DNA of 64,000 nucleotides from the NCBI GenBank assembly GCA_030625815.1, contig DAOUQF010000002.1:1-64000 (forward strand), written 5' to 3'. Numbering within the stretch: position 1 is the first letter of the stretch; every line of letters starts with the position of its first letter. The stretch comes from Eubacteriales bacterium (GTDB taxonomy: Bacteria > Bacillota > Clostridia > Tissierellales > GPF-1). The position numbers were made by a program, and so were the translations under genes. The notes under the pieces were generated by a model, which ran no database searches, was not told where the DNA came from, and was given only the letters and a program-made list of their open reading frames with translations. Positions 1 to 64,000 of the stretch are shown in pieces.

Positions 1-1203
1 AAAGCGCCGATACAGCGTTTGGCGGACCGCGTGTCCGGAGTTTTTGTGCCGATCGTTATTGGGATTGCAATCGTCACGTTTTTCGCCCATCTAGGACTGG
101 GATTTGAAATGGAAACAGCGATATTGCGAGCGGTTGCGGTGCTGGTCATTGCCTGTCCGTGTTCGTTGGGGTTGGCAACACCGACCGCCATTATGGTGGG
201 AACGGGCCGGGGTGCAGAAAATGGCATTTTGATTCGAGGCGGTGAGCATTTGGAAGGTGCCCAAAAATTGGATACGCTGATCTTGGATAAAACAGGGACC
301 CTGACGTATGGGAAACCGGTGGTTACCGATTTTGAGTCGGGCGAATGGAAAGAGGAACGGTTTTTTGGACTTGTCGGAACCATTGAGGATCAATCCGAGC
401 ATCCTTTGGCAAGAGCCGTAGTGGAAAAAGCCAAAACCTATGGCGGTCAGTTTCAGTCCGTTGAGGAATTTCAAGCGATTCCGGGGAAAGGCGTTTCGGC
501 AAAAGTTTCTGGGAAAAAGATACAAATCGGGAAACCGAAATGGATGATGGAACTTGGTTTTGATCTTGTCCAAAGCGGTGAGGCGATCGCCTCCTTGGAA
601 GGGCAAGGGAAGACCGTAATGGTGGTAGCAGACGAGGAGTCTGTCATTGGATGGATTGCCGTTGCCGATACCTTGAAGGAGAGTTCCTTTGAAGCGGTGC
701 GACAATTGCAAGCGCAAGGGATTCGGGTTGTCATGTTGACAGGCGACAATGAAAGAACGGCGCATGCAATTGCGGCGCAAGCGGGGATCACGGAGGTGAT
801 TGCAGAAGTCTTGCCGGATCATAAAGCGGAAGCTGTTTCGAAATATCAAGCGCAAGGGAAAATTGTTGGAATGGTTGGCGATGGCATTAACGATGCGCCG
901 GCATTGGCGCAGGCAGACATTGGATTTGCCATGGGGACAGGTACAGATATTGCCATGGAGGCATCGGACATCACTTTGATGCGGGGCGATCTGCGAAACA
1001 TCAGCCTTGCTATCGGATTGAGCCGAACAACGATGAAAGTGATTAAGCAGAATTTGTTCTGGGCGTTTTTCTATAACACGGCAGGGATTCCGTTGGCAGC
1101 TCTCGGATTCTTGAATCCGATGTTGGCGGGCGCAGCCATGGCACTGTCCAGCGTATCTGTAGTCAGCAATTCGCTGCGATTAAAAGCGATGAAAATCAAA
1201 TAA
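1..1203 (+). CDS. copA: Copper-exporting P1B-type ATPase, C-terminal part (5' end outside window)
   Basis: The reading frame is open from base 1, so the gene begins before the window; about 400 residues are present. This is the catalytic and C-terminal membrane part of a P-type ATPase that pumps Cu(I) out of the cytoplasm at the expense of ATP. Visible in order: the intramembrane CPC metal motif (about residue 52) in helix 6, the phosphorylation motif DKTGT (about 96), the SEHP loop of P1B ATPases (about 134), TGDN, and GDGINDAP (about 293). The last two helices carry the YN and MxxSS residues typical of Cu(I) pumps. The gene is followed 15 bp later by copZ and then csoR, which supports copper as substrate. 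The N-terminal metal-binding domains and first helices are not visible. Confidence 0.95.
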
Positions 1204-1218
1204 AAGGAGAATGATAAA

Positions 1219-1431
1219 ATGAAGATGAATTTAAAGGTAGAGGGAATGAGTTGTCAGCATTGTGTAATGGCGGTATCGAATGCATTGTTTCAATTGGAGG
1301 GGGTCGAGAATGTACAGATTCTGATGGATTCCAAGGCCGTTGAGGTAATGGGGGCTGGCATGTCGGAAGAGGCAATCAGGGATGCGATTTATGATGCGGG
1401 ATACGATGTTGTTGAAGTGGAAGTCGAATAA
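1219..1431 (+). CDS. copZ: Copper chaperone CopZ (HMA domain)
   Basis: A 70-residue single heavy-metal-associated domain. The metal-binding loop GMSCQHC lies near residue 10, the usual position for soluble Atx1/CopZ chaperones that hand Cu(I) to CopA. The start at ATG 1219 has an AAGGAG site about 9 bases upstream. It sits between copA and csoR, and its stop codon overlaps the csoR start by one base, so the three genes are translationally coupled. Confidence 0.93.
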   Translation: MKMNLKVEGMSCQHCVMAVSNALFQLEGVENVQILMDSKAVEVMGAGMSEEAIRDAIYDAGYDVVEVEVE

Positions 1432-1712
1432 TGGAACCCATTATTGAAATGAACGAGGAGAGAAAGCGTGCGATGCAGATGCTGAAGACGGCGCGAGGCC
1501 AGTTGGACGGGATCGTTCGAATGCTGGAGGACGGGCGGTATTGTGTGGACATATCCAATCAGATTTTGGCCGTGCAAGCCCTGTTGAAAAAAGCGGACCT
1601 TGAGATTCTGGATCAGCATATCCATCATTGTGTCAAGGATGCGATTCTAAACAACGATCAGGCTGAAGAGAAGATTGAAGAGGTTTTGCAATTGTTCAAA
1701 AGAGCAAGATAG
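1431..1712 (+). CDS. csoR: CsoR-family copper-sensing repressor
   Basis: A 93-residue all-helical DUF156/CsoR protein. The Cu(I)-binding triad is recognisable: C38, H63 and C67, with the 25- and 4-residue spacing found in B. subtilis CsoR. Family members bind the promoter of the cop operon and release it when Cu(I) is bound, so this protein probably controls its own operon. The promoter lies outside the window. The ATG overlaps the copZ stop codon (TAATG). The last in the operon; a strong terminator follows at once. Other DUF156 proteins sense Ni or formaldehyde, but the C-H-C set and neighbours favour copper. Confidence 0.93.
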   Translation: MEPIIEMNEERKRAMQMLKTARGQLDGIVRMLEDGRYCVDISNQILAVQALLKKADLEILDQHIHHCVKDAILNNDQAEEKIEEVLQLFKRAR

Positions 1713-1745
1713 AGCGCGGGACTTCCCGCGCTCTTTTGGTTTTTT
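1711..1745 (+). terminator. Rho-independent terminator of copA-copZ-csoR
   Basis: A perfect 10-bp G+C-rich stem (AGAGCGCGGG with its complement, loop ACTT) is followed by TTTTGG and a T-run. It overlaps the csoR stop codon. Confidence 0.9.
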
Positions 1746-2227
1746 TATTCGAAATCCTGCTGCTTGTCGAAAATCAATGTTTGAACCACTTTGCGAATGG
1801 TATCGGGTCGAAATCCTTTGGTGTACAGATGTTGCTGCAGGCTTCTCACCTGCGCGGGGAGTTCCTTTTGGGCTAAGCGTTGCATCTTTTTTTCGCCCCA
1901 ATAGAGGGCGTGCCGCTGATCCCGGCGGGGATCGTCGTGATGGAGCAAAGTTTCATCAATCAGCTGGGCGGCAAACTTTTTTTTGAAGAGCGTTTGTTTG
2001 ACGCGGATGGGGCCGTATTTTTTAAAGGTGAAGTATTCTTCGCAGAGGGCGTCGATCAATCGGGTGTCGTCGAGGTAGCGAAGCCGTTTTAAATCGCTGA
2101 TGGTGGCGTCAATCGATTCTTGCGAGTAGTTTTTCTTTTGCAGCTTTTCGAGCATTTCCTTTTCGCTGCTCATTTTTCTGGTTAAAGACCGCAGGGCGGT
2201 CTGCATACATGCTTTTTTTTCTTCCAT
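1745..2227 (-). CDS. recX: RecX-family regulator of RecA
   Basis: A 160-residue, highly charged helical protein resembling RecX, which binds RecA filaments and modulates recombination and SOS induction. Family features seen: the repeated three-helix pattern, with RYLDD followed by a stretch of the type YGPIRVKQTLFKK, and a second repeat near the C terminus (GFRPDTIRKVVQTL). The frame is open 22 codons further upstream, but the ATG at 2227 has a GGGGAGG site seven bases before it, so I chose that start. It is divergent from corA and convergent with csoR. RecX sequences diverge strongly; the family call is fairly firm, the function is inferred. Confidence 0.8.
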   Translation of the reverse strand: MEEKKACMQTALRSLTRKMSSEKEMLEKLQKKNYSQESIDATISDLKRLRYLDDTRLIDALCEEYFTFKKYGPIRVKQTLFKKKFAAQLIDETLLHHDDPRRDQRHALYWGEKKMQRLAQKELPAQVRSLQQHLYTKGFRPDTIRKVVQTLIFDKQQDFE

Positions 2228-2264
2228 TCGTTTTGTCCTCCCCGTACTTAGTATATCAAAAACC

Positions 2265-2293
2265 TTGCAAAAATCCTTCAAATCCCATAACAT
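2265..2293 (+). promoter_or_regulatory. Probable promoter for corA
   Basis: TTGCAA (2265-2270) and TAACAT (2288-2293) are separated by 17 bases, reading toward corA. The predicted transcript would begin near 2300 and have an unusually long leader of about 160 bases. Confidence 0.5.
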
Positions 2294-2299
2294 AGAAGG

Positions 2300-2459
2300 G
2301 AACTGAGTAACTATTGAAAGGAGTGTCAGAAGTCCATGGACGAAGGACCGAGTTTAGCCCGGAAGAACAACTTAACAACCGCCCAATGATTGCTGTGGAT
2401 GAACGACACGCTTCGCGAATTCCAGCTTAGGGTTGGAATTGAATAGCGAGGTGAGAACA
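2300..2459 (+). other. Long untranslated leader of corA, possibly structured
   Basis: The roughly 160-base leader has complementary segments that could close a multibranched structure: GTGTC (2323-2327) with GACAC (2405-2409), GTCC (2332-2335) with GGAC (2345-2348), and AATTCCA with TGGAATT (about 2418-2440) just before the ribosome-binding site. There is no T-run, so any control would more likely act on translation. I do not recognise the conserved core of the M-box magnesium riboswitch or another known class. Confidence 0.3.
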
Positions 2460-3392
2460 ATGGTAAACTTTTACAAAACTGTAGAAGGTCAATTGGTCGA
2501 ATTGGAAACCTATGAGGAGAAGGTGTGGATTAATATTACGAATCCCACGATGAAAGAGCTCCAATTGGTTCACCAATTTACAGGCGTCGATTTTGATTTT
2601 CTTAGAGGACCACTGGATGATGAAGAGAGTTCTCGTATTGAGCTGGAAAACGAAGAGGCATTTATCCTCGTCGATGTTCCCTATGAAGATGAGGACGAAA
2701 CAGGAATTGTTTATGATACGATTCCCCTTGGCATTATTCTAAAAGGAAAAGATGTAATCACAGTGTGTTTGCGTGAAACATCGGCCATTCAGATGTTTAT
2801 TGAGGGTCGAGTGAAGAATTTCTTCACATTTAAGCGCAATCGGTTTATTTTGCAGATGCTGTATCGCGTATCGGCAAGGTATTTGTATTATTTGAAGAAG
2901 ATCGACAAGAAATCCAGCGAGACGGAAAACAAGCTTCATCGTTCCATGAAGAACTCGGAATTGATTCATCTTTTGGATCTTGAAAAATCTTTGGTATATT
3001 TTTCCACATCATTGAAAGGCAATGAAGTCGTTTTGGAGAAGCTCTTGAAGATGAATGTGATTCGTTTTTATCCAGAAGACGAAGACCTTCTCGAGGACGT
3101 TATCATTGAGAACAAGCAGGCCATTGAGATGGCGACGATTTACAGCAATATCCTTTCTGGGATGATGGATGCCTTTGCATCGGTCATTTCCAATAATCTA
3201 AACATGGTAATGAAGACCTTGACTTCAATTACCGTCGTATTGTCAATACCAACCATGATTTACAGTTTTTTTGGGATGAATGTGCCCCTGCCTTGGATGA
3301 GAGACGTGAATGCATCCTGGATAATCTTGGTTATGTCCTTGTTTTTGGCTATTTTTGTTTATGTTTTATTGTCAAAACGGAAGATGTTTTGA
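2460..3392 (+). CDS. corA: CorA-family Mg2+/divalent metal transporter
   Basis: A 310-residue protein with a large acidic cytoplasmic N-terminal domain, a long helix, and two C-terminal membrane helices. The family signature GMN is present at the end of the first membrane helix (FFGMNVPLPW, near residue 280). CorA proteins form pentameric channels for Mg2+, sometimes Co2+, Ni2+ or Zn2+. The frame runs back to a TTG at 2433, but the ATG at 2460 has a GAGGTGAGA site at good spacing. It is transcribed alone: its own promoter lies upstream and a terminator overlaps its stop codon. The second helix is followed by a short basic tail, as usual. Confidence 0.92.
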   Translation: MVNFYKTVEGQLVELETYEEKVWINITNPTMKELQLVHQFTGVDFDFLRGPLDDEESSRIELENEEAFILVDVPYEDEDETGIVYDTIPLGIILKGKDVITVCLRETSAIQMFIEGRVKNFFTFKRNRFILQMLYRVSARYLYYLKKIDKKSSETENKLHRSMKNSELIHLLDLEKSLVYFSTSLKGNEVVLEKLLKMNVIRFYPEDEDLLEDVIIENKQAIEMATIYSNILSGMMDAFASVISNNLNMVMKTLTSITVVLSIPTMIYSFFGMNVPLPWMRDVNASWIILVMSLFLAIFVYVLLSKRKMF

Positions 3393-3418
3393 GCTTTCCA
3401 ATAGGAAAGCTCTTTAAT
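3390..3418 (+). terminator. Terminator of corA
   Basis: Nine-bp stem GAGCTTTCC / GGAAAGCTC (3391-3399 and 3404-3412) with an AATA loop, followed by TTTAATTT. It overlaps the corA stop codon. Confidence 0.8.
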
Positions 3419-3474
3419 TTACAAAAAATTTACACAAATTGCCCGAAAAACTGGCTTACAATTCCTTACGGCCA

Positions 3475-3503
3475 TTTAAAAATTCGGAAAATTATGATAT
3501 AAT
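3475..3503 (+). promoter_or_regulatory. Promoter of veg
   Basis: A perfect TATAAT at 3498-3503 lies 17 bases from a weak -35 (TTTAAA, 3475-3480). Two direct copies of TTTACA phased at 11 bases (3418 and 3429) lie further upstream and may be a regulator site. Confidence 0.6.
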
Positions 3504-3535
3504 GTTTATATTCCGAGTGAGAGCAGGTGATGCAA

Positions 3536-3775
3536 ATGGGAAAGTGTAACATCACAGATATTCGACAGCATTTGGAAGGACATGTAGGCAATAGGGTGCA
3601 AATAAGCGCCAACAAGGGTCGAAAACGAATCGTACTTCAAGAAGGCGTTCTCGAATCGACCTATCCATGTGTGTTTATGGTCCGTGTTAAAGAGGATCGA
3701 GGGAATTATGAGCACCAGGTAACTTACATGTACTCTGATGTACTGACAGAAGATGTAGTGATTGAATTCGTTTAA
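3536..3775 (+). CDS. veg: Veg family protein
   Basis: A 79-residue small beta-rich protein closely matching the pattern of Veg: an N-terminal ITDIRQHLEGHVGNRV segment, a basic NKGRKR loop, then ESTYPCVFMV and a YMYSDVLTEDVVI end. In B. subtilis veg is one of the most strongly transcribed genes and stimulates biofilm gene expression; its biochemical activity is unknown. Start choice: of GTG 3527, ATG 3530 and ATG 3536, only the last has a well-spaced AGGTG site and matches the family N terminus. As in Bacillus, it lies near ispE, though here the NhaC transporter is between them. Confidence 0.88.
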   Translation: MGKCNITDIRQHLEGHVGNRVQISANKGRKRIVLQEGVLESTYPCVFMVRVKEDRGNYEHQVTYMYSDVLTEDVVIEFV

Positions 3776-3796
3776 TTGCTGCAAACAGATTTCACA

Positions 3797-3822
3797 ATAA
3801 GCGCAGATTCTGCGCTTTTCTT
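3797..3822 (+). terminator. First terminator after veg
   Basis: Stem AAGCGCAG / CTGCGCTT (3799-3818, loop ATTs) followed by TTCTTTAT. Confidence 0.75.
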
Positions 3823-3827
3823 TATGT

Positions 3828-3850
3828 CCAGACAATTGTCTGGTTTTTTT
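3828..3850 (+). terminator. Second, tandem terminator after veg
   Basis: A perfect 16-base palindrome CCAGACAATTGTCTGG followed by seven T. Tandem terminators suit a strongly transcribed gene facing a convergent neighbour. Confidence 0.8.
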
Positions 3851-3861
3851 ATGCGAAAAAC

Positions 3862-3898
3862 AGGAAAATAAAAAGCGTGGCAAATTTCGCCACGCTTC
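3862..3898 (-). terminator. Terminator of the NhaC-family gene
   Basis: Nine-bp stem AAGCGTGGC / GCCACGCTT (3873-3881 and 3889-3897). On the minus strand it is followed by a T-rich tail (complement of AAAATAAAAA). Confidence 0.85.
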
Positions 3899-3930
3899 AA
3901 AGTGTTTTATTGATTCGATTGAAATGGAAA

Positions 3931-5469
3931 CTAGTTCTTTTCCAGATCCACTGATTTTCCGAAGAACTTTAAGATAAAGAATAAAGCGACAGTGCCCAAT
4001 GCCAAGGAGATCCAAGGAGAGAAGCCAAATCCAGACGGAATAAAGCCGACAAGGATGGCAACGCTGCCAACGGTTAAGGCGTAAGGCAACTGTGTCTTTA
4101 CGTGAGCCATGTGGTCACAGGCGCTAGCCATGGAGGACATAATCGTCGTATCGGATACCGGCGAGCAATGATCGCCTAATACGGCGCCCGTTAAAACCGA
4201 GCCTACTGCAGGAATCACAAGGGCTGCGCCGCCCATGGCAAAGCTAAGCGGGATGGCAATCGGCATAACAATGGAGTTCGTGCCCCAACTGGTGCCCGTT
4301 GAGAACGCCACGAGGGCGGAAACGATAAACAATAGGGTTGGAATGAATTGCGGTGCGATGACGCCGGTTGCTTTTTCAACCAAAAAGGTTTGCGTGCCCA
4401 ATTCACTATTAATGCCGCCCAATGTCCAGGCAAGGGTAAGGATGATGCAGGCAACGGTCATGGATTTGAAGCCGTCAACAAAGGCGTCTGTGACTTCCTT
4501 CAAGGTCAGCAAACGCTGAGCAAGGCTCATCACGCCTGCAACGGCAATTCCGCTAAAGGATGCCCAAAGGAGAACAACACTGGCGTCGGCATCGCCAAAG
4601 GCTTCTTGAATTGTTTTTCCTTCAAGTCCGCCGCCATTGGCATAAAGACCAAACAGGGTGACGCCAATTACGACAACGATGGGAAGCACGGCGTTGATCC
4701 AGCGGCGTTTTTCAGCTGGACCTTCAAATTCGTTGATGTCGCTCATCAATGGGCGCGCGTCATCAGCATGTACCTTTCCGGTTAGATAAACGCGGCGCTC
4801 CGCTTTCCACATGGGACCAAAGTCTTTGGCCAAGAGGATCATAAAGAAGACAAACGCAAGGCTCAACAGGGAGTAGAAGCGGTATGGAATAGTCTGTAAA
4901 AACAATTCGTAAGCCCCCATCTCCAAGCCGATATCCGCAATGCCGTCTCGAATCAAGCCGATCTCCATGCCGACCCAGGTTGAAACCAGGGCGATGGAAG
5001 AAACGGGAGCGGCGGTTGCATCGACGATATAGGCCAGTTTCTCGCGGGAAACCTTCATGCGATCAGTTATTGGACGCATGGTGTTTCCGACGATCAGAGA
5101 GTTTGCATAATCATCAAAGAAGATCAAAACACCCATCATCATGGTTGAAAACAAAGAAGATTTTGCATTCTTTGCGCGAGCGGAAACGGCGTCTGCAATT
5201 CCGCTGGTGCCGCCATTCTTTGATAAAATGCCGATGAGTCCACCAATAGAGAGACAGAAAACGAGGATTGCCAGGTTCCATTCGCTGTATAGCGCACCCA
5301 GGATATGGGTATCGAATACAGAGGTGAAGGCTGTGATCGGGTGAAAGCCCGTCAAGATCAGTGTGCCTGTGAAGATTGCAATAAAGAGTGAAAGAATGAC
5401 TTCATGCGTTAAAAACGCAAGAACGATTGCCACCACTGGTGGCAGGATGGATAACCAACCAAATTCCAT
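3931..5469 (-). CDS. NhaC-family Na+/H+ antiporter-type transporter, probable lysine transporter
   Basis: A 512-residue integral membrane protein with about 12 hydrophobic segments and the family motifs FFDDYANSLIVG, TSWGTN, and GDHCSPVSDTT near the C terminus. NhaC-family proteins are Na+/H+ or amino-acid/cation exchangers. A lysine riboswitch in the leader makes lysine uptake (the LysW type of comparative genomics) the most likely role. The open frame extends about 28 codons further upstream, but that part overlaps the riboswitch terminator; ATG 5469 has an AGGAGGT site and is the real start. Transport of lysine is inferred from the riboswitch, not from residues. Confidence 0.88.
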   Translation of the reverse strand: MEFGWLSILPPVVAIVLAFLTHEVILSLFIAIFTGTLILTGFHPITAFTSVFDTHILGALYSEWNLAILVFCLSIGGLIGILSKNGGTSGIADAVSARAKNAKSSLFSTMMMGVLIFFDDYANSLIVGNTMRPITDRMKVSREKLAYIVDATAAPVSSIALVSTWVGMEIGLIRDGIADIGLEMGAYELFLQTIPYRFYSLLSLAFVFFMILLAKDFGPMWKAERRVYLTGKVHADDARPLMSDINEFEGPAEKRRWINAVLPIVVVIGVTLFGLYANGGGLEGKTIQEAFGDADASVVLLWASFSGIAVAGVMSLAQRLLTLKEVTDAFVDGFKSMTVACIILTLAWTLGGINSELGTQTFLVEKATGVIAPQFIPTLLFIVSALVAFSTGTSWGTNSIVMPIAIPLSFAMGGAALVIPAVGSVLTGAVLGDHCSPVSDTTIMSSMASACDHMAHVKTQLPYALTVGSVAILVGFIPSGFGFSPWISLALGTVALFFILKFFGKSVDLEKN

Positions 5470-5513
5470 TTTTGTTACCTCCTGTAAATTATTGTACCCA
5501 TAACAAGGAGGGA

Positions 5514-5543
5514 CAAAAAAACGCCCAACGAAACGTTGGACGC
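5514..5543 (-). terminator. Expression-platform terminator of the lysine riboswitch
   Basis: On the minus strand the nine-position hairpin GCGTCCAACG / CGTTGGGCG (loop TTT) is followed by seven T. It lies between the riboswitch aptamer and the transporter's ribosome-binding site, as expected for lysine-induced premature termination. Confidence 0.85.
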
Positions 5544-5576
5544 AAAAATGCATAAATATGTCCTCGGATCCGCTCC

Positions 5577-5753
5577 TTGAGATAGCCCTCCATCAACACG
5601 CGAGCTTGTGTTGATGACAGTTCTGCATTTTTTAAATGCAGCCCCAGCAAAAAACCGTGGACGTTTTTGCTTCGGCGATTCACCCTTTTTTCCTTCTTCG
5701 TTGGCTTCCGGCCTCCAAAGGAATACTGATGAGAAACGCGACCTCTACCTCAA
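5577..5753 (-). ncRNA. Lysine riboswitch (L box)
   Basis: The minus strand carries the conserved L-box blocks in order: TTGAGGTAGAGGTCGCG (5' side of P1/P2), CATCAGTATT, GGTGAATCGCCGAAG, GCTGGGG, and a closing arm GGAGGGCTATCTCAA. P1 is a nine-bp helix between 5745-5753 and 5577-5585. The helix ATCAACAC / GTGTTGAT forms one of the peripheral arms. A transcription terminator follows, so lysine binding should switch off the transporter gene. Length and order fit the class; I could not run a covariance model. Confidence 0.93.
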
Positions 5754-5841
5754 CTCCGCAGAGATGAGGTGTTGCTAATATGGATTTCTGGTATACGGTA
5801 TCATGGTTTGATCCGTTCGTCAAGAAGAAAAGAAATCTTGG

Positions 5842-5870
5842 TTGCTTGATAGGGGATTTCCGATTACAAT
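5842..5870 (+). promoter_or_regulatory. Promoter of the ispE operon
   Basis: TTGCTT (5842-5847), a 17-base spacer, and TACAAT (5865-5870), with the ispE start 27 bases further on. It is divergent from the lysine-riboswitch transcript. Confidence 0.65.
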
Positions 5871-5897
5871 AGTACGTGGAGTAATAGGAGGGATAAA

Positions 5898-6776
5898 ATG
5901 CGAATGATACAAATCGCAGCACCCGCGAAAATCAATCTGTCGCTCGATGTAGTGAAGCGATTGCCAAATGGCTATCATGAAATGGATATGATGATGCAAG
6001 AGATTGAACTTGCGGATCAAATTCGATTGGAATATCGAGAACAAGGGATACACTTGACCTGCAATATTCCGGAACTTCCGGTTAATGATGAAAATATCGC
6101 CGTTCGCGCGGCAAAAGCCTTATTGCCCTATGGCAAAAAGGAGAAGGGCGTCGCCATTCATTTGGAAAAAATGATTCCCCATGGGGCTGGCCTTGGAGGC
6201 GGCAGCGCGGATGCGGCGGCTGTCTTGAAGGGATTGAACGAGTTGTGGGAGTTGAACCTTACCCAGCAGCAATTGATTCGGATTGGTGCCGTCATCGGCG
6301 CCGATGTTCCTTTCTGTATTTTTGGAGGAACGGCAAGGGCGAAAGGAATTGGGGAAAGGCTCAGACGGATTTCGGATCAGCCGAGTCTGCCCATTCTTTT
6401 GATCAACCCGGGCATCCACGTATCGACCAAAGAGGTGTTTGAAGCCTTGGACGCGAATCGGGTGATTCCTCATCCGGAAACGGAACTGGCGATTCGGGCA
6501 TGGAAAGAGCAGGATTTTGAAACCATGCGGAAGGCTGCAGGGAATCGTCTTCGCGAGGTTACGGTGCTCTGGCACCCGGAAATTCAAGAAATTGAAGAAA
6601 AGTTGATTCGAGGCGGGGCTGTTTTTGCGATGATGAGCGGGAGCGGACCTACGGTATTTGGCATTTATCGGACAGAAGAAGCGCGAGATCGCGCATTTGA
6701 ACAAGTAAAGGAGCAATATCCAATTGTGATCCGATCGAAAACGGCGAGAAGGAGAGATTTTTATGTTGAAGATTGA
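5898..6776 (+). CDS. ispE: 4-diphosphocytidyl-2-C-methyl-D-erythritol kinase
   Basis: A 292-residue GHMP kinase of the non-mevalonate (MEP) isoprenoid pathway; it phosphorylates CDP-methylerythritol at the 2-hydroxyl using ATP. Seen: N-terminal APAKINLSLDV, the YHEMDMMMQ substrate segment, the ATP-binding glycine-rich motif PHGAGLGGGSADAAA (near residue 95), and MMSGSGPTVFGI near the C terminus. Start at ATG 5898 with TAGGAGGG upstream. It overlaps the following GntR gene by 14 bases and heads a four-gene operon. Confidence 0.96.
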   Translation: MRMIQIAAPAKINLSLDVVKRLPNGYHEMDMMMQEIELADQIRLEYREQGIHLTCNIPELPVNDENIAVRAAKALLPYGKKEKGVAIHLEKMIPHGAGLGGGSADAAAVLKGLNELWELNLTQQQLIRIGAVIGADVPFCIFGGTARAKGIGERLRRISDQPSLPILLINPGIHVSTKEVFEALDANRVIPHPETELAIRAWKEQDFETMRKAAGNRLREVTVLWHPEIQEIEEKLIRGGAVFAMMSGSGPTVFGIYRTEEARDRAFEQVKEQYPIVIRSKTARRRDFYVED

Positions 6777-7440
6777 ACAATATCAGCCGTTGCGGGAAGT
6801 TGTATTTGAAAATATTCGATCGGCCATTCAGTCGGGCGAACTGCGCCCGGGAGAGCGGTTGATGGAGGTTCAGTTGGCGGAGTCGCTGGGTGTCAGTCGG
6901 ACACCGGTTCGAGAAGCGATTCGAAAACTGGAGAAGGCGGGACTTGTGACCATCAGCCCTAGAAGAGGGGTTTATGTGGCGGAAATTTCTTTGGAAGATA
7001 CAGAGAATATCTTGGAAATCCGTGGATGCCTAGAAGGGAAAGCGGCGGAATTGGCAGCGCTGAGAATCTCGAAAGAACAGCAACAAGCGCTTGAAACCTG
7101 CTTGCAAGCCTTTATCGTCCATATGGATAACAATCAGATGAAAGAAGCTTTGAAAGAGGATGTGCAGTTTCATCGCATTATTCGGCAGGCTTCAAGAAAT
7201 CAGCAATTGATTCAGATTTTGGAAGACTTGTCGGAACAGGTGAATCGCTTTCGCATGGTGTATTTGAAGGAGGCGGCAGAAGCGCCGTCCTTGCCGGAAG
7301 AGCACACGAAGGTTCTTCGCGCTTTGATCAATGGAAATCCGGAAGAGACGAGGCAAGCCATGGTAGCCCATATGGATTCGGTGAAATCCTTGATTCTAGT
7401 GGGCGCAAGACAATATGAGAAAATGAGGAATGAGGAATGA
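6763..7440 (+). CDS. GntR-family (FadR/FCD subfamily) transcriptional regulator
   Basis: A 225-residue regulator: a winged helix-turn-helix at about residues 10-75 (LAESLGVSRTPVREAIRKLE, then SPRRGVYV) and a C-terminal all-helical FCD ligand-binding domain from about residue 85. FCD regulators sense organic acids or metals through Asp/His residues; the effector cannot be told here. It starts inside ispE and overlaps murI by four bases (ATGA). In B. subtilis the gene after ispE is the regulator purR, so a regulator in this slot is usual although the family differs. Confidence 0.92.
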   Translation: MLKIEQYQPLREVVFENIRSAIQSGELRPGERLMEVQLAESLGVSRTPVREAIRKLEKAGLVTISPRRGVYVAEISLEDTENILEIRGCLEGKAAELAALRISKEQQQALETCLQAFIVHMDNNQMKEALKEDVQFHRIIRQASRNQQLIQILEDLSEQVNRFRMVYLKEAAEAPSLPEEHTKVLRALINGNPEETRQAMVAHMDSVKSLILVGARQYEKMRNEE

Positions 7441-8243
7441 ACAACCAAGCGATTGGGATCTTTGATTCCGGATTTGGTGGATTGACGGTACTAAAAGAAT
7501 TGAGAAAGGTGTTGCCCAAGGAAAATGTCATTTATTTTGGCGATACGGCTCGAATTCCCTATGGAACCAAGTCGAAGGAAACCATTATTAAATATTCCAA
7601 GCAAAATATTCGATTTTTAATGCGACATCATGTGAAGGCGATAGTTGTCGCCTGCAATACAGCCAGTGCGCTGGCGGTTCCAGAAGTTGCGAACTTGTTT
7701 GACATTCCTTTGGTTGGGGTTGTAGAGCCGGGGGCAAAGGGTGCCGTTCGGGAAAGCAAAAATGGGAAGATCGGTGTGATCGGAACCACGGGCACCGTGC
7801 GTTCCGGGGCTTATCAGAGTGCCATTCGGCGAATGCTGCCGGGAGCGGAAATCGAATCCATACCCTGTCCGCTTTTTGTGCAGATTGTGGAAGAAGGATG
7901 GCAGGATACGGAGATTGCACGATTAACGGCTGAGAAGTATTTGGCAGAAATGAAGGCTGCGAAAGTGGATGCCATGGTTATGGGATGCACCCATTATCCA
8001 ATTCTTGAAGCAACTCTTCGGAAGGTGATGGGGACCCAAGTTCAATTGGTCAACCCAGCGAAGGAAACTGCCTTGGCAGTTAAGGCGCAGCTTGCGGAAC
8101 AGGGACTGTTGTCGGACCGCGAGGGCTCGCCGGAATATCGATTCTTTGTGAGTGATGATCCAGAAAAATTCCGTGAAACGGGAAGCCGTATTGTTTCGCT
8201 TCCAATGAGTCATGTGAAAAAAGTCAGTATTGAGAATTACTAG
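7437..8243 (+). CDS. murI: Glutamate racemase
   Basis: A 268-residue enzyme that converts L- to D-glutamate for peptidoglycan. Both catalytic cysteines are present: C73 in VVACNTASA and C184 in MGCTHYP. The N-terminal IGIFDSGFGGLTVL and the YFGDTARIPYG segment are typical. Normal length. It overlaps the GntR regulator by four bases, so translation is coupled. Its stop codon is part of the ribosome-binding site of the next gene. Confidence 0.97.
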   Translation: MNNQAIGIFDSGFGGLTVLKELRKVLPKENVIYFGDTARIPYGTKSKETIIKYSKQNIRFLMRHHVKAIVVACNTASALAVPEVANLFDIPLVGVVEPGAKGAVRESKNGKIGVIGTTGTVRSGAYQSAIRRMLPGAEIESIPCPLFVQIVEEGWQDTEIARLTAEKYLAEMKAAKVDAMVMGCTHYPILEATLRKVMGTQVQLVNPAKETALAVKAQLAEQGLLSDREGSPEYRFFVSDDPEKFRETGSRIVSLPMSHVKKVSIENY

Positions 8244-8252
8244 GAGGACCCG

Positions 8253-8666
8253 ATGAAAGAAGTTCGAATTCAAATAAATGCGCAGCAAGAAACCGATGGT
8301 GAAGTCGATGAGATGGAATTTATCACGGAAGCGGAAATGTTTCAGGACGGAGAATGGACCTGCTATCGATATGAAGAGACGGAATTGATGGGGATGGCGG
8401 GAACTCGAACAACGGTAAAGGTTAAAGAGGGCAAAATTCTGATGATTCGCGAGGGTGAATTGTTGACTCAGATGGAGTTTGAAGCAGGAAAAACCTATCG
8501 TTCGAACTATCAAACCCCCTTTGGCGAATTGAGTTTGCAAATCGACACGCTTTCTCTTTCGTACTCTCTCGATCCGGAGGGGCATGGAAAGGTAGAAATT
8601 GCATATAAATTATCCATTGACGGCACCTTGCAGAGCGTTAATCGATTAGACATGGCGATCCATTAG
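8253..8666 (+). CDS. DUF1934 (YwiB-like) protein
   Basis: A 137-residue protein predicted to be mostly beta strands, matching DUF1934, a calycin-like beta-barrel family of unknown function (B. subtilis YwiB). Visible features: the opening VRIQINAQQETDGEVDEMEF, ETELMGMAGTRTTVKV, and YQTPFGELSLQI. It is last in the ispE-GntR-murI operon, nine bases after murI, with a TAGGAGG site. A terminator overlaps its 3' end. No function is assigned. Confidence 0.8.
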   Translation: MKEVRIQINAQQETDGEVDEMEFITEAEMFQDGEWTCYRYEETELMGMAGTRTTVKVKEGKILMIREGELLTQMEFEAGKTYRSNYQTPFGELSLQIDTLSLSYSLDPEGHGKVEIAYKLSIDGTLQSVNRLDMAIH

Positions 8667-8677
8667 GGTCGCTTTTT
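8655..8677 (+). terminator. Terminator of the ispE-murI operon
   Basis: Stem GCGATCC / GGGTCGC (one G-T pair) with an ATTA loop and five T; it overlaps the DUF1934 stop codon. Confidence 0.7.
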
Positions 8678-8693
8678 GGCATTTTATGCTTTA

Positions 8694-8737
8694 TTTGGAA
8701 GAATTTAAGTGATTTTATCAAAAAGACCAGGTATACT
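8694..8737 (+). promoter_or_regulatory. Phased repeats and -10 of prepilin gene A
   Basis: 11-base-phased elements TTTGGAA (8694), TTAAGTG (8705) and TATCAAA (8716) occupy the place of a -35 box, followed by TATACT at 8732-8737. The lack of a good -35 suggests activator dependence. Confidence 0.45.
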
Positions 8738-8808
8738 AGAGAGGGAGAGTTGTCAGAAAACTCCACTTCCATTAAGGAAGAAATGTATCAGCAAGGGGGA
8801 GCCATGCG

Positions 8809-10086
8809 GTGAAAAGAAAGTTGGGATTTACTTTAGTAGAATTATTGATCATTATTGGCCTGTTGGGTTCGATCATGGCGATCGCGGCGCCGAGTATTTT
8901 TAGCGCGGAGGGAAAGGCGAAGACGGAAGCCTGTCAGGCTCAGATGGATTTTATCGCAAACGGGTTTCAGGCCGAGCAATTCAGTTCCAACAGTCCATAT
9001 GCCTTTGTTGCCTTGGCGGATGGGGAGATCAAATTGAATGCCTATATCGCAAAGGCGATACATTCCAGTGAATATATCAATATAGGGTTTTCGGACCAGG
9101 TGGTTTGTCCATCGGATTCACCGACAGCCTATCGGTCCGAGATCAAGGATGATAAATTATACGTTTATTGTCCGACGCATGATGTGTATTCCCATGGATT
9201 CTTAACGCCGCGGCCGACAAGGACAGATCCAACGGAATATACGGCGTTGGATGGTTGGACAAGTGTGGACAACAACTGGATTGTTGGTGATCATGAGAGC
9301 TTTTTTGTTTTGCCGATCGAGAGTCAGTATTACCATATGGAGATCGGGTTCCGATTGGTATTGTATGATGATGGGAATGATGATGGGAACGACCCGATCT
9401 ATGAATATCAATATGACGATCCGGAGTGGTATTTGGAAATTCCGACCAATTATTATCCAGTTACTGAGCTCCCGAACGGCACCACATCACGGCCGGAAGG
9501 ATATGATTTGGCAACCTATAATGCGACGAATCAGGATCTGGCATTTGCATTGGCCATTGATTTTCAAGAAACGGAGGGTGGTATCAATTTTAGTTCGAAT
9601 GCCCTTGAGTTGAAGAACGTGAATTCCAATGCTTTGGATAAGGTGAATCTTGATATTATGAAGGAATCTGAATTTGATCCTGACCTGACGATAAATAAAG
9701 TGCATCAGCGTGATTTGTTCGATGGTGAAACAGATTGGCTGATCATCGACATTGTTCCGAAAACTGAAACGATGAAAACGATGGTGGTGCATATGCTGGA
9801 TGCGGATAACAATTTCCAACAATTGTTTGAAACGGATGTTCCAGTAGCGGATGTTTCGATTGGAGATGTAAAATTCGCTTTTTTCATGGGGAAACGTTCA
9901 GAGTCTATCGATCCGAAATTGAAAAACGGGATCTATTATGCGGATGCGTTTCCAACACCGGTGCAGGTGAATATGCAACATTGGAATATCGACTATGATG
10001 CGGATCATGAAGCAAGCGGAAAGCCGTACTCCTATTGGTATGATAATCCGATAAATTATACGGGATTTGATTCGTATTTGCCGTAA
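8809..10086 (+). CDS. Large type IV prepilin-like protein A
   Basis: 425 residues beginning with a short basic leader and a class III prepilin site (KRKLG/FTLVELL, with Glu at mature position 5), then a hydrophobic helix. After the helix comes AQMDFIANGFQ, shared by the whole family here, and a large C-terminal region unrelated to ordinary pilins, with SVDNNWIVGDHESFF and acidic DDG-rich loops. Three cysteines are shared with protein B. The start is GTG 8809 with an AGGGGGAG site. It should be cut by prepilin peptidase and built into, or tip, a pilus or type II-like pseudopilus. No assembly genes are in the window. It is nearly twice the length of usual pseudopilins. Confidence 0.8.
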   Translation: MKRKLGFTLVELLIIIGLLGSIMAIAAPSIFSAEGKAKTEACQAQMDFIANGFQAEQFSSNSPYAFVALADGEIKLNAYIAKAIHSSEYINIGFSDQVVCPSDSPTAYRSEIKDDKLYVYCPTHDVYSHGFLTPRPTRTDPTEYTALDGWTSVDNNWIVGDHESFFVLPIESQYYHMEIGFRLVLYDDGNDDGNDPIYEYQYDDPEWYLEIPTNYYPVTELPNGTTSRPEGYDLATYNATNQDLAFALAIDFQETEGGINFSSNALELKNVNSNALDKVNLDIMKESEFDPDLTINKVHQRDLFDGETDWLIIDIVPKTETMKTMVVHMLDADNNFQQLFETDVPVADVSIGDVKFAFFMGKRSESIDPKLKNGIYYADAFPTPVQVNMQHWNIDYDADHEASGKPYSYWYDNPINYTGFDSYLP

Positions 10087-10093
10087 GAGAGAG

Positions 10094-10125
10094 GAGCCGA
10101 GCAGAATTTTTGCTCGGTTCTTTGT
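10094..10125 (+). terminator. Terminator of prepilin gene A
   Basis: Ten-bp stem GAGCCGAGCA / TGCTCGGTTC (loop GAATTTT) followed by TTTGTGTTT. Confidence 0.75.
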
Positions 10126-10147
10126 GTTTATCCTTGTTTTTTTAATT

Positions 10148-10193
10148 TTTTCAAATAGTTAATAGTTGTTTGTAAAGAAATCAAGGGTATAAA
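10148..10193 (+). promoter_or_regulatory. Promoter region of prepilin gene B
   Basis: TTGTTT (10166-10171), 16-base spacer and TATAAA (10188-10193). The 11-base-phased elements TTTTCAA (10148), TTAATAG (10159) and TTGTAAA (10170) overlap the -35. Confidence 0.5.
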
Positions 10194-10227
10194 TAAATGA
10201 AGAATCGAAAAAGAAGGAGGAGGGGAG

Positions 10228-11556
10228 ATGAAACTCCGGAAAAGTGTTGGATTCACCTTAATTGAAGTATTGCTGATTATTGGCTTGTTGGGATCGATTA
10301 CTGCAATCGCCGCCCCGAATATGCTTGGCGTGAAGGATAATGCCGAAGAAGAGGCCTGCCAAGATCAAATGGACTTTCTTTTAAATGGCTTTCAGATGGA
10401 ACAACTCTATTCAGATAGTCCATATGCCTATGCCGAGTTGTCGGGAGACGGGGATGTTAAGCTGGACGCGTATATAGATTTGGCCATCAACCCTGCAACT
10501 TCTGATCAGGTGGGATTCCCGGATCATGTCGCTTGTCCATCGGGAGACACGCAGTACGAAGCGCAGATACAAGGGGACCGATTGTATGTTTATTGCCCGG
10601 TGCATGATGTCTTATCCCATGCATCATTAGGTCCGCGTCCATTGAAGACGGATCCGACGGTTTATGATACCGGAGATGGCTGGACCAGCACAGACAACAA
10701 TTGGATTATTGGCGACCATGAAAGCTTCTTTGTATTGCCATTGGAAGACGAGTATTATCATACGGAGATTGGCTTTAGATTTGTGTTGTACGATGACGGT
10801 GTGAACGTAGAGGGAAAGGATCCGGTGGACGGTAGGCCATATCCGGATGAGGATCCTTCATATGAGTATCAATATGATGATCCCGATTGGTTTTGGAAGA
10901 TTCCAGTGAAGGAAGATGTTCCTGCAGGGTCGGACAGTTACTATAGTGTAACGGTGATTGAACGTGCCGGAGATCCAGACCGGCCAGCGGGGTATGACTT
11001 ATCGACGTATAATCCAACCAATGAGGAGCTGACCTTCTCGGTAATCATTGATTACCAGGAAAGCGGTGAAGAATTGGCATTTACCTCCAATGCCTTGGAG
11101 ATCAAGAATGTGAACTCCAACGCACAATTGGACATGGATCTGGATTTGGTGAAACAATCCGTTTTTAGTCCCGATGATACAACCCATGCGGATCACGAGC
11201 GGGATTTGTTTGACGATATATCAGATTGGATGATTGTCGATGTGGTACCGTATTCGGACACGCACAAACTCATGTACATTCATATGCTAGACAAGGATGG
11301 GGTTTTCCGGAATGTCTTTGGCGGAGCGGTAGAAGTGCCTGTTGCAAGCGAGGAGATGGGGGATGTTAAATTTGCATTCTTCGTCGGGAAACGAGCGATT
11401 GTCAAGGATAAGAAACTTATTAATGGCTTGTATTATCCGGATGCATATCCTACACCTGTTCAGGTTTATATTACGAATTGGTTTACGGATTCTCAGGCAG
11501 ATTATGAATCCTGGTATTCAACTGAATATGCAGGCTATACAGATCATTTAAATTAA
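10228..11556 (+). CDS. Large type IV prepilin-like protein B
   Basis: A 442-residue close paralogue of protein A along its whole length: leader KLRKSVG/FTLIEVLL, then DQMDFLLNGFQ, the STDNNWIIGDHESFF block, EIGFRFVLYDDG, and GDVKFAFFVGKR near the end. The C-terminal region looks like a beta sandwich that might bind a ligand or surface; this is inference. ATG 10228 has a GGAGGAGGGGAG site. It is a single-gene transcript with its own promoter and terminator. The two copies differ by insertions in the acidic loops, consistent with duplication followed by divergence. Confidence 0.8.
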   Translation: MKLRKSVGFTLIEVLLIIGLLGSITAIAAPNMLGVKDNAEEEACQDQMDFLLNGFQMEQLYSDSPYAYAELSGDGDVKLDAYIDLAINPATSDQVGFPDHVACPSGDTQYEAQIQGDRLYVYCPVHDVLSHASLGPRPLKTDPTVYDTGDGWTSTDNNWIIGDHESFFVLPLEDEYYHTEIGFRFVLYDDGVNVEGKDPVDGRPYPDEDPSYEYQYDDPDWFWKIPVKEDVPAGSDSYYSVTVIERAGDPDRPAGYDLSTYNPTNEELTFSVIIDYQESGEELAFTSNALEIKNVNSNAQLDMDLDLVKQSVFSPDDTTHADHERDLFDDISDWMIVDVVPYSDTHKLMYIHMLDKDGVFRNVFGGAVEVPVASEEMGDVKFAFFVGKRAIVKDKKLINGLYYPDAYPTPVQVYITNWFTDSQADYESWYSTEYAGYTDHLN

Positions 11557-11565
11557 GTAAGATGA

Positions 11566-11597
11566 AAAACCGAACGCGAGCCGTTCGGTTTTTTTAT
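11566..11597 (+). terminator. Terminator of prepilin gene B
   Basis: Nine-bp stem AACCGAACG / CGTTCGGTT (11568-11576 and 11582-11590) followed by a T-run. Confidence 0.9.
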
Positions 11598-11608
11598 GCA
11601 GTGATGAA

Positions 11609-11665
11609 TTTTAAGATCTTTTTAAGGCGGAATTTCCAGACAGAGAAAAGCCCTTCCTTTATAAT
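11609..11665 (+). promoter_or_regulatory. Phased repeats and promoter of prepilin gene C
   Basis: Two near-identical 11-base units with core TTTTAAG start at 11609 and 11620, directly upstream of the -35 position; a perfect TATAAT lies at 11660-11665. Confidence 0.55.
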
Positions 11666-11684
11666 GCGGAGTACGGAGGGTACG

Positions 11685-14120
11685 ATGAAAAAGACATTAG
11701 GATTTACACTAATTGAATTGATATTGATTTTGGGTTTGCTAACAACAATAGGTGCCATGGCGGCACCGCAATTTACGGCGGTTTTCGACCATAGCAAAGA
11801 CGATGCGGATGTGGCGCAGATGGATTTGATCATGGCGGCCTTTCAGCTGCAGCAAGCATCTTTCTGCGAAGGCCATGAGGGAGACTATGACCTGATGAAG
11901 GCGGACAATCTTGTTGCAGTGAAAGATAAAAAGGGCACATTGATTGAAACCTATGTAGATCCGCAAAAGGCGAAGGAGACACTGCAAAGTTTCTTGAATG
12001 CCGTGGTGAATCCGGGAAGTGCAGCATATATGGAGGGCGCGCAGTGCGTGAATTCCGGGCAGACACAAAAGGAGGGAGAAACGGTATTCCTCGCTAAGGT
12101 GGATGAGAAGAAGCGGGTCTTATGGATTGTTTGCCGAGAGGATCAAAACCAGTCGAGCATTCGGTTGAAGATCCCGGGGACGGATACCATTTCTTATGTG
12201 TACTCTGACAAGGAGTTAGAAAATGGGACCTGGCTTATAGTGGGGGATGATGATCGCTTGCGGATCGATTACGTTGAAGATTATTTGAAAAAAGACAAAT
12301 CTTTTTTTGATAAATTCAATGACAAGCTTAAGCAAAATACGCCATACCAATACAAGACAACCTTTCTGATTGAGACGGAGATGGTTGAGGAAACAAGTAA
12401 ACCTACACTAGGGGAAAATATCGTATTTAATGAGGAGTGGATTGTTTGGGCGCCGCAAGACCTAAATGGGATTGCGCATACAGGCATGAAGAAAGGCACT
12501 GTGCCTCCTGGGATTGAAGTGGAGTATCGCTTTGACGGGGGAGAGAAAAAACGTTTGAATTTTGAAAGGATTTCTTTGAAGGTGTTGCCAAATGGGAAAA
12601 GCAAGCCAATTGAATTTTGGTTTAGCAAAGAAGGAGAAAAGACCCTTCACCGAAAATATGACTTGGATATCTCTAGGTGGTTTTTGGAAATGCAAACTGC
12701 AGAAGAAGGATATGTCAAATGCAAAGACAATAAGAACCCTCATATCTTCCATTATCTCCATTCTGGACCGGATGGATATATTGATGACGGGAGTTCTGGT
12801 TCATCGGGTGAAGGAGAAACGATTGACTATCCGAAAGAGGCATTTGTTGCGGGTTTCATTTTCAACTGCGTGAATGATAATAGTTATGATTTTCTCGCTT
12901 TTGAGCAAAATGACCAGCATGAAACTGAGCTTCGATATTATAAAATGCCAAGCGATGCGAATGCGCAAAAAGCGGGCCAACTCATAAGTGTTTTAAAAGA
13001 TTTTTCGTACAACAAAGCATATACGATGGATCTGATTATCGAAAAAGGAGAAACGACAATTACCTTGTCGGATGGTTTGCTTAATCAGGTGCGCGTAGAG
13101 ACGGGCAATGACTTGCATCCCGCAATCGGTTATTACATGTCGGAAGGAAAGTCGCTTCGTCATGGGGAAAAAGCTGTGGCGGAAGTTGGAGATTTGTTGC
13201 CCGTCATGAAAAGCAAATTAAAGTTGATGGGTAGGCCAATCTTTGGAACAAGTGATTCTGAGAATTCATCCGGAACGGAATTCGTGGAACTCAGGATTCA
13301 AGAAATCTCGCCGAGAGGACCGACGAATCTTGTGCATGTCGAAATCACTTCGAATCTTACGAATGGTGAGAGGGGGATTTTGAACTGGAAAATAGGGAAT
13401 TCGACTGGCCATGGAACATATCCTGCAACAAGTATCGTTCCGGTGAATAAGAATGGAAAGTTGGCGCTCACTTTATTTGCAAACAATCAACTGGTGAAAG
13501 TGGAGACGGAAATTAGGAACTGGATCGCACCGATTGAGATTCAGGCCGCCTATGAGGTGCTGGACAATGGGAAATATCGATTTGCTATTGGAAATTTCGA
13601 AGAGATTGAAGCGGAAATCGCGAGTGCCAATCCAGAGGATGTGGATTATGTAATCGAATTGCTGTCTACAAACAGGAAAAAATTTGTAGATACAAAGAAG
13701 GGATTGAATCGTTCAAGCTTTTCAATTTTGCCGGGGAAAATCGATCCTGACAATATGGGTATTGTGATTAGGACGGCGGAAGGCGAAGAAATTGGGCGAA
13801 AGGCAATTCCGTTCAAAAGCACGATCCCGGAACCAACGGAACCGAGTATACCAAGTAAACCAATTGTGGAACAAACCTTGATGTTTAAAGGGGCACGCCT
13901 TGATATTCAGGTGGACGAAGGCACCTATATTCATATTGAAAGGAAATATATTTACAAGTATAAAGGGTGGAAAACTGCAATCGAAAGCTATGATATTGAA
14001 AAAAACAAATATCAATTCAAAGTATCGACACGAAACGCTACAAAGTCGGTGGAGATCTGGGCGTATCGCGAGGATGGAGACACTCGAATTTACAGCGAAC
14101 CGATAGTATTCAAGTATTAG
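11685..14120 (+). CDS. Very large type IV prepilin-like protein C
   Basis: 811 residues: leader MKKTLG/FTLIELIL with Glu5, a hydrophobic helix, the family block DVAQMDLIMAAFQLQQ, then a long multi-domain exterior. The central part (AGFIFNCVNDNSYDFLAFE) resembles concanavalin-like laminarin/lectin folds, and the final third has two Ig-like stretches around a proline-rich linker (PEPTEPSIPSKP). The frame is open to 11562, but that stretch lies in the previous gene's terminator and promoter; ATG 11685 with a GGAGGG site is the start. Most likely a surface-exposed pilus-associated adhesin or binding subunit; target unknown. Confidence 0.75.
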   Translation: MKKTLGFTLIELILILGLLTTIGAMAAPQFTAVFDHSKDDADVAQMDLIMAAFQLQQASFCEGHEGDYDLMKADNLVAVKDKKGTLIETYVDPQKAKETLQSFLNAVVNPGSAAYMEGAQCVNSGQTQKEGETVFLAKVDEKKRVLWIVCREDQNQSSIRLKIPGTDTISYVYSDKELENGTWLIVGDDDRLRIDYVEDYLKKDKSFFDKFNDKLKQNTPYQYKTTFLIETEMVEETSKPTLGENIVFNEEWIVWAPQDLNGIAHTGMKKGTVPPGIEVEYRFDGGEKKRLNFERISLKVLPNGKSKPIEFWFSKEGEKTLHRKYDLDISRWFLEMQTAEEGYVKCKDNKNPHIFHYLHSGPDGYIDDGSSGSSGEGETIDYPKEAFVAGFIFNCVNDNSYDFLAFEQNDQHETELRYYKMPSDANAQKAGQLISVLKDFSYNKAYTMDLIIEKGETTITLSDGLLNQVRVETGNDLHPAIGYYMSEGKSLRHGEKAVAEVGDLLPVMKSKLKLMGRPIFGTSDSENSSGTEFVELRIQEISPRGPTNLVHVEITSNLTNGERGILNWKIGNSTGHGTYPATSIVPVNKNGKLALTLFANNQLVKVETEIRNWIAPIEIQAAYEVLDNGKYRFAIGNFEEIEAEIASANPEDVDYVIELLSTNRKKFVDTKKGLNRSSFSILPGKIDPDNMGIVIRTAEGEEIGRKAIPFKSTIPEPTEPSIPSKPIVEQTLMFKGARLDIQVDEGTYIHIERKYIYKYKGWKTAIESYDIEKNKYQFKVSTRNATKSVEIWAYREDGDTRIYSEPIVFKY

Positions 14121-14134
14121 CAGGCAGAGAGGAA

Positions 14135-14159
14135 GGGGAGTCGATTGACTCCCTTTTTT
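14135..14159 (+). terminator. Terminator of prepilin gene C
   Basis: Stem GGGAGTC / GACTCCC (14136-14142 and 14147-14153), GATT loop, six T. Confidence 0.85.
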
Positions 14160-14183
14160 CGTTAGGTTTGATTTTGGGATTGA

Positions 14184-14216
14184 TTAAAATGATTTTAAGA
14201 TAATTTTAAGAAACAT
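14184..14216 (+). promoter_or_regulatory. Three phased direct repeats upstream of prepilin gene D
   Basis: TTAAAAT (14184), TTAAGAT (14195) and TTAAGAA (14206) are spaced exactly 11 bases. A possible -10 (TATGCT) follows at 14242. The transcript leader then holds two alternative hairpins (about 14262-14289). Confidence 0.6.
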
Positions 14217-14332
14217 TACGGTTGGAAGGATTGAAATTTGTTATGCTGAAGGATAAGAGAGAATAAATGGAAAACTCATTTATTTCCATCTGGCCATACA
14301 TTTGTTTACTCATCAGAGGGGAGTGTTTAAAT

Positions 14333-16555
14333 ATGAGCAGGAGAATGCTAGAGAAGATTAAAGAGAGAATGGGATTTACCTTGATTGAGCTTATGGTGGT
14401 GTTGGCGTTATTGGGTTCTGCAACAGCTCTGGCAGCGCCGAATGTGATGGATGCGTTTGATGGAAGCAAAGACAAGGCAGATGCTGCTCAAATGGATTTT
14501 CTTTTAAATGCTTTTCAGATGAGGCAGGCTCCCTTTTATGATTCCCATACGAATGCTTATGACATGTTGAATCCCGCTTATGCCAATGCTGATGGCACGC
14601 AGGATGCAGAGCAAGCATTGAATCTTTTTCTGGCGGATGTACAGGATGCTTCCAGTGATGTATATATTGAAGGCGTACAATGTGTGACGAAGGAACAGGC
14701 GAAAATGAATGATGGAACGCCGGTTTTTCAAGCGGAATCCAGCGATGAGATGCTTTGGATCTCTTGCAAAATGGACGGAAATCGATCCAATGCAGAGATT
14801 CGAATTCCGGGCACCAATCAGATTGCATATGAATACTCGGCCGGCGAGGGGATTCGCTGGGGTGATTCTTTGCTCTATATTGGTGATTATGAAAATCTGG
14901 AATCGCGATTTGTAGCCGATACCTGTATGGATTATCAGTTGGAAGCAGGATTTCATTTAGACAACCAAGTTCACCAAAATGGCGATCATAAAAGCCATAT
15001 GGGATTGATTTTCAATTATATAGATGATCAAAACTTTTGTTTGATTGATTTGCAACTGAAAAATGGAACGAAACAAATGAATGTGTATCAAGTTGTGAAT
15101 GGGTCTTGGAGTGAATTGGATAAGAATATCGGCATTGGCCAAGATTATAATTTGCCGGGAAACAGGGATTATACGAATAACATAGAGTTTCATACAAGAA
15201 TGACGGTATGGAATAGTGTGTCCGGGATCAGCAAGGTTAAAGTTGAGATGGCTCAAATAGGTGTAGACGGCGGGAATTACGATGAAGTATTTACGAGAAG
15301 TTACTCGATTGCCGACAGTGAAAAATCAAGCCAGTATGCTTTCTATATTGGGGAACCGGCAGGAAATCAGTTAAAAGAAGATGGTGTAATCATCGGGTAT
15401 AAGGATCAAAATGAGTCTATAGATCCAGACGATCCCGCCACGTATGAATATGAAGATGTTCAGATTCAATTGTTGTCGTATCCAACTTTTCTCTGCGCGA
15501 ATGAAGATGGATCCTACGATGAAGGCGGTTCGTCGGGGGATGAAACGAGTATAACGATAACAGAACCGGATTTTTATTCGAATTATGTGGCAGCGCATTC
15601 CACGCCGAGTGTGGATGTGAGTAATGAAGAGAAGTTTCAATATCAGTTTTATAAAAATGGAAGCTGGCAAAGCGATTGGGATGATTCTGGCGATTTTACT
15701 GCTGGCGTAGATAAGGATAAAGTTAGAATTCGGGTTTTGCGATCAACCAGTGTGGCGGCAGGCCCAGCAGAATTCGAAAAAGGGAGTGCCGGTGCTGATT
15801 TTGGAATTCCAAGTTTCACATACAATTACAATAACGATAATACTCCGATAACAATTATGGGTACAGAAAACTCGATTGAATATCTTTGGATTGATGGAAT
15901 TTCAAATGATACGCAGCCTGGGGACGGCGAAAATGGCACAGAGTCTGGAATGAATCAAATTTCTCCGTCTGGATTAGGATCGAAAACCGGTTGGTTGTGG
16001 GCGCGGGAATATGACTCGGATGGTCATGGCAGTTGGGTTGAGACGCCTTGGGTTGGAAGTGATGAATTTGATGATCCGGGTTTGACTGGAATATTGACCG
16101 GTGAAGGCTATAAGGTTATTTGCAATATCAGTTTCTCGGGCATGATTCTCGAATACTTGGGTGGTTCGAATTCGGCTTGGGGTACAAATTCACCAATTAT
16201 TCCATTGGGAACTGAAACAGTTCGCGCCCGTGTGAAGTACAATGGCACACAGGTGAGCTATGAAATTCAAAATAGTGATTTTAATGTGCCGGAAGAGCCA
16301 GAATCAGATCCGTTTAGCGTTGAAGTCATTGTGAGATACCAGAATAGCAATTTTTCAAAGGTGACCTTTACACCAACAGATAATTGCGTTATAGAATATC
16401 AAACGGATAAAAGTTTTTGGCAAACAGCGCGGCAAAAGTCGGAAATTACACTGATAAGGAAGTCGAGTTGGATAGAAGTCAAAGTAACTTATGACGGCAT
16501 TGAAAAAACACTAATGATTAATAATTTGAATTCGAACACTTATACAATTGAGTAG
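14333..16555 (+). CDS. Very large type IV prepilin-like protein D
   Basis: 740 residues. A longer 14-residue leader (MSRRMLEKIKERMG) precedes FTLIELMVVLALLG, then DAAQMDFLLNAFQMRQ. The middle region (GLIFNYIDDQNFCLIDLQ) has the pattern of concanavalin-like/LamG-type beta sandwiches, followed by Ig-like C-terminal parts separated by Gly/Ser/Asp-rich linkers. Start ATG 14333 is preceded by AGAGGGGAGTG; the open frame upstream from 14267 has no ribosome-binding site. It is the closest relative of the decayed copy that follows. Probably a pilus-borne binding subunit; the ligand is unknown. Confidence 0.77.
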   Translation: MSRRMLEKIKERMGFTLIELMVVLALLGSATALAAPNVMDAFDGSKDKADAAQMDFLLNAFQMRQAPFYDSHTNAYDMLNPAYANADGTQDAEQALNLFLADVQDASSDVYIEGVQCVTKEQAKMNDGTPVFQAESSDEMLWISCKMDGNRSNAEIRIPGTNQIAYEYSAGEGIRWGDSLLYIGDYENLESRFVADTCMDYQLEAGFHLDNQVHQNGDHKSHMGLIFNYIDDQNFCLIDLQLKNGTKQMNVYQVVNGSWSELDKNIGIGQDYNLPGNRDYTNNIEFHTRMTVWNSVSGISKVKVEMAQIGVDGGNYDEVFTRSYSIADSEKSSQYAFYIGEPAGNQLKEDGVIIGYKDQNESIDPDDPATYEYEDVQIQLLSYPTFLCANEDGSYDEGGSSGDETSITITEPDFYSNYVAAHSTPSVDVSNEEKFQYQFYKNGSWQSDWDDSGDFTAGVDKDKVRIRVLRSTSVAAGPAEFEKGSAGADFGIPSFTYNYNNDNTPITIMGTENSIEYLWIDGISNDTQPGDGENGTESGMNQISPSGLGSKTGWLWAREYDSDGHGSWVETPWVGSDEFDDPGLTGILTGEGYKVICNISFSGMILEYLGGSNSAWGTNSPIIPLGTETVRARVKYNGTQVSYEIQNSDFNVPEEPESDPFSVEVIVRYQNSNFSKVTFTPTDNCVIEYQTDKSFWQTARQKSEITLIRKSSWIEVKVTYDGIEKTLMINNLNSNTYTIE

Positions 16556-16580
16556 AAGCCCTCTGGGCTTCTTTTTTTTG
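16553..16580 (+). terminator. Terminator of prepilin gene D
   Basis: Stem AGAAGCCC / GGGCTTCT with a TCT loop and a run of eight T. Confidence 0.9.
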
Positions 16581-16598
16581 TAAGAAACCGAAAAATGG

Positions 16599-16631
16599 TT
16601 TAAGAACTTTTCAAGCCTCTTTTGGTAATTG
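16599..16631 (+). promoter_or_regulatory. Phased repeats upstream of the decayed prepilin gene
   Basis: TTTAAGA (16599), TTCAAGC (16610) and TTTGGTA (16621), spaced 11 bases, keep the arrangement seen before intact prepilin genes although the gene itself is broken. Confidence 0.45.
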
Positions 16632-16652
16632 CACGATAGGAGGAAGCTTGGT

Positions 16653-17162
16653 ATGAAGATGAATAGAGGTGGATTCACGTTCGCTACTGTTACTACACTA
16701 GTAGTTCTGAATTTCACATCACCTAGGGCGATACCCTTTTGTATATTGGAGACCGTGGGAATATGGAATCTTATTTTTGAGGGGTGACCTGCAACAATTA
16801 CGGGATGGAGACAGAGCTTTATTATGACAACCATGTACATTAAGAGCAAGATCATAAAAGTTTGATGCCTGTGAAGTGAATGACGGGAATTAGACAGAAG
16901 TTATAAAGGGTAAAAATCGCCAAATGATTTTAATCCATCGGGCAATGGTGATTTTGCAGAAAACATCGATTACGAAACAAAAATTTAAGTGGACAATGCG
17001 CTACCGGTGCAATTGGATGCCTATGAGACTAGTGGCAAGGTTATTGTAATTTAGCATGGAAAGAACGAATCAATTGTTTTGAGGGTGCACGATGAAGAAA
17101 ATCAATTGAATGCGAATGTGCCGAATCCACTGGTCTTTTTGGAAGGCGAAGCCATATATTAG
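16653..17162 (+). pseudogene. Decayed fifth prepilin-like gene
   Basis: A ribosome-binding site (AGGAGG) and an ATG open a frame MKMNRGGFTF that resembles a prepilin leader, but the conserved Glu5 is lost. The reading frames then break. In one frame 16727 onward reads GDTLLYIGDRGNMESYF, then after stops NYGMETELYYDNHVH and EQDHKSLM, matching GDSLLYIGDYENLESRF and LDNQVHQNGDHKSHM of protein D. Further on GNGDFAENIDYETKI matches its GNRDYTNNIEFHTRM. Large internal deletions and several stop codons are visible. The region looks non-coding otherwise. Confidence 0.8.
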
Positions 17163-17172
17163 TGTGGAAAAT

Positions 17173-17220
17173 CACAGAAAGGACTCAAAGGAGTGTTAGC
17201 TTCTTTGAATCCTTTCTGTG
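17173..17220. repeat. Long imperfect inverted repeat between pseudogene and TAC module
   Basis: Arms 17173-17190 and 17203-17220 (CACAGAAAGGA...CAAAG with its near-perfect complement, two mismatches) around a 12-base centre. No T-run follows on either strand, so it is a poor intrinsic terminator, but it lies between convergent units and may still act as one. Confidence 0.6.
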
Positions 17221-17240
17221 ACGAAAGTTCATTATAGCGA

Positions 17241-17726
17241 TTAATCGCGAGTTGGCTCAGATTGGTTATTTGCGTCGATTGATTGTTTTGCTTTTCTTAA
17301 TCCAAAAACATTAATCATAGGAAAAGACAATGGAGGTGTGATTCCGGACATTAATGAAAAATTCATGATATGCGTTCGAGTTAATTGAGACAATGTAGCA
17401 ACGCCGTTTACTGTTAGCATGTCGTTGAATTGTTCATATTCAAAGACTCCAGGGTTGCCGATGAATATTGCTTCGAGTGTGCAAGTTAAAAAAATACTCT
17501 TTGATTCATTTTTCAGGGTTGCTATCTGTACGGTAAAATCGACAACACCAAAATGGTTGGGGTTTTCATCGGTTTGATCTGCGGGTTTGCTGAAAACGAT
17601 CTGATAATCAAAATCATAATCATATTCTGATAATTCGCTCACCTCATCCGGGAAACTGAAATCCATTTTGGTAACATGGTGATCGATAAATTGGAAATCA
17701 GCAAATACTTCCTTTAGATTGATCAT
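17241..17726 (-). CDS. SecB-like chaperone of a toxin-antitoxin-chaperone (TAC) module
   Basis: 161 residues with the beta-rich layout of SecB: alternating strands in the first two thirds, then the C-terminal helix-loop region THIMNFSLMSGITPPLSFPMINVFGL, whose Gly-x-x-Pro-Pro-Leu-x-x-Pro pattern is characteristic of SecB. It starts inside the antitoxin gene (ATGA overlap) and is last in a three-gene operon. In known TAC systems (for example M. tuberculosis Rv1955-Rv1957) the SecB-like protein folds and protects the antitoxin. Housekeeping SecB is absent from monoderm Firmicutes, so a dedicated chaperone for the linked antitoxin is the likely role. Confidence 0.8.
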   Translation of the reverse strand: MINLKEVFADFQFIDHHVTKMDFSFPDEVSELSEYDYDFDYQIVFSKPADQTDENPNHFGVVDFTVQIATLKNESKSIFLTCTLEAIFIGNPGVFEYEQFNDMLTVNGVATLSQLTRTHIMNFSLMSGITPPLSFPMINVFGLRKAKQSIDANNQSEPTRD

Positions 17727-18124
17727 GCGCTTGTTCCGATCTTTCGGTTAAACCCGAGCAAATTAATTTTCCCGCGCGTATTACTTTTTGACCAATGACT
17801 GGCTGCTGAAGAAATACGTTCAATAGCAGCGGAATTGGATTTTTCCTGAAAGGTAATTTTGAAGTCGAGATCTAATTTTTTCGCAATTTTCCAAAGCTGA
17901 GCAAGGCTTGGATTGTACTCGCCGCTTTCAAGCTTTGAAATCATGGCCTGGCTCACGTTGAGGATTTCGGCGAGTTGTTTTTGATTCATATTACGGTTAT
18001 TTCGATAGTCGAATAGTGTAATGGAGAAATTGTATAAGAGGTCATCGAGTTCAAAAAGCTCTTGAGTATCCTTGCTGGTATCATTAATCCAGTCAAAGGG
18101 ACTCTTTAAGATTGTATCGTTCAT
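17723..18124 (-). CDS. higA: HigA-like Xre-family antitoxin with C-terminal extension
   Basis: 133 residues. A helix-turn-helix of the Xre/Cro type lies at about residues 42-95 (MNQKQLAEILNVSQAMISKLE, then GEYNPSLAQLWKIAKKLDLDF). About 40 residues follow the helix-turn-helix (SSAASHWSKSNTRG...), longer than ordinary HigA; in TAC antitoxins this place holds the chaperone-addiction segment (ChAD) that makes folding depend on SecB. The ATG at 18124 has GGAGGAAC upstream and overlaps the toxin stop by four bases. It likely neutralises the upstream toxin and represses the operon through the palindrome at the promoter. Confidence 0.83.
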   Translation of the reverse strand: MNDTILKSPFDWINDTSKDTQELFELDDLLYNFSITLFDYRNNRNMNQKQLAEILNVSQAMISKLESGEYNPSLAQLWKIAKKLDLDFKITFQEKSNSAAIERISSAASHWSKSNTRGKINLLGFNRKIGTSA

Positions 18125-18528
18125 AATAGTTCCTCCTCAATTTCTTTGAATCTTTGTTTTGCTTCGGTTATTGCCGAAGCATAGTCGCTTGTTTTACGTT
18201 CGTGAAAACCACATAGGATAATTGCTGTTCGGTTATTGTGTAATTGGTAAAATTTAAAAATCAATCGAATGTTCAATTGTCCTTTTATTTTCATGGCATA
18301 TAAATCTGGTTCGCTTTTCAAGCTTTCAAACCAATCGGTTTTGTCGGTGCATCGAAAAAGGCGTTCTTCAAGAAATCGCAGTCTTTGCCGATATTGTCGA
18401 ATGAATCGACCCTTATAACCGCTTCTTTCAAGAAGTGATTCCAGGTCGGAACGGACTTGATAGTGTTCGTATATGATATTGCTGTGAAATTTTTCAGGAT
18501 AAAGAATCTTGCAAATGGGGTTGCTCAC
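18121..18528 (-). CDS. higB: HigB/RelE-superfamily toxin of the TAC module
   Basis: About 135 residues from GTG 18528 (143 if ATG 18552 were used). The C-terminal half has the RelE/HigB (Gp49-like) pattern: a strand pair ending IRLIFKFYQ, then AIILCGFHERKTSD and a final helix with AITEAKQRFKEIEEEL. Such toxins cleave mRNA at the ribosome. The toxin-first order is typical of HigBA. The ATG at 18552 lies inside a perfect -10 box, so transcription from that promoter would start after it; GTG 18528, with GAAGG upstream, is then the usable start. Confidence 0.8.
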   Translation of the reverse strand: MSNPICKILYPEKFHSNIIYEHYQVRSDLESLLERSGYKGRFIRQYRQRLRFLEERLFRCTDKTDWFESLKSEPDLYAMKIKGQLNIRLIFKFYQLHNNRTAIILCGFHERKTSDYASAITEAKQRFKEIEEELL

Positions 18529-18550
18529 AATATATATACCTTCTTTCGAC

Positions 18551-18579
18551 ATTATATAACCTATAAGTTATACAATCAA
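18551..18579 (-). promoter_or_regulatory. Promoter and palindromic operator of the TAC module
   Basis: On the minus strand TTGATT (18579-18574), a 17-base spacer and TATAAT (18556-18551). An 18-base near-palindrome TATAACCTATAAGTTATA (18555-18572; 16 of 18 positions symmetric) fills the spacer, fitting repression by the Xre-type antitoxin. Confidence 0.75.
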
Positions 18580-18607
18580 GGGATTTATGCTCATATATCC
18601 GAGTTGA

Positions 18608-19153
18608 TCAATGATTGAATTGTGTCACCAAGGATTGCGATAGGAACACGGCCATATCGCCCCGGGTTGCATTGGAGCGCATGGGAATTTTTACTCCGCC
18701 ATGGATATTCAAGTCGATGGCTTTTTGCACGTAATTATTCGGCCATGGAAGATTCGGATCAACCGTATCGCCATAACTAAGGGAGCGGACCAGCACGGTC
18801 ATAATCTCTCCGTACGTGATGGGGGCATCCGGTTGGAAGCTTTTATCGGGATAGCCGGAAATCAATCCGGCGGTATATGCCTTTTCAATATTCTCTTTCG
18901 CCCAATGTTTCGAGATATCCGTAAGGGGAGTATTAGAACCCTCTTGTTCTGGAAGCATGCGAACCATAAGGGTGGCAAACTCAGCTCTCGTAATGGTTCG
19001 ATCCAGTCCAAGATCTCCGCCGGGATAGCCGGTCAAAAGACCCATGGTGACCAAGGCGTTCGCAGCATCTTCCTGTGGAGTGGCGGCGAATGGGAATTGT
19101 ATGGTTAAAAGAAACAAAACCAAGTAAATAATCGTCTTCTTTATTATGCGCAT
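18608..19153 (-). CDS. Small secreted protein made of three SLH domains
   Basis: 181 residues: a signal peptide (about residues 1-24, ending PFAAT) followed by three S-layer homology repeats and nothing else. The repeats are recognisable at ITRAEFATLMVRML, the HWAKENIEKAYTAGLISGYPD block with ITYGEIMTVLVRSL, and NYVQKAIDLNIHGG with ATRGDMAVFLSQSL. SLH trimers bind pyruvylated secondary cell-wall polymer. With no effector domain it may be a wall-binding competitor or spacer. ATG 19153 has AAGGAGGG upstream. Divergent from the S41 protease. Confidence 0.88.
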   Translation of the reverse strand: MRIIKKTIIYLVLFLLTIQFPFAATPQEDAANALVTMGLLTGYPGGDLGLDRTITRAEFATLMVRMLPEQEGSNTPLTDISKHWAKENIEKAYTAGLISGYPDKSFQPDAPITYGEIMTVLVRSLSYGDTVDPNLPWPNNYVQKAIDLNIHGGVKIPMRSNATRGDMAVFLSQSLVTQFNH

Positions 19154-19216
19154 TTGATTACCCTCCTTTCCTTATTATAAAGGAAGAGAATTCAAGGAGG
19201 GGTGAAATTCAGAGAG

Positions 19217-19262
19217 TTAATAAAAATTTCATACGAAGAGATGCCACAAAGTAGGATATAAT
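19217..19262 (+). promoter_or_regulatory. Promoter region of the S41 protease
   Basis: Phased elements TTAATAA (19217) and TTCATAC (19228), then TATAAT at 19257-19262, 22 bases before the start codon. Confidence 0.5.
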
Positions 19263-19283
19263 GAAAATATTGAGGAGGTAAGG

Positions 19284-20726
19284 ATGATGAAAAGACAATT
19301 TGGGAAATGGACAACACTGGCAGTGATCCTCATTTTATTGGTGAATTTGATGAGCCCTGCATTTGCAACGGAGTCGCAGGTTGACGTGAATGCATATCGT
19401 TTAGGGAATGAATTGGATTACTTGATCAAATACATTCTGAACAATACGGTGAACGACGAGCTTACAAAAGAGGAACTGATTACTGCGGCGAAGAATGGAA
19501 TCTTCGAGATGGTTGATCAGCACAGTCACTACTACGACGCGGAGGGATTCAAAGGATTGAATGCTTCGACCTCAGGGAACTTTGGCGGAATTGGCGCCAT
19601 GGTAGAATTTACAGATGGCTTCTACCATGTGAAGGGATTTGTCGAAGAAAGTCCGGCAAAAGAAGCAGGGCTTCGGGTTGGCGACAAATTTATAGTCGTT
19701 AATGGAATTCCGCTTGAAGGCCTGCCAGCCAGCAAGGCGATCAGTCATATTCGCGGCGAGGTGGACTCGAATGCGCGTGTAGGCATTCTAAGGGGACAAA
19801 GCAATCAGGTTCAATATTACGAGATTGTTCGAAAACTGATTCATAGCAATCCGATCAGTTTGGTATTAGGGAAAGACAATGACAAGTTGGATGACGATAT
19901 GGCTTACTTGCGAATCTCGCAATTCAATGCCAATACCTTATTAAACATGGAGACAACTTTCGCGCAGTTTAAAGAAGAAGGGATCGAAAAAGTCATCTTT
20001 GATCTTCGCGATAACCCAGGCGGGTATTTGGATCAGGTGTTGGAAGTGTTGAAGATGCTTGTCACCAATGACGATCTGCTTCATGTTCAATACAAAGATA
20101 CCGCTAAAAACTTCCGTTCCGATTTGAAGACGGCGCCATTTGAAATTGCCGTGCTAGTCAACGAAAATAGCGCTTCAGCATCTGAGATCTTCGCGGGCGC
20201 GATTCAAGACACCAATACGGGTATTATTATAGGAGACAAAACCTATGGCAAGGGTAGTGTTCAGGGAATCTTCCCATTAACAAACAAGGAAGGCTTCAAG
20301 ATGACCATTGCCGAATACTTTACTCCGGATTGGCATAAGGTGGATGGCGTTGGCATTATGCCGGATATTGTGATTCCGCAAACCCTGCCAATGGAAACGT
20401 TGTTAGCGGATTTCCCAATGGCGAACGAACAGTCTACCATTAAGTATCTGCAAAAGAACAAGGCGGTTCATACAATAAAGGCGCAGCTTGCGTATTTGGG
20501 GTATGAAGTGGAGCCAAGCGATGACTTGTATAATAAGGAACTTGCCTACGTGATTCCGCAATTCCAACGAGATTTCAGAATCAATGTCACATATAATTTG
20601 GATCCGGAGACACAGGCGACGCTGAATGCCTTAACAATAGGCAATCAATCATACTATCGATATTTGGCAAAGAATCTCTATGAGGATGTTGCCTTTGATC
20701 GTGCAATTGAAGAATTGAGAAAATAG
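19284..20726 (+). CDS. C-terminal processing peptidase (S41 family)
   Basis: 480 residues: signal peptide or anchor (about 10-29), N-terminal helices, a PDZ domain (about 100-180, GGIGAMVEF and AGLRVGDKFIVVNG), and the S41 protease core. The catalytic dyad is visible: S298 in NSASASEIFAG and K323 in TYGKGSVQ, 25 residues apart as in the family. The last about 80 residues resemble a peptidoglycan-binding repeat (AQLAYLGYEV...FQRDF). It acts outside the membrane on C-terminal tails of exported proteins, plausibly surface proteins of the adjacent loci. Start is ATG 19284 or 19287. It is divergent from the small SLH gene. Confidence 0.93.
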   Translation: MMKRQFGKWTTLAVILILLVNLMSPAFATESQVDVNAYRLGNELDYLIKYILNNTVNDELTKEELITAAKNGIFEMVDQHSHYYDAEGFKGLNASTSGNFGGIGAMVEFTDGFYHVKGFVEESPAKEAGLRVGDKFIVVNGIPLEGLPASKAISHIRGEVDSNARVGILRGQSNQVQYYEIVRKLIHSNPISLVLGKDNDKLDDDMAYLRISQFNANTLLNMETTFAQFKEEGIEKVIFDLRDNPGGYLDQVLEVLKMLVTNDDLLHVQYKDTAKNFRSDLKTAPFEIAVLVNENSASASEIFAGAIQDTNTGIIIGDKTYGKGSVQGIFPLTNKEGFKMTIAEYFTPDWHKVDGVGIMPDIVIPQTLPMETLLADFPMANEQSTIKYLQKNKAVHTIKAQLAYLGYEVEPSDDLYNKELAYVIPQFQRDFRINVTYNLDPETQATLNALTIGNQSYYRYLAKNLYEDVAFDRAIEELRK

Positions 20727-20801
20727 AAATTGGCTATTGACGGTTTGTGCATCTTCCGATAAAATATGTAAGTTGTGGTTGATAGAAATAGGAGGAGATG
20801 A

Positions 20802-22400
<1,599 letters not shown>

Positions 22401-22418
22401 TTGAAGTAGGAAACCTTT

Positions 22419-22446
22419 AACAGCGGCTGAAAAGCCGCTGTTTTCA
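22419..22446 (+). terminator. Terminator of pyrG
   Basis: Ten-bp stem AACAGCGGCT / AGCCGCTGTT with a GAAA tetraloop, followed by TTTCAT. Confidence 0.85.
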
Positions 22447-22471
22447 TATTTCCAGACAATTCAACGGCGAA

Positions 22472-22526
22472 TGTAACAGAGAGTACACCCCGCTGTAACT
22501 TGGTTGTAATATGCCATAGGTATAAT
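22472..22526 (+). promoter_or_regulatory. Four 11-base-phased TGTAAC-type boxes and upstream promoter of the major S-layer gene
   Basis: TGTAAC (22472), GTACAC (22483), TGTAAC (22494) and TGTAAT (22505) are spaced exactly 11 bases. The last two fit the WalR/YycF box TGTWAH-N5-TGTWAH. A perfect TATAAT follows at 22521-22526, with only a weak -35 where the boxes lie. Confidence 0.65.
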
Positions 22527-22553
22527 GAATTTAGACACGGGGAAAGGGTTATT

Positions 22554-22613
22554 TTACAATCAGGTTACAAATGGTCCATATCCCTTGTGAACAAAATATG
22601 GAAACAGTATAAT
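22554..22613 (+). promoter_or_regulatory. Second promoter of the major S-layer gene with another direct repeat
   Basis: TTGTGA (22585-22590), 17-base spacer and TATAAT (22608-22613). Direct repeats TTACAA at 22554 and 22565 (11-base phase) precede it. Two promoters fit strong expression. Confidence 0.65.
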
Positions 22614-22678
22614 TAATCTTGGATAATTAAGTGGGATTCACTTGATTCAAACCAAAACTTTTAGGAGGAGATTATCAA

Positions 22679-25489
22679 ATGAAGAAATTATTAGCACTTC
22701 TTCTTGTGGTTGCGATGGTATGTGGCGCATTCATTCCAGCATTTGCTGCGACTGATGCAGAGCTAGCTGCCGAAGCAAAACTACAAGAACTTGGAATTCT
22801 GAACGACAATCGAGCTGATGATAGCTTGACTCGTGCAGAAATGGTTGTTTTACTTGCTCGTATGTTGGGTGAGGAAGCAGCAGCAAAAGACTTCCCTGTG
22901 GCACCATCTTTCGCAGACGCGACTGATCACTGGGCGGCAAACTACATCGCATGGGCTGAGTCTATGGCGTATGTAAACGGCATGGAAAATGCTGATGGAA
23001 CATTCTCGTTCCAACCTGACGCGGTTGTAACTCTACAACAATATCAGGCAGTTATTCTTCGTGCATTGGGTTACGAAGTAGCATGGGCTGACGTTCCTGC
23101 AAAAGCTGAAGAGTTGGGTCTTGTTGTTACAGCAGCCAACACAGAAGAGCTTAAGCGTGGCGAGACTTCAATCCTTACAGTTGCCGCTTTGGAAACTGAA
23201 ATGGCTGACGGATCTCAAACTTTGGCAGCGAAACTTGGCATGATTGCAGAATTGGCAATCGCATCTGCTGAGCAAACTAACACTGACGAATTTGTTGTAA
23301 CATTCAACCAAGCAGTAACTGAAGGAACTTTCTCAGTAGTGCGCGGTAAAGTGGCTACAGCTGTTGAAGAAGTTGAGTTTGACGGCGCGACTGCAACATT
23401 GACAATGGAAAGAGATATCCGCGACGGATTCGATTACACAATCGGATTTGGCGAATTGGAAGCTGTAGTTGCTGGACAAGATTCAGTAGTTACTTCAATC
23501 TCATTCCCTTACGACTATGCAAACATGGTTGCTTTCGATACACCGGAAGAGCTTGTTGTTTACTACAATGTTGAAGATCAATTCGGCAACGATGTGACTG
23601 AAGATAATTCTGTGACTTTCTATTCGATTGGTTTGTCCGGCGAAGGTCATACGGATGGTGAAGTTCACATTACAACAGAGAACGTATGGTTGCTAGGTAC
23701 TCCGATCGTTGTTAACGGCGTATACAATGATGGCGCAGGCGTTGTTGTAACAGCTGTTAAAACTTTCGAAATCGCTGGTCCTATCAAGTTGGCTGAATTG
23801 GCATTGGGCGCACCTATGAACTTAGGTGAAGAAACTGCTGACATCATGAAAGGTCAAGATTTCGAGGACGACGACGAAGCTGATTTCTACTGGGTTCTTC
23901 CTTTGACAGCATTGAATCAATACGGCGATCAAGTGCCAGCAGGTTACTTTGCTGAGGACTATTTCACTGATGTTGGTGTAGTAGCTGCTGATGTTGTTGA
24001 ATATGAAGATGCATTGTATGTTGTTCTTGCTGAAGATCTAGACGAAGAAGAAGACGAAAACACAACTGCTTTCGTTACTGTTATCGACTTGAACTCAGGC
24101 TTGAATGATTCTGTAACATTCGTAATTCCTAAATCTGGCGTTTCTGAATTCAAAGCAATCGGTCCTGTTGATGAAGTAATCGGTGGAGAGACTGCTGTTG
24201 TTGAATTCGAAGCATATGACTACTACGGAAACTTAGTAACTGACGCAGACGACATGGATGATGTAAATGTTGGAACTATGATAATTGCAGATGATGAAGA
24301 TTGGTCATTCGAAACAGATCCATTCACTGACGAAGTGACTTTGGAGTATAAAGCGGATGATAACTTCACTTCATACGCGAAGCCGGTATTCTTCACATTC
24401 ACTGTTGAAAACACTGCTTCTGTATCTCAATTGAACTTCAGCGTTTCTGAAAACCGACGTCCAATTGATATCCAAGGATTCGACGATACTGATCTTCTTT
24501 ATGCTGAAACAGCAGAAGGCGTGATCACTGTTGAAGATCTTATTTTCATCGACCAATACGGTGAAGACATGGATTATGATGATGTAATGGCATGCGAAGA
24601 CGACGACTACACTGTAGTAATCGATGACGAAGGTGCATCTTTCGCGGTTGTAACTACAACTGATGGCTCTGCTGATTACACTGCATACTTGCTTGATTCA
24701 GATGAAGACATCGAAGACGCAGTGGCTGAATTCGAATTCACTGTAGAAATTATCGACGTTGACGATATCGATGAGTACGTATTGAGTGAAATTCCAGCAA
24801 TGTATGCTGATGAAGACTTAACTACTACAGCAACTGTTGCAACTAAGTACACTGTTGAGCTTGAAGTAACTGGTGATTACAACGGTAAATCAGTTGTTCT
24901 TCCAACTCCTGAGCTTGATGTAGAAACTTATCCTTCTACAAACTTAGGTGAAACTGTAGATGGTTCTGCAATTCTTGCAGCGTTCGGTATTGAAGATGAT
25001 GAAGATGAAGATACTACAGCAGTAGTATTGGTATCTTACACAGTTACCGGAACTGGCGATGACGAAGCACGCGGCATCTTCGAGCGAACTGTTGAACTTT
25101 CTGGTGTTGCTCCTGCAGCTGAGACTCTTGAAGTTGTATTGAACGAAGAGGCAGAAGACGCTTCAATCTCTGGCAACGCTGTTGAGATTTTATCTACTAA
25201 GCTAGATACTATCGATGGCGATGTAATTGTTGCTGACGATGATCAAGACGAGCCAGATTTCTTCTACTTCGAAGCAACTGATCAATACGGCGTTGTAACT
25301 AATGAAGTTTACTCTTACTTCTACCTAGTAGAAACTGATGTAGAGACTTACAACACTTACAATGTACATGCTGACGGTACTTTGACTATTGATGGAACTA
25401 TGGTTGATGGCGACACTTTCAAAGTAACTGCTGTAACTGAATCTGGTTTGACTCAAACAATCGAAGTTAAGGTTGTTGTTGAAGACTAG
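22679..25489 (+). CDS. Major S-layer-type protein with N-terminal SLH domains
   Basis: 936 residues: signal peptide (about 1-24, FIPAFAAT), an SLH region to about residue 190, then a strongly acidic, strand-rich ectodomain. Five recurring modules each carry a DQYG-like signature (EDQFGND, NQYGDQV, YDYYGNL, IDQYGED, TDQYGVV). Codon use differs from the neighbours, with many ACT, GTT, GTA and CTT codons, as in very highly expressed genes. It has the strongest promoter region of the locus and a TTAGGAGGAG site. Most likely the main subunit of the surface layer; the other three paralogues would be minor or alternative subunits. Confidence 0.85.
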   Translation: MKKLLALLLVVAMVCGAFIPAFAATDAELAAEAKLQELGILNDNRADDSLTRAEMVVLLARMLGEEAAAKDFPVAPSFADATDHWAANYIAWAESMAYVNGMENADGTFSFQPDAVVTLQQYQAVILRALGYEVAWADVPAKAEELGLVVTAANTEELKRGETSILTVAALETEMADGSQTLAAKLGMIAELAIASAEQTNTDEFVVTFNQAVTEGTFSVVRGKVATAVEEVEFDGATATLTMERDIRDGFDYTIGFGELEAVVAGQDSVVTSISFPYDYANMVAFDTPEELVVYYNVEDQFGNDVTEDNSVTFYSIGLSGEGHTDGEVHITTENVWLLGTPIVVNGVYNDGAGVVVTAVKTFEIAGPIKLAELALGAPMNLGEETADIMKGQDFEDDDEADFYWVLPLTALNQYGDQVPAGYFAEDYFTDVGVVAADVVEYEDALYVVLAEDLDEEEDENTTAFVTVIDLNSGLNDSVTFVIPKSGVSEFKAIGPVDEVIGGETAVVEFEAYDYYGNLVTDADDMDDVNVGTMIIADDEDWSFETDPFTDEVTLEYKADDNFTSYAKPVFFTFTVENTASVSQLNFSVSENRRPIDIQGFDDTDLLYAETAEGVITVEDLIFIDQYGEDMDYDDVMACEDDDYTVVIDDEGASFAVVTTTDGSADYTAYLLDSDEDIEDAVAEFEFTVEIIDVDDIDEYVLSEIPAMYADEDLTTTATVATKYTVELEVTGDYNGKSVVLPTPELDVETYPSTNLGETVDGSAILAAFGIEDDEDEDTTAVVLVSYTVTGTGDDEARGIFERTVELSGVAPAAETLEVVLNEEAEDASISGNAVEILSTKLDTIDGDVIVADDDQDEPDFFYFEATDQYGVVTNEVYSYFYLVETDVETYNTYNVHADGTLTIDGTMVDGDTFKVTAVTESGLTQTIEVKVVVED

Positions 25490-25502
25490 TTAGTAAATTG
25501 AA

Positions 25503-25534
25503 AGAAGACCTCTTAAGAGGTCTTCTTTTTTTTG
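25503..25534 (+). terminator. Terminator of the major S-layer gene
   Basis: Perfect stem AGAAGACCTC / GAGGTCTTCT with TTAA loop and a long T-run. Confidence 0.92.
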
Positions 25535-25589
25535 CGAATTTTTATTTACGAATGAATGAAACTTTTATTGAGGGTTCTCCGTCTAATTC

Positions 25590-25611
25590 TTAAACCCGGC
25601 TTAAAAGTATG
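25590..25611 (+). promoter_or_regulatory. Direct repeat upstream of the second SLH gene
   Basis: TTAAACC (25590) and TTAAAAG (25601) in 11-base phase, about 30 bases upstream of the -35 box. Confidence 0.45.
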
Positions 25612-25640
25612 TCTTTTTTATGAAAAAAAAGGGAATCGCA

Positions 25641-25683
25641 TTGATTAAGTTTTAGCTAGCAGGTACAATAATACTAGCTAAAA
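25641..25683 (+). promoter_or_regulatory. Promoter of the second SLH gene within an inverted repeat
   Basis: TTGATT (25641-25646), 17-base spacer, TACAAT (25664-25669). Perfect 10-base arms TTTTAGCTAG (25650-25659) and CTAGCTAAAA (25674-25683) flank the -10, a good operator candidate. Confidence 0.65.
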
Positions 25684-25709
25684 GGCAAGAACAAGAAGGA
25701 GGATTTAAG

Positions 25710-28571
25710 ATGAAGAAGAAATTAGCCATCTTACTGACAGTATTGATGGTTTTGACAGCAGTTGCTCCGTCTTTTGCGGCAACAATCATTATTGACCAAC
25801 CACCGGTTGGCCAGGATGCGGCACTGGACGAATTGATTATGTTAGGCGTATTGAAGGAACGACGAGGGGACGATTATTTGAAGCGTCAAGACACCGTGGT
25901 TCTTCTCAGCCGTTTGATGGGTCAAGAGGAACAGGCGAAAGCGTATCCAATCAATCATCCATTTAATGATGTAACGGATTCATTCTATAATGGATATTTG
26001 GGTTGGGCTTATGCGAACCAATATTTTATGGGCAAGAGCGGTACTGAATTTGGATTCGGTGAATTCATGACGGTACAGCAATTGCAGATCGTATTGCTTC
26101 GTTCGTTGGGTTATTATCTTGGTGAATTCCCAGGATGGGATGTGGTTGCATCAACTGCAGGCACATTGGGATTCGGCACGAATACCACGGGAACCGCAGT
26201 GGCGAGTCGTGGAAACATGGCTACGTTTACAGCGGCAACGATCCGTGCGAACTACAAGGGAACCAATGAATCATTGGCGGCGCGTTTGGGTCATGAAGTG
26301 AAGACCAAAGCGGACAATGCGCAATTGAATATTTTATCGTTTGTTCAAGTTGGACCAAAGACATTTGAACTTGAGTGTGATGAGAATATTGAAGCGTTAG
26401 AAAACGGCATTCAAATCAAGCGTGGCAATATCACGAACAGCATTAAGGAGATCACCTTCCCAACTTACGGGAAAGAGATGGCTCGCATTGAAATGACAAG
26501 CAATATCATGGATGTGAGTTACACTGCCATGATTACAGATACAAAAGGTCAAACCTTGAGTGCAATGGTTGCAGGTGCACGACCATACTTGGCGGATGTT
26601 TTAATCACGTCTTCCACGGCAAAGATTCTTGGATACACTGGTTCTGACATGAACAAGGTGATTATTAATTATGAAGCGGTTGATCAATTCGACAACGAAA
26701 TCAATGCTTCCATTACTTGGTCTGGTTCAGGCAATGTGTCAGACAAGGGCGGCTATCTGGAAATTTATAACTCTACATCTTGGCAATTGGGTCAAGTGGT
26801 GATGATTACAGGGATTGCTCAGGTAACTGGCAAAGCGCCGGTTGTTGTGAATCGCACATTAAAGGTCAGCGAACCGCGCAAGGCTGTAAGCCTTCAATTG
26901 GGCGATATCGAGAACCTGGATGAAGATCCAGACGACGAATATATTGTTCAGGGAAGCAATGATATTTGGGGCATCCCGGTTACAGCGATTGATCAAGAAG
27001 GCGATGAAATTTCCGATATCGCTTACTTTGGATCGAAAAATTCTGCAACCAGCAATAACGTGATCCTTTCTCCATCTGACGGTACGCTCGTTTGGTACTA
27101 TCCATCATCGTCACAAGTGGCGGACGGAAAAGAAGATCAAGTATATATCCGTATATATGCAAGCTCATTTGCAGAAAATACGGTACCGACTACAGTTTAT
27201 GTGAACTTGGTTGACAAGAATTCGGGAGCGAACGATTCTACAGCGATTGAATTGTTGCCAAATGGCGTGAATCGAATTGTTGTTGACGAACCGGATATGA
27301 TTGTAGCGGGCACGCCGGTTGAATTCCCATTCGAAGCATACAACTACGTTGGGGATCAAGTGCAAAAGTATGATTCTTTGAGAGATTCCATTTATGTGAA
27401 TGGCATTAAATTGACCAAGGGCGAGAAGAGCGGATTCTACTGGAAGGAAGCTGCCGGTGGGGATGCGATGTTGATGTACAAAAACACCAACACGTCTTCA
27501 ACTACACAATTCATGGAGTATGCGACTTTTATGGCTAATAACACCAGTCCATTCCAAGTAAACTTTATGGTTTATCCGAAGGCGAACCCATATGCGATTG
27601 CCGGCTTGGACGATGAGATTTACGAATATTACGCAGTTGATTCAAAAACAATCAATATCACTGATTCGGAATTGATATATGAAGACCAGTATGGTTACGA
27701 TTATGAAGGATCCATGCCGTCTGGCTACTATATTCAATTCACAGGCGATGGTGATATTTCGGGTGACGAGGAAACCGTCTCTTTGGATTTGGACGATGCC
27801 GCAACTTACGATTTTGAAGTTGAATTGTATGACAATGATGATAAATTATTGGATATCGCGTCCTTTACGATTCGTGTGTTGGATGCTGATGATATCGACA
27901 GATTTGAAGTAACAAACATCGGCAAGATTTACGCGCCGGACTCTGCAAACAGCAGTGCCTATGGCAAAGAGGTAGAAGTTCTCGGATATGAGGGCAACGA
28001 TCCGGTCAAATTACCAAATGGGGTCATTGAAAACATTCAAGCCATTACGCATTCGGAATATCTGAAAACAGATGTGCCGAGCAAGACTGTTTATGCAACA
28101 AGCAACGGCGGTGATTTGGAATCTGATATCAATGCGCAACTGATTGTGGAATATAAAATCGACGGTCAGGTAAATGTTGAGCAACAAACCGTAACGGTCA
28201 GCCCGAAAGAACCATATGCAGTCGATGTAGATATCTACGGCAAGGAAGACGCGAACCTTTCCGGTTCTTCACTATACGTGGATGCTTCCGATGTATTTGA
28301 TGGACTTGACTTGGTCTTGACTGACGAATATGACAGTGACAACAGCTACAGCGGATACTTTGATGCATTCTTTGAGATCACGGATCAGTATGGTGTTGTT
28401 TCCAAAGAAGTTGTCAATTATATGTATGTTAAGGACAATACGGATTACGCCATTGACAACTCCAATTACACATTGGATGTGAAGAAATCATCGGCAGAAT
28501 CTGGTGATGAATTTACCATTGTTTGTGTAACAGCAGATGGTACGACTCAATTGTATGTAACCGTTCAATAA
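25710..28571 (+). CDS. S-layer-type SLH protein, second paralogue
   Basis: 953 residues: signal peptide (APSFAAT), SLH region to about 195 (LDELIMLGVLKERRGDDYLKRQ, YNGYLGWAYANQYFMGKSG, VQQLQIVLLRSLGYYLG), then five DQYG-type modules (VDQFDNE, IDQEGDE, YNYVGDQ, EDQYGYD, TDQYGVV). It aligns with the major protein along its length but lacks the extreme codon bias. Own promoter and two successive terminators. Likely an alternative or minor S-layer subunit. No enzymatic motif seen. Confidence 0.83.
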   Translation: MKKKLAILLTVLMVLTAVAPSFAATIIIDQPPVGQDAALDELIMLGVLKERRGDDYLKRQDTVVLLSRLMGQEEQAKAYPINHPFNDVTDSFYNGYLGWAYANQYFMGKSGTEFGFGEFMTVQQLQIVLLRSLGYYLGEFPGWDVVASTAGTLGFGTNTTGTAVASRGNMATFTAATIRANYKGTNESLAARLGHEVKTKADNAQLNILSFVQVGPKTFELECDENIEALENGIQIKRGNITNSIKEITFPTYGKEMARIEMTSNIMDVSYTAMITDTKGQTLSAMVAGARPYLADVLITSSTAKILGYTGSDMNKVIINYEAVDQFDNEINASITWSGSGNVSDKGGYLEIYNSTSWQLGQVVMITGIAQVTGKAPVVVNRTLKVSEPRKAVSLQLGDIENLDEDPDDEYIVQGSNDIWGIPVTAIDQEGDEISDIAYFGSKNSATSNNVILSPSDGTLVWYYPSSSQVADGKEDQVYIRIYASSFAENTVPTTVYVNLVDKNSGANDSTAIELLPNGVNRIVVDEPDMIVAGTPVEFPFEAYNYVGDQVQKYDSLRDSIYVNGIKLTKGEKSGFYWKEAAGGDAMLMYKNTNTSSTTQFMEYATFMANNTSPFQVNFMVYPKANPYAIAGLDDEIYEYYAVDSKTINITDSELIYEDQYGYDYEGSMPSGYYIQFTGDGDISGDEETVSLDLDDAATYDFEVELYDNDDKLLDIASFTIRVLDADDIDRFEVTNIGKIYAPDSANSSAYGKEVEVLGYEGNDPVKLPNGVIENIQAITHSEYLKTDVPSKTVYATSNGGDLESDINAQLIVEYKIDGQVNVEQQTVTVSPKEPYAVDVDIYGKEDANLSGSSLYVDASDVFDGLDLVLTDEYDSDNSYSGYFDAFFEITDQYGVVSKEVVNYMYVKDNTDYAIDNSNYTLDVKKSSAESGDEFTIVCVTADGTTQLYVTVQ

Positions 28572-28586
28572 CAGAAATATCTAGAA

Positions 28587-28616
28587 GGCGACCCGAATAG
28601 GGTCGTTTTCTTTTGC
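28587..28616 (+). terminator. First terminator after the second SLH gene
   Basis: Stem CGACCC / GGGTCG, loop GAATA, then TTTTCTTTT. Confidence 0.7.
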
Positions 28617-28668
28617 GTAGAATGCGCAAGCGGGAAATTGGTTTGTCAATTTCACATAGTTCTGTCTA

Positions 28669-28694
28669 AGACGGCCAATCGGCCGTCTTTTTTT
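28669..28694 (+). terminator. Second terminator after the second SLH gene
   Basis: Nine-bp stem AAGACGGCC / GGCCGTCTT with AATC loop and a T-run. Confidence 0.88.
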
Positions 28695-28750
28695 ATGTTC
28701 GCCTAGAAATATCCAAAAAATTGACAAGATTTTTGTAAAATGGCAATTTC

Positions 28751-28779
28751 TTGTTTAAGATGCCCGAGTTTAGTATAAT
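28751..28779 (+). promoter_or_regulatory. Promoter of the third SLH gene
   Basis: TTGTTT (28751-28756), 17-base spacer, TATAAT (28774-28779). Confidence 0.65.
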
Positions 28780-28809
28780 AAATTTATAGGAATGTCTAGG
28801 AGGATCGAT

Positions 28810-31557
28810 ATGAAGCGGATTTTAAGTTACGTATTAATTACATTGCTTCTTTTTAATTTAAGCCCTGCCTTTGCGGGAGGCGATACGGATGCATTGGTAT
28901 CTGCTGGAGTTTTCTCCGGGAACCAGCCTGGTTCCCAACTCGTCCTGAAGCAAGATATGGCGGTCTATGTGACGCGATTATTGGGGAAAGAATTGGAAGC
29001 CAAGCGCGTTCAAGTCTTGCCTGCTTTTAATGATGTGCAGGATCCATCGTATCGGCCGTATATCGCATGGATGGTCATGAATGAGTACATATCCGGCGAG
29101 ACTGATTTTATGTACGGTTACAATCAGATCACCACGGTGCAGGAGTTATGTGCGGTTTGGTTGCGCGTTTTGGATTATTGGCCAACTTGGGATGGCGTTA
29201 TGATGATGGCGCGAGATATTGGATTGCTGGACGGGGTTGTCGCTTCCGCGTCGACGCAGGTCTCAGTGGACCTGTTCAGTGAACTCAGCTGCAATGCACT
29301 GTCAACACCGAAAAAGAATCATGATGTAAGCATCGGTTCGACCTGCAATTCTTCGGTATCGACGCAAAGCTTTACCTATGCGACAGCCAATTCGGCACGT
29401 CAAATCGGTGAGAAGAAAGTTCGAGTAGCTTTTACAAAGCCAACCTATACGGGATTTACCATTGAAGAGACAGAGAGGTTTTCGAAAAAGATTAAACTCA
29501 TCACGTGGGACGAGAGCCATAGTGTCGCGACAATCGAGGTAACAACGGCGTTTGAAGATCAGGCGTATACGCTTCGAGCCGGAGACACATCATTAACCTT
29601 TACAGCGGAAGAAGCGCATGTGTCGGATATCTACTTGAATTCCACCACCTTCGCGAAGGTCAATGAGTTTATGGCGGAAACCTATTTTACGGTGTTGAAT
29701 CAGTTTGGCGAGGTTGTACGCTTTCCAAATATGTATTGGGGAGTTTCCATTAACGCCAATGCGGGAACAACAATGAATAAGATTTTTCTAACGACTACGG
29801 AGCCGTTTACAGAAGAATCATTCATTCTCTACGGCGCCGATGCCGATTCGGGCGTGGAGATTCAGAAGCTGGTTCGCGTTCGCGATGCGGGCACTTCTGT
29901 GAACTATATGAAGTTTGGCGATTTGACCAATGCGTCAATCTCCGCAATGGATTACAAGATCAACTTCGGTGATGTAGGGGACAATTATGAATGGCGTGTT
30001 CCGGTTTATGTCTATGACGAGTTTGGTCATGTGATTCCTAAGAAAGATTTCTATAAGTACAAGGTGAAATTTTCCGTTACAACGGGAGAAGACTTGATTC
30101 AGTACGACCTATTGGAAGGCGATCCGAGTCCATACGTGCGAATCAAACCGACCGATACGGATGCGGAGACATCGGATATTCGATTGCAATTGACAGCGGG
30201 ATCCTTCACAAAGAGTTATCTTTTCACCATAACAGGCAAGGCGCATTTGGATCGATTTGAATTTTCCGCGCCAGGTGAAATTTTGGTTGAAAATGAAGAG
30301 ATCGAAATTCCTTATACAGCTTACGATGTTCGCGGCAATCGAATCGATCAATATGATGATTTGATCAATGCTGAGATTGTATTTGTCAATGAAGATGCCT
30401 TTATGTGGCGACGCGAACCGGTAACGGGTAGAGCGCAATTGTTCTATACGCCAAGCACGACGAAGTATGAAATGGCAAGATTCAATGGCCAGCTTGTCAG
30501 CACGCGCATGTTGGTCGATCCTGAACCGGAACCGGAAGGGGTTGCCGGGATCGACAAAGAGGTGCTGTTAGCCATGATTACGGGCGAAACCATTTCGATC
30601 GAAGATGGCGATTTCATCTACATTGATGAATATGGTCGCGATATTTCATCCACTTCCAAATATCTGAACGGATATCCAACGAGAGTGGAGTTGGACGGCG
30701 CGGATCAAGGAAATGTAAACCTGTCTGTCGGTGCTGATGAATACTTCTTTACTGGCGAAGACGAAGGGGAAGAAAATTTCCGTGCGTATCTCTATGAAAT
30801 CAGCGAAGGCGATGAGCTGCCTGGCAGCGATTATGAATTCACTGTGGCGTCTTACGATTTGAGCAGCATTGAAGATTTTACCGTTATCTTGGATGGCTTG
30901 CTTTACGGCGGCAACGCTTCTCACATCGACATGGACGATTATAAGCGCACCCCGGAAGTAGAAGGAAGGATTGGTGGATATACCCTTGAGATTCCAGGTT
31001 CAGCAGTGATTGTACAGACGCCAAGTCCGCATATCACCAAGGTTGGATCGACGATTCAAGGAATTGTATCCGATGAGGATACCGTCACCTATGAGAATGA
31101 GATGGTGTTGGTGACCGTGAATAATGGGGATGACTTATATAATTTTGAATTGCCAATCAAGGTGTCTAATGAGGATCCGAAGGCAATTCGAATCGACACG
31201 GCGGAGAACCCAGAGAATGGACTTGCCTCTGATGAAAGCTCATTCGAGCCGAGCAAGAATTTGGTGATTGTTGAGAAAGGATCGGATGATTATGATGCCT
31301 TCTTCAGCATGAATCTGTTGGAGACGCCAATTCGATTCGAAGTAATCGATCAATACAATACCACCAATGGGATTGAGCCGCTGTATTACACCTTAACGGT
31401 GCAAAAGGCGGAGGGTTCGACAGCGACATATGCGATCAATAACACAAATGGAACCTTGAGCCATTCCGGTTCACCGGCGGATGGGGATCTTTTGACCATC
31501 AAGGCGATGGGGCTGAATGATGTGGAAGGAACCATGGTGATTGCGATTACAGATTAA
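28810..31557 (+). CDS. S-layer-type SLH protein, third paralogue
   Basis: 915 residues from ATG 28810, which has a TAGGAGG site; an upstream in-frame start at 28792 lacks one. Signal peptide (SPAFAGG), a divergent SLH region to about 180 (SYRPYIAWMVMNEYISGETD, VQELCAVWLRVLDY), then the same five-module order with looser signatures (LNQFGEV, YDEFGHV, YDVRGNR, IDEYGRD, IDQYNTT). A proline-glutamate linker (DPEPEPEG) splits modules three and four. Probably a surface-layer component attached through the SLH region; the divergent SLH motifs may bind the wall more weakly. Confidence 0.8.
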   Translation: MKRILSYVLITLLLFNLSPAFAGGDTDALVSAGVFSGNQPGSQLVLKQDMAVYVTRLLGKELEAKRVQVLPAFNDVQDPSYRPYIAWMVMNEYISGETDFMYGYNQITTVQELCAVWLRVLDYWPTWDGVMMMARDIGLLDGVVASASTQVSVDLFSELSCNALSTPKKNHDVSIGSTCNSSVSTQSFTYATANSARQIGEKKVRVAFTKPTYTGFTIEETERFSKKIKLITWDESHSVATIEVTTAFEDQAYTLRAGDTSLTFTAEEAHVSDIYLNSTTFAKVNEFMAETYFTVLNQFGEVVRFPNMYWGVSINANAGTTMNKIFLTTTEPFTEESFILYGADADSGVEIQKLVRVRDAGTSVNYMKFGDLTNASISAMDYKINFGDVGDNYEWRVPVYVYDEFGHVIPKKDFYKYKVKFSVTTGEDLIQYDLLEGDPSPYVRIKPTDTDAETSDIRLQLTAGSFTKSYLFTITGKAHLDRFEFSAPGEILVENEEIEIPYTAYDVRGNRIDQYDDLINAEIVFVNEDAFMWRREPVTGRAQLFYTPSTTKYEMARFNGQLVSTRMLVDPEPEPEGVAGIDKEVLLAMITGETISIEDGDFIYIDEYGRDISSTSKYLNGYPTRVELDGADQGNVNLSVGADEYFFTGEDEGEENFRAYLYEISEGDELPGSDYEFTVASYDLSSIEDFTVILDGLLYGGNASHIDMDDYKRTPEVEGRIGGYTLEIPGSAVIVQTPSPHITKVGSTIQGIVSDEDTVTYENEMVLVTVNNGDDLYNFELPIKVSNEDPKAIRIDTAENPENGLASDESSFEPSKNLVIVEKGSDDYDAFFSMNLLETPIRFEVIDQYNTTNGIEPLYYTLTVQKAEGSTATYAINNTNGTLSHSGSPADGDLLTIKAMGLNDVEGTMVIAITD

Positions 31558-31572
31558 TGGAAACGAAATGAA

Positions 31573-31602
31573 GGTTAGCTGATTTTTTCAGCTAGCCTCT
31601 TT
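31573..31602 (+). terminator. Terminator of the third SLH gene
   Basis: Stem GGTTAGCTGA / TCAGCTAGCC followed by TCTTTTT. Confidence 0.85.
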
Positions 31603-31709
31603 TTATGCTCATTGGAACGTATATATAATCAAGCTAATGGTTCGGTGAAGTGGCAAATCAATCGGCATAATGGGTATGGGAAGGGTAGGCTGAAAGGAAT
31701 AATGAACGC

Positions 31710-31737
31710 TTGTTTATTAATGCTGATTTGCTATAAT
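31710..31737 (+). promoter_or_regulatory. Promoter of the SLH-TolC-like operon
   Basis: TTGTTT (31710-31715), 16-base spacer, TATAAT (31732-31737), 30 bases before the start codon. I see no convincing phased repeat here. Confidence 0.6.
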
Positions 31738-31767
31738 GGATACATAAGAGATTTGGAGGATGGATGA

Positions 31768-34653
31768 ATGAAACGGATCATCAGTTTGCTTGTAATACTT
31801 GTGTTGATAGGTACCTCATCTGGCTTTGCGATGGAGTTGGAGGGAGGCAGTGAAATAGAGCGGCAGGCGGCGGAGCAGATGGTGAAATTGAGCATCTTTC
31901 GCGGTGATGGAGTCAGCCTGAAGTTAGACGAAAGTCTAAAGCGGGAAGAGTTGATGCTTTTGATCGCTCGGCTGCAGGGAAAAGAGCTGCAGGCATTAAC
32001 TTATAATAAGCGTCCCGGTTTTGCGGACATTGCGGATCCATGGTGGGAACCCGTCATTGCATGGGCAACTGATACGGGGATTACGAAGGGAACTTCGGAA
32101 GAGACCTTTGGTTTTGGCGAACCCGTGGAGATGTTCCAGATGGAACTCTTCTTACTCCGGGTATTGGGGGAAGACGCGAGCGTAGAGGAAGCACCGCAAC
32201 TGGCGATGGAACGAGGGCTGTTGAAGGACGTAGATTCAACAGAACTTGTTAGCCAAGGCGTAGGCGCAGTTATGATGAAAAACGCCTTAGAGGCGATACC
32301 AGCAGGCGAGAATGCGACCCTTGGCGAGCTGCTTGGATTGGATCTGGCGGTGAGCGAGGATGCGGACCTTTCGATTCTTTCCGTGATGCAAACCGGAGAG
32401 CGGGAGTTGACCATTGAGTTGAATCGTTCAGGATTGGAAGAGACCTTGACCATGACCAGGCGGAATATGGATGTTGTCCTTGAAAGCGTGGATATGGCTG
32501 GAAATGAAATCATTGTGACAACTACTTTACCATTGTTTGAAACGAAATATCTCATTCGGATTGCAGAGGCAACTGCCTCTTTTACGCCGGGCGATGTGGC
32601 CAAACCGGAGCGCTTGGAAATATTAACCGGGTCGTGGACGCAAGTGGCCTATCAAACGGATCAGGTTTGGGTGGAATACCGATTATTGGATCAGTATGGA
32701 AAAGAAATAACAGAAGAATCGGTCTTGTCGCAGATTTCCTGGCAAGCATCTCCCTTGGCTTCAGTTGAAGACAATGAAGACGGTCGCTTGGTGATTACCA
32801 ATATGAGCGATCGAGAATGGGTGGCGGGGGAATCATTCCTCATCCTTCGGGGGATCCTGCAATTGGAAGAGAACATCTTGGTTGCAACCAAGCAGGGTGT
32901 CATTGAACCTGTACAAGGAATTGATACAATTGCAATCGGCGAGATTGAAAACCTCTTAGGAGAGGAAACCGCCTTTTTGCAAGACACAATAGAGGATGAC
33001 GAGCATTATTACGCATTGCCGGTACGGGTTGGCGCGCAGGCGCAGCCTGTTCTTGCCGCCTATGTAGCGGGAGAGGATGGAATTTTGAATACACAGGATG
33101 ACGGGCTGCTGCTCTCTGCTTCAACCAATGGAGATGCAGAGGTGGAATGGACTGTGCATCCGGATGACGAAGATATAGCGGTGATCCATGTCGTTCCTCA
33201 CGGATACCCCGAAGAGGAGACCCTTTACGTAACGGTGGTGGATCGATTTACGGGCGGCTATGGGTACACAGAAATACAGATTGGCAAAGTCAGCACCTTG
33301 GAGACCTTTGTTTTCTTTGCACCGGACGAAATGGTTACAGAGGGCGACAGTATCGAATTGCCGTTTGAAGCCTATGATCAATATGGCATGCGGATGCTGG
33401 ATTATGCGACCCTGATTTCGGAGGTTGTGTTGGAGCCGGGAATGCCGGTTCTGCGATTTGAAGAGGATGAAACAACCCAAGCGGTTCAACTGATTTATCG
33501 GCCAACGGAGGCGGGGGTTAAAACCCTTCGGGCGACGGCCAATGGAAAGACGCAGAGTTTGGAGATCCGAGTCTATGAAGAGAGTCGGCCGGTGCGAATC
33601 GGCGGGCTTGCAAACGGAGTTCGCACATGGATGACGGAGAACGCGGAAATCACCTTGGATCGAAATGATTTTCTGATCTATGATCAGTACAATCAATTGG
33701 TAGACTTGAGTAATGGGTTTATGATTCAGGTTGCAGAAGTTGATGGTGACGAGGATGCGGTAGCCGCTTCGACGGATGCCATATCCGGAACGGGAACCAT
33801 AACCTTTATAAAAGACACCGGCTTTGGGGCCAAGATTTACGAGGCTCGGATTGGTGGAGAGGGATACAAGTCATTCTCCTTTGCCATGCATAGCGTGGAT
33901 GCCGCCGGCTTGGATGGATTTGGCATGGAGACCATCGGAATTCTCTACGATTATTCGAGAAAGATTCCATTGACGGATGCGTATCCGCGAGTTGCCCAAG
34001 ATTATCGGGAAGAGATTAAAGTCTATGGACTATATGAAGACAAAGAAGTGGAATTGTGGGCAGATGCGCAGGACAGCAACAGCGATCTTCGAGAGTTTTC
34101 GGTTCTAGGGCCGATTCAACTGGTAATCGCAGGAGAAAAAGCCTTTGTCCGAGCGACACAGCTTGGAGAAGAGGATATTCCGGATTCGGCAACGGTATAT
34201 GCGACATTCAATTACGGGGCATATACGGAAGAGGCGGAAGAGGATTTGATGGTGTCTGACGCCAATAGCGAGCCTTTAACAATTTCCATTGAGAAAAATG
34301 AGGATGTTGCGCTTAAGCGGGGGGAACGCTTTGATTCAGCTGCCGGCGAGTTGGTGATCAACTTGAATCACTTTGCTGAATGGGACGGGCAGCGGGTCTA
34401 TCGAAACGGGAACGACCGGATTGATGCGGCATACTTCCAGGTCAGTGATCAATACGGGGTCTTGAGTCAATTCGACCCTGCCCGATATACGATTCTCTAT
34501 GATGATGTGGAGGATCGAGCGGGGATCGCCATCGGATCAGCAACAGGCGCATTGTCCATCGATGAGGCACGGATTCATCGAGGCGATCGCTTTCGAATCC
34601 GTGCCACTGCGGATAATGATCAAAGCGCAGATCTGACCATAGTATTGCGATAG
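31768..34653 (+). CDS. S-layer-type SLH protein, fourth paralogue, first gene of the TolC-like operon
   Basis: 961 residues: signal peptide (SSGFAM), SLH region to about 190 (MVKLSIFRGDGVSLKLDESLKREELMLLIARL, PWWEPVIAWATDTGITKG, FGFGEPVEMFQMELFLLRVL), then DQYG-type modules (LDQYGKE, YDQYGMR, YDQYNQL, SDQYGVL). Unlike the other three it is not monocistronic: the next gene starts seven to ten bases after its stop and three genes follow without a terminator. This suggests it works with the SLH-less partner and the TolC-like proteins, perhaps as their wall anchor. Confidence 0.8.
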   Translation: MKRIISLLVILVLIGTSSGFAMELEGGSEIERQAAEQMVKLSIFRGDGVSLKLDESLKREELMLLIARLQGKELQALTYNKRPGFADIADPWWEPVIAWATDTGITKGTSEETFGFGEPVEMFQMELFLLRVLGEDASVEEAPQLAMERGLLKDVDSTELVSQGVGAVMMKNALEAIPAGENATLGELLGLDLAVSEDADLSILSVMQTGERELTIELNRSGLEETLTMTRRNMDVVLESVDMAGNEIIVTTTLPLFETKYLIRIAEATASFTPGDVAKPERLEILTGSWTQVAYQTDQVWVEYRLLDQYGKEITEESVLSQISWQASPLASVEDNEDGRLVITNMSDREWVAGESFLILRGILQLEENILVATKQGVIEPVQGIDTIAIGEIENLLGEETAFLQDTIEDDEHYYALPVRVGAQAQPVLAAYVAGEDGILNTQDDGLLLSASTNGDAEVEWTVHPDDEDIAVIHVVPHGYPEEETLYVTVVDRFTGGYGYTEIQIGKVSTLETFVFFAPDEMVTEGDSIELPFEAYDQYGMRMLDYATLISEVVLEPGMPVLRFEEDETTQAVQLIYRPTEAGVKTLRATANGKTQSLEIRVYEESRPVRIGGLANGVRTWMTENAEITLDRNDFLIYDQYNQLVDLSNGFMIQVAEVDGDEDAVAASTDAISGTGTITFIKDTGFGAKIYEARIGGEGYKSFSFAMHSVDAAGLDGFGMETIGILYDYSRKIPLTDAYPRVAQDYREEIKVYGLYEDKEVELWADAQDSNSDLREFSVLGPIQLVIAGEKAFVRATQLGEEDIPDSATVYATFNYGAYTEEAEEDLMVSDANSEPLTISIEKNEDVALKRGERFDSAAGELVINLNHFAEWDGQRVYRNGNDRIDAAYFQVSDQYGVLSQFDPARYTILYDDVEDRAGIAIGSATGALSIDEARIHRGDRFRIRATADNDQSADLTIVLR

Positions 34654-34663
34654 GAGGAGTATG

Positions 34664-36001
34664 ATGAAGAAGAGAATAATAACTTTCGCGCTCCTTTTAT
34701 GCCTGGTGCAGACGGCCGGATTTGCGGGAGTGCAGCAAATGGAATTTATCATGAATGACGATGTGGTTGAAATCAACGAGCCGGTTGTATTGGATTTGCA
34801 GGTTTTTGATGAAACGGGTCAGGTAATCAACGACTATCAGACCTTGAAGGAAATTGTGGTGGGCGCGTTGGATGGGAGCTTTGTTTATTGGTCAAGGGAC
34901 GAAGAAACCCTTTTGCCAAAATTAACATTCTTGCCGTCCAAAGCAGGAGATGTCTATCTCTACGCCATTACGCGAGATGGGGTAAAGGCGGAAGCAAAGG
35001 TGAGCGTTGAAATCCCGGGTGTGCCGACCTACGTGGAAGGGGTGAGGGGTTCCTTGCACTGGAAAACGGCAGAGGGCGCCGGGCTTCTTTTAACCCATGA
35101 GAATATGACGATTTTGGATCAGTATGGCCGCGGATACGAATTGGAGAATCCCTATTATGTGGAAGTCAAGGATTCCGATGGAGATGTGATCGGTCAGGTT
35201 GATGAGAATATGGATGTTTTTCTTTCCTCGCCCAAGGCTGGGAAGACCGAGAGTTATTCTTTGGTGATTCACGATCCGGATGGAGTTTTGGAGGATGCAA
35301 CCACCGCCCTGTATGTCACGGGTGTTGAAACTGATGAGATAACAGCTTATCGATTGAATTTGGTGGGACGATTGTACGGCGGCAGCGGGAGCAGTGGATT
35401 AGGGGGCTTAACCGGTGTGGGGGCTGGGGTTGATACCCAAAGCCTGTTGCAGTCTTTCCTGGGAACGCAAGCGCCACAAACAGAAACCCTAGACGAAAAT
35501 AGCGACTACGCCAAGGATTTGGTGCTTAGTGGATATCTTTCCGACGGCGAAGAGGTCGCCTTGGATCGCTTTATCACCTATGCGACCACAAGCGATTCTG
35601 GAATGGTTGGCTTTTCCGAGAATTATGATAAGATATTTGGACAGAGCGCGGGAACAACAACCATTGGTTTGTGGCATCAACTGACTCGTGCAGTCTATCT
35701 GGATGTTACGGTCAGTTCGGAAGCTCCGTCTTTCGAGAAATTTGTGTTTGAGGAAGATTTCGATTATGTGGTGCGAGTGGGCACATCCATTGATCTTGCG
35801 GAAACCCTTACGATCATCGATCAGTACGGGGTGGAGATTACCGAAGAGGTTGCGGGACAATGGTTTGTCGACGAGACGGAACTGGCCACCATCAATCGAG
35901 ATACGGGCCGCGTGCGCGGGAAAAAGGCGGGCGCCCTGACAGTTGGATTTATTACGGAAGAGGGAAAATTGGCAACCCATACCCTTTTGGTTGTGGAATA
36001 G
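34664..36001 (+). CDS. SLH-less S-layer-like protein
   Basis: 445 residues: signal peptide (about 1-20, TAGFAG) followed directly by sequence matching only the C-terminal half of the SLH proteins, that is modules three to five (FDETGQVINDY, LDQYGRGYELE, IDQYGVEITEE). The SLH region and first two modules are absent. A Gly/Ser-rich stretch with GGSGSSGLGG lies in the middle. Start ATG 34664 has AGGAGG six bases upstream (ATG 34661 is too close). The final about 80 residues look like a bacterial Ig-like (Big_2-type) domain. Likely held at the surface by partner proteins rather than by its own wall anchor. Confidence 0.72.
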   Translation: MKKRIITFALLLCLVQTAGFAGVQQMEFIMNDDVVEINEPVVLDLQVFDETGQVINDYQTLKEIVVGALDGSFVYWSRDEETLLPKLTFLPSKAGDVYLYAITRDGVKAEAKVSVEIPGVPTYVEGVRGSLHWKTAEGAGLLLTHENMTILDQYGRGYELENPYYVEVKDSDGDVIGQVDENMDVFLSSPKAGKTESYSLVIHDPDGVLEDATTALYVTGVETDEITAYRLNLVGRLYGGSGSSGLGGLTGVGAGVDTQSLLQSFLGTQAPQTETLDENSDYAKDLVLSGYLSDGEEVALDRFITYATTSDSGMVGFSENYDKIFGQSAGTTTIGLWHQLTRAVYLDVTVSSEAPSFEKFVFEEDFDYVVRVGTSIDLAETLTIIDQYGVEITEEVAGQWFVDETELATINRDTGRVRGKKAGALTVGFITEEGKLATHTLLVVE

Positions 36002-36010
36002 GGGGCAGTT

Positions 36011-37162
36011 ATGGCAAGAGTAAAGTGGATAGCATGGCTTTTATGTGTCGGATTATTAACGGGATCTGTCGGCTTTGCCGACGGGGGCGTAACTCAATTC
36101 TCCGAGATCGAGAAAGCCATCAATGAGTATAATAGTCAGATCCTGCGGCAGATCGCCGATACGGAATTGTTGCGTTTGCAAAAGGAGAGCTTGGACGAAC
36201 AAAAAGAGTCAATGGAACCCTTGCGTCCTTTGTTTGGGTCCGTCTCCTCGCTCCTTGGGGGTGAAACGGCGTTGCAATTGATCTCTTTGACGGAGTATGT
36301 GCCTGCGCAGCTGGACATGGGGATCAAACTTTCGGAATTGGGAGTGGAGATCGCAAGAAATTCGGTGGTTTTGGGCGCGCGCCAATTGGTGATGGGGATT
36401 ATGCAAAGCCAACAGGCGATTCGCCGGGCATCGGAAAATGTTGAGAATCAACAGCGAAATTGGGATCGAATGCTGATTTCTTATGCGAATGGAATGGCAA
36501 CGGAGACTGATCGATTGAAGGCTAAGGCGGATCTGGAAGATGCGAAGCTTAAAGCAGAGCGATTTGAAATGGATCGATTGGATTATACGCGAAGGCTGAA
36601 TCAGTTAATGGGAAAACCCATTGAAACAGAGTTTCTTTTTCTGCGGGAAGAACCCATGGAAGCTCCGCTTTTGGAAGAGTCGACCTATTTGAAAGCAGCT
36701 TATAAGGAGCGATTTGAGATCGTACAATTGCAAGAAGTCCTTGCCTTGAAGGATCAGGAGATCGCGCTTTATGACACCTATGGATTGAGGGATGATTCGA
36801 GCTTGCGGAAGACTTATCGACGCTTGGAAGTGGAGCGGGAGCAATTGATTCTTCAATTGAATGAAGCGAAGGAAGAGATTGCCGTTGAAGTGAAGACCGC
36901 CTATCGCAAAGCTGTGATCATGAATCAACAGCGGATTGCAATCACGGCAAATCGGGATGCAAAGCGGATTTTATTGGCGAATTTGAAAATACAGAGACAG
37001 GAAGGGTTTGTCTCGGATGCGATTTTCGAGGAGACGGAGAATGGCCTGAAAGAGTTGGAAGAAGGGGTCGATCTCTTGATCCTGCAATATAACACGGCGA
37101 GGATGGCTTTGGATTTTGCTTCTCAGGTTGGGCCTGGAGCGGGAAGCGGGGTGACACCATGA
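36011..37162 (+). CDS. TolC-like coiled-coil protein 1
   Basis: 383 residues: signal peptide (about 1-24, GSVGFAD) and long amphipathic helices rich in Glu, Lys, Gln and Leu, in the two-halves arrangement of the TolC/outer membrane efflux protein family (QRNWDRMLISYANGMATETDRLKAKADLEDAK pattern, repeated at QRQEGFVSDAIFEETENGLKELE). It is shorter than Gram-negative TolC and no beta-barrel strands are evident, so it may form only the helical tunnel or a coiled-coil scaffold. Starts nine bases after the SLH-less gene and overlaps the next by four. The function in a cell with SLH wall proteins is unknown. Confidence 0.7.
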   Translation: MARVKWIAWLLCVGLLTGSVGFADGGVTQFSEIEKAINEYNSQILRQIADTELLRLQKESLDEQKESMEPLRPLFGSVSSLLGGETALQLISLTEYVPAQLDMGIKLSELGVEIARNSVVLGARQLVMGIMQSQQAIRRASENVENQQRNWDRMLISYANGMATETDRLKAKADLEDAKLKAERFEMDRLDYTRRLNQLMGKPIETEFLFLREEPMEAPLLEESTYLKAAYKERFEIVQLQEVLALKDQEIALYDTYGLRDDSSLRKTYRRLEVEREQLILQLNEAKEEIAVEVKTAYRKAVIMNQQRIAITANRDAKRILLANLKIQRQEGFVSDAIFEETENGLKELEEGVDLLILQYNTARMALDFASQVGPGAGSGVTP

Positions 37163-38220
37163 AGAAACAAGGAGTGATATTTGTTGTCGCTTTACTGATT
37201 TTAATTAGCGCGGGATTTGCGGTTGTCAATGGGTGGGATCTTGCATCTATTCAGCAGAAGAGCGTGGAAGAGGATCAGCGAGTCGCCATCGCGAAGCTGG
37301 AGGAAACCATTCAGGGATTGAAATTGGATGAGGCTGAGGAAGATGCGGCCTTTGCTTCCAGCGCGGGAAACCGGGAAGCGGAACTCGCCGGCTACGATAC
37401 AAAGGAATGGAAACCTTACGTTGCCGAAGCCCAAGTCGAAGCGGCGCGAAAAGAAACCAGGATTGCAAAATTAAACGCTGAAGCGGAAGGGCTCGAGAAA
37501 GCCGTGGCTCTCAGCGTAGCGAATGCAAAACTGCAGTGGAAACAGCAAATGGTAGAACTCGCAAAGCAGAAGCTCGAAATGGAAAAGGTTCGACTGGATG
37601 TGGGCATGAGCATTGAAGCGAATCTGCAGGACGCCATTGCGGTGCTGACTCAGGCAGAGGCGGATCGTGTTGCTGCTGAGCAAGAGGTGGAGATTGCGCG
37701 GATTGTACTGGCGCAGCAGATCAAGGTGGAGAACCCGGCCATTGCGCCAATGAAAGAGATTGAAGCGCGTTTTCCGACTCAGCCGGAACTGGAAACTTGG
37801 GTTGCAAGAGATCCCCAGGTGATTCGAACCAAAGCGGAATCGGAACGGGCAGAGGCTTTGAAGATGAAAGCGTCGGAAGGTTTTACCGTTGATGATCGAT
37901 TGTGGAAGGAAAAGCATCAAGAGGCGCTAAAAGCCTTGTTGAATTACGAAGAAGCCAAGCAGAATGCGGAGATTGCCATTCAGAAGGATTGGCAACGGGC
38001 AGCCCTTGCATTCAAGGGACTGGAAACCACCCTGCGATATGACAACGTGGCTGAAATGACGTTGAAAAATGCGGAGTTGAAATTTAATGAGGGCTTGATT
38101 TCAGAGAGTGGATACTTGGACAGCCAAGGAAAACGTGCGGAAGTGCAGGTGAATCTGAAGGTTGCCGAAGCGGAGTATTTGTCCGCCAATATGCGGTATC
38201 AAATTTGGAGAAGCGAGTAG
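37159..38220 (+). CDS. TolC-like coiled-coil protein 2
   Basis: 353 residues: signal peptide or anchor (about 1-25), then almost continuous coiled-coil helices with many Ala, Glu and Lys. The pattern KLEMEKVRLDVGMSIEANLQDAIAVLTQAE, repeated as LKNAELKFNEGLISESGYLDSQGKRAEVQ, is the duplicated helical hairpin of TolC-type proteins. No obvious barrel strands. Its ATG overlaps the previous stop (ATGA), so the two TolC-like proteins are made together and may pair. Last gene of the operon. Confidence 0.68.
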   Translation: MKKQGVIFVVALLILISAGFAVVNGWDLASIQQKSVEEDQRVAIAKLEETIQGLKLDEAEEDAAFASSAGNREAELAGYDTKEWKPYVAEAQVEAARKETRIAKLNAEAEGLEKAVALSVANAKLQWKQQMVELAKQKLEMEKVRLDVGMSIEANLQDAIAVLTQAEADRVAAEQEVEIARIVLAQQIKVENPAIAPMKEIEARFPTQPELETWVARDPQVIRTKAESERAEALKMKASEGFTVDDRLWKEKHQEALKALLNYEEAKQNAEIAIQKDWQRAALAFKGLETTLRYDNVAEMTLKNAELKFNEGLISESGYLDSQGKRAEVQVNLKVAEAEYLSANMRYQIWRSE

Positions 38221-38492
38221 AAAAATCTCACCACAGAGGCAACTTGTAAGAATTACTTACAAGTTCAAAATGAAAGCGGAAGAACAGTAAAACGAAATAA
38301 ATTACACTATAATCTTGAATAGAGAAATATTAAGCCATTCAAGATAAATATCTAAAAAAATGGCTGATGAATTAGCAAGTGAAGAATATGAAGAAGATGA
38401 TTTTGATCGGTTTATTAAAGAAAAGAGACTGAAAAAGCAAGTGAAGAAATGAAAAAAATGCAAACAAATAGCCCGCTTTCGCGGGCTTGGTT
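38221..38492. other. Intergenic region with an inverted repeat and a doubtful 30-codon ORF
   Basis: A perfect 10-bp inverted repeat AACTTGTAAG / CTTACAAGTT (38241-38250, 38256-38265) follows the TolC-like operon, but without a T-run. A 30-codon frame (38360-38452, plus strand, MADELASEEYEEDD...) has no convincing ribosome-binding site and is probably not a gene or is a remnant. The rest is A+T-rich and shows nothing else I can support. Confidence 0.4.
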
Positions 38493-38496
38493 TTAT
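38466..38496. terminator. Bidirectional terminator between the TolC-like operon and the C_GCAxxG gene
   Basis: Stem AGCCCGC / GCGGGCT with TTTC loop (38470-38487). On the plus strand TTGGTTTTATT follows; on the minus strand ATTTGTTTG. Confidence 0.7.
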
Positions 38497-38903
38497 TCGA
38501 GGGTTTTTCCGTATGCGACGACTTCTTCCATGATTTCCGCTGCAGCGACGATCATATCGGAACAGCGTTTCTCTTCCGTTTTATAGACGTCTTTTAATGG
38601 GGCGCAATTGATATAGCCAAATCGCTTCCCAAAGCTTTCAATAAATCGTTTGGTAAGGATCTTGATTTTGTCTGATTCATGCGCTTTTTCTTTTGTGAAA
38701 ATCACACCGAGGGCTGCTAGGCAGCCTGTGATGGCGCCGCACACATTGCCGATAGCCATGCCGCCTCCGAAGCTTGCCACGGTTTTCATGGCGTCTTTGG
38801 AAAGGTTCAATTCATAATACTCGTTCGCTGCATAGAGCATGGTTTCCGCACAATTGTAATCGAGCTCTTTTTCGTAATACTTTGCGACAACATCAGTAAA
38901 CAT
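38493..38903 (-). CDS. C_GCAxxG_C_C family protein
   Basis: 136 residues of a small cysteine-rich, helical family of unknown function, thought to be redox-active or to bind a metal cluster. The pattern is seen as DYNCAE, GNVCGAITGC, INCAPL and KRCSDM. Start ATG 38903 has AAGGAG upstream. A much longer open frame continues to 39581 but is only the antisense of the zinc-ribbon and tadA genes. It is divergent from those genes and transcribed alone. No substrate can be given. Confidence 0.85.
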   Translation of the reverse strand: MFTDVVAKYYEKELDYNCAETMLYAANEYYELNLSKDAMKTVASFGGGMAIGNVCGAITGCLAALGVIFTKEKAHESDKIKILTKRFIESFGKRFGYINCAPLKDVYKTEEKRCSDMIVAAAEIMEEVVAYGKTLE

Positions 38904-38946
38904 CGAAATTCTCCTTGATTGTGTTTTTTTCATTGTACCATAACCG

Positions 38947-38974
38947 TTTAAATTTTTCATAAATGTCGTATAAT
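38947..38974 (+). promoter_or_regulatory. Probable promoter for the zinc-ribbon/tadA transcript
   Basis: TATAAT at 38969-38974 with a weak -35 TTTAAA (38947-38952), 16-base spacer. Confidence 0.5.
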
Positions 38975-38996
38975 ATGAATATAGGGAGGGATGAAC

Positions 38997-39200
38997 ATGG
39001 CAAAATGGCTGGATGAGAGAATGGATATCGATAAGCTGGAAGACGAGACAGAAATATTGGAAGAATGTCCGCATTGTGGGAAAAAAGGCCTGATCATCAT
39101 AACCGACGAGGATGAATATGGGGAGGCCTATCGTGAGTATCGCTGCTTGAGTTGCGGATTTCGCGGGCTGGTCGACCTCGACGAGGAAGACGTGGATTAA
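38997..39200 (+). CDS. Small zinc-ribbon protein
   Basis: 67 residues, very acidic at both ends, with two CxxC knuckles (CPHCGKKG and CLSCGFRG) separated by about 25 residues, as in zinc ribbons. The start at ATG 38997 has GGGAGGG six bases upstream; ATG 38991 touches the ribosome-binding site and is unlikely. It lies ten bases before tadA and is probably co-transcribed. I do not recognise a named family; function unknown. Confidence 0.72.
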   Translation: MAKWLDERMDIDKLEDETEILEECPHCGKKGLIIITDEDEYGEAYREYRCLSCGFRGLVDLDEEDVD

Positions 39201-39209
39201 GGAGTTCGG

Positions 39210-39704
39210 ATGACAGAAGATGAAAAGTGGATGGCCCTTGCGCTTGACTTGGCAAAAGAAGCCATGGAGGAAGAGGAAGTGCCCGTTGGTGCCGTGATTG
39301 TTCGGGACGGAAAAATCATTGGACGGGGACGGAATCAAAAAGAGATGGGAAAGAACCCCTTGTATCATGCGGAGATTATGGCGATTGACGAGGCATGCAA
39401 GGCATTGGGCGGCTGGCGGCTGATGGGCTGCACCATGTACGTGACCTTGGAGCCGTGCCCCATGTGTGCCGGAGCGATTATTTCCGCCAGGTTGCCGCAT
39501 CTTGTAATCGGTGCTGATGACCCGAAGATGGGGGGATGCGGTTCTGTGGTGAATATCTGCCAGAATGAAGGCTTTAACCATGAAGTGGAAATTACGCGAG
39601 GAGTTCTCGCGGAAGAGTCAACGGAACTTATGCAGATCTTTTTTCAAGGTTTGCGGGTTCGGATGAAAGAAAAAGCGAAGAAAAGGAAAGAAGCTGCCCG
39701 ATAG
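39210..39704 (+). CDS. tadA: tRNA-specific adenosine deaminase
   Basis: 164 residues of the cytidine/deoxycytidylate deaminase fold. It converts A34 to inosine in tRNA-Arg(ACG). The zinc site and proton shuttle are complete: HAE with H53 and E55, and PCPMC with C83 and C86. VPVGAVIV and the N-terminal MALALDLAKEA are typical of TadA. ATG 39210 overlaps a TAAGGAG site. Downstream is a terminator; no signal recognition particle RNA gene was recognised there. Confidence 0.94.
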   Translation: MTEDEKWMALALDLAKEAMEEEEVPVGAVIVRDGKIIGRGRNQKEMGKNPLYHAEIMAIDEACKALGGWRLMGCTMYVTLEPCPMCAGAIISARLPHLVIGADDPKMGGCGSVVNICQNEGFNHEVEITRGVLAEESTELMQIFFQGLRVRMKEKAKKRKEAAR

Positions 39705-39716
39705 GGCGGCTTCTTT
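39689..39716 (+). terminator. Terminator of tadA
   Basis: Stem GAAGCTGCCC / GGGCGGCTTC, GATA loop, TTTT; it overlaps the tadA stop codon. Confidence 0.85.
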
Positions 39717-39741
39717 TGGGGTGTGAGGAAATATATATTGC

Positions 39742-40491
39742 TTAAAAGAGGTTTTGAATCTCTTGGTAAGCCTTTTTTACCAAATCAGTATTGGTTTTTC
39801 CAGTGTTTTTGTCGATGACCGAGCCGTAGATATGAGGAACGATTCGTTCGACGCCGGCATCGAGGCATACCTTGACGATTTCAGCGACATTTTCCGGAGT
39901 GATGCCGCCAGTCGGCTCAATCACAGGCATGCCGAGCTTGGCGCTCGCTTCAGCGACAACTTTCAGCTCCTCAAGATGGGTAAGTCCTTTCATGTGGAAA
40001 AACTTGACGGATGAAACGCCAACTTCTTTTAACATGGCAATGGCGGTTTCAACCGCAACCAAGGCTTTTTCCTGGTCTTGACTGTTGGGACCCGTTGAAA
40101 TCTCGACAATGCCTGGGGTGCCGGTTGGACGAACCAAGGCGTTGACGAAGGTGGATTCGCATTTTCTGGCATCTAGCATGCCCTTTGTGTAACCGGCAGC
40201 AGGGAAGACCTGATTGGCGTGACCCGAGTCGAGGCTCGATGCAATCTCAGCGACGGCGTGCCATTGCTTGGGGTCTCCGTTACCGAGTCCGATGGAAAGG
40301 ACGGGGATTTCTTTTAAATAGGCTTTGCCCATTTCAATGGCAGCCTCTGTTGTATCGAATTGACTGGAGAGGAGACCGATAATTGCGTTTCCATCCATGG
40401 CATCATAGACTTCTTTTGCGTTCTTCGGATCGCGGGCAAGAAAATTCACCGCAACACGGTTTTGATAAAAATGAAATTTATTCCAATTCAT
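39742..40491 (-). CDS. dgaF: 2-dehydro-3-deoxy-phosphogluconate aldolase, DgaF type
   Basis: 249 residues of the KDGP aldolase family found with glucosaminate genes. It splits 2-keto-3-deoxy-6-phosphogluconate to pyruvate and glyceraldehyde 3-phosphate. A beta/alpha-barrel pattern is visible, with VKFFHMKGL carrying the likely Schiff-base lysine and VIEPTGGITPENV forming the phosphate-binding loop. It starts within dgaE (14-base overlap) and is the last gene of the operon, as in Salmonella. Confidence 0.9.
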   Translation of the reverse strand: MNWNKFHFYQNRVAVNFLARDPKNAKEVYDAMDGNAIIGLLSSQFDTTEAAIEMGKAYLKEIPVLSIGLGNGDPKQWHAVAEIASSLDSGHANQVFPAAGYTKGMLDARKCESTFVNALVRPTGTPGIVEISTGPNSQDQEKALVAVETAIAMLKEVGVSSVKFFHMKGLTHLEELKVVAEASAKLGMPVIEPTGGITPENVAEIVKVCLDAGVERIVPHIYGSVIDKNTGKTNTDLVKKAYQEIQNLF

Positions 40492-41602
40492 GACTAACCT
40501 CCGTTAGGGTTTTTGTAAGGGTTTGAATCAACCGTGGGATTTGATCCTCGCGGAAGGTGCGGGGATCAATGTGTAATTTATGATTTTGTTGCTGATATTT
40601 TCTCAAGTAAATGGCCGGGGAACCCGCTTCCAATCGATTCGCCAATTCGGGAACCGAAATGGAAAGAGCAGAAGGCTGGAAAGATAGCTCCAGTCGAATA
40701 ATTTCGCGACCTGCTTCATCGCGGATTAGTTTGGTTTGTAAACCAGGGATAGAAGTAAGGGTGGCATTGATTGTCTCTAGCCGGGATTCTTGTTGAGCCA
40801 ATGGAATCCGTGGCGGATTTGTCTCATATTGATTCAAAGCGGCCAAAAGACCGATGGTGGACTCTTTCGATACCTTCATGGCACGGCCAATCCCTTCATA
40901 TTGCAGGGCACAAGCGGCAATCCAGTTTTTTTTGCCAGCGATAAAGCCGGAGGTGGGTCCCTCGATTGATTTTCCGCCGCTGTAGATGACAAGGTCAGCG
41001 CCTGCAGCAATAAATTTTGTCAAAGACTCCTCTGCTGCCGCATCGACGATGATTGGAATTTGTGCTTTCTTTGCGATTGCGATGGTTTCCTCCAGTGACA
41101 ATTCGCCCTTGTGAACCGTGTGATGGGACTGGACGAATAGGATGCCTGCGGTATCTGGTGAGATATTGGCTTCAAGATCATGGGCCATAACATGGTTCGC
41201 TTCGCCAAATTCTTTGACTAGTCCGCCGCCCAGGTGAATCATCTGTGCGATGGAGGCGCCAAAATTAATGACATGGCCCTTTTGAATCAGGATTTCCTTA
41301 TCAGAGCCTGAGAAAAATGGCAGGGATTTCATGGCAAGATAGTCCCCTTTGGTAATAACGGCGGCAACAGACAAGGCGATGCCTGCGGCTGCGCCGTGGG
41401 TGATGCAACCAGCTTCCGCTCCTGTCAAATCCGCAACGTGCGTACCGGCTGTTTCCAACAACTCTTTCATAACGACAAATCCTTGTCCCGCCTGTGTCAT
41501 GGCGTCCATCACAAGGGGAGAGGGGGTGGAAACCCCGAGAATTGTCATTTTTCCACATGCATTGATGACCTCTCGGACACCATAGTTTTGATAAATACTC
41601 AT
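40478..41602 (-). CDS. dgaE: D-glucosaminate-6-phosphate ammonia-lyase
   Basis: 374 residues of a SelA-like, fold-type I pyridoxal-phosphate enzyme. It removes ammonia from D-glucosaminate 6-phosphate to give 2-keto-3-deoxy-6-phosphogluconate for DgaF. Seen: VREVINACGKMTILG at the N terminus, TGAEAGCITHGAAAGI, IIVDAAAEE, and the PLP lysine in YSGGKSIEGP. ATG 41602 has GGAGGTAACC upstream and is preferred over the start four codons earlier. A strong hairpin lies between this gene and dgaD. Confidence 0.92.
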   Translation of the reverse strand: MSIYQNYGVREVINACGKMTILGVSTPSPLVMDAMTQAGQGFVVMKELLETAGTHVADLTGAEAGCITHGAAAGIALSVAAVITKGDYLAMKSLPFFSGSDKEILIQKGHVINFGASIAQMIHLGGGLVKEFGEANHVMAHDLEANISPDTAGILFVQSHHTVHKGELSLEETIAIAKKAQIPIIVDAAAEESLTKFIAAGADLVIYSGGKSIEGPTSGFIAGKKNWIAACALQYEGIGRAMKVSKESTIGLLAALNQYETNPPRIPLAQQESRLETINATLTSIPGLQTKLIRDEAGREIIRLELSFQPSALSISVPELANRLEAGSPAIYLRKYQQQNHKLHIDPRTFREDQIPRLIQTLTKTLTEVSHELE

Positions 41603-41618
41603 GGTTACCTCCAAAAGA

Positions 41619-41647
41619 AAGGAATAGGGAGAAGCTCCCTATTCCTT
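41619..41647 (-). terminator. Strong intercistronic hairpin between dgaD and dgaE
   Basis: Perfect 13-bp arms (41619-41631 and 41635-41647; core GGAATAGGGAG) with a three-base loop. On the minus strand a T-rich TTTCTTTT follows, then the dgaE ribosome-binding site. It may be a partial terminator or an RNA-processing/stability element. Confidence 0.6.
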
Positions 41648-41651
41648 GTGT

Positions 41652-42497
41652 TTATAAGATTCCCAGTAGGGAAGTGATGACGCTGAGCCCGATAATGAAA
41701 GAAAGGATGATATTGTAACGAGGTCCTTTTTTCTTTAAGAAGGCATAGATGCCAAAGACTGCGGCCAGTGGCAATAAACCAGGAGCCATCATATCCAAAA
41801 TGCTCTGCATAGCGATTGGCGTAGAATTTGCCATTTGTATTGTAAATGGCGTTGAGATATTGACGAAGCTTGCGGATAGCGAGCCCATCATAAAGAGTCC
41901 CAACACACTGGCACCTTGAATCAAGTCTTTGATTTTTCCGTTTTGCAAAAGTCCAACAATGGATTTCTTGCCGACGGAATATCCGGTGTGATAGAAGTAG
42001 TAGCCCATTACCATGGTGATGCCGGGATAGAGAATCAAAGGCAAAATGCCGCCCATTGGATTCCCTTGCATGGCTAGTGGCAAGAACAACGCCATGATCA
42101 ATGGCATAATTGCCGCCCAGATGATCGAATCGCCCATTCCGGCTAAAGGTCCCATCAAGCCGGTTTTAATACCTGTGATTGCAACTTCCGATGCCTCGCC
42201 GCCGTTTGCCATTTCTTCCTCCATGGCAATGGTAATGCCGTGGATGGGACAACCCATGATGCCTTCTGTGTTGAAGAAGTTCAAATGACGCTTCAAAGCG
42301 ATGCTGAGTTCTTCTTTTTCAGGGTATAATTTTGTTAATACAGGAGTCATGGCTGCGCAGAATATCAAGCTCTGCAACCGTTCGTATGAGTTTGACAACT
42401 CAGCGCCAAAGTACCAGATCCACCATGATTTTGTGATATCTTTCTTTGTTAATGCACTTGATTTTGATTGTGTGTTCGTCATTGTCATTTCTGCCAT
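41652..42497 (-). CDS. dgaD: PTS mannose-family EIID component for D-glucosaminate
   Basis: 281 residues. The N-terminal cytoplasmic part (LTKKDITKSWWIWYFGAELSNSYERLQ) and the block NTEGIMGCPIHGITIAMEEEMA with GLMGPLAGMGDSI are classic EIID-Man features; C-terminal membrane segments follow. With EIIC it forms the sugar channel and delivers phosphorylated substrate. Its ATG overlaps the dgaC stop by one base. Substrate is inferred from the linked dgaE and dgaF. Confidence 0.92.
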   Translation of the reverse strand: MAEMTMTNTQSKSSALTKKDITKSWWIWYFGAELSNSYERLQSLIFCAAMTPVLTKLYPEKEELSIALKRHLNFFNTEGIMGCPIHGITIAMEEEMANGGEASEVAITGIKTGLMGPLAGMGDSIIWAAIMPLIMALFLPLAMQGNPMGGILPLILYPGITMVMGYYFYHTGYSVGKKSIVGLLQNGKIKDLIQGASVLGLFMMGSLSASFVNISTPFTIQMANSTPIAMQSILDMMAPGLLPLAAVFGIYAFLKKKGPRYNIILSFIIGLSVITSLLGIL

Positions 42498-43249
42498 TAT
42501 GCTTCCGCTCCTTCCTTATTCGCCAAAGACATGTAGAGAAGTGCGAGACATGTACCGAAGATTGCAGCGGCCATGACATCGATTTGGAAATACTTCACTG
42601 TGAAGAATCCAAGGATAAAGAAAGGAATCAACTTTTTCTTTCCAATCACCATGATCGTAAGAGCAAAACCTAAGGCTGGAAGGATTCCACCCATAATTTC
42701 AAATGAGTGAGTCAACCAAAGTGGAATGCTGTCTAAGAACTTGGTTACAACGGCTTCCCCATAGTATGTCGCAATAAATACGGGTGGGAAGCGAATCAAG
42801 AATCCGGCAAGTGCAGGGAAAAGGAAGGCTGCACGCAGTATTCCTTTTGTATTGGCTTCTTCGGCATAGCGGTCTGCCATATGAACGAAGGTTGCGTTGA
42901 TCGTACGGCGCAATTGATCTCCGAATACGCCCAATACTCCGAATGGAACTGCCAATGCAACGGCAATTGCCGGTTCCATGCCAGTTTGAAGCGCCACTGG
43001 GATTGCGATACAAGCAGCCAATGCCGGGTCAGAAGGCACATTGCCGCCTGGTGTCGAGGTAACGCCCAGATAAACCAATTGAATGCCGGCGCCGATAATC
43101 ATAGCATTTGCCATATCTCCATAAAAAAGTCCAACAAAAACGGCAATCGTTACTGGTTGTAGAAGCTGTGCCGACAGGGTGTAACCGAAGCGCAAGCGAA
43201 CAAACCAATAAAGCAGGCCCATCAGTATTGCAATTGTAAAAGTGCTCAT
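42497..43249 (-). CDS. dgaC: PTS mannose-family EIIC component for D-glucosaminate
   Basis: 250 residues, largely hydrophobic, with the EIIC-Man pattern GLFYGDMANAMIIGAGIQLVYLG, TPGGNVPSDPALAACIAIPVA, and FGDQLRRTINATFVHMADRYAE. It forms the transmembrane translocator together with EIID. Start ATG 43249 with AGGAGG upstream; it begins 11 bases after dgaB and overlaps dgaD by one base. Confidence 0.92.
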   Translation of the reverse strand: MSTFTIAILMGLLYWFVRLRFGYTLSAQLLQPVTIAVFVGLFYGDMANAMIIGAGIQLVYLGVTSTPGGNVPSDPALAACIAIPVALQTGMEPAIAVALAVPFGVLGVFGDQLRRTINATFVHMADRYAEEANTKGILRAAFLFPALAGFLIRFPPVFIATYYGEAVVTKFLDSIPLWLTHSFEIMGGILPALGFALTIMVIGKKKLIPFFILGFFTVKYFQIDVMAAAIFGTCLALLYMSLANKEGAEA

Positions 43250-43260
43250 GTAAATCCTCC

Positions 43261-43746
43261 TTAGTATTTTTTCAAAATTTCTTGGAAGCTTTGCGGTCGA
43301 TCCTCTGGGATGGTTTGAAAGATAATATCCACGCCCTTTGATGACAAGTCTTTTAGAATTTCTACGTCTGGATCATCCAGGGTAATGTTTTGGAAGACAA
43401 CTTTTCTTTCAGGACCGCCGCCGAGACCGCCGACTTGCACCTTTTCAGGTGCCAAACCAGCATGCCATGCTTTATGCAGATCTGTAAGGTTGCCGAAAAG
43501 CAACAATACTTTTCCTGATTCGAATTGGTTGTCATTCCAGGCGGCAATCGCCTCGTCCAGTCCAAATGCTTTGACTGTAATTCCCGGAGGGGCGGCCATT
43601 AAGTAGATGCTTTTCATAAATGGATCGCTGACTAGCATATCGCTGACAACAACAATCTTATTTGCGTCGGATTGGTTGACCCATTTGGTGACAACCTGTC
43701 CGTGAATGAGTCTGCTGTCAATTCGTGTTAATACAATTGAAGCCAT
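43261..43746 (-). CDS. dgaB: PTS mannose-family EIIB component for D-glucosaminate
   Basis: 161 residues. The phosphorylated histidine is H15 in LTRIDSRLIHGQVVTKWV, the standard EIIB-Man site. GGLGGGPERKVVFQNITL and a VDIIFQTIPED strand complete the family pattern. It passes phosphate from EIIA to the incoming sugar acid. Start ATG 43746 (AAAGGAGTGAG upstream) is chosen over a frame opening 36 codons earlier inside dgaA. Confidence 0.93.
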   Translation of the reverse strand: MASIVLTRIDSRLIHGQVVTKWVNQSDANKIVVVSDMLVSDPFMKSIYLMAAPPGITVKAFGLDEAIAAWNDNQFESGKVLLLFGNLTDLHKAWHAGLAPEKVQVGGLGGGPERKVVFQNITLDDPDVEILKDLSSKGVDIIFQTIPEDRPQSFQEILKKY

Positions 43747-43750
43747 TTTC

Positions 43751-44164
43751 TCACTCCTTTCCCATATTTGCTTTGATTTTGTTGACGACGTTGAGACAGC
43801 TTGTAGAACCCGTTTCAACGATGCGAGCCGAACGGTCGGCATCGTCAATGGCAAGAGTGCGGGTCATCATCGCTTCCATCAACATGGGTGCATTAAGACC
43901 GGCGATTACTTGGATCGGAAAATCTTGGCTCAGTCTTGCTGCCACATTTGACGGGGTGCCGCCAAAGAGATCGGTAAAGACTAATGCACGAGGGGTGACG
44001 TCAAGTTCTTCTCGTACCTTTTGATAAAAGTCGTTTAGGGTTTCTTCCGGCATAAGCGGAATGGCAACGACTCCGTCGGTTTCACCCATGATCATGCGTA
44101 CGCTATTAATGAGTGATTGCCCCCACTCACCGTGTGTTAGTAAAAGAATTCTATTCATTTCCAT
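43751..44164 (-). CDS. dgaA: PTS mannose-family EIIA component for D-glucosaminate
   Basis: 137 residues. The active histidine is in ILLLTHGEWGQSL (H11 from this start), and the DLFGGTPSN loop is the usual EIIA-Man motif. It accepts phosphate from HPr. First gene of the dga operon, 33 bases after a sigma-54 promoter. ATG 44164 has AAGGAGG twelve bases upstream; ATG 44158 is an alternative. Frame open further upstream is not supported because it would include the promoter. Confidence 0.92.
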   Translation of the reverse strand: MEMNRILLLTHGEWGQSLINSVRMIMGETDGVVAIPLMPEETLNDFYQKVREELDVTPRALVFTDLFGGTPSNVAARLSQDFPIQVIAGLNAPMLMEAMMTRTLAIDDADRSARIVETGSTSCLNVVNKIKANMGKE

Positions 44165-44196
44165 AGATCTACGAAACCTCCTTTGTCCTTCTCTAT

Positions 44197-44212
44197 TGCA
44201 AGTGGCGTGCCA
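44197..44212 (-). promoter_or_regulatory. Sigma-54 (-24/-12) promoter of the dga operon
   Basis: The minus strand reads TGGCACGCCACTTGCA, matching the consensus TGGCAC-N5-TTGCA in full. It lies between dgaR and dgaA and reads into dgaA. The linked activator DgaR has a GAFTGA motif for contacting sigma-54. Confidence 0.93.
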
Positions 44213-44215
44213 AAA

Positions 44216-44344
44216 TTCTGTCATAAAAAAGAGCGCTAGAGTGCTCTTCCGGTTAAAAGCTCAAGAATACAGGCAATTTCGCTATCGGACAAATCGAGAT
44301 GATACTTTTTCTCTATTAAGGAGAAAGCTGATTTTATGACAGAA
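44216..44344. promoter_or_regulatory. Candidate DgaR sites: 13-bp inverted copies
   Basis: TTCTGTCATAAAA (44216-44228) and its exact complement TTTTATGACAGAA (44332-44344) flank the dgaR 3' end. The distal copy lies about 120 bases upstream of the -24 element, a normal enhancer distance. Related GATTCTGTC (47074) and GACAGAAATC (47103) precede dgaR itself. Confidence 0.5.
44224..44248 (-). terminator. Terminator of dgaR
   Basis: On the minus strand stem AAGAGC / GCTCTT with an eight-base loop that contains the dgaR stop codon, followed by TTTTT, directly upstream of the sigma-54 promoter. Confidence 0.65.
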
Positions 44345-47061
44345 AATTCGCGGTTGTATTTCTGTAACGTCTCTGGGGATATTGTGTACGAATAGGATGA
44401 CTTATTCACAACAATCCGTTCCACCATGCAGGAACTGTGGATAAGAAAGCGCAATCGAATCTGATTGGCGATCTCCCAGTGCAGTTCTTCGCAAATTTGA
44501 TCCAGACAAAGCTCCGTTTCCTCCAGGATTAATTGCGGATTCAACACAGTCAGGTATTCAATAACGCTCTGCAGGGAAAGATTGGAGACAAATCGGGATT
44601 TCATACCCGTGGTTTCCTGTTGTGGATCCTTGATCTCCAAGAGAGTCATCAATAGCTCGATACCGTGGTCGGAGAAGAGTTCTTCCAGAGAAATAAAGGG
44701 AACTGTCAGGGTGTTGATTTGGAAGGTTCCGACGATCCCAACCAGGCTTTCATGGTCCTGCAGGCTGGCGAGAATCTTTTCTTCCGTTTGAATGGCATGA
44801 TACTCCATGGCCTTTACAATCAGATCTTCGGGCCAGAGTTCTTGGAAGGTCGACTCGATCAATTGCTTGATTTTTTCCGCCGTTCCAATCCCTGTGATGC
44901 AGGAGGTGTACAAGACACGCTGGGTATTGCCGTTTTTGATCTCTGTCGCCTGCAGGGTGCTGCTCAGCCCTTGAAAGTTTTTCATCGTTTCATCAAGCTC
45001 TGAAAGAGTTAAGGAATCATAGGACTCATGTTGAACCAGGGTCAAAAGTGCTGCTGTGGTGATGTACTGAAAGGTCAGTACGGGAACCTGAAATTTATTG
45101 TAGATCACCTGGCCGAAATGGGCGAGGGAGCCCATATCGACACACAGAATCAGTTCGTCAATGGTTTGTTCTGCTACAAGAGCAGTGGTCTGTCTCAAGG
45201 TTTCGCTTACGGTTTGATTGATGGGCATGTCGATCGCAAGGATGAGATTGGTTTCGAATAAGGCGTTAGCAAATTCAGCCATGCTGGTTGCCGTTGAATT
45301 GCCGTGGGAAACGAGGACGATTTTCCGTTTCTTCAGGGGCGATTGCTGCGGCTTCTTTTCAAGGATGGAGTTCATAAACAGGGAAAGAAAAACCAGTTCA
45401 CCCTTGGGGATGGCAACGCTCAGTTCCTGGCTCATAAATTCGCCGATATGAATGGTTGATTGGGTTAACTCTTGGCTAGCAAATGAGATATTGTTATAAA
45501 CTGGCGGTGTAATGCCCCGCTTGGTGTAGGATAAAAAGGAATAAATATGAAGGTAGAAATTATCCTTAAGGGTAGGGGGAACCTCCGTATCCAATTCTTC
45601 TTCAATTCGTGCAAGAATTCGATTGACCTTTTTTGAGATTGCCAATTCATTGGATCGTGAAATGGCTGGGGCGGGCAAATCGGCATGAATCGAATACTTG
45701 AAGAGGGTGTGGATTTTGTTCTCCAAAAGAATTCGGGTCTCGGTAAAAGATAAGCCCTGGGATTTCAATCCCTCGTATTCCTTCATTAGCAATTCATAAA
45801 AGTTGGATAAATGGGACTCTGCCATAGTGGAAGGAGTTTGTCCAATGGCTTGAAGGACCGATTCGTTGATCTCGATTTTCATGGTTTGCTGATATAGTTT
45901 TTCGAGGAATTGTTTTGCCTTGCTGGAGAGGGGCGCGTCAAGTCCGGTTTGAAACCGATCGTCTAGAAGCACGGTATCCCGATTGCCAGTGAGGGCGTTC
46001 ATAAAGGCCTGCGCGCAGATAAATTGGATGTCGCTTTTTAGTTCGCCGATATTCCCTTCAAGAGGCCGAGACATAAAATCCTGCATCAGGGATTTTGTGA
46101 CCCATACGGGTTTCTTGATCTTGATGCTTTCCTGCAGGAGAAAATGACAGATGATTTCAAGGCGCTCCTTGGCTGGGCGGTCTGCCAAGGCGGGGAGGGG
46201 AAGAACAACTTGAATTCTTCTTAGAAAGGTTCGCAAGAATTCATGATTCAGATCTTCCGTCGTTGCGCCGATAAAGCGAATGGATGCGGTTTCATATTCA
46301 TGGCTGCTGCCAAGTTTTTGAAAGACTCCTTTGTCGAGGAGGGTGAAGAGTTTCTCTTGGCCCTCGGCGGTCAACCGATGAATTTCATCAAGAAAAAGAA
46401 AACCGCCGTCTGCTTTCTTGATCAATCCATCACGATCTGTGACGGCACCTGTAAAAGCCCCCTTTTTGTATCCGAATAACTGAGATGTTAAAAGTTCCGG
46501 ATTGTTATAGTATTCCGCGCAATTAAAGTACACAAAAGGCACCTCGGTTCGATCGGTGAGGTTTTGTGAGGCGAAGGCATGCATAAACTCTGCAAACTTT
46601 GTTTTTCCCACACCGGATGGGCCGGTCATTAAAACATGCAGTCCATTGGGCGGATATAAAACGGCGGCCTTTGCCTTGGAGATGCTTTCTCGCAGGCTTC
46701 CGGTGGCGCCGATCATTTCATTGAAAGGATCATCATTCGGAATCGAAGCTCTCGTGGGATTGACGATGGAATGGTGGAATTCCTCGTAGGAAGTGAAGAA
46801 TAGGCTGGGTGGAGCGAAGCCGTATTGCTCCTTAAGGGTGGTGAAATCAAGAAACAAGACGGGTCTCGTTTTGATTTTTATGAGGCTTCCATCTCGATGC
46901 AAGGCGTTGAGGTCTTGGCTGACGGCATTTCGTTTGATCTCTAATGTTTCTGACAAAACTTCAGCGGTCATTCCGAGTTCTTGGGTGGAATCCATCAGCT
47001 GGTGGCTGATAGTTTTTGTATACTGGATGACAGAAGCATGGATCTTTTCCAATCGTTTCAT
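44236..47061 (-). CDS. dgaR: Sigma-54-dependent PTS-regulated activator DgaR (LevR/ManR type)
   Basis: 941 residues. Order: an N-terminal winged helix (about 20-75, LGMTAEVLSETLEIKRNAVSQDL), an AAA+ domain with Walker A GPSGVGKTKFAEF and the sigma-54 contact loop GAFTGA, a PRD domain (YLHIYSFLSYTKRG), an EIIA-Man-like domain (VLVSHGNSTATSMA), an EIIB-like segment with Cys (YTSCITGIGTAEKI), and a C-terminal PRD. PTS phosphorylation of its histidines should couple activity to substrate supply. ATG 47061 with AGGAGG is preferred over the frame start at 47115. It should activate the dgaABCDEF promoter just downstream. Confidence 0.93.
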   Translation of the reverse strand: MKRLEKIHASVIQYTKTISHQLMDSTQELGMTAEVLSETLEIKRNAVSQDLNALHRDGSLIKIKTRPVLFLDFTTLKEQYGFAPPSLFFTSYEEFHHSIVNPTRASIPNDDPFNEMIGATGSLRESISKAKAAVLYPPNGLHVLMTGPSGVGKTKFAEFMHAFASQNLTDRTEVPFVYFNCAEYYNNPELLTSQLFGYKKGAFTGAVTDRDGLIKKADGGFLFLDEIHRLTAEGQEKLFTLLDKGVFQKLGSSHEYETASIRFIGATTEDLNHEFLRTFLRRIQVVLPLPALADRPAKERLEIICHFLLQESIKIKKPVWVTKSLMQDFMSRPLEGNIGELKSDIQFICAQAFMNALTGNRDTVLLDDRFQTGLDAPLSSKAKQFLEKLYQQTMKIEINESVLQAIGQTPSTMAESHLSNFYELLMKEYEGLKSQGLSFTETRILLENKIHTLFKYSIHADLPAPAISRSNELAISKKVNRILARIEEELDTEVPPTLKDNFYLHIYSFLSYTKRGITPPVYNNISFASQELTQSTIHIGEFMSQELSVAIPKGELVFLSLFMNSILEKKPQQSPLKKRKIVLVSHGNSTATSMAEFANALFETNLILAIDMPINQTVSETLRQTTALVAEQTIDELILCVDMGSLAHFGQVIYNKFQVPVLTFQYITTAALLTLVQHESYDSLTLSELDETMKNFQGLSSTLQATEIKNGNTQRVLYTSCITGIGTAEKIKQLIESTFQELWPEDLIVKAMEYHAIQTEEKILASLQDHESLVGIVGTFQINTLTVPFISLEELFSDHGIELLMTLLEIKDPQQETTGMKSRFVSNLSLQSVIEYLTVLNPQLILEETELCLDQICEELHWEIANQIRLRFLIHSSCMVERIVVNKSSYSYTISPETLQKYNREFSVIKSAFSLIEKKYHLDLSDSEIACILELLTGRAL

Positions 47062-47132
47062 AATGCACCTCCTGATTCTGTCTTTTATTTTATGGGTCGG
47101 GATGACAGAAATCAAATCTTTTCTATGGGGAA

Positions 47133-47175
47133 TTCACAAGAATTTCACCAACATCGGAATCACCTGGGATATAAT
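47133..47175 (+). promoter_or_regulatory. Promoter region of the first two-component system
   Basis: Direct repeats TTCACAA (47133) and TTCACCA (47144), 11-base phase, then a perfect TATAAT at 47170-47175. Autoregulation by the response regulator is plausible. Confidence 0.55.
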
Positions 47176-47204
47176 AAGGGTAATAGTGGAAAGGGAGGCG
47201 AAGA

Positions 47205-47891
47205 ATGGATAAGAAGAGAAAGATTATGATCGTTGATGACGATCCCAATATTGTTGAGTTGATTGATATCTATTTGAAAAAAGAAGGCTATGAGACCGAT
47301 AAGCATCTATCCGGCGTAACCGCCTTGGATCGTTTTGATGCAGCGGAACCGGATTTGATCCTGTTGGATATTATGCTGCCGGAGATCGACGGCTATGACG
47401 TCTGTACAGAGATTCGAAAGAAAAGCGATGTGCCGATCATTATGATTACTGCAAAAGGCGAGACATTCGACAAGGTGCTGGGGCTGGAATTGGGCGCCGA
47501 TGATTATCTTGTAAAACCCTTTGAGGCGGCGGAGCTTCTTGCAAGGGTAAAAGCGGTTCTCAGGCGATACGGCAATGAGATGCCGCAGAAAAAGGTCTTG
47601 GAGATTCCCAATCTGAAGATTGATTTGAATGATTATTCACTGACTTATCATGACAAGAAGCTGGAGATGCCGAAGAAGGAATTGGAGCTTTTGCATTTCT
47701 TGATTGCAAATCCCAACCATGTTTTTACCCGGGAGCAATTGCTCGATAAGATTTGGGGATACGAGTATGTGGGAGAAAGCCGAACGGTAGACGTGCATAT
47801 CAAACGAGTCCGCGAGAAGTTGAGTCATGAGGATCCGTGGGAGATTAAAACAGTCTGGTCCGTGGGCTATAAGTTCCAGAATAAGGAGTAG
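47205..47891 (+). CDS. OmpR-family response regulator 1
   Basis: 228 residues: receiver domain with acidic pocket VDDDP, phosphorylated D55 (LLDIMLPEIDGYD), T and K (MITAKG, LVKPFEAAEL), and a C-terminal winged helix (HVFTREQLLDKIWGYEYVGESRTVDVHIKRVREKL). It is followed five bases later by its histidine kinase. The neighbouring exporter genes and phased repeats suggest control of envelope genes. It resembles PhoP/WalR regulators, but family members are too alike to name it from sequence alone. Confidence 0.93.
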   Translation: MDKKRKIMIVDDDPNIVELIDIYLKKEGYETDKHLSGVTALDRFDAAEPDLILLDIMLPEIDGYDVCTEIRKKSDVPIIMITAKGETFDKVLGLELGADDYLVKPFEAAELLARVKAVLRRYGNEMPQKKVLEIPNLKIDLNDYSLTYHDKKLEMPKKELELLHFLIANPNHVFTREQLLDKIWGYEYVGESRTVDVHIKRVREKLSHEDPWEIKTVWSVGYKFQNKE

Positions 47892-47896
47892 AGGCT

Positions 47897-49465
47897 ATGC
47901 GCACCCTCTTTGGAAAGATGGTGGCAACCCATGCGGTGGCGATTTTTGTCGGCATTCTGATTATGATTTTTGGGTTGAATGCAATCTTTCAATATTATTT
48001 CGTTGAAAAACAAGAGAATCAAATGCTGGAGCAGGCGGAGCAGATTGCCGGTGCCTACGCGTTTTTTGCGGAGTCGCAGCAAGCGGATTTCTCCGGCGTA
48101 TATTCGGAACAATTCCGGGAATATATGACGCAGATTATCGAAAACGCGGATATCGACAGTGAATTTGACATCGATCGATTGATTGGCGCGTCCAATATTG
48201 TCAATGTGCTGGAGGGAGATTTTCGGGAAGCCCTCTTCCAATTTGAATTGGCAAGCTTGAGCAACTATATGAATGCGTCGATCTTTATCGTCAACGAACA
48301 AGCGCAATTGATGTCTCAAAACGAAGTGAAGGTGAAAGAAACCATTCCTCGCGCTTCTGTTGAATCGGTCTTCGAGGGTAGTGTTGTGCAGGAAGCCGTC
48401 GGGATCCAAAAGATCTACGAGAATCCTGTCATTACCGTCGGTTATCCCATCTACTTGGATGGAGAGGTGGCCTATGCCTTGTTTTTGCAGGCGGATGTGC
48501 CAGTTGTGACGGAAACGGTTTCGGATATTCTTTCCATCACAATTATTTCGCTCTTGATTACGGGGATTATCGCCGTGATCGCGATTTTTCTGGTGATGAG
48601 CAATGTGACCAAAGAGATCTCGCGGGTGAATATGCGGATGCAAGAGATTGCCCAGGGAAACTTTGATCGTCGATTGAAGGTGACGAGAAACGATGAACTC
48701 GGTGAATTGATGGGGACCTTTAATCTAATGGTGGATGAATTGTCCCGGGTGGAAAAGAAAAGGGAAGAGTTTGTATCGAATCTTTCCCATGACTTCCGGT
48801 CGCCGTTGACTTCCATCAATGGATACATCCAGGCGATTTTGGATGGCACCATTCCGCCGGAAAATCAGGAACGATACTTGCGGATTGTGGCCGATGAAAG
48901 CAATCGCTTGACGAAGATGGCCAATGATATTTTGGATCTTTCCAGGATGCAGACGGGAGCGGCCAAACTGGAACTGGAAGAAATCAAGATTCACGATTTT
49001 TTGGTGAATGAACTGATCAAGTTCGAGCATCGAATTGATGAGAAGGAAGTGGATGTGCAAATTCACTTTATCAATAAGATTCCGATTATCGCGGCGGACC
49101 GTGCCCTCCTGCAACGGGTTGTGTATAATTTGTTGGATAATGCCATGAAGTTTATCAATCAGAAGGGTACTCTGGAGTTGAAAACCCAGGTGCAAAATCA
49201 AAAGATTGTAGTCACGATTCGAAACACGGGAGCCGTGATCCGAAAAGACGAGCAAGTGAAGATTTGGGAACGGTTCAGCAAGCTGGATACATCCAGAGGC
49301 GAGGTGAAAAAATCCTCTGGCTTGGGATTGTCCATTGTGAAGGAAATTATCCGCGCTCACGAAGAGGATATCTGGATTGAGTCGAGCCGGGAGTCTGGCG
49401 TGTCCTTTATCTTCACCCTTCCAATCAATGCTTGGGAAAGAAAACCGAAGCGAAATGAGAAATAA
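47897..49465 (+). CDS. Sensor histidine kinase 1
   Basis: 522 residues: membrane helix 1 (about 8-30), an extracytoplasmic sensor of about 180 residues, helix 2 (about 211-234), HAMP, dimerisation domain with H298 in NLSHDFRSPLTSINGY, and an ATPase domain with N box (NLLDNAMKF), and G boxes (SGLGLSIVKEII). No PAS domain, unlike typical WalK. The sensor domain has the size and strand pattern of PDC/Cache-like domains; the signal is unknown. Partner of the preceding response regulator. A terminator follows. Confidence 0.92.
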   Translation: MRTLFGKMVATHAVAIFVGILIMIFGLNAIFQYYFVEKQENQMLEQAEQIAGAYAFFAESQQADFSGVYSEQFREYMTQIIENADIDSEFDIDRLIGASNIVNVLEGDFREALFQFELASLSNYMNASIFIVNEQAQLMSQNEVKVKETIPRASVESVFEGSVVQEAVGIQKIYENPVITVGYPIYLDGEVAYALFLQADVPVVTETVSDILSITIISLLITGIIAVIAIFLVMSNVTKEISRVNMRMQEIAQGNFDRRLKVTRNDELGELMGTFNLMVDELSRVEKKREEFVSNLSHDFRSPLTSINGYIQAILDGTIPPENQERYLRIVADESNRLTKMANDILDLSRMQTGAAKLELEEIKIHDFLVNELIKFEHRIDEKEVDVQIHFINKIPIIAADRALLQRVVYNLLDNAMKFINQKGTLELKTQVQNQKIVVTIRNTGAVIRKDEQVKIWERFSKLDTSRGEVKKSSGLGLSIVKEIIRAHEEDIWIESSRESGVSFIFTLPINAWERKPKRNEK

Positions 49466-49479
49466 GAGAATCCAAAAGA

Positions 49480-49525
49480 ACCCCGGCTATTTGCGTGGAA
49501 TGCGCAAAACGGCCGGGGTTTTGTA
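49480..49525 (+). terminator. Terminator of the first two-component operon
   Basis: Outer stem AACCCCGGC / GCCGGGGTT with an inner stem TTTGCG / CGCAAA, followed by TTTTG. Confidence 0.8.
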
Positions 49526-49528
49526 CTG

Positions 49529-49587
49529 TTTATAAAGTTTTTATGAATTCGTGTGGGACTTGTTAGATCTATTGGATATCCTATAAT
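49529..49587 (+). promoter_or_regulatory. Promoter region of the MacA/MacB-like exporter
   Basis: Direct repeats TTTATAA (49529) and TTTATGA (49540), then TTGTTA (49560-49565), 16-base spacer, TATAAT (49582-49587). Confidence 0.6.
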
Positions 49588-49612
49588 TAAGTAAAGTGAA
49601 AGGATGGGTCTG

Positions 49613-50872
49613 ATGAGTAAGAAAAAATGGAGTTTAATTTTGGTGGTATTGATTGTAGCTGCTGGTGCATATGGCATAAATAAAATGCAATCGAAAGATG
49701 CGGTTAGCGAAGAGGAAACCATGGAAACCATGATACTGGAGGCGAGAACCGTTGAAGAGCGGTTGTTGATGACGGGGGTTGTTACGGCTGAGTCGGAAAT
49801 CTTGAAGGCGGAATTGAAAGGCGAGATCGCTGAGATCCTGGTAGCCAATGGTGATATGGTTCAAGAAGGCGATTTGCTGTTTGTGATTGAACCGGAGGAC
49901 TTGTCGGTTTCCATCGCGGAAGCGCAGTCGAATGTGGATACGGCGAAGCGGAATCTGGATCAGGCGCAAGTGGACGGCGGACAATCCGTTCGTAATCAGT
50001 TTTTGCGGGCAGAATCCAGCTATCTGCAATCAAAATTGGATTATGAGTTGCAACAACAGTTGTTTGATTTGGGAACGGCAAGTGAAACGGCCGTTACATC
50101 AGCGAAGCAAGCCATGCTGAATGCACAGAGCAGTTATATTTCTGCAAAAGCGGATTGGGGAACCTATAGCGCGAAAGAAGAGATTGCTTCTTTGACAGCA
50201 AAGGTTCTACGGGCGGAAGAAACATTGGAAGCCTTGTTGGAACAACAAGATGGCGCGGAAGTAACAGCGACCTTAACGGGAGTCGTTAGCGGGTTGGATT
50301 TGTCGATCGGCGATGATGTGGGAATGGGTACCATGCTTGTAGAAATTACGGATACGGAAAACTTAATGGTCGAAGCATCCGTCAGCGAATATGAGATTGG
50401 AAAATTATCGGTCGGACAAAAATTGGAAGTGGCTCCGATTGCTGACGATGAAGCAATCAGCATTGCGACGATCACCTATATCGCACCAAAGGGAACCATC
50501 AGCAATGCGGATACCACCTTTGAAATCGAAGCGGTTGTGGAGGAGAAATCGGAAGGCCTCTTGGTGAACGCAACCGTGAATCTTGATATCTTGGTGGCGC
50601 AGGCACAGGATGTATTGGCGGTTCCGTACGAAGCGTTGATTACAAATGGTGTCAAGGCCATGGTGATGGTGCAAAAGGGAGAGGAATTTATGCCGATTCC
50701 AGTTGAGCAGGGAGTCAAGGGTGATCTCTATGTCGAGATCAGTTCGCCGGAATTGACGGCAGGATCCGTGATTCAGATTCCAAGTACATCGATAGCGAAT
50801 TTTGAAAGAGGATTTATGCCGCCAGGAACTGGCGGAGGTACGGGTGCTGGTCGTAACGGCGGCAGCAAGTAG
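49613..50872 (+). CDS. MacA-like periplasmic-adaptor-type exporter subunit (HlyD family)
   Basis: 419 residues: one N-terminal membrane helix (about 6-22), then the adaptor layout of lipoyl half (EILVANGDMVQEGDLLFVI), a coiled-coil hairpin (about 100-200), the second lipoyl half (VSGLDLSIGDDVGMGTML), beta-barrel and membrane-proximal parts, and a Gly-rich tail. ATG 49613 with AAAGGA is preferred over ATG 49604. Followed by the ABC ATPase and permease; together they resemble MacAB-type exporters of peptides, antibiotics or lipoproteins. In a monoderm the adaptor would act at the outer face of the membrane. Confidence 0.9.
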   Translation: MSKKKWSLILVVLIVAAGAYGINKMQSKDAVSEEETMETMILEARTVEERLLMTGVVTAESEILKAELKGEIAEILVANGDMVQEGDLLFVIEPEDLSVSIAEAQSNVDTAKRNLDQAQVDGGQSVRNQFLRAESSYLQSKLDYELQQQLFDLGTASETAVTSAKQAMLNAQSSYISAKADWGTYSAKEEIASLTAKVLRAEETLEALLEQQDGAEVTATLTGVVSGLDLSIGDDVGMGTMLVEITDTENLMVEASVSEYEIGKLSVGQKLEVAPIADDEAISIATITYIAPKGTISNADTTFEIEAVVEEKSEGLLVNATVNLDILVAQAQDVLAVPYEALITNGVKAMVMVQKGEEFMPIPVEQGVKGDLYVEISSPELTAGSVIQIPSTSIANFERGFMPPGTGGGTGAGRNGGSK

Positions 50873-50887
50873 CGGAAAGGAGAAATC

Positions 50888-51580
50888 ATGTTACAGATTC
50901 AATCTTTAGTAAAAGATTATGGAGAAGGTGAAATTCTCGTCCGCGCATTGGATCATGTTGATTTGACGATCAAAGAAGGAGAGATGGTTGCGATTATCGG
51001 TCCGTCCGGATCGGGCAAGTCAACTCTGATGAATATTTTGGGTTGCTTGGATCAAGCGACGGAAGGGACGTATGAGCTCGATGGTGTCATGGTCGGTTCC
51101 CTTTCCGAGGACGAACTTTCCGGGGTTCGGAATAAGAAGATCGGATTTGTCTTTCAATCCTTTAACCTCTTGGCAAAATTGACGGCGCTTCAAAATGTGG
51201 AGCTGCCTATGATCTATGCGGGGGCGGGGAAGAAAGAACGAAAAGAACTGGCGATGAAGGCATTGGAGAAGGTGAAACTTGGGGATCGATCCCATCACCG
51301 ACCCAATCAGCTTTCCGGCGGGCAGAAGCAGAGGGCTGCCGTTGCGCGCGCATTGGTGAATACGCCGGCGATCTTGCTGGCGGACGAACCAACGGGAAAC
51401 TTGGATTCTAAATCGACGCAAGACATTTTGCGCCTGTTTCAGGAACTGCATCGAGAGGGAAAAACCATTTTGATCGTCACCCATGAAACGGAAGTGGCGA
51501 AGCATTGTCAACGAGTCATTGAGATCCGTGACGGGAAAATTTCCAAGGATTACTACAACAAGGAGGTGGCGCAGAAATGA
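50888..51580 (+). CDS. ABC transporter ATPase, MacB/LolD type
   Basis: 230 residues. Walker A GPSGSGKST (38-46), Q loop FQSFNLLAKLTALQNVELP, signature LSGGQKQRAAVARAL, Walker B LLADEPTGNLDSK, and an H loop (VTHETEVAKHC). The NLLAKLTA and EPTGNLDSK patterns are those of the LolD/MacB/FtsE family, which power mechanotransmission exporters rather than classical import. It overlaps the permease gene by four bases. Confidence 0.95.
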   Translation: MLQIQSLVKDYGEGEILVRALDHVDLTIKEGEMVAIIGPSGSGKSTLMNILGCLDQATEGTYELDGVMVGSLSEDELSGVRNKKIGFVFQSFNLLAKLTALQNVELPMIYAGAGKKERKELAMKALEKVKLGDRSHHRPNQLSGGQKQRAAVARALVNTPAILLADEPTGNLDSKSTQDILRLFQELHREGKTILIVTHETEVAKHCQRVIEIRDGKISKDYYNKEVAQK

Positions 51581-52773
51581 TGGAATCATTTAGAATTGCG
51601 ATGCAAGCCATTGCATCCAATAAGATGCGCTCCCTTTTGACCATGTTGGGGATTATTATCGGGATTGCCTCGGTAGTGGCCATTGTTTCCATTGGAGCGG
51701 GCACTCAAACCGAGCTGGAAGAAAGCTTTGCGGAACTTGGAACTGATTCGATCTCTCTGCAGATCGCGAGGAACGCGGAGCTCTCTCCATCGGAAGAGTT
51801 TACCATGGCGGATGTGGATGCATTGGCGAATCGATTCGAAGACGAAGTTCGTTATGTGCTGCCGAATATATCGGGGCAAGCGACGATTCAGGCGGACATT
51901 GACGATACGGGTGTAAGTATCAGCGGTACCATTGCCGAGGGCGATGTGATCAATAACTTGGAGCTGGTATCTGGACGATTTTTGATGGATCATGAGATTG
52001 ACGAATACCGAAACAGTATCGTCATTGGAGACGATCTTGCCGGAAAAGTATTCGGCGATGAGCATGCGGTTGGTGAAACCGTTCATCTGAAACGCGGCAA
52101 TTCAACCACAGGTTATTTGGTTGTTGGAGTCTATGAAGCGCAGGAAAGCGTGATGGGCTTTACGGGTTATACGATTTATGCACCCTATACCACCGTTGAT
52201 AAAGTGTTGAGTCTAAACGGTGAGGTGCCGAGCATTACGGTGAAACTGCAACAGGATGTCGATGTGAATGACTTTGGAGCGCGCATGATTGCCTTTATGG
52301 AAGCGAGAAAAGGGAATGTTGGCGAGGGCAAGTACGACACCTTCAGCGCGGAATCCATTATGGAAATGGCCTCCGAGATGTTGGGGCTGTTGACGACAGT
52401 GATTTCAGCGATCGCAGCTATTTCACTTTTGGTTGGCGGGATCGGCGTCATGAACATCATGCTGGTATCTGTCACCGAACGGATTCGAGAGATTGGCATT
52501 CGAAAAGCCTTGGGTGCGAAACGTTCGGCGATCTTGCAGCAATTTTTGATTGAAGCCGTGGTCATTACCCTGATTGGCGGTGTGATCGGGATTGTTTTGG
52601 GAGCCGTTATGGGTAACGTTGTCGGGAATCTCTTGGATATGAAAGCGACGATTTCTTTGGACGCGGTGGTGATCGCGACGGGCTTCTCGATGTTGATCGG
52701 GATTTTCTTCGGTCTGTATCCGGCAAACCGTGCGGCGAAACTGGATCCGATTGAAGCTTTGCGCCATGAGTGA
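51577..52773 (+). CDS. ABC transporter permease, MacB/FtsX type
   Basis: 398 residues: membrane helix 1 (about 19-41, SLLTMLGIIIGIASVVAIVSIG), a large extracytoplasmic MacB-PCD domain, and three C-terminal helices with the FtsX-type motif LVGGIGVMNIMLVSVTERIREIGIRKALGAKR. The pattern is that of MacB-like mechanotransmission permeases. Fourth-base overlap with the ATPase. The linked adaptor, TCS and TolC-like gene suggest one exporter unit or an antimicrobial-peptide response. Confidence 0.94.
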   Translation: MMESFRIAMQAIASNKMRSLLTMLGIIIGIASVVAIVSIGAGTQTELEESFAELGTDSISLQIARNAELSPSEEFTMADVDALANRFEDEVRYVLPNISGQATIQADIDDTGVSISGTIAEGDVINNLELVSGRFLMDHEIDEYRNSIVIGDDLAGKVFGDEHAVGETVHLKRGNSTTGYLVVGVYEAQESVMGFTGYTIYAPYTTVDKVLSLNGEVPSITVKLQQDVDVNDFGARMIAFMEARKGNVGEGKYDTFSAESIMEMASEMLGLLTTVISAIAAISLLVGGIGVMNIMLVSVTERIREIGIRKALGAKRSAILQQFLIEAVVITLIGGVIGIVLGAVMGNVVGNLLDMKATISLDAVVIATGFSMLIGIFFGLYPANRAAKLDPIEALRHE

Positions 52774-52777
52774 GAAA

Positions 52778-52822
52778 CGAAAGCTTCGAACAGCGAAAGC
52801 TTCGAATGGCGAAAGCCTCGAA
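52778..52822 (+). repeat. Three short tandem repeats, 16-base period
   Basis: The 13-mer CGAAAGCTTCGAA occurs at 52778 and 52794, and once with one change at 52810, each separated by three bases. It lies just after the permease stop codon. No array continues, and it may be replication slippage. Confidence 0.75.
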
Positions 52823-52945
52823 GTGCAGCTGCTTTAAACGAGCGTTATCCAAACAGGTGAGTGATTGAAAGACAATTGTCTGACGGATCGTGGAGCTATG
52901 ATATAATAAAAGGAGATTTTTGGAAATGAGAAAGGGGCAGATTGC

Positions 52946-54337
52946 GTGAAAAAAGTAAAATTGAACCGACGGTTGATTCAAATTTATTTCCTCGCCGTAA
53001 TTATGCCTTTTCTCGTTTTTTTTGGCATGATGGCGATGTTTTCCCAGTCCCCCATGGGGCAATTGGAAAAAGAAGTGATCCGGTTTTATGAAAATGCCGA
53101 GGAGACCAGTCAATCCTTTCAGGAAATGATTATTGTTGAATTGGATGATTTGGAAGCGGGACGAACCAAGGTGTTTGAAGAGGAGGCAAAGGGTTTGGTC
53201 GCTCTTCCGTTGAATGATATGATGCTGACGGTGGGCGACACAAAATACTTCTATCAGTTTTCCAAGGTCCCGTTCAAGGTGCACAGCCTGGGTTTGACGG
53301 GTTCTTTTGCCTTGCCGGACGGAACGCCGGTGAAGTATTCCCTCAACTTTGCGTCCGTGATTCAGCGGAAGATGCTTGAAAAAGCTCGGGCGGTCACCCT
53401 GCGGAACGGAATGACAATTTTATTGGCCTACTTTGCACTGAACTTATTTTTCTTCTATAAAATTGCCAAGATGATGAGAGGTTCTTTCAATGAAATGAAA
53501 GGCGCCACTAAAAAGATTCAGGAAGGGAATTTTGATTTTGATTTTCCGGAATCAAGCATTGATGAAGTGGCAGAGATGTATGCGTCATTTGACGAGATGC
53601 GGCTGCAATTAAAGGAATCGCAGGAACTGCAGAAGCAATACGAGCAGAACCGCAAAGAGTTGATCGCGAATATCTCTCACGATTTGAAGACGCCATTGAC
53701 CTCGATCAATGGATATGTGCAGGGAATTCTGGACGGGGTTGCCGATACGGAAGAGAAACAAGACCGCTACCTGCGGGTGATTGCAGGCAATGCAGAAGAA
53801 ATGGAGCATTTGATTGAGGACTTGTTCTTGATTTCAAAATTGGATATTGATCAACTGCCGATGCGGACGGACCCCATTGATCTGGTGCCGTATCTGCAGG
53901 ACTGCGTTCTGGACTGGCAATTTATTTTGCAGCGGGAGGAGATGTCTATCTCTTTGGAAACGGAACGGGAGCATGCGCATATTGTTGGCGACCGGGAACA
54001 GTTGAAGCGGGTTATGAACAATATTGTGAATAACAGCATCAAACATCTGCAGCCGAATGGAAGCATTTCGATTCAATTGCAAAAAGAAGACGGCGGTTTT
54101 GTCATTGCCATTCGAGACACGGGGGTGGGAATTGCAAAGGATAAATTGGGTCATATCTTTGATAAATTCTATCGCACCGATGCGGAACGCAATCGAAGAA
54201 TCGCAGGCAGTGGATTGGGTTTGGCGATATCAAAAGAGATCGTCCAGCGTATGGGCGGAATTATATGGGCGGATAGCGAGCTGGGAGAGGGAACGACCAT
54301 TTCCTTCTATTTGCCGCAAGTGGAGGATGCGAAATGA
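52946..54337 (+). CDS. Sensor histidine kinase 2
   Basis: 463 residues from GTG 52946 (AAAGGGG upstream). Membrane helix 1 (about 13-32), a short extracytoplasmic domain, helix 2 (about 155-173), HAMP-like region, H245 in NISHDLKTPLTSINGY, and an ATPase domain with NNIVNNSIKH and GSGLGLAISKEIV. The promoter has TATAAT at 52902-52907. It precedes its response regulator (kinase first, four-base overlap). Located right after the exporter genes, as in antimicrobial-peptide detoxification loci. Confidence 0.92.
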   Translation: MKKVKLNRRLIQIYFLAVIMPFLVFFGMMAMFSQSPMGQLEKEVIRFYENAEETSQSFQEMIIVELDDLEAGRTKVFEEEAKGLVALPLNDMMLTVGDTKYFYQFSKVPFKVHSLGLTGSFALPDGTPVKYSLNFASVIQRKMLEKARAVTLRNGMTILLAYFALNLFFFYKIAKMMRGSFNEMKGATKKIQEGNFDFDFPESSIDEVAEMYASFDEMRLQLKESQELQKQYEQNRKELIANISHDLKTPLTSINGYVQGILDGVADTEEKQDRYLRVIAGNAEEMEHLIEDLFLISKLDIDQLPMRTDPIDLVPYLQDCVLDWQFILQREEMSISLETEREHAHIVGDREQLKRVMNNIVNNSIKHLQPNGSISIQLQKEDGGFVIAIRDTGVGIAKDKLGHIFDKFYRTDAERNRRIAGSGLGLAISKEIVQRMGGIIWADSELGEGTTISFYLPQVEDAK

Positions 54338-55026
54338 AACGAATACTCATCATAGAAGACGATCAAAGCATTGCGGAATTGGAGCGGGATTATCTGGAGA
54401 TCAATGGATTTGCCGTTGAGATTGCCTCGGACGGGACCAGGGGTCTCGACAAGGTGACGCGCAAGGAGTATGACTTGGTTCTTTTGGATCTGATGCTTCC
54501 AGGCATTGATGGGTATACCTTATGCAAGAAGATCCGCGAGACCAAGGAGATCCCGGTGATTATGGTAACGGCAAAAACCGCCGATATCGACAAGATTCGC
54601 GGACTGGGCCTTGGCGCGGATGATTATATAACGAAGCCCTTCAGCCCTCAGGAATTGGTGGCGCGGGTGAAGTCTCATATCGCGCGGTACGAGCGCCTGA
54701 CCAAGGTGAAGCCCTTGGAAGACGGCGGCATAAAGATCGGAGAGCTTTTCATCAATGATCGTTCGCGCGAAGTTTTGTTGGGGGATCAATCGATTGCCTT
54801 GACGGCGAAAGAGTTTGATTTGCTCTTTTTCCTGGCATCGAATCCGGGTATCGTATTCTCCAAGGATCGTCTCTTTGAACGGTTATGGGACGCGGCAGCC
54901 CTGGGGGAAATCGCAACGGTTGCGGTACATATCGGCCGAATTCGGGAGAAGATTGAAAAGGATCCGTCCAAACCGCAGTTTATCGAGACCGTTTGGGGTG
55001 TTGGATATCGATTCCGAAAAAAATAG
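54334..55026 (+). CDS. OmpR-family response regulator 2
   Basis: 230 residues: receiver with IEDDQS, D52 (LLDLMLPGIDGY), VTAKTADIDK and ITKPFSPQEL, then the winged helix (IVFSKDRLFERLWDAAALGEIATVAVHIGRIREKI). It overlaps the kinase gene by four bases. The gene immediately downstream is preceded by four 11-base-phased repeats, so it could be a direct target. Confidence 0.94.
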   Translation: MKRILIIEDDQSIAELERDYLEINGFAVEIASDGTRGLDKVTRKEYDLVLLDLMLPGIDGYTLCKKIRETKEIPVIMVTAKTADIDKIRGLGLGADDYITKPFSPQELVARVKSHIARYERLTKVKPLEDGGIKIGELFINDRSREVLLGDQSIALTAKEFDLLFFLASNPGIVFSKDRLFERLWDAAALGEIATVAVHIGRIREKIEKDPSKPQFIETVWGVGYRFRKK

Positions 55027-55040
55027 AAAATGAAAAGAAG

Positions 55041-55094
55041 TTCATAATTCGTTAAAACTCCCTTAAGAGCTTCTTTATAATTGGAAGATATAAT
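55041..55094 (+). promoter_or_regulatory. Four phased repeats and promoter of the third TolC-like gene
   Basis: TTCATAA (55041), TTAAAAC (55052), TTAAGAG (55063) and TTTATAA (55074), spaced exactly 11 bases, then TATAAT at 55089-55094. Confidence 0.65.
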
Positions 55095-55146
55095 GCAAGA
55101 ATAGAGCGTAAGAAAAGCGAAGCGATACAATAACGAGGAGGAAAAC

Positions 55147-56445
55147 ATGAAACGATTGGTATTCTTTTTATCCGCGGTAGTCGTTGTTGCGGGTACGGCA
55201 ACGGCACAAGGCGTCGGATATGGATTAGAGATGGAAATTACGATGGATCAGGCGATCACAACTGCTGTAGAAAAAGATCATCGGCCGCAGATTTGGGCGC
55301 TTAGGATTGAAGACTCGTTGGAAGACTATGAGGATGCGCTGGAGGATTCTGAAGACGCAATTGGACGGACCTATGCCAATGAAGAAAGATGGAGCATGAA
55401 GTCCATTCAAAACAAGCAGGAGATCTACCTGATTCCTTTGATGAATTGGTTTGGATTGACTGGTTTCGAAACCTCTGCCGGGGTTCAGGAAGAGGCGACG
55501 AAAGCAGATGCTTCGGATGCGTGGATGAATCTCTATGTGGCACAAAAGAATCAGGAGCAGGCAAGCCGGGAATTTGAATTAGCAAAGCTGCAACTGGAAG
55601 CCTTGCAAGTCCGGGAAAAGGCCGGTGCCGTGATCACGTCCCAAGTAAACGCGCAAGCCTTGGTGGTTCTTCAACAGGAGTTGAGCGTGCAGCAGGCGGC
55701 GCAACACATGGAATTGACGGCGAAAAAGCTGGCGTATTGGACGGGACTGGAAGTGGATGCTGACGCTGAAATGGGTGTGCCTAAAATGGCGCGAAGCATT
55801 TTCTTTATTCCGGAAACGGAAAGCTACGTAGAAAAGAACTTGCTGGTATCGGATGCGGTATGGCGATCTTTATACAGTTATGAAACGACGGTTTTAAATA
55901 TTCAAGCCATTGAAGACGGATTCCGAGGTCCAAATTTTGAGGAGAATCAACCGGATTCTTATCAGACCTATGTGATCGATCAAATGGAAGGCGCCTTTGC
56001 CTTGGAAGAAGCCTTGGTAAACGGAGAGTCTGCTTTATTGGCTGAGTTGAATGATTTGGAAAACAAATCGTTGAACGCGATCAATCAGAAGACGAATCGC
56101 GAAAATCGCGAGAAAGAATGGGCGGCAGCCGAGATTCGATATCGGGCGGGGGCCATCAGCACGCTGGAGTATGATACCGCGCGGTTGAACCTGGATAAGG
56201 CGGAGCTTGCGGAAGTGGAAGCGGTTTATGCGTGGAACCAGGCGGTTTCAAGCAGCAAACGTCAACAGGCAATCTATGAGAAACGCGCAGCAAGAATGGA
56301 TGAAGAGTGGATGAGCGATATGAAAATGCAGGTCGCCGCTTGGGCCTATGATCCGGACGCTGTATACGCGGAAAGCGATGAAGCGTATATCGATTGGATC
56401 CTAATCAAGAATGGCATTTCACCATCAATCCTGGATAAGGATTAA
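55147..56445 (+). CDS. TolC-like coiled-coil protein 3
   Basis: 432 residues: signal peptide (about 1-22, TATAQG), then long helical coiled-coil segments in two similar halves (ELAKLQLEALQVREKAGAVITSQVNAQALVVLQQEL and EIRYRAGAISTLEYDTARLNLDKAELAEVE), the TolC-type hairpin duplication. It is rich in Ala, Glu and Gln and has no clear beta-barrel. Being next to a MacA/MacB-like exporter, it may be its outer conduit or a wall-spanning extension. The start has a GAGGAGG site. Confidence 0.75.
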   Translation: MKRLVFFLSAVVVVAGTATAQGVGYGLEMEITMDQAITTAVEKDHRPQIWALRIEDSLEDYEDALEDSEDAIGRTYANEERWSMKSIQNKQEIYLIPLMNWFGLTGFETSAGVQEEATKADASDAWMNLYVAQKNQEQASREFELAKLQLEALQVREKAGAVITSQVNAQALVVLQQELSVQQAAQHMELTAKKLAYWTGLEVDADAEMGVPKMARSIFFIPETESYVEKNLLVSDAVWRSLYSYETTVLNIQAIEDGFRGPNFEENQPDSYQTYVIDQMEGAFALEEALVNGESALLAELNDLENKSLNAINQKTNRENREKEWAAAEIRYRAGAISTLEYDTARLNLDKAELAEVEAVYAWNQAVSSSKRQQAIYEKRAARMDEEWMSDMKMQVAAWAYDPDAVYAESDEAYIDWILIKNGISPSILDKD

Positions 56446-56499
56446 TTCACAAATCGTTTAAACATTTGTTTCAATTTCTTCATAAAGGTGCAGTATAAT
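56446..56499 (+). promoter_or_regulatory. Four phased repeats and promoter of htrA
   Basis: TTCACAA (56446), TTTAAAC (56457), GTTTCAA (56468) and TTCATAA (56479), spaced 11 bases, then TATAAT at 56494-56499. They begin right at the stop codon of the TolC-like gene. Confidence 0.65.
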
Positions 56500-56528
56500 A
56501 CGAGTATCATCTGTTGAAGGAGGTCTGT

Positions 56529-57860
56529 ATGGACGGAAAAAAAGAACGAGGAAATGATGGGAATATTCCGGAAGACAGGGAAAATGATAATAAAATAAGG
56601 AGGTTTTTTGGCGTCGAAACAGAGGTCATGCAAGAATTTGAGGAACCGGTTGACGCAGACCCTGAACAATCGGATGAAACAATTGACGAGTGGAAGGGTA
56701 TGGCGGAGGAACCAGAACCGGAAAAACCGAGGCGAAAGGGCCTTAGGGGAATCGCATTGTTCCTGGTCTTTGTTTTGATCTTTTCAACCGGGTATGGTCT
56801 TGGTTCCGGCATTGCGGGACTTCGCGCTTCGCGGAAGCAGATCCCGTACGAGGTGCCGCGAAGCGAGCCTAAAACAGCTACTCCGGTTGTTGTCAATCGG
56901 GAACCCAATCTGATCGTCGATATTGTGGACCGTGTCGGTCTGTCAATCGTTGCGATTCAGACGGAAGTCGTGGGAACCGATGTCTTTGGCAATGCACAGC
57001 TGGGGCAGAGCGCCGGCTCGGGTGTCGTCTTCGATCGACGAGACAATGAGTTGCTGCTTTTGACCAATCAACATGTAATAGACGGGGCACGCGCCATTCA
57101 AGTGACATTTGAAGACGGGGTGACCGTACCGGCGGAGTTGCTTGGAGCCGATTCGGAAACGGATTTGGCCGTATTGAAATTGAGCCGAGATGATTTTGAA
57201 AATCCGGCGGACTTTGAGCGAGTTCAATCCGTGCCTTTTGGAGATTCCTCCGAGGTGCGCACGGGTGAAACTGCGATTGCAATTGGAAATCCATTGGGAC
57301 TTGGCAATTCTGTCACTCGAGGGATTATCAGTTCTGAGCAGCGAGAGATATCCACCAATGGACGTCAATCCGTATCCTTGATTCAGACGGACGCGGCGAT
57401 TAACCCGGGGAACAGCGGCGGTGCTTTGCTCAATGACCGTGGTGAACTGATCGGCATCAACACCATTAAGATTGCCGATGAGAAGGTTGAGGGAATTGGT
57501 TTTGCGATTCCAATCAATCATGCCATTCCAATTCTGGAACAATTGGTGGAAAATGGCAAGGTTGCCAGACCGTATATCGGAATCATTGGCGAAACCTTGG
57601 GTGCCGAACGTGCGAGTGCATGGGGCGTGCCGGAAGGGGTATTGCTGGTTCGAGTTTTGATGGGAACCCCGGCGAGAGACGCTGGATTAAAAGCCGGCGA
57701 CATCATCACGGAATTTGATGGAAATCGGATTACAACGATGGAAGCTTTGCTCGGTCAATTGTATTTTAAAAAGGTCGGCGAATCGATTGTTGTCAAAGGA
57801 TTCCGTGACGATGCAGAATTTAGCGTCACATTAGAATTAGCCCAACGGGCAGATGAATAA
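56529..57860 (+). CDS. htrA: HtrA/DegP-family serine protease with PDZ domain
   Basis: 443 residues: an acidic cytoplasmic tail of about 70 residues, one membrane helix (about 73-95), a trypsin-like domain with H182 (TNQHVIDG), D212 (SETDLAVLKL) and S296 (NPGNSGGAL), and one C-terminal PDZ domain. This is the layout of membrane-anchored Firmicute HtrA proteases, which degrade misfolded exported proteins. ATG 56529 with AAGGAGG is chosen over TTG 56514. Control by the repeats upstream fits an envelope-stress role. Confidence 0.95.
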   Translation: MDGKKERGNDGNIPEDRENDNKIRRFFGVETEVMQEFEEPVDADPEQSDETIDEWKGMAEEPEPEKPRRKGLRGIALFLVFVLIFSTGYGLGSGIAGLRASRKQIPYEVPRSEPKTATPVVVNREPNLIVDIVDRVGLSIVAIQTEVVGTDVFGNAQLGQSAGSGVVFDRRDNELLLLTNQHVIDGARAIQVTFEDGVTVPAELLGADSETDLAVLKLSRDDFENPADFERVQSVPFGDSSEVRTGETAIAIGNPLGLGNSVTRGIISSEQREISTNGRQSVSLIQTDAAINPGNSGGALLNDRGELIGINTIKIADEKVEGIGFAIPINHAIPILEQLVENGKVARPYIGIIGETLGAERASAWGVPEGVLLVRVLMGTPARDAGLKAGDIITEFDGNRITTMEALLGQLYFKKVGESIVVKGFRDDAEFSVTLELAQRADE

Positions 57861-57892
57861 TCATCTGTTTTATGATAAATCTCCCTTAGAGT

Positions 57893-57917
57893 AGGACCGC
57901 GGCAATCCGCGGTCTTC
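57893..57917 (+). terminator. Terminator of htrA
   Basis: Eight-bp stem GACCGCGG / CCGCGGTC with CAAT loop and a T-rich tail. Confidence 0.75.
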
Positions 57918-57974
57918 TCGTGTTTTAAAAGGGAGTATGATATAATAAATCGAATTCAAGAACGGGGTGAAAAC

Positions 57975-59168
57975 ATGACGGAAAACGTGACTGAAAACAT
58001 AATAGAAAACGTGAAAAAAGAGCATACAATATCCTTGGAATGGGAAGGGAAAGAGATCATTCTGATTGGAACGGCCCATGTGTCCAAGGAGAGTGCTGAG
58101 GAAGTCGCGGAAATTATTGCGCGGGAGCAACCGGATACGGTATGTATTGAGCTGGATGAAGGCAGATACAAGGCGATTCGGGATCCGGAGCGGTATCAAA
58201 ATACAGATGTGATACAAATTATACGAAACAAAAAAGTCTTGTCCATGATGGCAAACTTGGTTTTGGCTTCTTTTCAAAAGAAGATGGCCGATCAGCTGGG
58301 GATTCAACCGGGAGCAGAGATGATGCAGGGGATTCAATCGGCTCAGGAAATTGGCGCGGAGCTTGTCTTGGCGGATCGTGACATTCAAATAACCTTGAAT
58401 CGTGTTTGGCGAAATGTCGGATTTTCCGGAAAGATCAAGTTGATGACGCAATTGGTGATGAGCGTTTTTGACGATGAGGAAATCACGGAAGAAGAGTTGT
58501 CCGAGTTGAAAGAATTAGATGCCCTGGATAAGATGATGGATGAATTGGCGGAAATGTTTCCGGCATTGAAACGAACCTTGATCGATGAACGGGACATGTA
58601 TTTGGCCGAGAAGATTCGAAAAGCCCCAGGCCAGAAAGTGATTGCGGTTCTGGGAGCGGGACACCTTCCCGGGGTGAGCCGGGAGATTGAAAAAGAGCAT
58701 GATTTGAAAGCCCTTGAAGTGATTCCGGAAAAAACAGCGGGATCGAAAATCTTGCCATGGCTGATTCCTGTCGGCATTTTGGGATTGATTCTCTATGGAT
58801 TTACGCGAGGCCAGGCAACGGGCTGGGAACAGGTTCGCACTTGGATCCTGTGGAACGGAACCTTCGCTGCATTGGGAACCTTGCTTGCTTTTGGACATCC
58901 GCTTGCCGTTGTAACGGCTTTTGTGGTGGCGCCCATCAGCTCCCTGAATCCATTTTTGGCAGCCGGCTGGTTTGCGGGATTGGTGGAAGCCAAAATGAGG
59001 CGGCCCAGCGTGTCGGATTTTCATCGCTTGGCGGAAGACGCTACATCAGTTCGCGGTTTCTGGCGCAACAAGGTGACGCGGGTCCTGTTGGTTGTAATCT
59101 TTGCCAATATCGGCAGCACGATTGGAACCTTGGTTGGCGGCATGGATATCTTTCAAAACTTATTTTAG
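57975..59168 (+). CDS. TraB/PrgY-family membrane protein
   Basis: 397 residues. The N-terminal TraB domain shows the signature IGTAHVSKES (near residue 35), VCIELDEGRY, and AVLGAGHLPGV; the C-terminal third has about four membrane helices. The family is best known from PrgY, which reduces pheromone signalling in enterococci, and is related to TIKI-type proteases; the chromosomal role is unknown. A TATAAT promoter lies shortly upstream. A hairpin that overlaps the next gene's ribosome-binding site follows. Confidence 0.88.
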   Translation: MTENVTENIIENVKKEHTISLEWEGKEIILIGTAHVSKESAEEVAEIIAREQPDTVCIELDEGRYKAIRDPERYQNTDVIQIIRNKKVLSMMANLVLASFQKKMADQLGIQPGAEMMQGIQSAQEIGAELVLADRDIQITLNRVWRNVGFSGKIKLMTQLVMSVFDDEEITEEELSELKELDALDKMMDELAEMFPALKRTLIDERDMYLAEKIRKAPGQKVIAVLGAGHLPGVSREIEKEHDLKALEVIPEKTAGSKILPWLIPVGILGLILYGFTRGQATGWEQVRTWILWNGTFAALGTLLAFGHPLAVVTAFVVAPISSLNPFLAAGWFAGLVEAKMRRPSVSDFHRLAEDATSVRGFWRNKVTRVLLVVIFANIGSTIGTLVGGMDIFQNLF

Positions 59169-59175
59169 AATGAAT

Positions 59176-59220
59176 AAACCTCCATGGGGTATGAATGATC
59201 ATACCGAAGGGGGTTTTTTA
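59176..59220 (+). terminator. Hairpin terminator that also covers the next ribosome-binding site
   Basis: Outer stem AAACCTCC / GGGGGTTT and inner stem GGTATGA / TCATACC, ending in six T directly before ATG 59221. The GGGGG of the downstream Shine-Dalgarno is in the 3' arm. Confidence 0.7.
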
Positions 59221-60402
59221 ATGGAGAAAAAATATGTGATTATCGGAACGGGCGCGGCAGGGTATGCAGCGGCAAACGCGATCCGGGAGAAGGATGCGGA
59301 AGGAACCGTTCTATTGATTGGTAAAGAGCCCTATGCACCGTACCACCGGCCTCGACTCTCTCATTTTATTGGAGAGGAAGTGGGAATCGAGAAATTGTTG
59401 ATTGAACCGATGGCGCAATATGAAGCAAAGGGAATTGAGTTGAAGCTGGGATGCGAGGTCAAGGCAATCGATCGGCAGAACCGCAAGATTTTTTTGGAAG
59501 AGGGAGCGGAGATTTCCTATGAGCGTTTGTTGATCGCAACAGGAGCTACTCCGTTTATTCCGCCTTTTGAGGGGGAATGGTCCAAGAGAATGGCGTCGAT
59601 TCGCAGCTTTCAAAATCTGACGGACTTGAATCAAGGCCTAGAGCCGGAGGAAGAGATCGTGGTGATCGGAGGCGGACTGCTGGGACTCGAGGCGGCATGG
59701 TCTCTTAGAAAGACGGGCCATCGTGTTCGCGTCGTTGAGTTTTTCGATTCTCTGTTGCCGCGGCAATTGGATCCGGAGATGGGAAGGTTTTATCAAGAGA
59801 TCCTGGAGTCTAAGGGATTGGAATTTTCCTTGTCAAACTCCTTGGTCAAGGTGGATAAGCAGGATGGGAAATTGCAGCTGTCCATGAAGCGGGGAGAGAG
59901 CCTGGTCGTTGATCGCCTTGTGTTTTCGGTAGGCGTGCGCGCGGATACGGCTCTGGCAAAAACCGCCGGCCTGGAAGTGAACCGAGGCATTGTGGTGAAT
60001 GATCGGCTGGAGACCAGCGACTCGGCGATTTTTGCCGCCGGGGATGCGGTGGAACTGAAGGGGCAAGGATTTGGCCTATGGACGCAAGCGACCGTTCAGG
60101 GGAGAATTGCCGGCTTGAATATGGCTGGCGCCAAGGAGCGCTATGAATCGGAAGCCGCCTTTACCCTTTTGAACATTGCGGGGATCCGGGTGTTTTCTGT
60201 GGGCGATGTGCAGGATTATGACAAGACGCTGGATGCCTTCTATGAGGACAAGGGAAGGTGGAAGCGCCTGTATATCAAGGGCGAATGTGTTGTGGGCGGA
60301 ATTTTGATCGGGGATGTTTCGCAGATGCAGCGATTGAAAAAGCTCGTTCGAAAGAGTTCCTTTGTGGATATGACGCGAGGATTCGAAGAGCTTTTGGTGT
60401 AG
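59221..60402 (+). CDS. FAD-dependent pyridine nucleotide-disulfide-type oxidoreductase
   Basis: 393 residues. N-terminal FAD-binding IGTGAAGYAAANAI, the PYAPYHRPRLSHFIG segment typical of NADH-rubredoxin and NADH-nitrite reductases, an NAD-binding GGGLLGLEAAWSLRKTG, and the second FAD motif IFAAGDAVEL. The usual small iron-sulfur partner domain is absent, so it probably reduces a separate electron carrier such as rubredoxin. ATG 59221 is preferred over the frame opening inside the TraB gene. The ribosome-binding site is buried in a hairpin. Confidence 0.9.
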   Translation: MEKKYVIIGTGAAGYAAANAIREKDAEGTVLLIGKEPYAPYHRPRLSHFIGEEVGIEKLLIEPMAQYEAKGIELKLGCEVKAIDRQNRKIFLEEGAEISYERLLIATGATPFIPPFEGEWSKRMASIRSFQNLTDLNQGLEPEEEIVVIGGGLLGLEAAWSLRKTGHRVRVVEFFDSLLPRQLDPEMGRFYQEILESKGLEFSLSNSLVKVDKQDGKLQLSMKRGESLVVDRLVFSVGVRADTALAKTAGLEVNRGIVVNDRLETSDSAIFAAGDAVELKGQGFGLWTQATVQGRIAGLNMAGAKERYESEAAFTLLNIAGIRVFSVGDVQDYDKTLDAFYEDKGRWKRLYIKGECVVGGILIGDVSQMQRLKKLVRKSSFVDMTRGFEELLV

Positions 60403-60411
60403 GAGTGCGTC

Positions 60412-61125
60412 ATGGACAAGACATTGATTCGTCTGTTGGACAAGGTGGAAAAAAAATACGAGCGTGGGGTGCAGGGGGGATGGAGACCCGATGATGTGCA
60501 TGATTATCGGGTGGCAATTCGAAAAGCGCGCGCCTACTTGAAATTCTGGCGGTCTGATTCGAATGGTTCCTATAAACAAATGAAAAACAGGTTGCGTTTT
60601 CTGCAAAGACAGACCGCGCTGGTCCGGGAGTGGGATGTGTTCTTTCAACGCTTTGGCGAGGCGATCGACGAGAGAGCGGCTGAAAAAGGGAAGTTTGCAC
60701 GATTTCTTCTGGTGGAGGAGTTTCAATATGCGGAGGCGCTCTGGAAAGAGGTTCATAAGGTTGGCCTGAAAATGAAGGGGGAGCCTTTGAGTCAAACGGA
60801 AGAGAAATTGCGAGAGAGAATTTTCCGTATGAGCGAAGCTGACTATGTGGATTGGCATCGATTGCGGATCCTGATCAAGGGATATCGCTATACCCTGGAA
60901 CGAAAATCGGAAGTCGATCAAGAACTCGTTGCGCTGTTGGTGGAATGGCAGGACCTGTTGGGATTGATTCAGGATGGATACACCAACACAAAATGGTTTG
61001 ATTGGTTGGGTGAACGGGAAGCGATGGTGCGTCATGCGAATGATGAGCTGCTGGAAACGAACCTGCGGGGAGCGGAGAACAAGCTTCCTGACTTAATCGA
61101 AATTTTGCAAAGACAGCACCCGTAA
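60412..61125 (+). CDS. CHAD domain protein
   Basis: 237 residues, helical and basic, with the conserved histidine blocks of CHAD proteins (VHDYRVAIRKARAYLKFW and WHRLRILIKGYRYTLE). CHAD domains bind polyphosphate and often accompany polyphosphate-related enzymes; none is adjacent here. Nine bases after the oxidoreductase gene, so likely co-transcribed. The stop codon lies in the loop of a terminator. Confidence 0.87.
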   Translation: MDKTLIRLLDKVEKKYERGVQGGWRPDDVHDYRVAIRKARAYLKFWRSDSNGSYKQMKNRLRFLQRQTALVREWDVFFQRFGEAIDERAAEKGKFARFLLVEEFQYAEALWKEVHKVGLKMKGEPLSQTEEKLRERIFRMSEADYVDWHRLRILIKGYRYTLERKSEVDQELVALLVEWQDLLGLIQDGYTNTKWFDWLGEREAMVRHANDELLETNLRGAENKLPDLIEILQRQHP

Positions 61126-61140
61126 AAGGGTGCTGTTTTT
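61113..61140. terminator. Terminator between convergent CHAD and HD-GYP genes
   Basis: Stem CAGCACCC / GGGTGCTG with six-base loop and five T on the plus strand. Confidence 0.85.
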
Positions 61141-62626
61141 ATGCGGATATGTTTTTTTTAAGGGAATTCGGGAGGGTGGAATCCGAAAGAAAAGCGAGAA
61201 ATTGATCGGCCAAAACCGGATTGAAGGTGCTGCCGGATTCATCTCGAATGATTCGCAGGGCTTCTTGATGAGTGAGCGCCTTTCGATAGGGGCGATTGGT
61301 TGTCAGAGCGTCATAGACATCGGCCAAGGTCAGGATCTGAGCGCCCATGGGAATTGCATTTCCGGAAAGGTGATCGGGGTATCCGCTGCCGTCCCAGTGT
61401 TCGTGGTGATGGCGAACCAGGGGAACGGCATTCTTGAAGAATTCGCTGCGGCATAAAATTTCAGCTCCCTTGGAAGGATGATCCTTGATCGTTGCAAATT
61501 CGTCTTTATCGAGCTTTCCCGGTTTATTCAATATATCGGTCGGGATGCCCAGCTTGCCGATATCGTGAAGGCGCGCCGCGACTGCCAGGGTGTCTTGATC
61601 AAAATATCCGATTGTTTTCCCGAAATTGACGGCGATTGTCTCTACGCGCTGGGAATGACCATTGGTGTAGGCGTCATTGGTGCCAATGGCGGCATTGAGC
61701 AATTGAATCATCTCCAAATGAGATTGCTTGACTTGGATGTCCTTTTCCTGAAGCTGGCGGAAGAGGGAGTGAACGGAACCATAGAGGAGATTGGCTTCCT
61801 CCACCTCGGAATCCGGCAGGACCGGCGGTTGACCCATTCCGATGTCTTCCAGGGCGATGCGGGTATTTTCGAGAAAGGGATTGATTCTTCTAATTTCTCC
61901 CTTGAACATCAGATAGAGCACGATTGATCCAACGAGAAAGAAACTCGCTGGGAAGGCGGCGCTTTGCAGGACATATGCCTTGATATCCAATTGTGTGGTG
62001 ATGGTCAAGGTTGCATCAATGCCCGGCAATGGAAATTCAAACCCTTTTTGATTCCAAGCCATTGCCTTGTTATGATCAATGCTGATGTTTTCAACGGAGA
62101 TCGGCAAAAAATGGATGAGGGTTGTCATAAAGGCGTCATCGATTTTTTCTCCGACAGCGATTGATGTTCCCTGCGCGGAATAGGTTGAAAACAGGTAATA
62201 CTGTTCACCGATCTTTCGAACGGCGCCTTGTTTGATTTTGAAAATTTGCGATTCGAAATCAGCTCGGGAAATTGCATTGCCGTAAAAACTGGTTTCTTCC
62301 CCATTGCTTAAATAAAAAAGATCAACGGCAGCTTCGCCGTCTTCAATTACATGCTGAGCAAATTTTTTTGTATCGCGGTCTAGAGGATATGCGCTCAGCA
62401 ATTGATCGTTTTCAAAGAATTGATAGATGAGAAGCTGATTAAGCTCGGCTTTCTGTGTGAAATAGGCATCGACCGATTCACTGATCATGATTTCTGTCTG
62501 TTCTTGATACAGATGAACTTGATAGGTAATATTGGCAATTGCGGTGCAGAGGAACAATAGCGCCAAAGCGATAGCATATTTGCTAAAGGCTTTTCGAAAA
62601 TGCTGAAAAAGCGAGGACTCTTCCAT
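61139..62626 (-). CDS. Membrane sensor HD-GYP protein (probable c-di-GMP phosphodiesterase)
   Basis: 495 residues: membrane helix 1 (about 17-35), an extracytoplasmic sensor of about 185 residues, helix 2 (about 225-243), a linker, and an HD-GYP domain (about 320-490). Key residues seen: NGHSQRVETIAV, AARLHDIGKLGIP, the HHHEHWDGSGYP motif, LADVYDALTTNRPYRKA. HD-GYP proteins cleave c-di-GMP, a messenger that often controls pili and surface structures. ATG 62626 has AGGAG upstream. The signal is unknown. No c-di-GMP riboswitch was recognised in the window. Confidence 0.92.
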   Translation of the reverse strand: MEESSLFQHFRKAFSKYAIALALLFLCTAIANITYQVHLYQEQTEIMISESVDAYFTQKAELNQLLIYQFFENDQLLSAYPLDRDTKKFAQHVIEDGEAAVDLFYLSNGEETSFYGNAISRADFESQIFKIKQGAVRKIGEQYYLFSTYSAQGTSIAVGEKIDDAFMTTLIHFLPISVENISIDHNKAMAWNQKGFEFPLPGIDATLTITTQLDIKAYVLQSAAFPASFFLVGSIVLYLMFKGEIRRINPFLENTRIALEDIGMGQPPVLPDSEVEEANLLYGSVHSLFRQLQEKDIQVKQSHLEMIQLLNAAIGTNDAYTNGHSQRVETIAVNFGKTIGYFDQDTLAVAARLHDIGKLGIPTDILNKPGKLDKDEFATIKDHPSKGAEILCRSEFFKNAVPLVRHHHEHWDGSGYPDHLSGNAIPMGAQILTLADVYDALTTNRPYRKALTHQEALRIIRDESGSTFNPVLADQFLAFLSDSTLPNSLKKNISA

Positions 62627-62708
62627 AATTAGCTCCTTAAATGGATTTTCATGTCATTTTATCAAAAAATGGCAGGAAAAAACATAGACAGATTCTGAAC
62701 TTTTTATA

Positions 62709-62755
62709 AAAAAGCTGAAATCCCCTGCACAAAGGCTTGTGCAGGGGATTCTTTT
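62709..62755. terminator. Strong bidirectional terminator
   Basis: Stem AATCCCCTGCACAA / TTGTGCAGGGGATT around 62719-62750, with TTCTTTT on the plus side and TTTCAGCTTTTTT on the minus side. Its main use is to end the phosphohexomutase gene. Confidence 0.88.
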
Positions 62756-64000
62756 AAAACGCATTTAAATCTAATTGTTGGTAATTGCTTAAGAATTCGA
62801 CCAAGGCATCTGCGGTTTGACGAACACCGCCGGATTCGTTGGATTCGATATTCACGGGCATGACCGGATCATGGAGGGACAAACGAACCAAGAACCAGCC
62901 GGTTTTCCCGTTTTCCGTAAAGGCGATGCGTACGCCTTCGTAATTATCGGGAACCAATGACCAGGTTTTTTTTCCGCGGGCAAAGCCCTCTAAATCTTCA
63001 ATCACACCTTGTCCGTAGGTTTTAAAGTCTTCCGCGTTGATTTTGATGCGGAATTCTTTGGATTCTGTTGGCAGCTTCAAGGTTTCAATGGCTTCTGCCA
63101 AGCCCTTGTTTTCTTTGGCAAGCTGTGCCATTTCAATCAAAAGCTTTACAATCAAGTAGGCGCCGTCATCGAGAAAATAGTTTTCTTTCAAAGCGGCATG
63201 TCCGCTTGTTTCAATGGCCAAGGGACAATCTTGCCCAATGGCATTCAATCGAATGGCTTCGTTGATGACGTTTTTATAGCCGCGTTTGAAGCGGTGGTGA
63301 TGGCCGCCGTTTTTATAGATGAATTCAGCGAGACCATCGGATGTAACTGAATCTGTGACGATGGTTGCTCCAGGCGTTTCCTTTAAGCAAATGGTACTGA
63401 TCAAAGCGATCAGGCGATTGCGGTTGATGCTTTTTCCATCCTTGGAAACAACAGCGGCGCGATCTACGTCGGTATCAAAAATGATGCCAAGATCGGCTTG
63501 GTTTTCCTTGACGCAATCTTCAATGGCTTTCATCGCGGTCGCATCTTCGGGATTGGGCACGTGGTTCGGGAACATGCCGTCAGGATCCAAGAATTGGCTT
63601 CCGCTTGTATCGGCACCCAGCGGAGCTAATACCTTTTCTGCAAAAAAACCGCCTGCGCCATTGCCGGCATCCAATACGATTCGCATTCCGGCCAAGGGTT
63701 GAGTTTCGCCGGTGCGCTCTTGAATAATGGAAACCAAGGAAGCGGAATAAAGAGCCATTAAGGGACTTGTTTCTTCGCTGCCCGCTTGCGATTCTGGATT
63801 CATGGTTTCGGCAGTCTCCAATATCCATTGGATATCGGCTTTTTCCAATCCGCCTTTCGGGGAGAAAAACTTAAGACCATTTCGATTATAGGGGAGATGG
63901 GAAGCCGTTACCATAATGGCGCCATCTGCTTGAATTTGTGGATACACAGTCGACATAAACATAGCTGGCGTGCTTGCTAATCCACAATTGAGTACGTGAC
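62754..64000 (-). CDS. Phosphomannomutase/phosphoglucomutase, 5' end beyond the window
   Basis: About 415 residues are visible. The frame stays open through base 64000 (VLNCGLASTPAMFMST precedes the first ATG), so the N terminus lies outside; a full enzyme would have about 500. Alpha-D-phosphohexomutase motifs: the catalytic serine loop MVTASHLPYNRNGLKFF, the Mg site FDTDVDRAAV, the sugar loop ETSGHAAL, and a C-terminal phosphate-binding domain. It interconverts hexose 1- and 6-phosphates, for example for cell-wall or glycan precursors. Confidence 0.93.
   Translation of the reverse strand, partial: HVLNCGLASTPAMFMSTVYPQIQADGAIMVTASHLPYNRNGLKFFSPKGGLEKADIQWILETAETMNPESQAGSEETSPLMALYSASLVSIIQERTGETQPLAGMRIVLDAGNGAGGFFAEKVLAPLGADTSGSQFLDPDGMFPNHVPNPEDATAMKAIEDCVKENQADLGIIFDTDVDRAAVVSKDGKSINRNRLIALISTICLKETPGATIVTDSVTSDGLAEFIYKNGGHHHRFKRGYKNVINEAIRLNAIGQDCPLAIETSGHAALKENYFLDDGAYLIVKLLIEMAQLAKENKGLAEAIETLKLPTESKEFRIKINAEDFKTYGQGVIEDLEGFARGKKTWSLVPDNYEGVRIAFTENGKTGWFLVRLSLHDPVMPVNIESNESGGVRQTADALVEFLSNYQQLDLNAF

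Follow-up and report, generated by a model that had tools for sequence, protein, structure and literature searches.

A clostridial operon linking an S-layer-type gene to two TolC-like genes may encode an outlet through the cell wall and S-layer

The window, by which we mean the whole stretch of 64,000 nucleotides analysed here, contains an operon at 31768-38220, and an open reading frame check of the window confirmed its four genes as SLH4, PART, TOL1 and TOL2 (Table 1). The ATG that starts PART lies at 34661 or 34664, giving a product of 446 or 445 residues. Depending on this start, SLH4 and PART are separated by 7 or 10 bases, PART and TOL1 are separated by 9 bases, and TOL1 and TOL2 overlap by 4 bases (ATGA). 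A previous sequence-only reading of this DNA had given gaps of 10, 9 and -4 bases with no terminator. These spacings were confirmed, with the first falling to 7 if the upstream ATG of PART is used, and the lack of a terminator was borne out as well, since no strong terminator-like hairpin was found on the coding strand inside the operon, only weak candidates at 32133 (in SLH4) and 35716 (in PART). A further terminator-like hairpin follows SLH2 at 28668. The N-termini of all four products are signal-peptide-like, as judged from their sequence.

Table 1. Features of the window at and around the operon
Feature	Position	Strand	Description
S41 peptidase (19284-20726) and pyrG/CTP synthase (20805-22400)	19284..22400	+	left border of SLH-OEP loci, conserved in the order
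Three tandem SLH paralogues (22679-25489, 25710-28571, 28792-31557)	22679..31557	+	same locus, separate units, upstream of the operon
Terminator-like hairpin	31572..31598	+	divides SLH3 from the operon
SLH4	31768..34653	+	secreted S-layer-type protein, 961 aa; degenerate N-terminal SLH region, Ig-like DQYG modules
PART	34661..36001	+	secreted partner without SLH, 445-446 aa
TOL1	36011..37162	+	predicted barrel-less TolC-like (OEP) protein, signal peptide, 383 aa
TOL2	37159..38220	+	second predicted barrel-less TolC-like protein, 353 aa
Terminator-like hairpin	38470..38487	+	3' of the operon, after TOL2; works on either strand
Candidate pump partners	47205..52773	+	response regulator, kinase, HlyD/MacA-like adaptor, ABC ATPase, MacB permease

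SLH4 is acidic (pI 4.2), free of cysteine and homologous to SLH1 over its full length. Its SLH domain is degenerate, scoring 14.9 bits against a Pfam cut-off of 20.8 and ~1e-46 with a locally built SLH profile, and the same domain in its counterparts L083 and L107 scores 20.4 and 37.9 bits (Pfam). PART lacks an SLH region and is otherwise similar to the second half of the SLH proteins: residues 14-243 align with SLH3 477-710 and residues 28-174 with SLH4 516-661 (HHalign 83-87%). The earlier proposal that PART equals the last three of five DQYG modules of the SLH proteins, without an anchor, is thus roughly right with regard to the alignment and the missing anchor. It requires correction in that SLH4 carries four DQYG/DQYN motifs, not five, and the evidence for the last module of PART consists of the DQYG motif and a weak C-terminal Big_2 match. 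SLH4 shares with the SLH-type S-layer proteins of Gram-positive bacteria a signal peptide, an SLH region, acidity, Ig-like modules and a PF04230 enzyme in the genome, and differs from them in its degenerate SLH region and in sharing an operon with TolC-like genes and with a partial paralogue that has no SLH. The PF04230 enzyme is a pyruvyl transferase, of a family needed for SLH anchoring through the making of the SLH ligand.

Both TOL1 and TOL2 match the OEP family PF02321 (E = 8.8e-11, 42.4 bits, and E = 1.3e-9, 38.6 bits, respectively; Pfam curated cut-off 22), and by these profile scores their likeness to TolC exceeds chance. A profile led by TOL1 retrieves TolC, CmeC and OprM among solved structures. 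The TOL1 model (pLDDT 84.9, from 16 sequences) consists of long helical hairpins with zero barrel strands, which for this protein bears out the earlier remark that no barrel was evident. Compared with E. coli TolC, the model reaches a Z of 20.4 over 326 residues, where unrelated helical entries reach ~9. At matching positions, TOL1 252-269 encloses 16 residues and TolC 235-303 encloses 67 (~51 fewer in TOL1), and therefore the second barrel hairpin is missing in TOL1. The glycines at its hairpin tips, G161 and G332, are invariant, and these tips are the adaptor-facing end in TolC. The two OEP repeats, the long hairpins, the tip glycines and the fold are thus common to TOL1 and the outer membrane factor family of E. 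coli TolC, from which TOL1 differs by its barrel-less model, by the outer membrane not being expected in this host and by a sequence identity of ~10%. The TOL2 model is of low confidence (pLDDT 68.5) and is all helical with no barrel strands; its best Foldseek match, with this low-confidence model as query, is again TolC (2.4e-7). As the models predict no membrane beta-barrel, TOL1 and TOL2 should not be named outer-membrane channels. Both proteins are very divergent and sit on long tree branches. A recent tandem duplication as their origin is unsupported, as no profile alignment was obtained between the two.

No match to Omp85 (PF01103) was obtained, even at E<=1, in the three genus genomes, which are 97-98% complete, and none was found in a further 25 genomes that encode TolC-like proteins (SLH-linked in most cases). 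Therefore, as far as this marker tells, the TolC-like proteins here would have no outer membrane to sit in. With SLH genes present and Omp85/BamA not found, the host resembles the S-layer-bearing monoderms of PMC8809574. The operon at 31768-38220 contains neither an adaptor gene nor a transporter gene, and so does not have the layout of a tripartite efflux pump, in which both lie within one operon. The nearest such set is at 47205-52773 and provides possible partners in trans for TOL1 and TOL2. Similarly, no type I exporter was found in the operon and the N-termini of SLH1-SLH4 are Sec-type signal sequences, whereas a type I secretion locus would contain an exporter, an adaptor and a substrate without a Sec signal.

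All three genus genomes keep the operon, with PART broken in one. Gene order, spacing and strand are identical in G001 and likewise in G002 except for PART, which is 84% identical in G001 and carries in G002 a 167-base deletion with a frameshift, either in the genome or in its assembly. The SLH4 orthologues of these two genomes are 79-85% identical, and SLH4, TOL1 and TOL2 range between 77 and 85% identity across the genus. The rough dN/dS is ~0.1 for SLH4, PART, TOL1 and TOL2 (G000 against G001), and by this rough measure SLH4, TOL1 and TOL2 are under purifying selection. PART was not found outside the genus in 100 relatives searched, and the four-gene set was not found beyond it either. Because it is genus-specific, and disrupted in one species out of three, PART is dispensable for the arrangement. 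We also rejected a universal four-gene system, as PART was not found in the relatives beyond the genus. The earlier reading had asked for the same gene set in relatives: the linkage indeed persists, in the three genus genomes and as SLH-OEP pairs beyond them, and the four-gene set itself was found within the genus only.

We found OEP genes in 92 of the order's 249 genomes (E<=0.001; some matches, in family f4, are weak), in two main settings: an adaptor-RND-TetR-OEP operon, or an SLH gene directly followed by the OEP gene. Since many of these genes lie in ordinary adaptor-RND-TetR-OEP operons, not every TolC-like gene is SLH-linked. We sampled 30 order-level OEP loci, chosen by OEP score alone, 29 of which have an upstream gene. 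An SLH gene lies directly upstream on the same strand in 12 of these 29 (families f5, f8, f9, f10, f12 and f19), and a thirteenth case is the second TolC-like gene of an SLH-TOL-TOL set in genome G025. SLH genes make up ~1% of genes, and the chance of such linkage is <1e-12 at a base rate of 1-2% (computed for 12/30), a significance that is inflated by kinship, as related genomes in the count are not independent.

As in the window, the SLH-OEP pair usually lies to the right of the S41 peptidase gene and pyrG (G009, G025, G038, G049 of f8; G010, G026 of f9; G011, G039 of f10); in G028 (f11) it lies with pyrG and the S41 gene was not seen. In G025, which belongs to another family than the window genome, SLH-TOL1-TOL2 stand beside pyrG and the TOL genes also overlap by 4 bases. 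The orthology of this pair to TOL1 and TOL2 is indicated by gene order, overlap and 20-23% identity, and in the tree the join of the two TOL1 proteins is weak (85, with long branches). Outside the genus, the gaps between SLH and OEP genes are mostly 98-327 bases, some being larger, and therefore co-transcription is not assured there; the tight operon is peculiar to the genus. When 58 OEP domains are placed on a tree, those linked to SLH group together (8 changes, against 18.3 in shuffles) without forming a single clade. These 8 changes between SLH-linked and pump-linked states suggest that SLH linkage was repeatedly gained or lost and that the association is recurrent. A search of named genomes with TOL1 alone found nothing, and an alignment of SLH-linked OEPs as query matches Thermohalobacter berrensis, Caloranaerobacter azorensis and metagenome-assembled genomes of Soehngenia and Gudongella, relatives by which the window falls within Tissierellales or close to it.

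Some SLH-OEP pairs adjoin pump genes. The gene order is pyrG-SLH-OEP-adaptor-RND in G028, SLH-OEP-adaptor-RND in G058, with a 194-aa gene (TetR-like by position) between OEP and adaptor, and S41-SLH-OEP-ABC-MacB-adaptor in G236 and G235. Outside the order, G315 has an SLH-OEP pair two genes behind an S41 gene. Nine genomes of f20, another clostridial family from the same class, encode SLH and OEP as a single fused protein (G288, G632, G759, G665, G646, G733, G633, G680 and G673), and in other f20 genomes a short SLH gene adjoins the OEP gene (G630, G702, G753 and G626). The fusion follows an RND-type gene in four of the nine (G733, G633, G680 and G673), two of which also have an adaptor upstream, and by Pfam the RND gene is of the AcrB type in G733 and G633. 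Omp85 was not found in G288, the one of the nine fusion genomes that was checked. Given these fusions, it is likely in general that wall anchor and outlet are coupled, and we infer the same use for the operon in the window.

Based on these findings, we lean, by a narrow balance, towards the view that the operon is an S-layer conduit module in a host without detectable outer-membrane assembly machinery, in which barrel-less TolC-type tubes are held at the wall or S-layer by SLH4 and probably serve as the outlet for pumps whose genes lie elsewhere. A conduit anchored in the wall, already put forward in the sequence-only reading, gains support from the nine SLH+OEP fusions and from the SLH-OEP pairs beside adaptor and transporter genes. 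Published work on TolC-like proteins in S-layer monoderms (PMC8809574) and on OEP and HlyD proteins in a Gram-positive surfaceome (PMC4137172) also speaks for it. From this evidence we infer where the proteins lie, how SLH4 anchors the TOL proteins, their oligomeric state, docking and transport, and what PART does, as follows. The signal peptide would export SLH4, which its SLH region would anchor in the wall. TOL1 and TOL2 would be TolC-type tubes in which the membrane barrel has been lost and the helical tunnel remains, together with the hairpin tips that face the adaptor. SLH4 may fix their barrel-less end within or beneath the S-layer with the assistance of PART, which would contribute anchorless Ig-like modules of the S-layer type. 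At the inner end, the tips would probably dock HlyD/MacA-type adaptors of pumps from elsewhere in the genome; candidates are the MacAB-like set at 47205-52773 and the adaptor genes present on other contigs. The result would be an outlet through wall and S-layer, analogous to the E. coli TolC shared by unlinked pumps.

Several observations speak against a conduit: the operon has no pump gene, TOL1 and TOL2 are divergent, and confidence in the TOL2 model is low; moreover, Pfam gives the SLH region of SLH4 a weak score, G002 has a disrupted PART gene, the SLH-OEP gaps outside the genus are wide, SLH linkage is repeatedly gained or lost in the tree, and linkage is not contact. The main rival is that the TolC-like proteins act solely as a scaffold, as closed posts of helices that run through the wall and fasten the S-layer to it, with nothing passing through. 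A pump-less operon and S-layer-type partners (SLH4 and PART) would fit this, as would the identical coupled overlap of two TolC-like genes in two families, which structural subunits might need. We nevertheless consider such posts unlikely, as the hairpin-tip glycines of TolC are retained and related SLH-linked or SLH-fused OEPs adjoin adaptor, RND or MacB genes. The same proteins might instead carry the SLH proteins across the wall. In Caulobacter, the TolC-like protein RsaF aids type I secretion of the S-layer protein. The RsaA locus has an S-layer gene near a TolC-like gene, as here; it differs from the present operon, which has no ABC exporter or adaptor, encodes SLH proteins with Sec signal peptides and lies in a host where no outer membrane is expected. 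Throughout the order, TolC-like genes are found immediately after S-layer genes, and a surfaceome study that found OEP and HlyD proteins at the Gram-positive surface suggested such a role for S-layer proteins (PMC4137172). By this analogy an export route could be imagined, yet it seems improbable, as Sec export already places SLH1-SLH4 outside the membrane and the operon has no type I exporter.

A neighbourhood without any joint complex, in which surface genes are grouped by coincidence or for common expression, would be in keeping with the several SLH genes that cluster here with differing neighbours and with the gain and loss of linkage in the tree. Recurrence in eight families, the 4-base coupling and the nine SLH+OEP fusions render it quite improbable. 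Monoderm Firmicutes are thought likely to derive from diderms (PMC5007114), and a barrel that is gone together with an Omp85 that was not found could mean that TOL1 and TOL2 are relics of a lost outer membrane in the course of being lost themselves. This appears very improbable, given that both are under purifying selection (rough dN/dS ~0.1) and intact in all three genus genomes, and that the SLH fusions point to continuing use.

TolC-like proteins have been described in S-layer-bearing monoderm Firmicutes, with the S-layer proposed as their seat and with barrel omission in a C. difficile protein (PMC8809574, PLoS Biol 2022). The OEP family, BAM-less host, S-layer and barrel omission are shared with our case, whereas those examples are pump operons (text and figure legend) and the present operon has an S-layer gene, two TolC-like genes and no pump gene; SLH fusions, moreover, occur in relatives of the window genome. 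OmpM of Negativicutes, a porin of the outer membrane with an SLH domain fused to it (PMC10628300), resembles the f20 fusions in joining an SLH domain to an envelope channel; it forms a beta-barrel within a true outer membrane, unlike the helical proteins here, which are barrel-less in the TOL1 model and accompanied by the absence of Omp85. In the papers searched, which did not include subscription papers and so give no proof of absence, we found neither SLH-TolC gene linkage or fusion described nor an operon that lacks a pump gene and combines two TolC-like proteins with an S-layer partner devoid of SLH. The earlier claim that no described system has this make-up thus holds for the gene set in these papers, and must give way for monoderm S-layer TolC-like proteins with barrel omission, which were proposed in 2022.

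More tentatively, and as a view we hold to be possible rather than probable, monoderm Clostridia may have re-seated TolC-type outlets from a lost outer membrane to the wall and S-layer by SLH pairing or fusion. The operon of the window would then be a specialised, pump-independent version of this: a dedicated S-layer pore, shared by several pumps and made of two different barrel-less TolC proteins together with an S-layer subunit that lacks an anchor. These findings bear on the open question of the function that TolC-like proteins and AcrB-type pumps serve in bacteria that lack an outer membrane, as the recurrent SLH-TolC pair and its natural fusions beside RND genes provide genetic support for an S-layer seat and concrete proteins with which to test it. 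If the proposed conduit is true, S-layers would carry dedicated outlets and be more than porous armour, and the TolC barrel would be replaceable by a protein anchor, which bears on the transition from diderm to monoderm envelopes.

In G002, a member of the window's genus, PART (the SLH-less partner) differs from the window's copy by a deletion of 167 bases and a frameshift; it is either a pseudogene or an assembly error. The window's 181-aa protein has a counterpart of 180 aa kept in that genome; its gene adjoins that of an S41 peptidase, which together with pyrG (CTP synthase) marks the S-layer locus in several families of the order. The window's third TolC-like gene immediately follows a kinase/response-regulator pair and adjoins an HlyD-ABC-MacB set. 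A further case of paired TolC-like genes was found in G515, a genome of a different family, where neither an SLH nor a pump gene adjoins the pair.

Features in the window and in related genomes (G, genome; L, locus)
Feature	Location	Strand	Length (aa)
Secreted protein, mostly SLH motifs	window 18608-19153	-	181
S41 peptidase and pyrG	window 19284-22400
Kinase/response-regulator pair	window 52946-55026
Third TolC-like (OEP) protein	window 55147-56445		432
PART, with deletion and frameshift	L081:2573-3761 (G002)
Tandem TolC-like genes	L246:6888-9205 (G515)		388 + 379
SLH+OEP fusion genes	L237:3183-4958 (G288); L267, L268, L269, L270, L271, L272, L273, L274		574-657

Nine genomes of a clostridial family other than the window's combine SLH and OEP (PF02321) in one protein, with an RND-type pump operon directly upstream in four of the nine. 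These fusions are probably more striking than the SLH4-PART-TOL1-TOL2 operon of the window.
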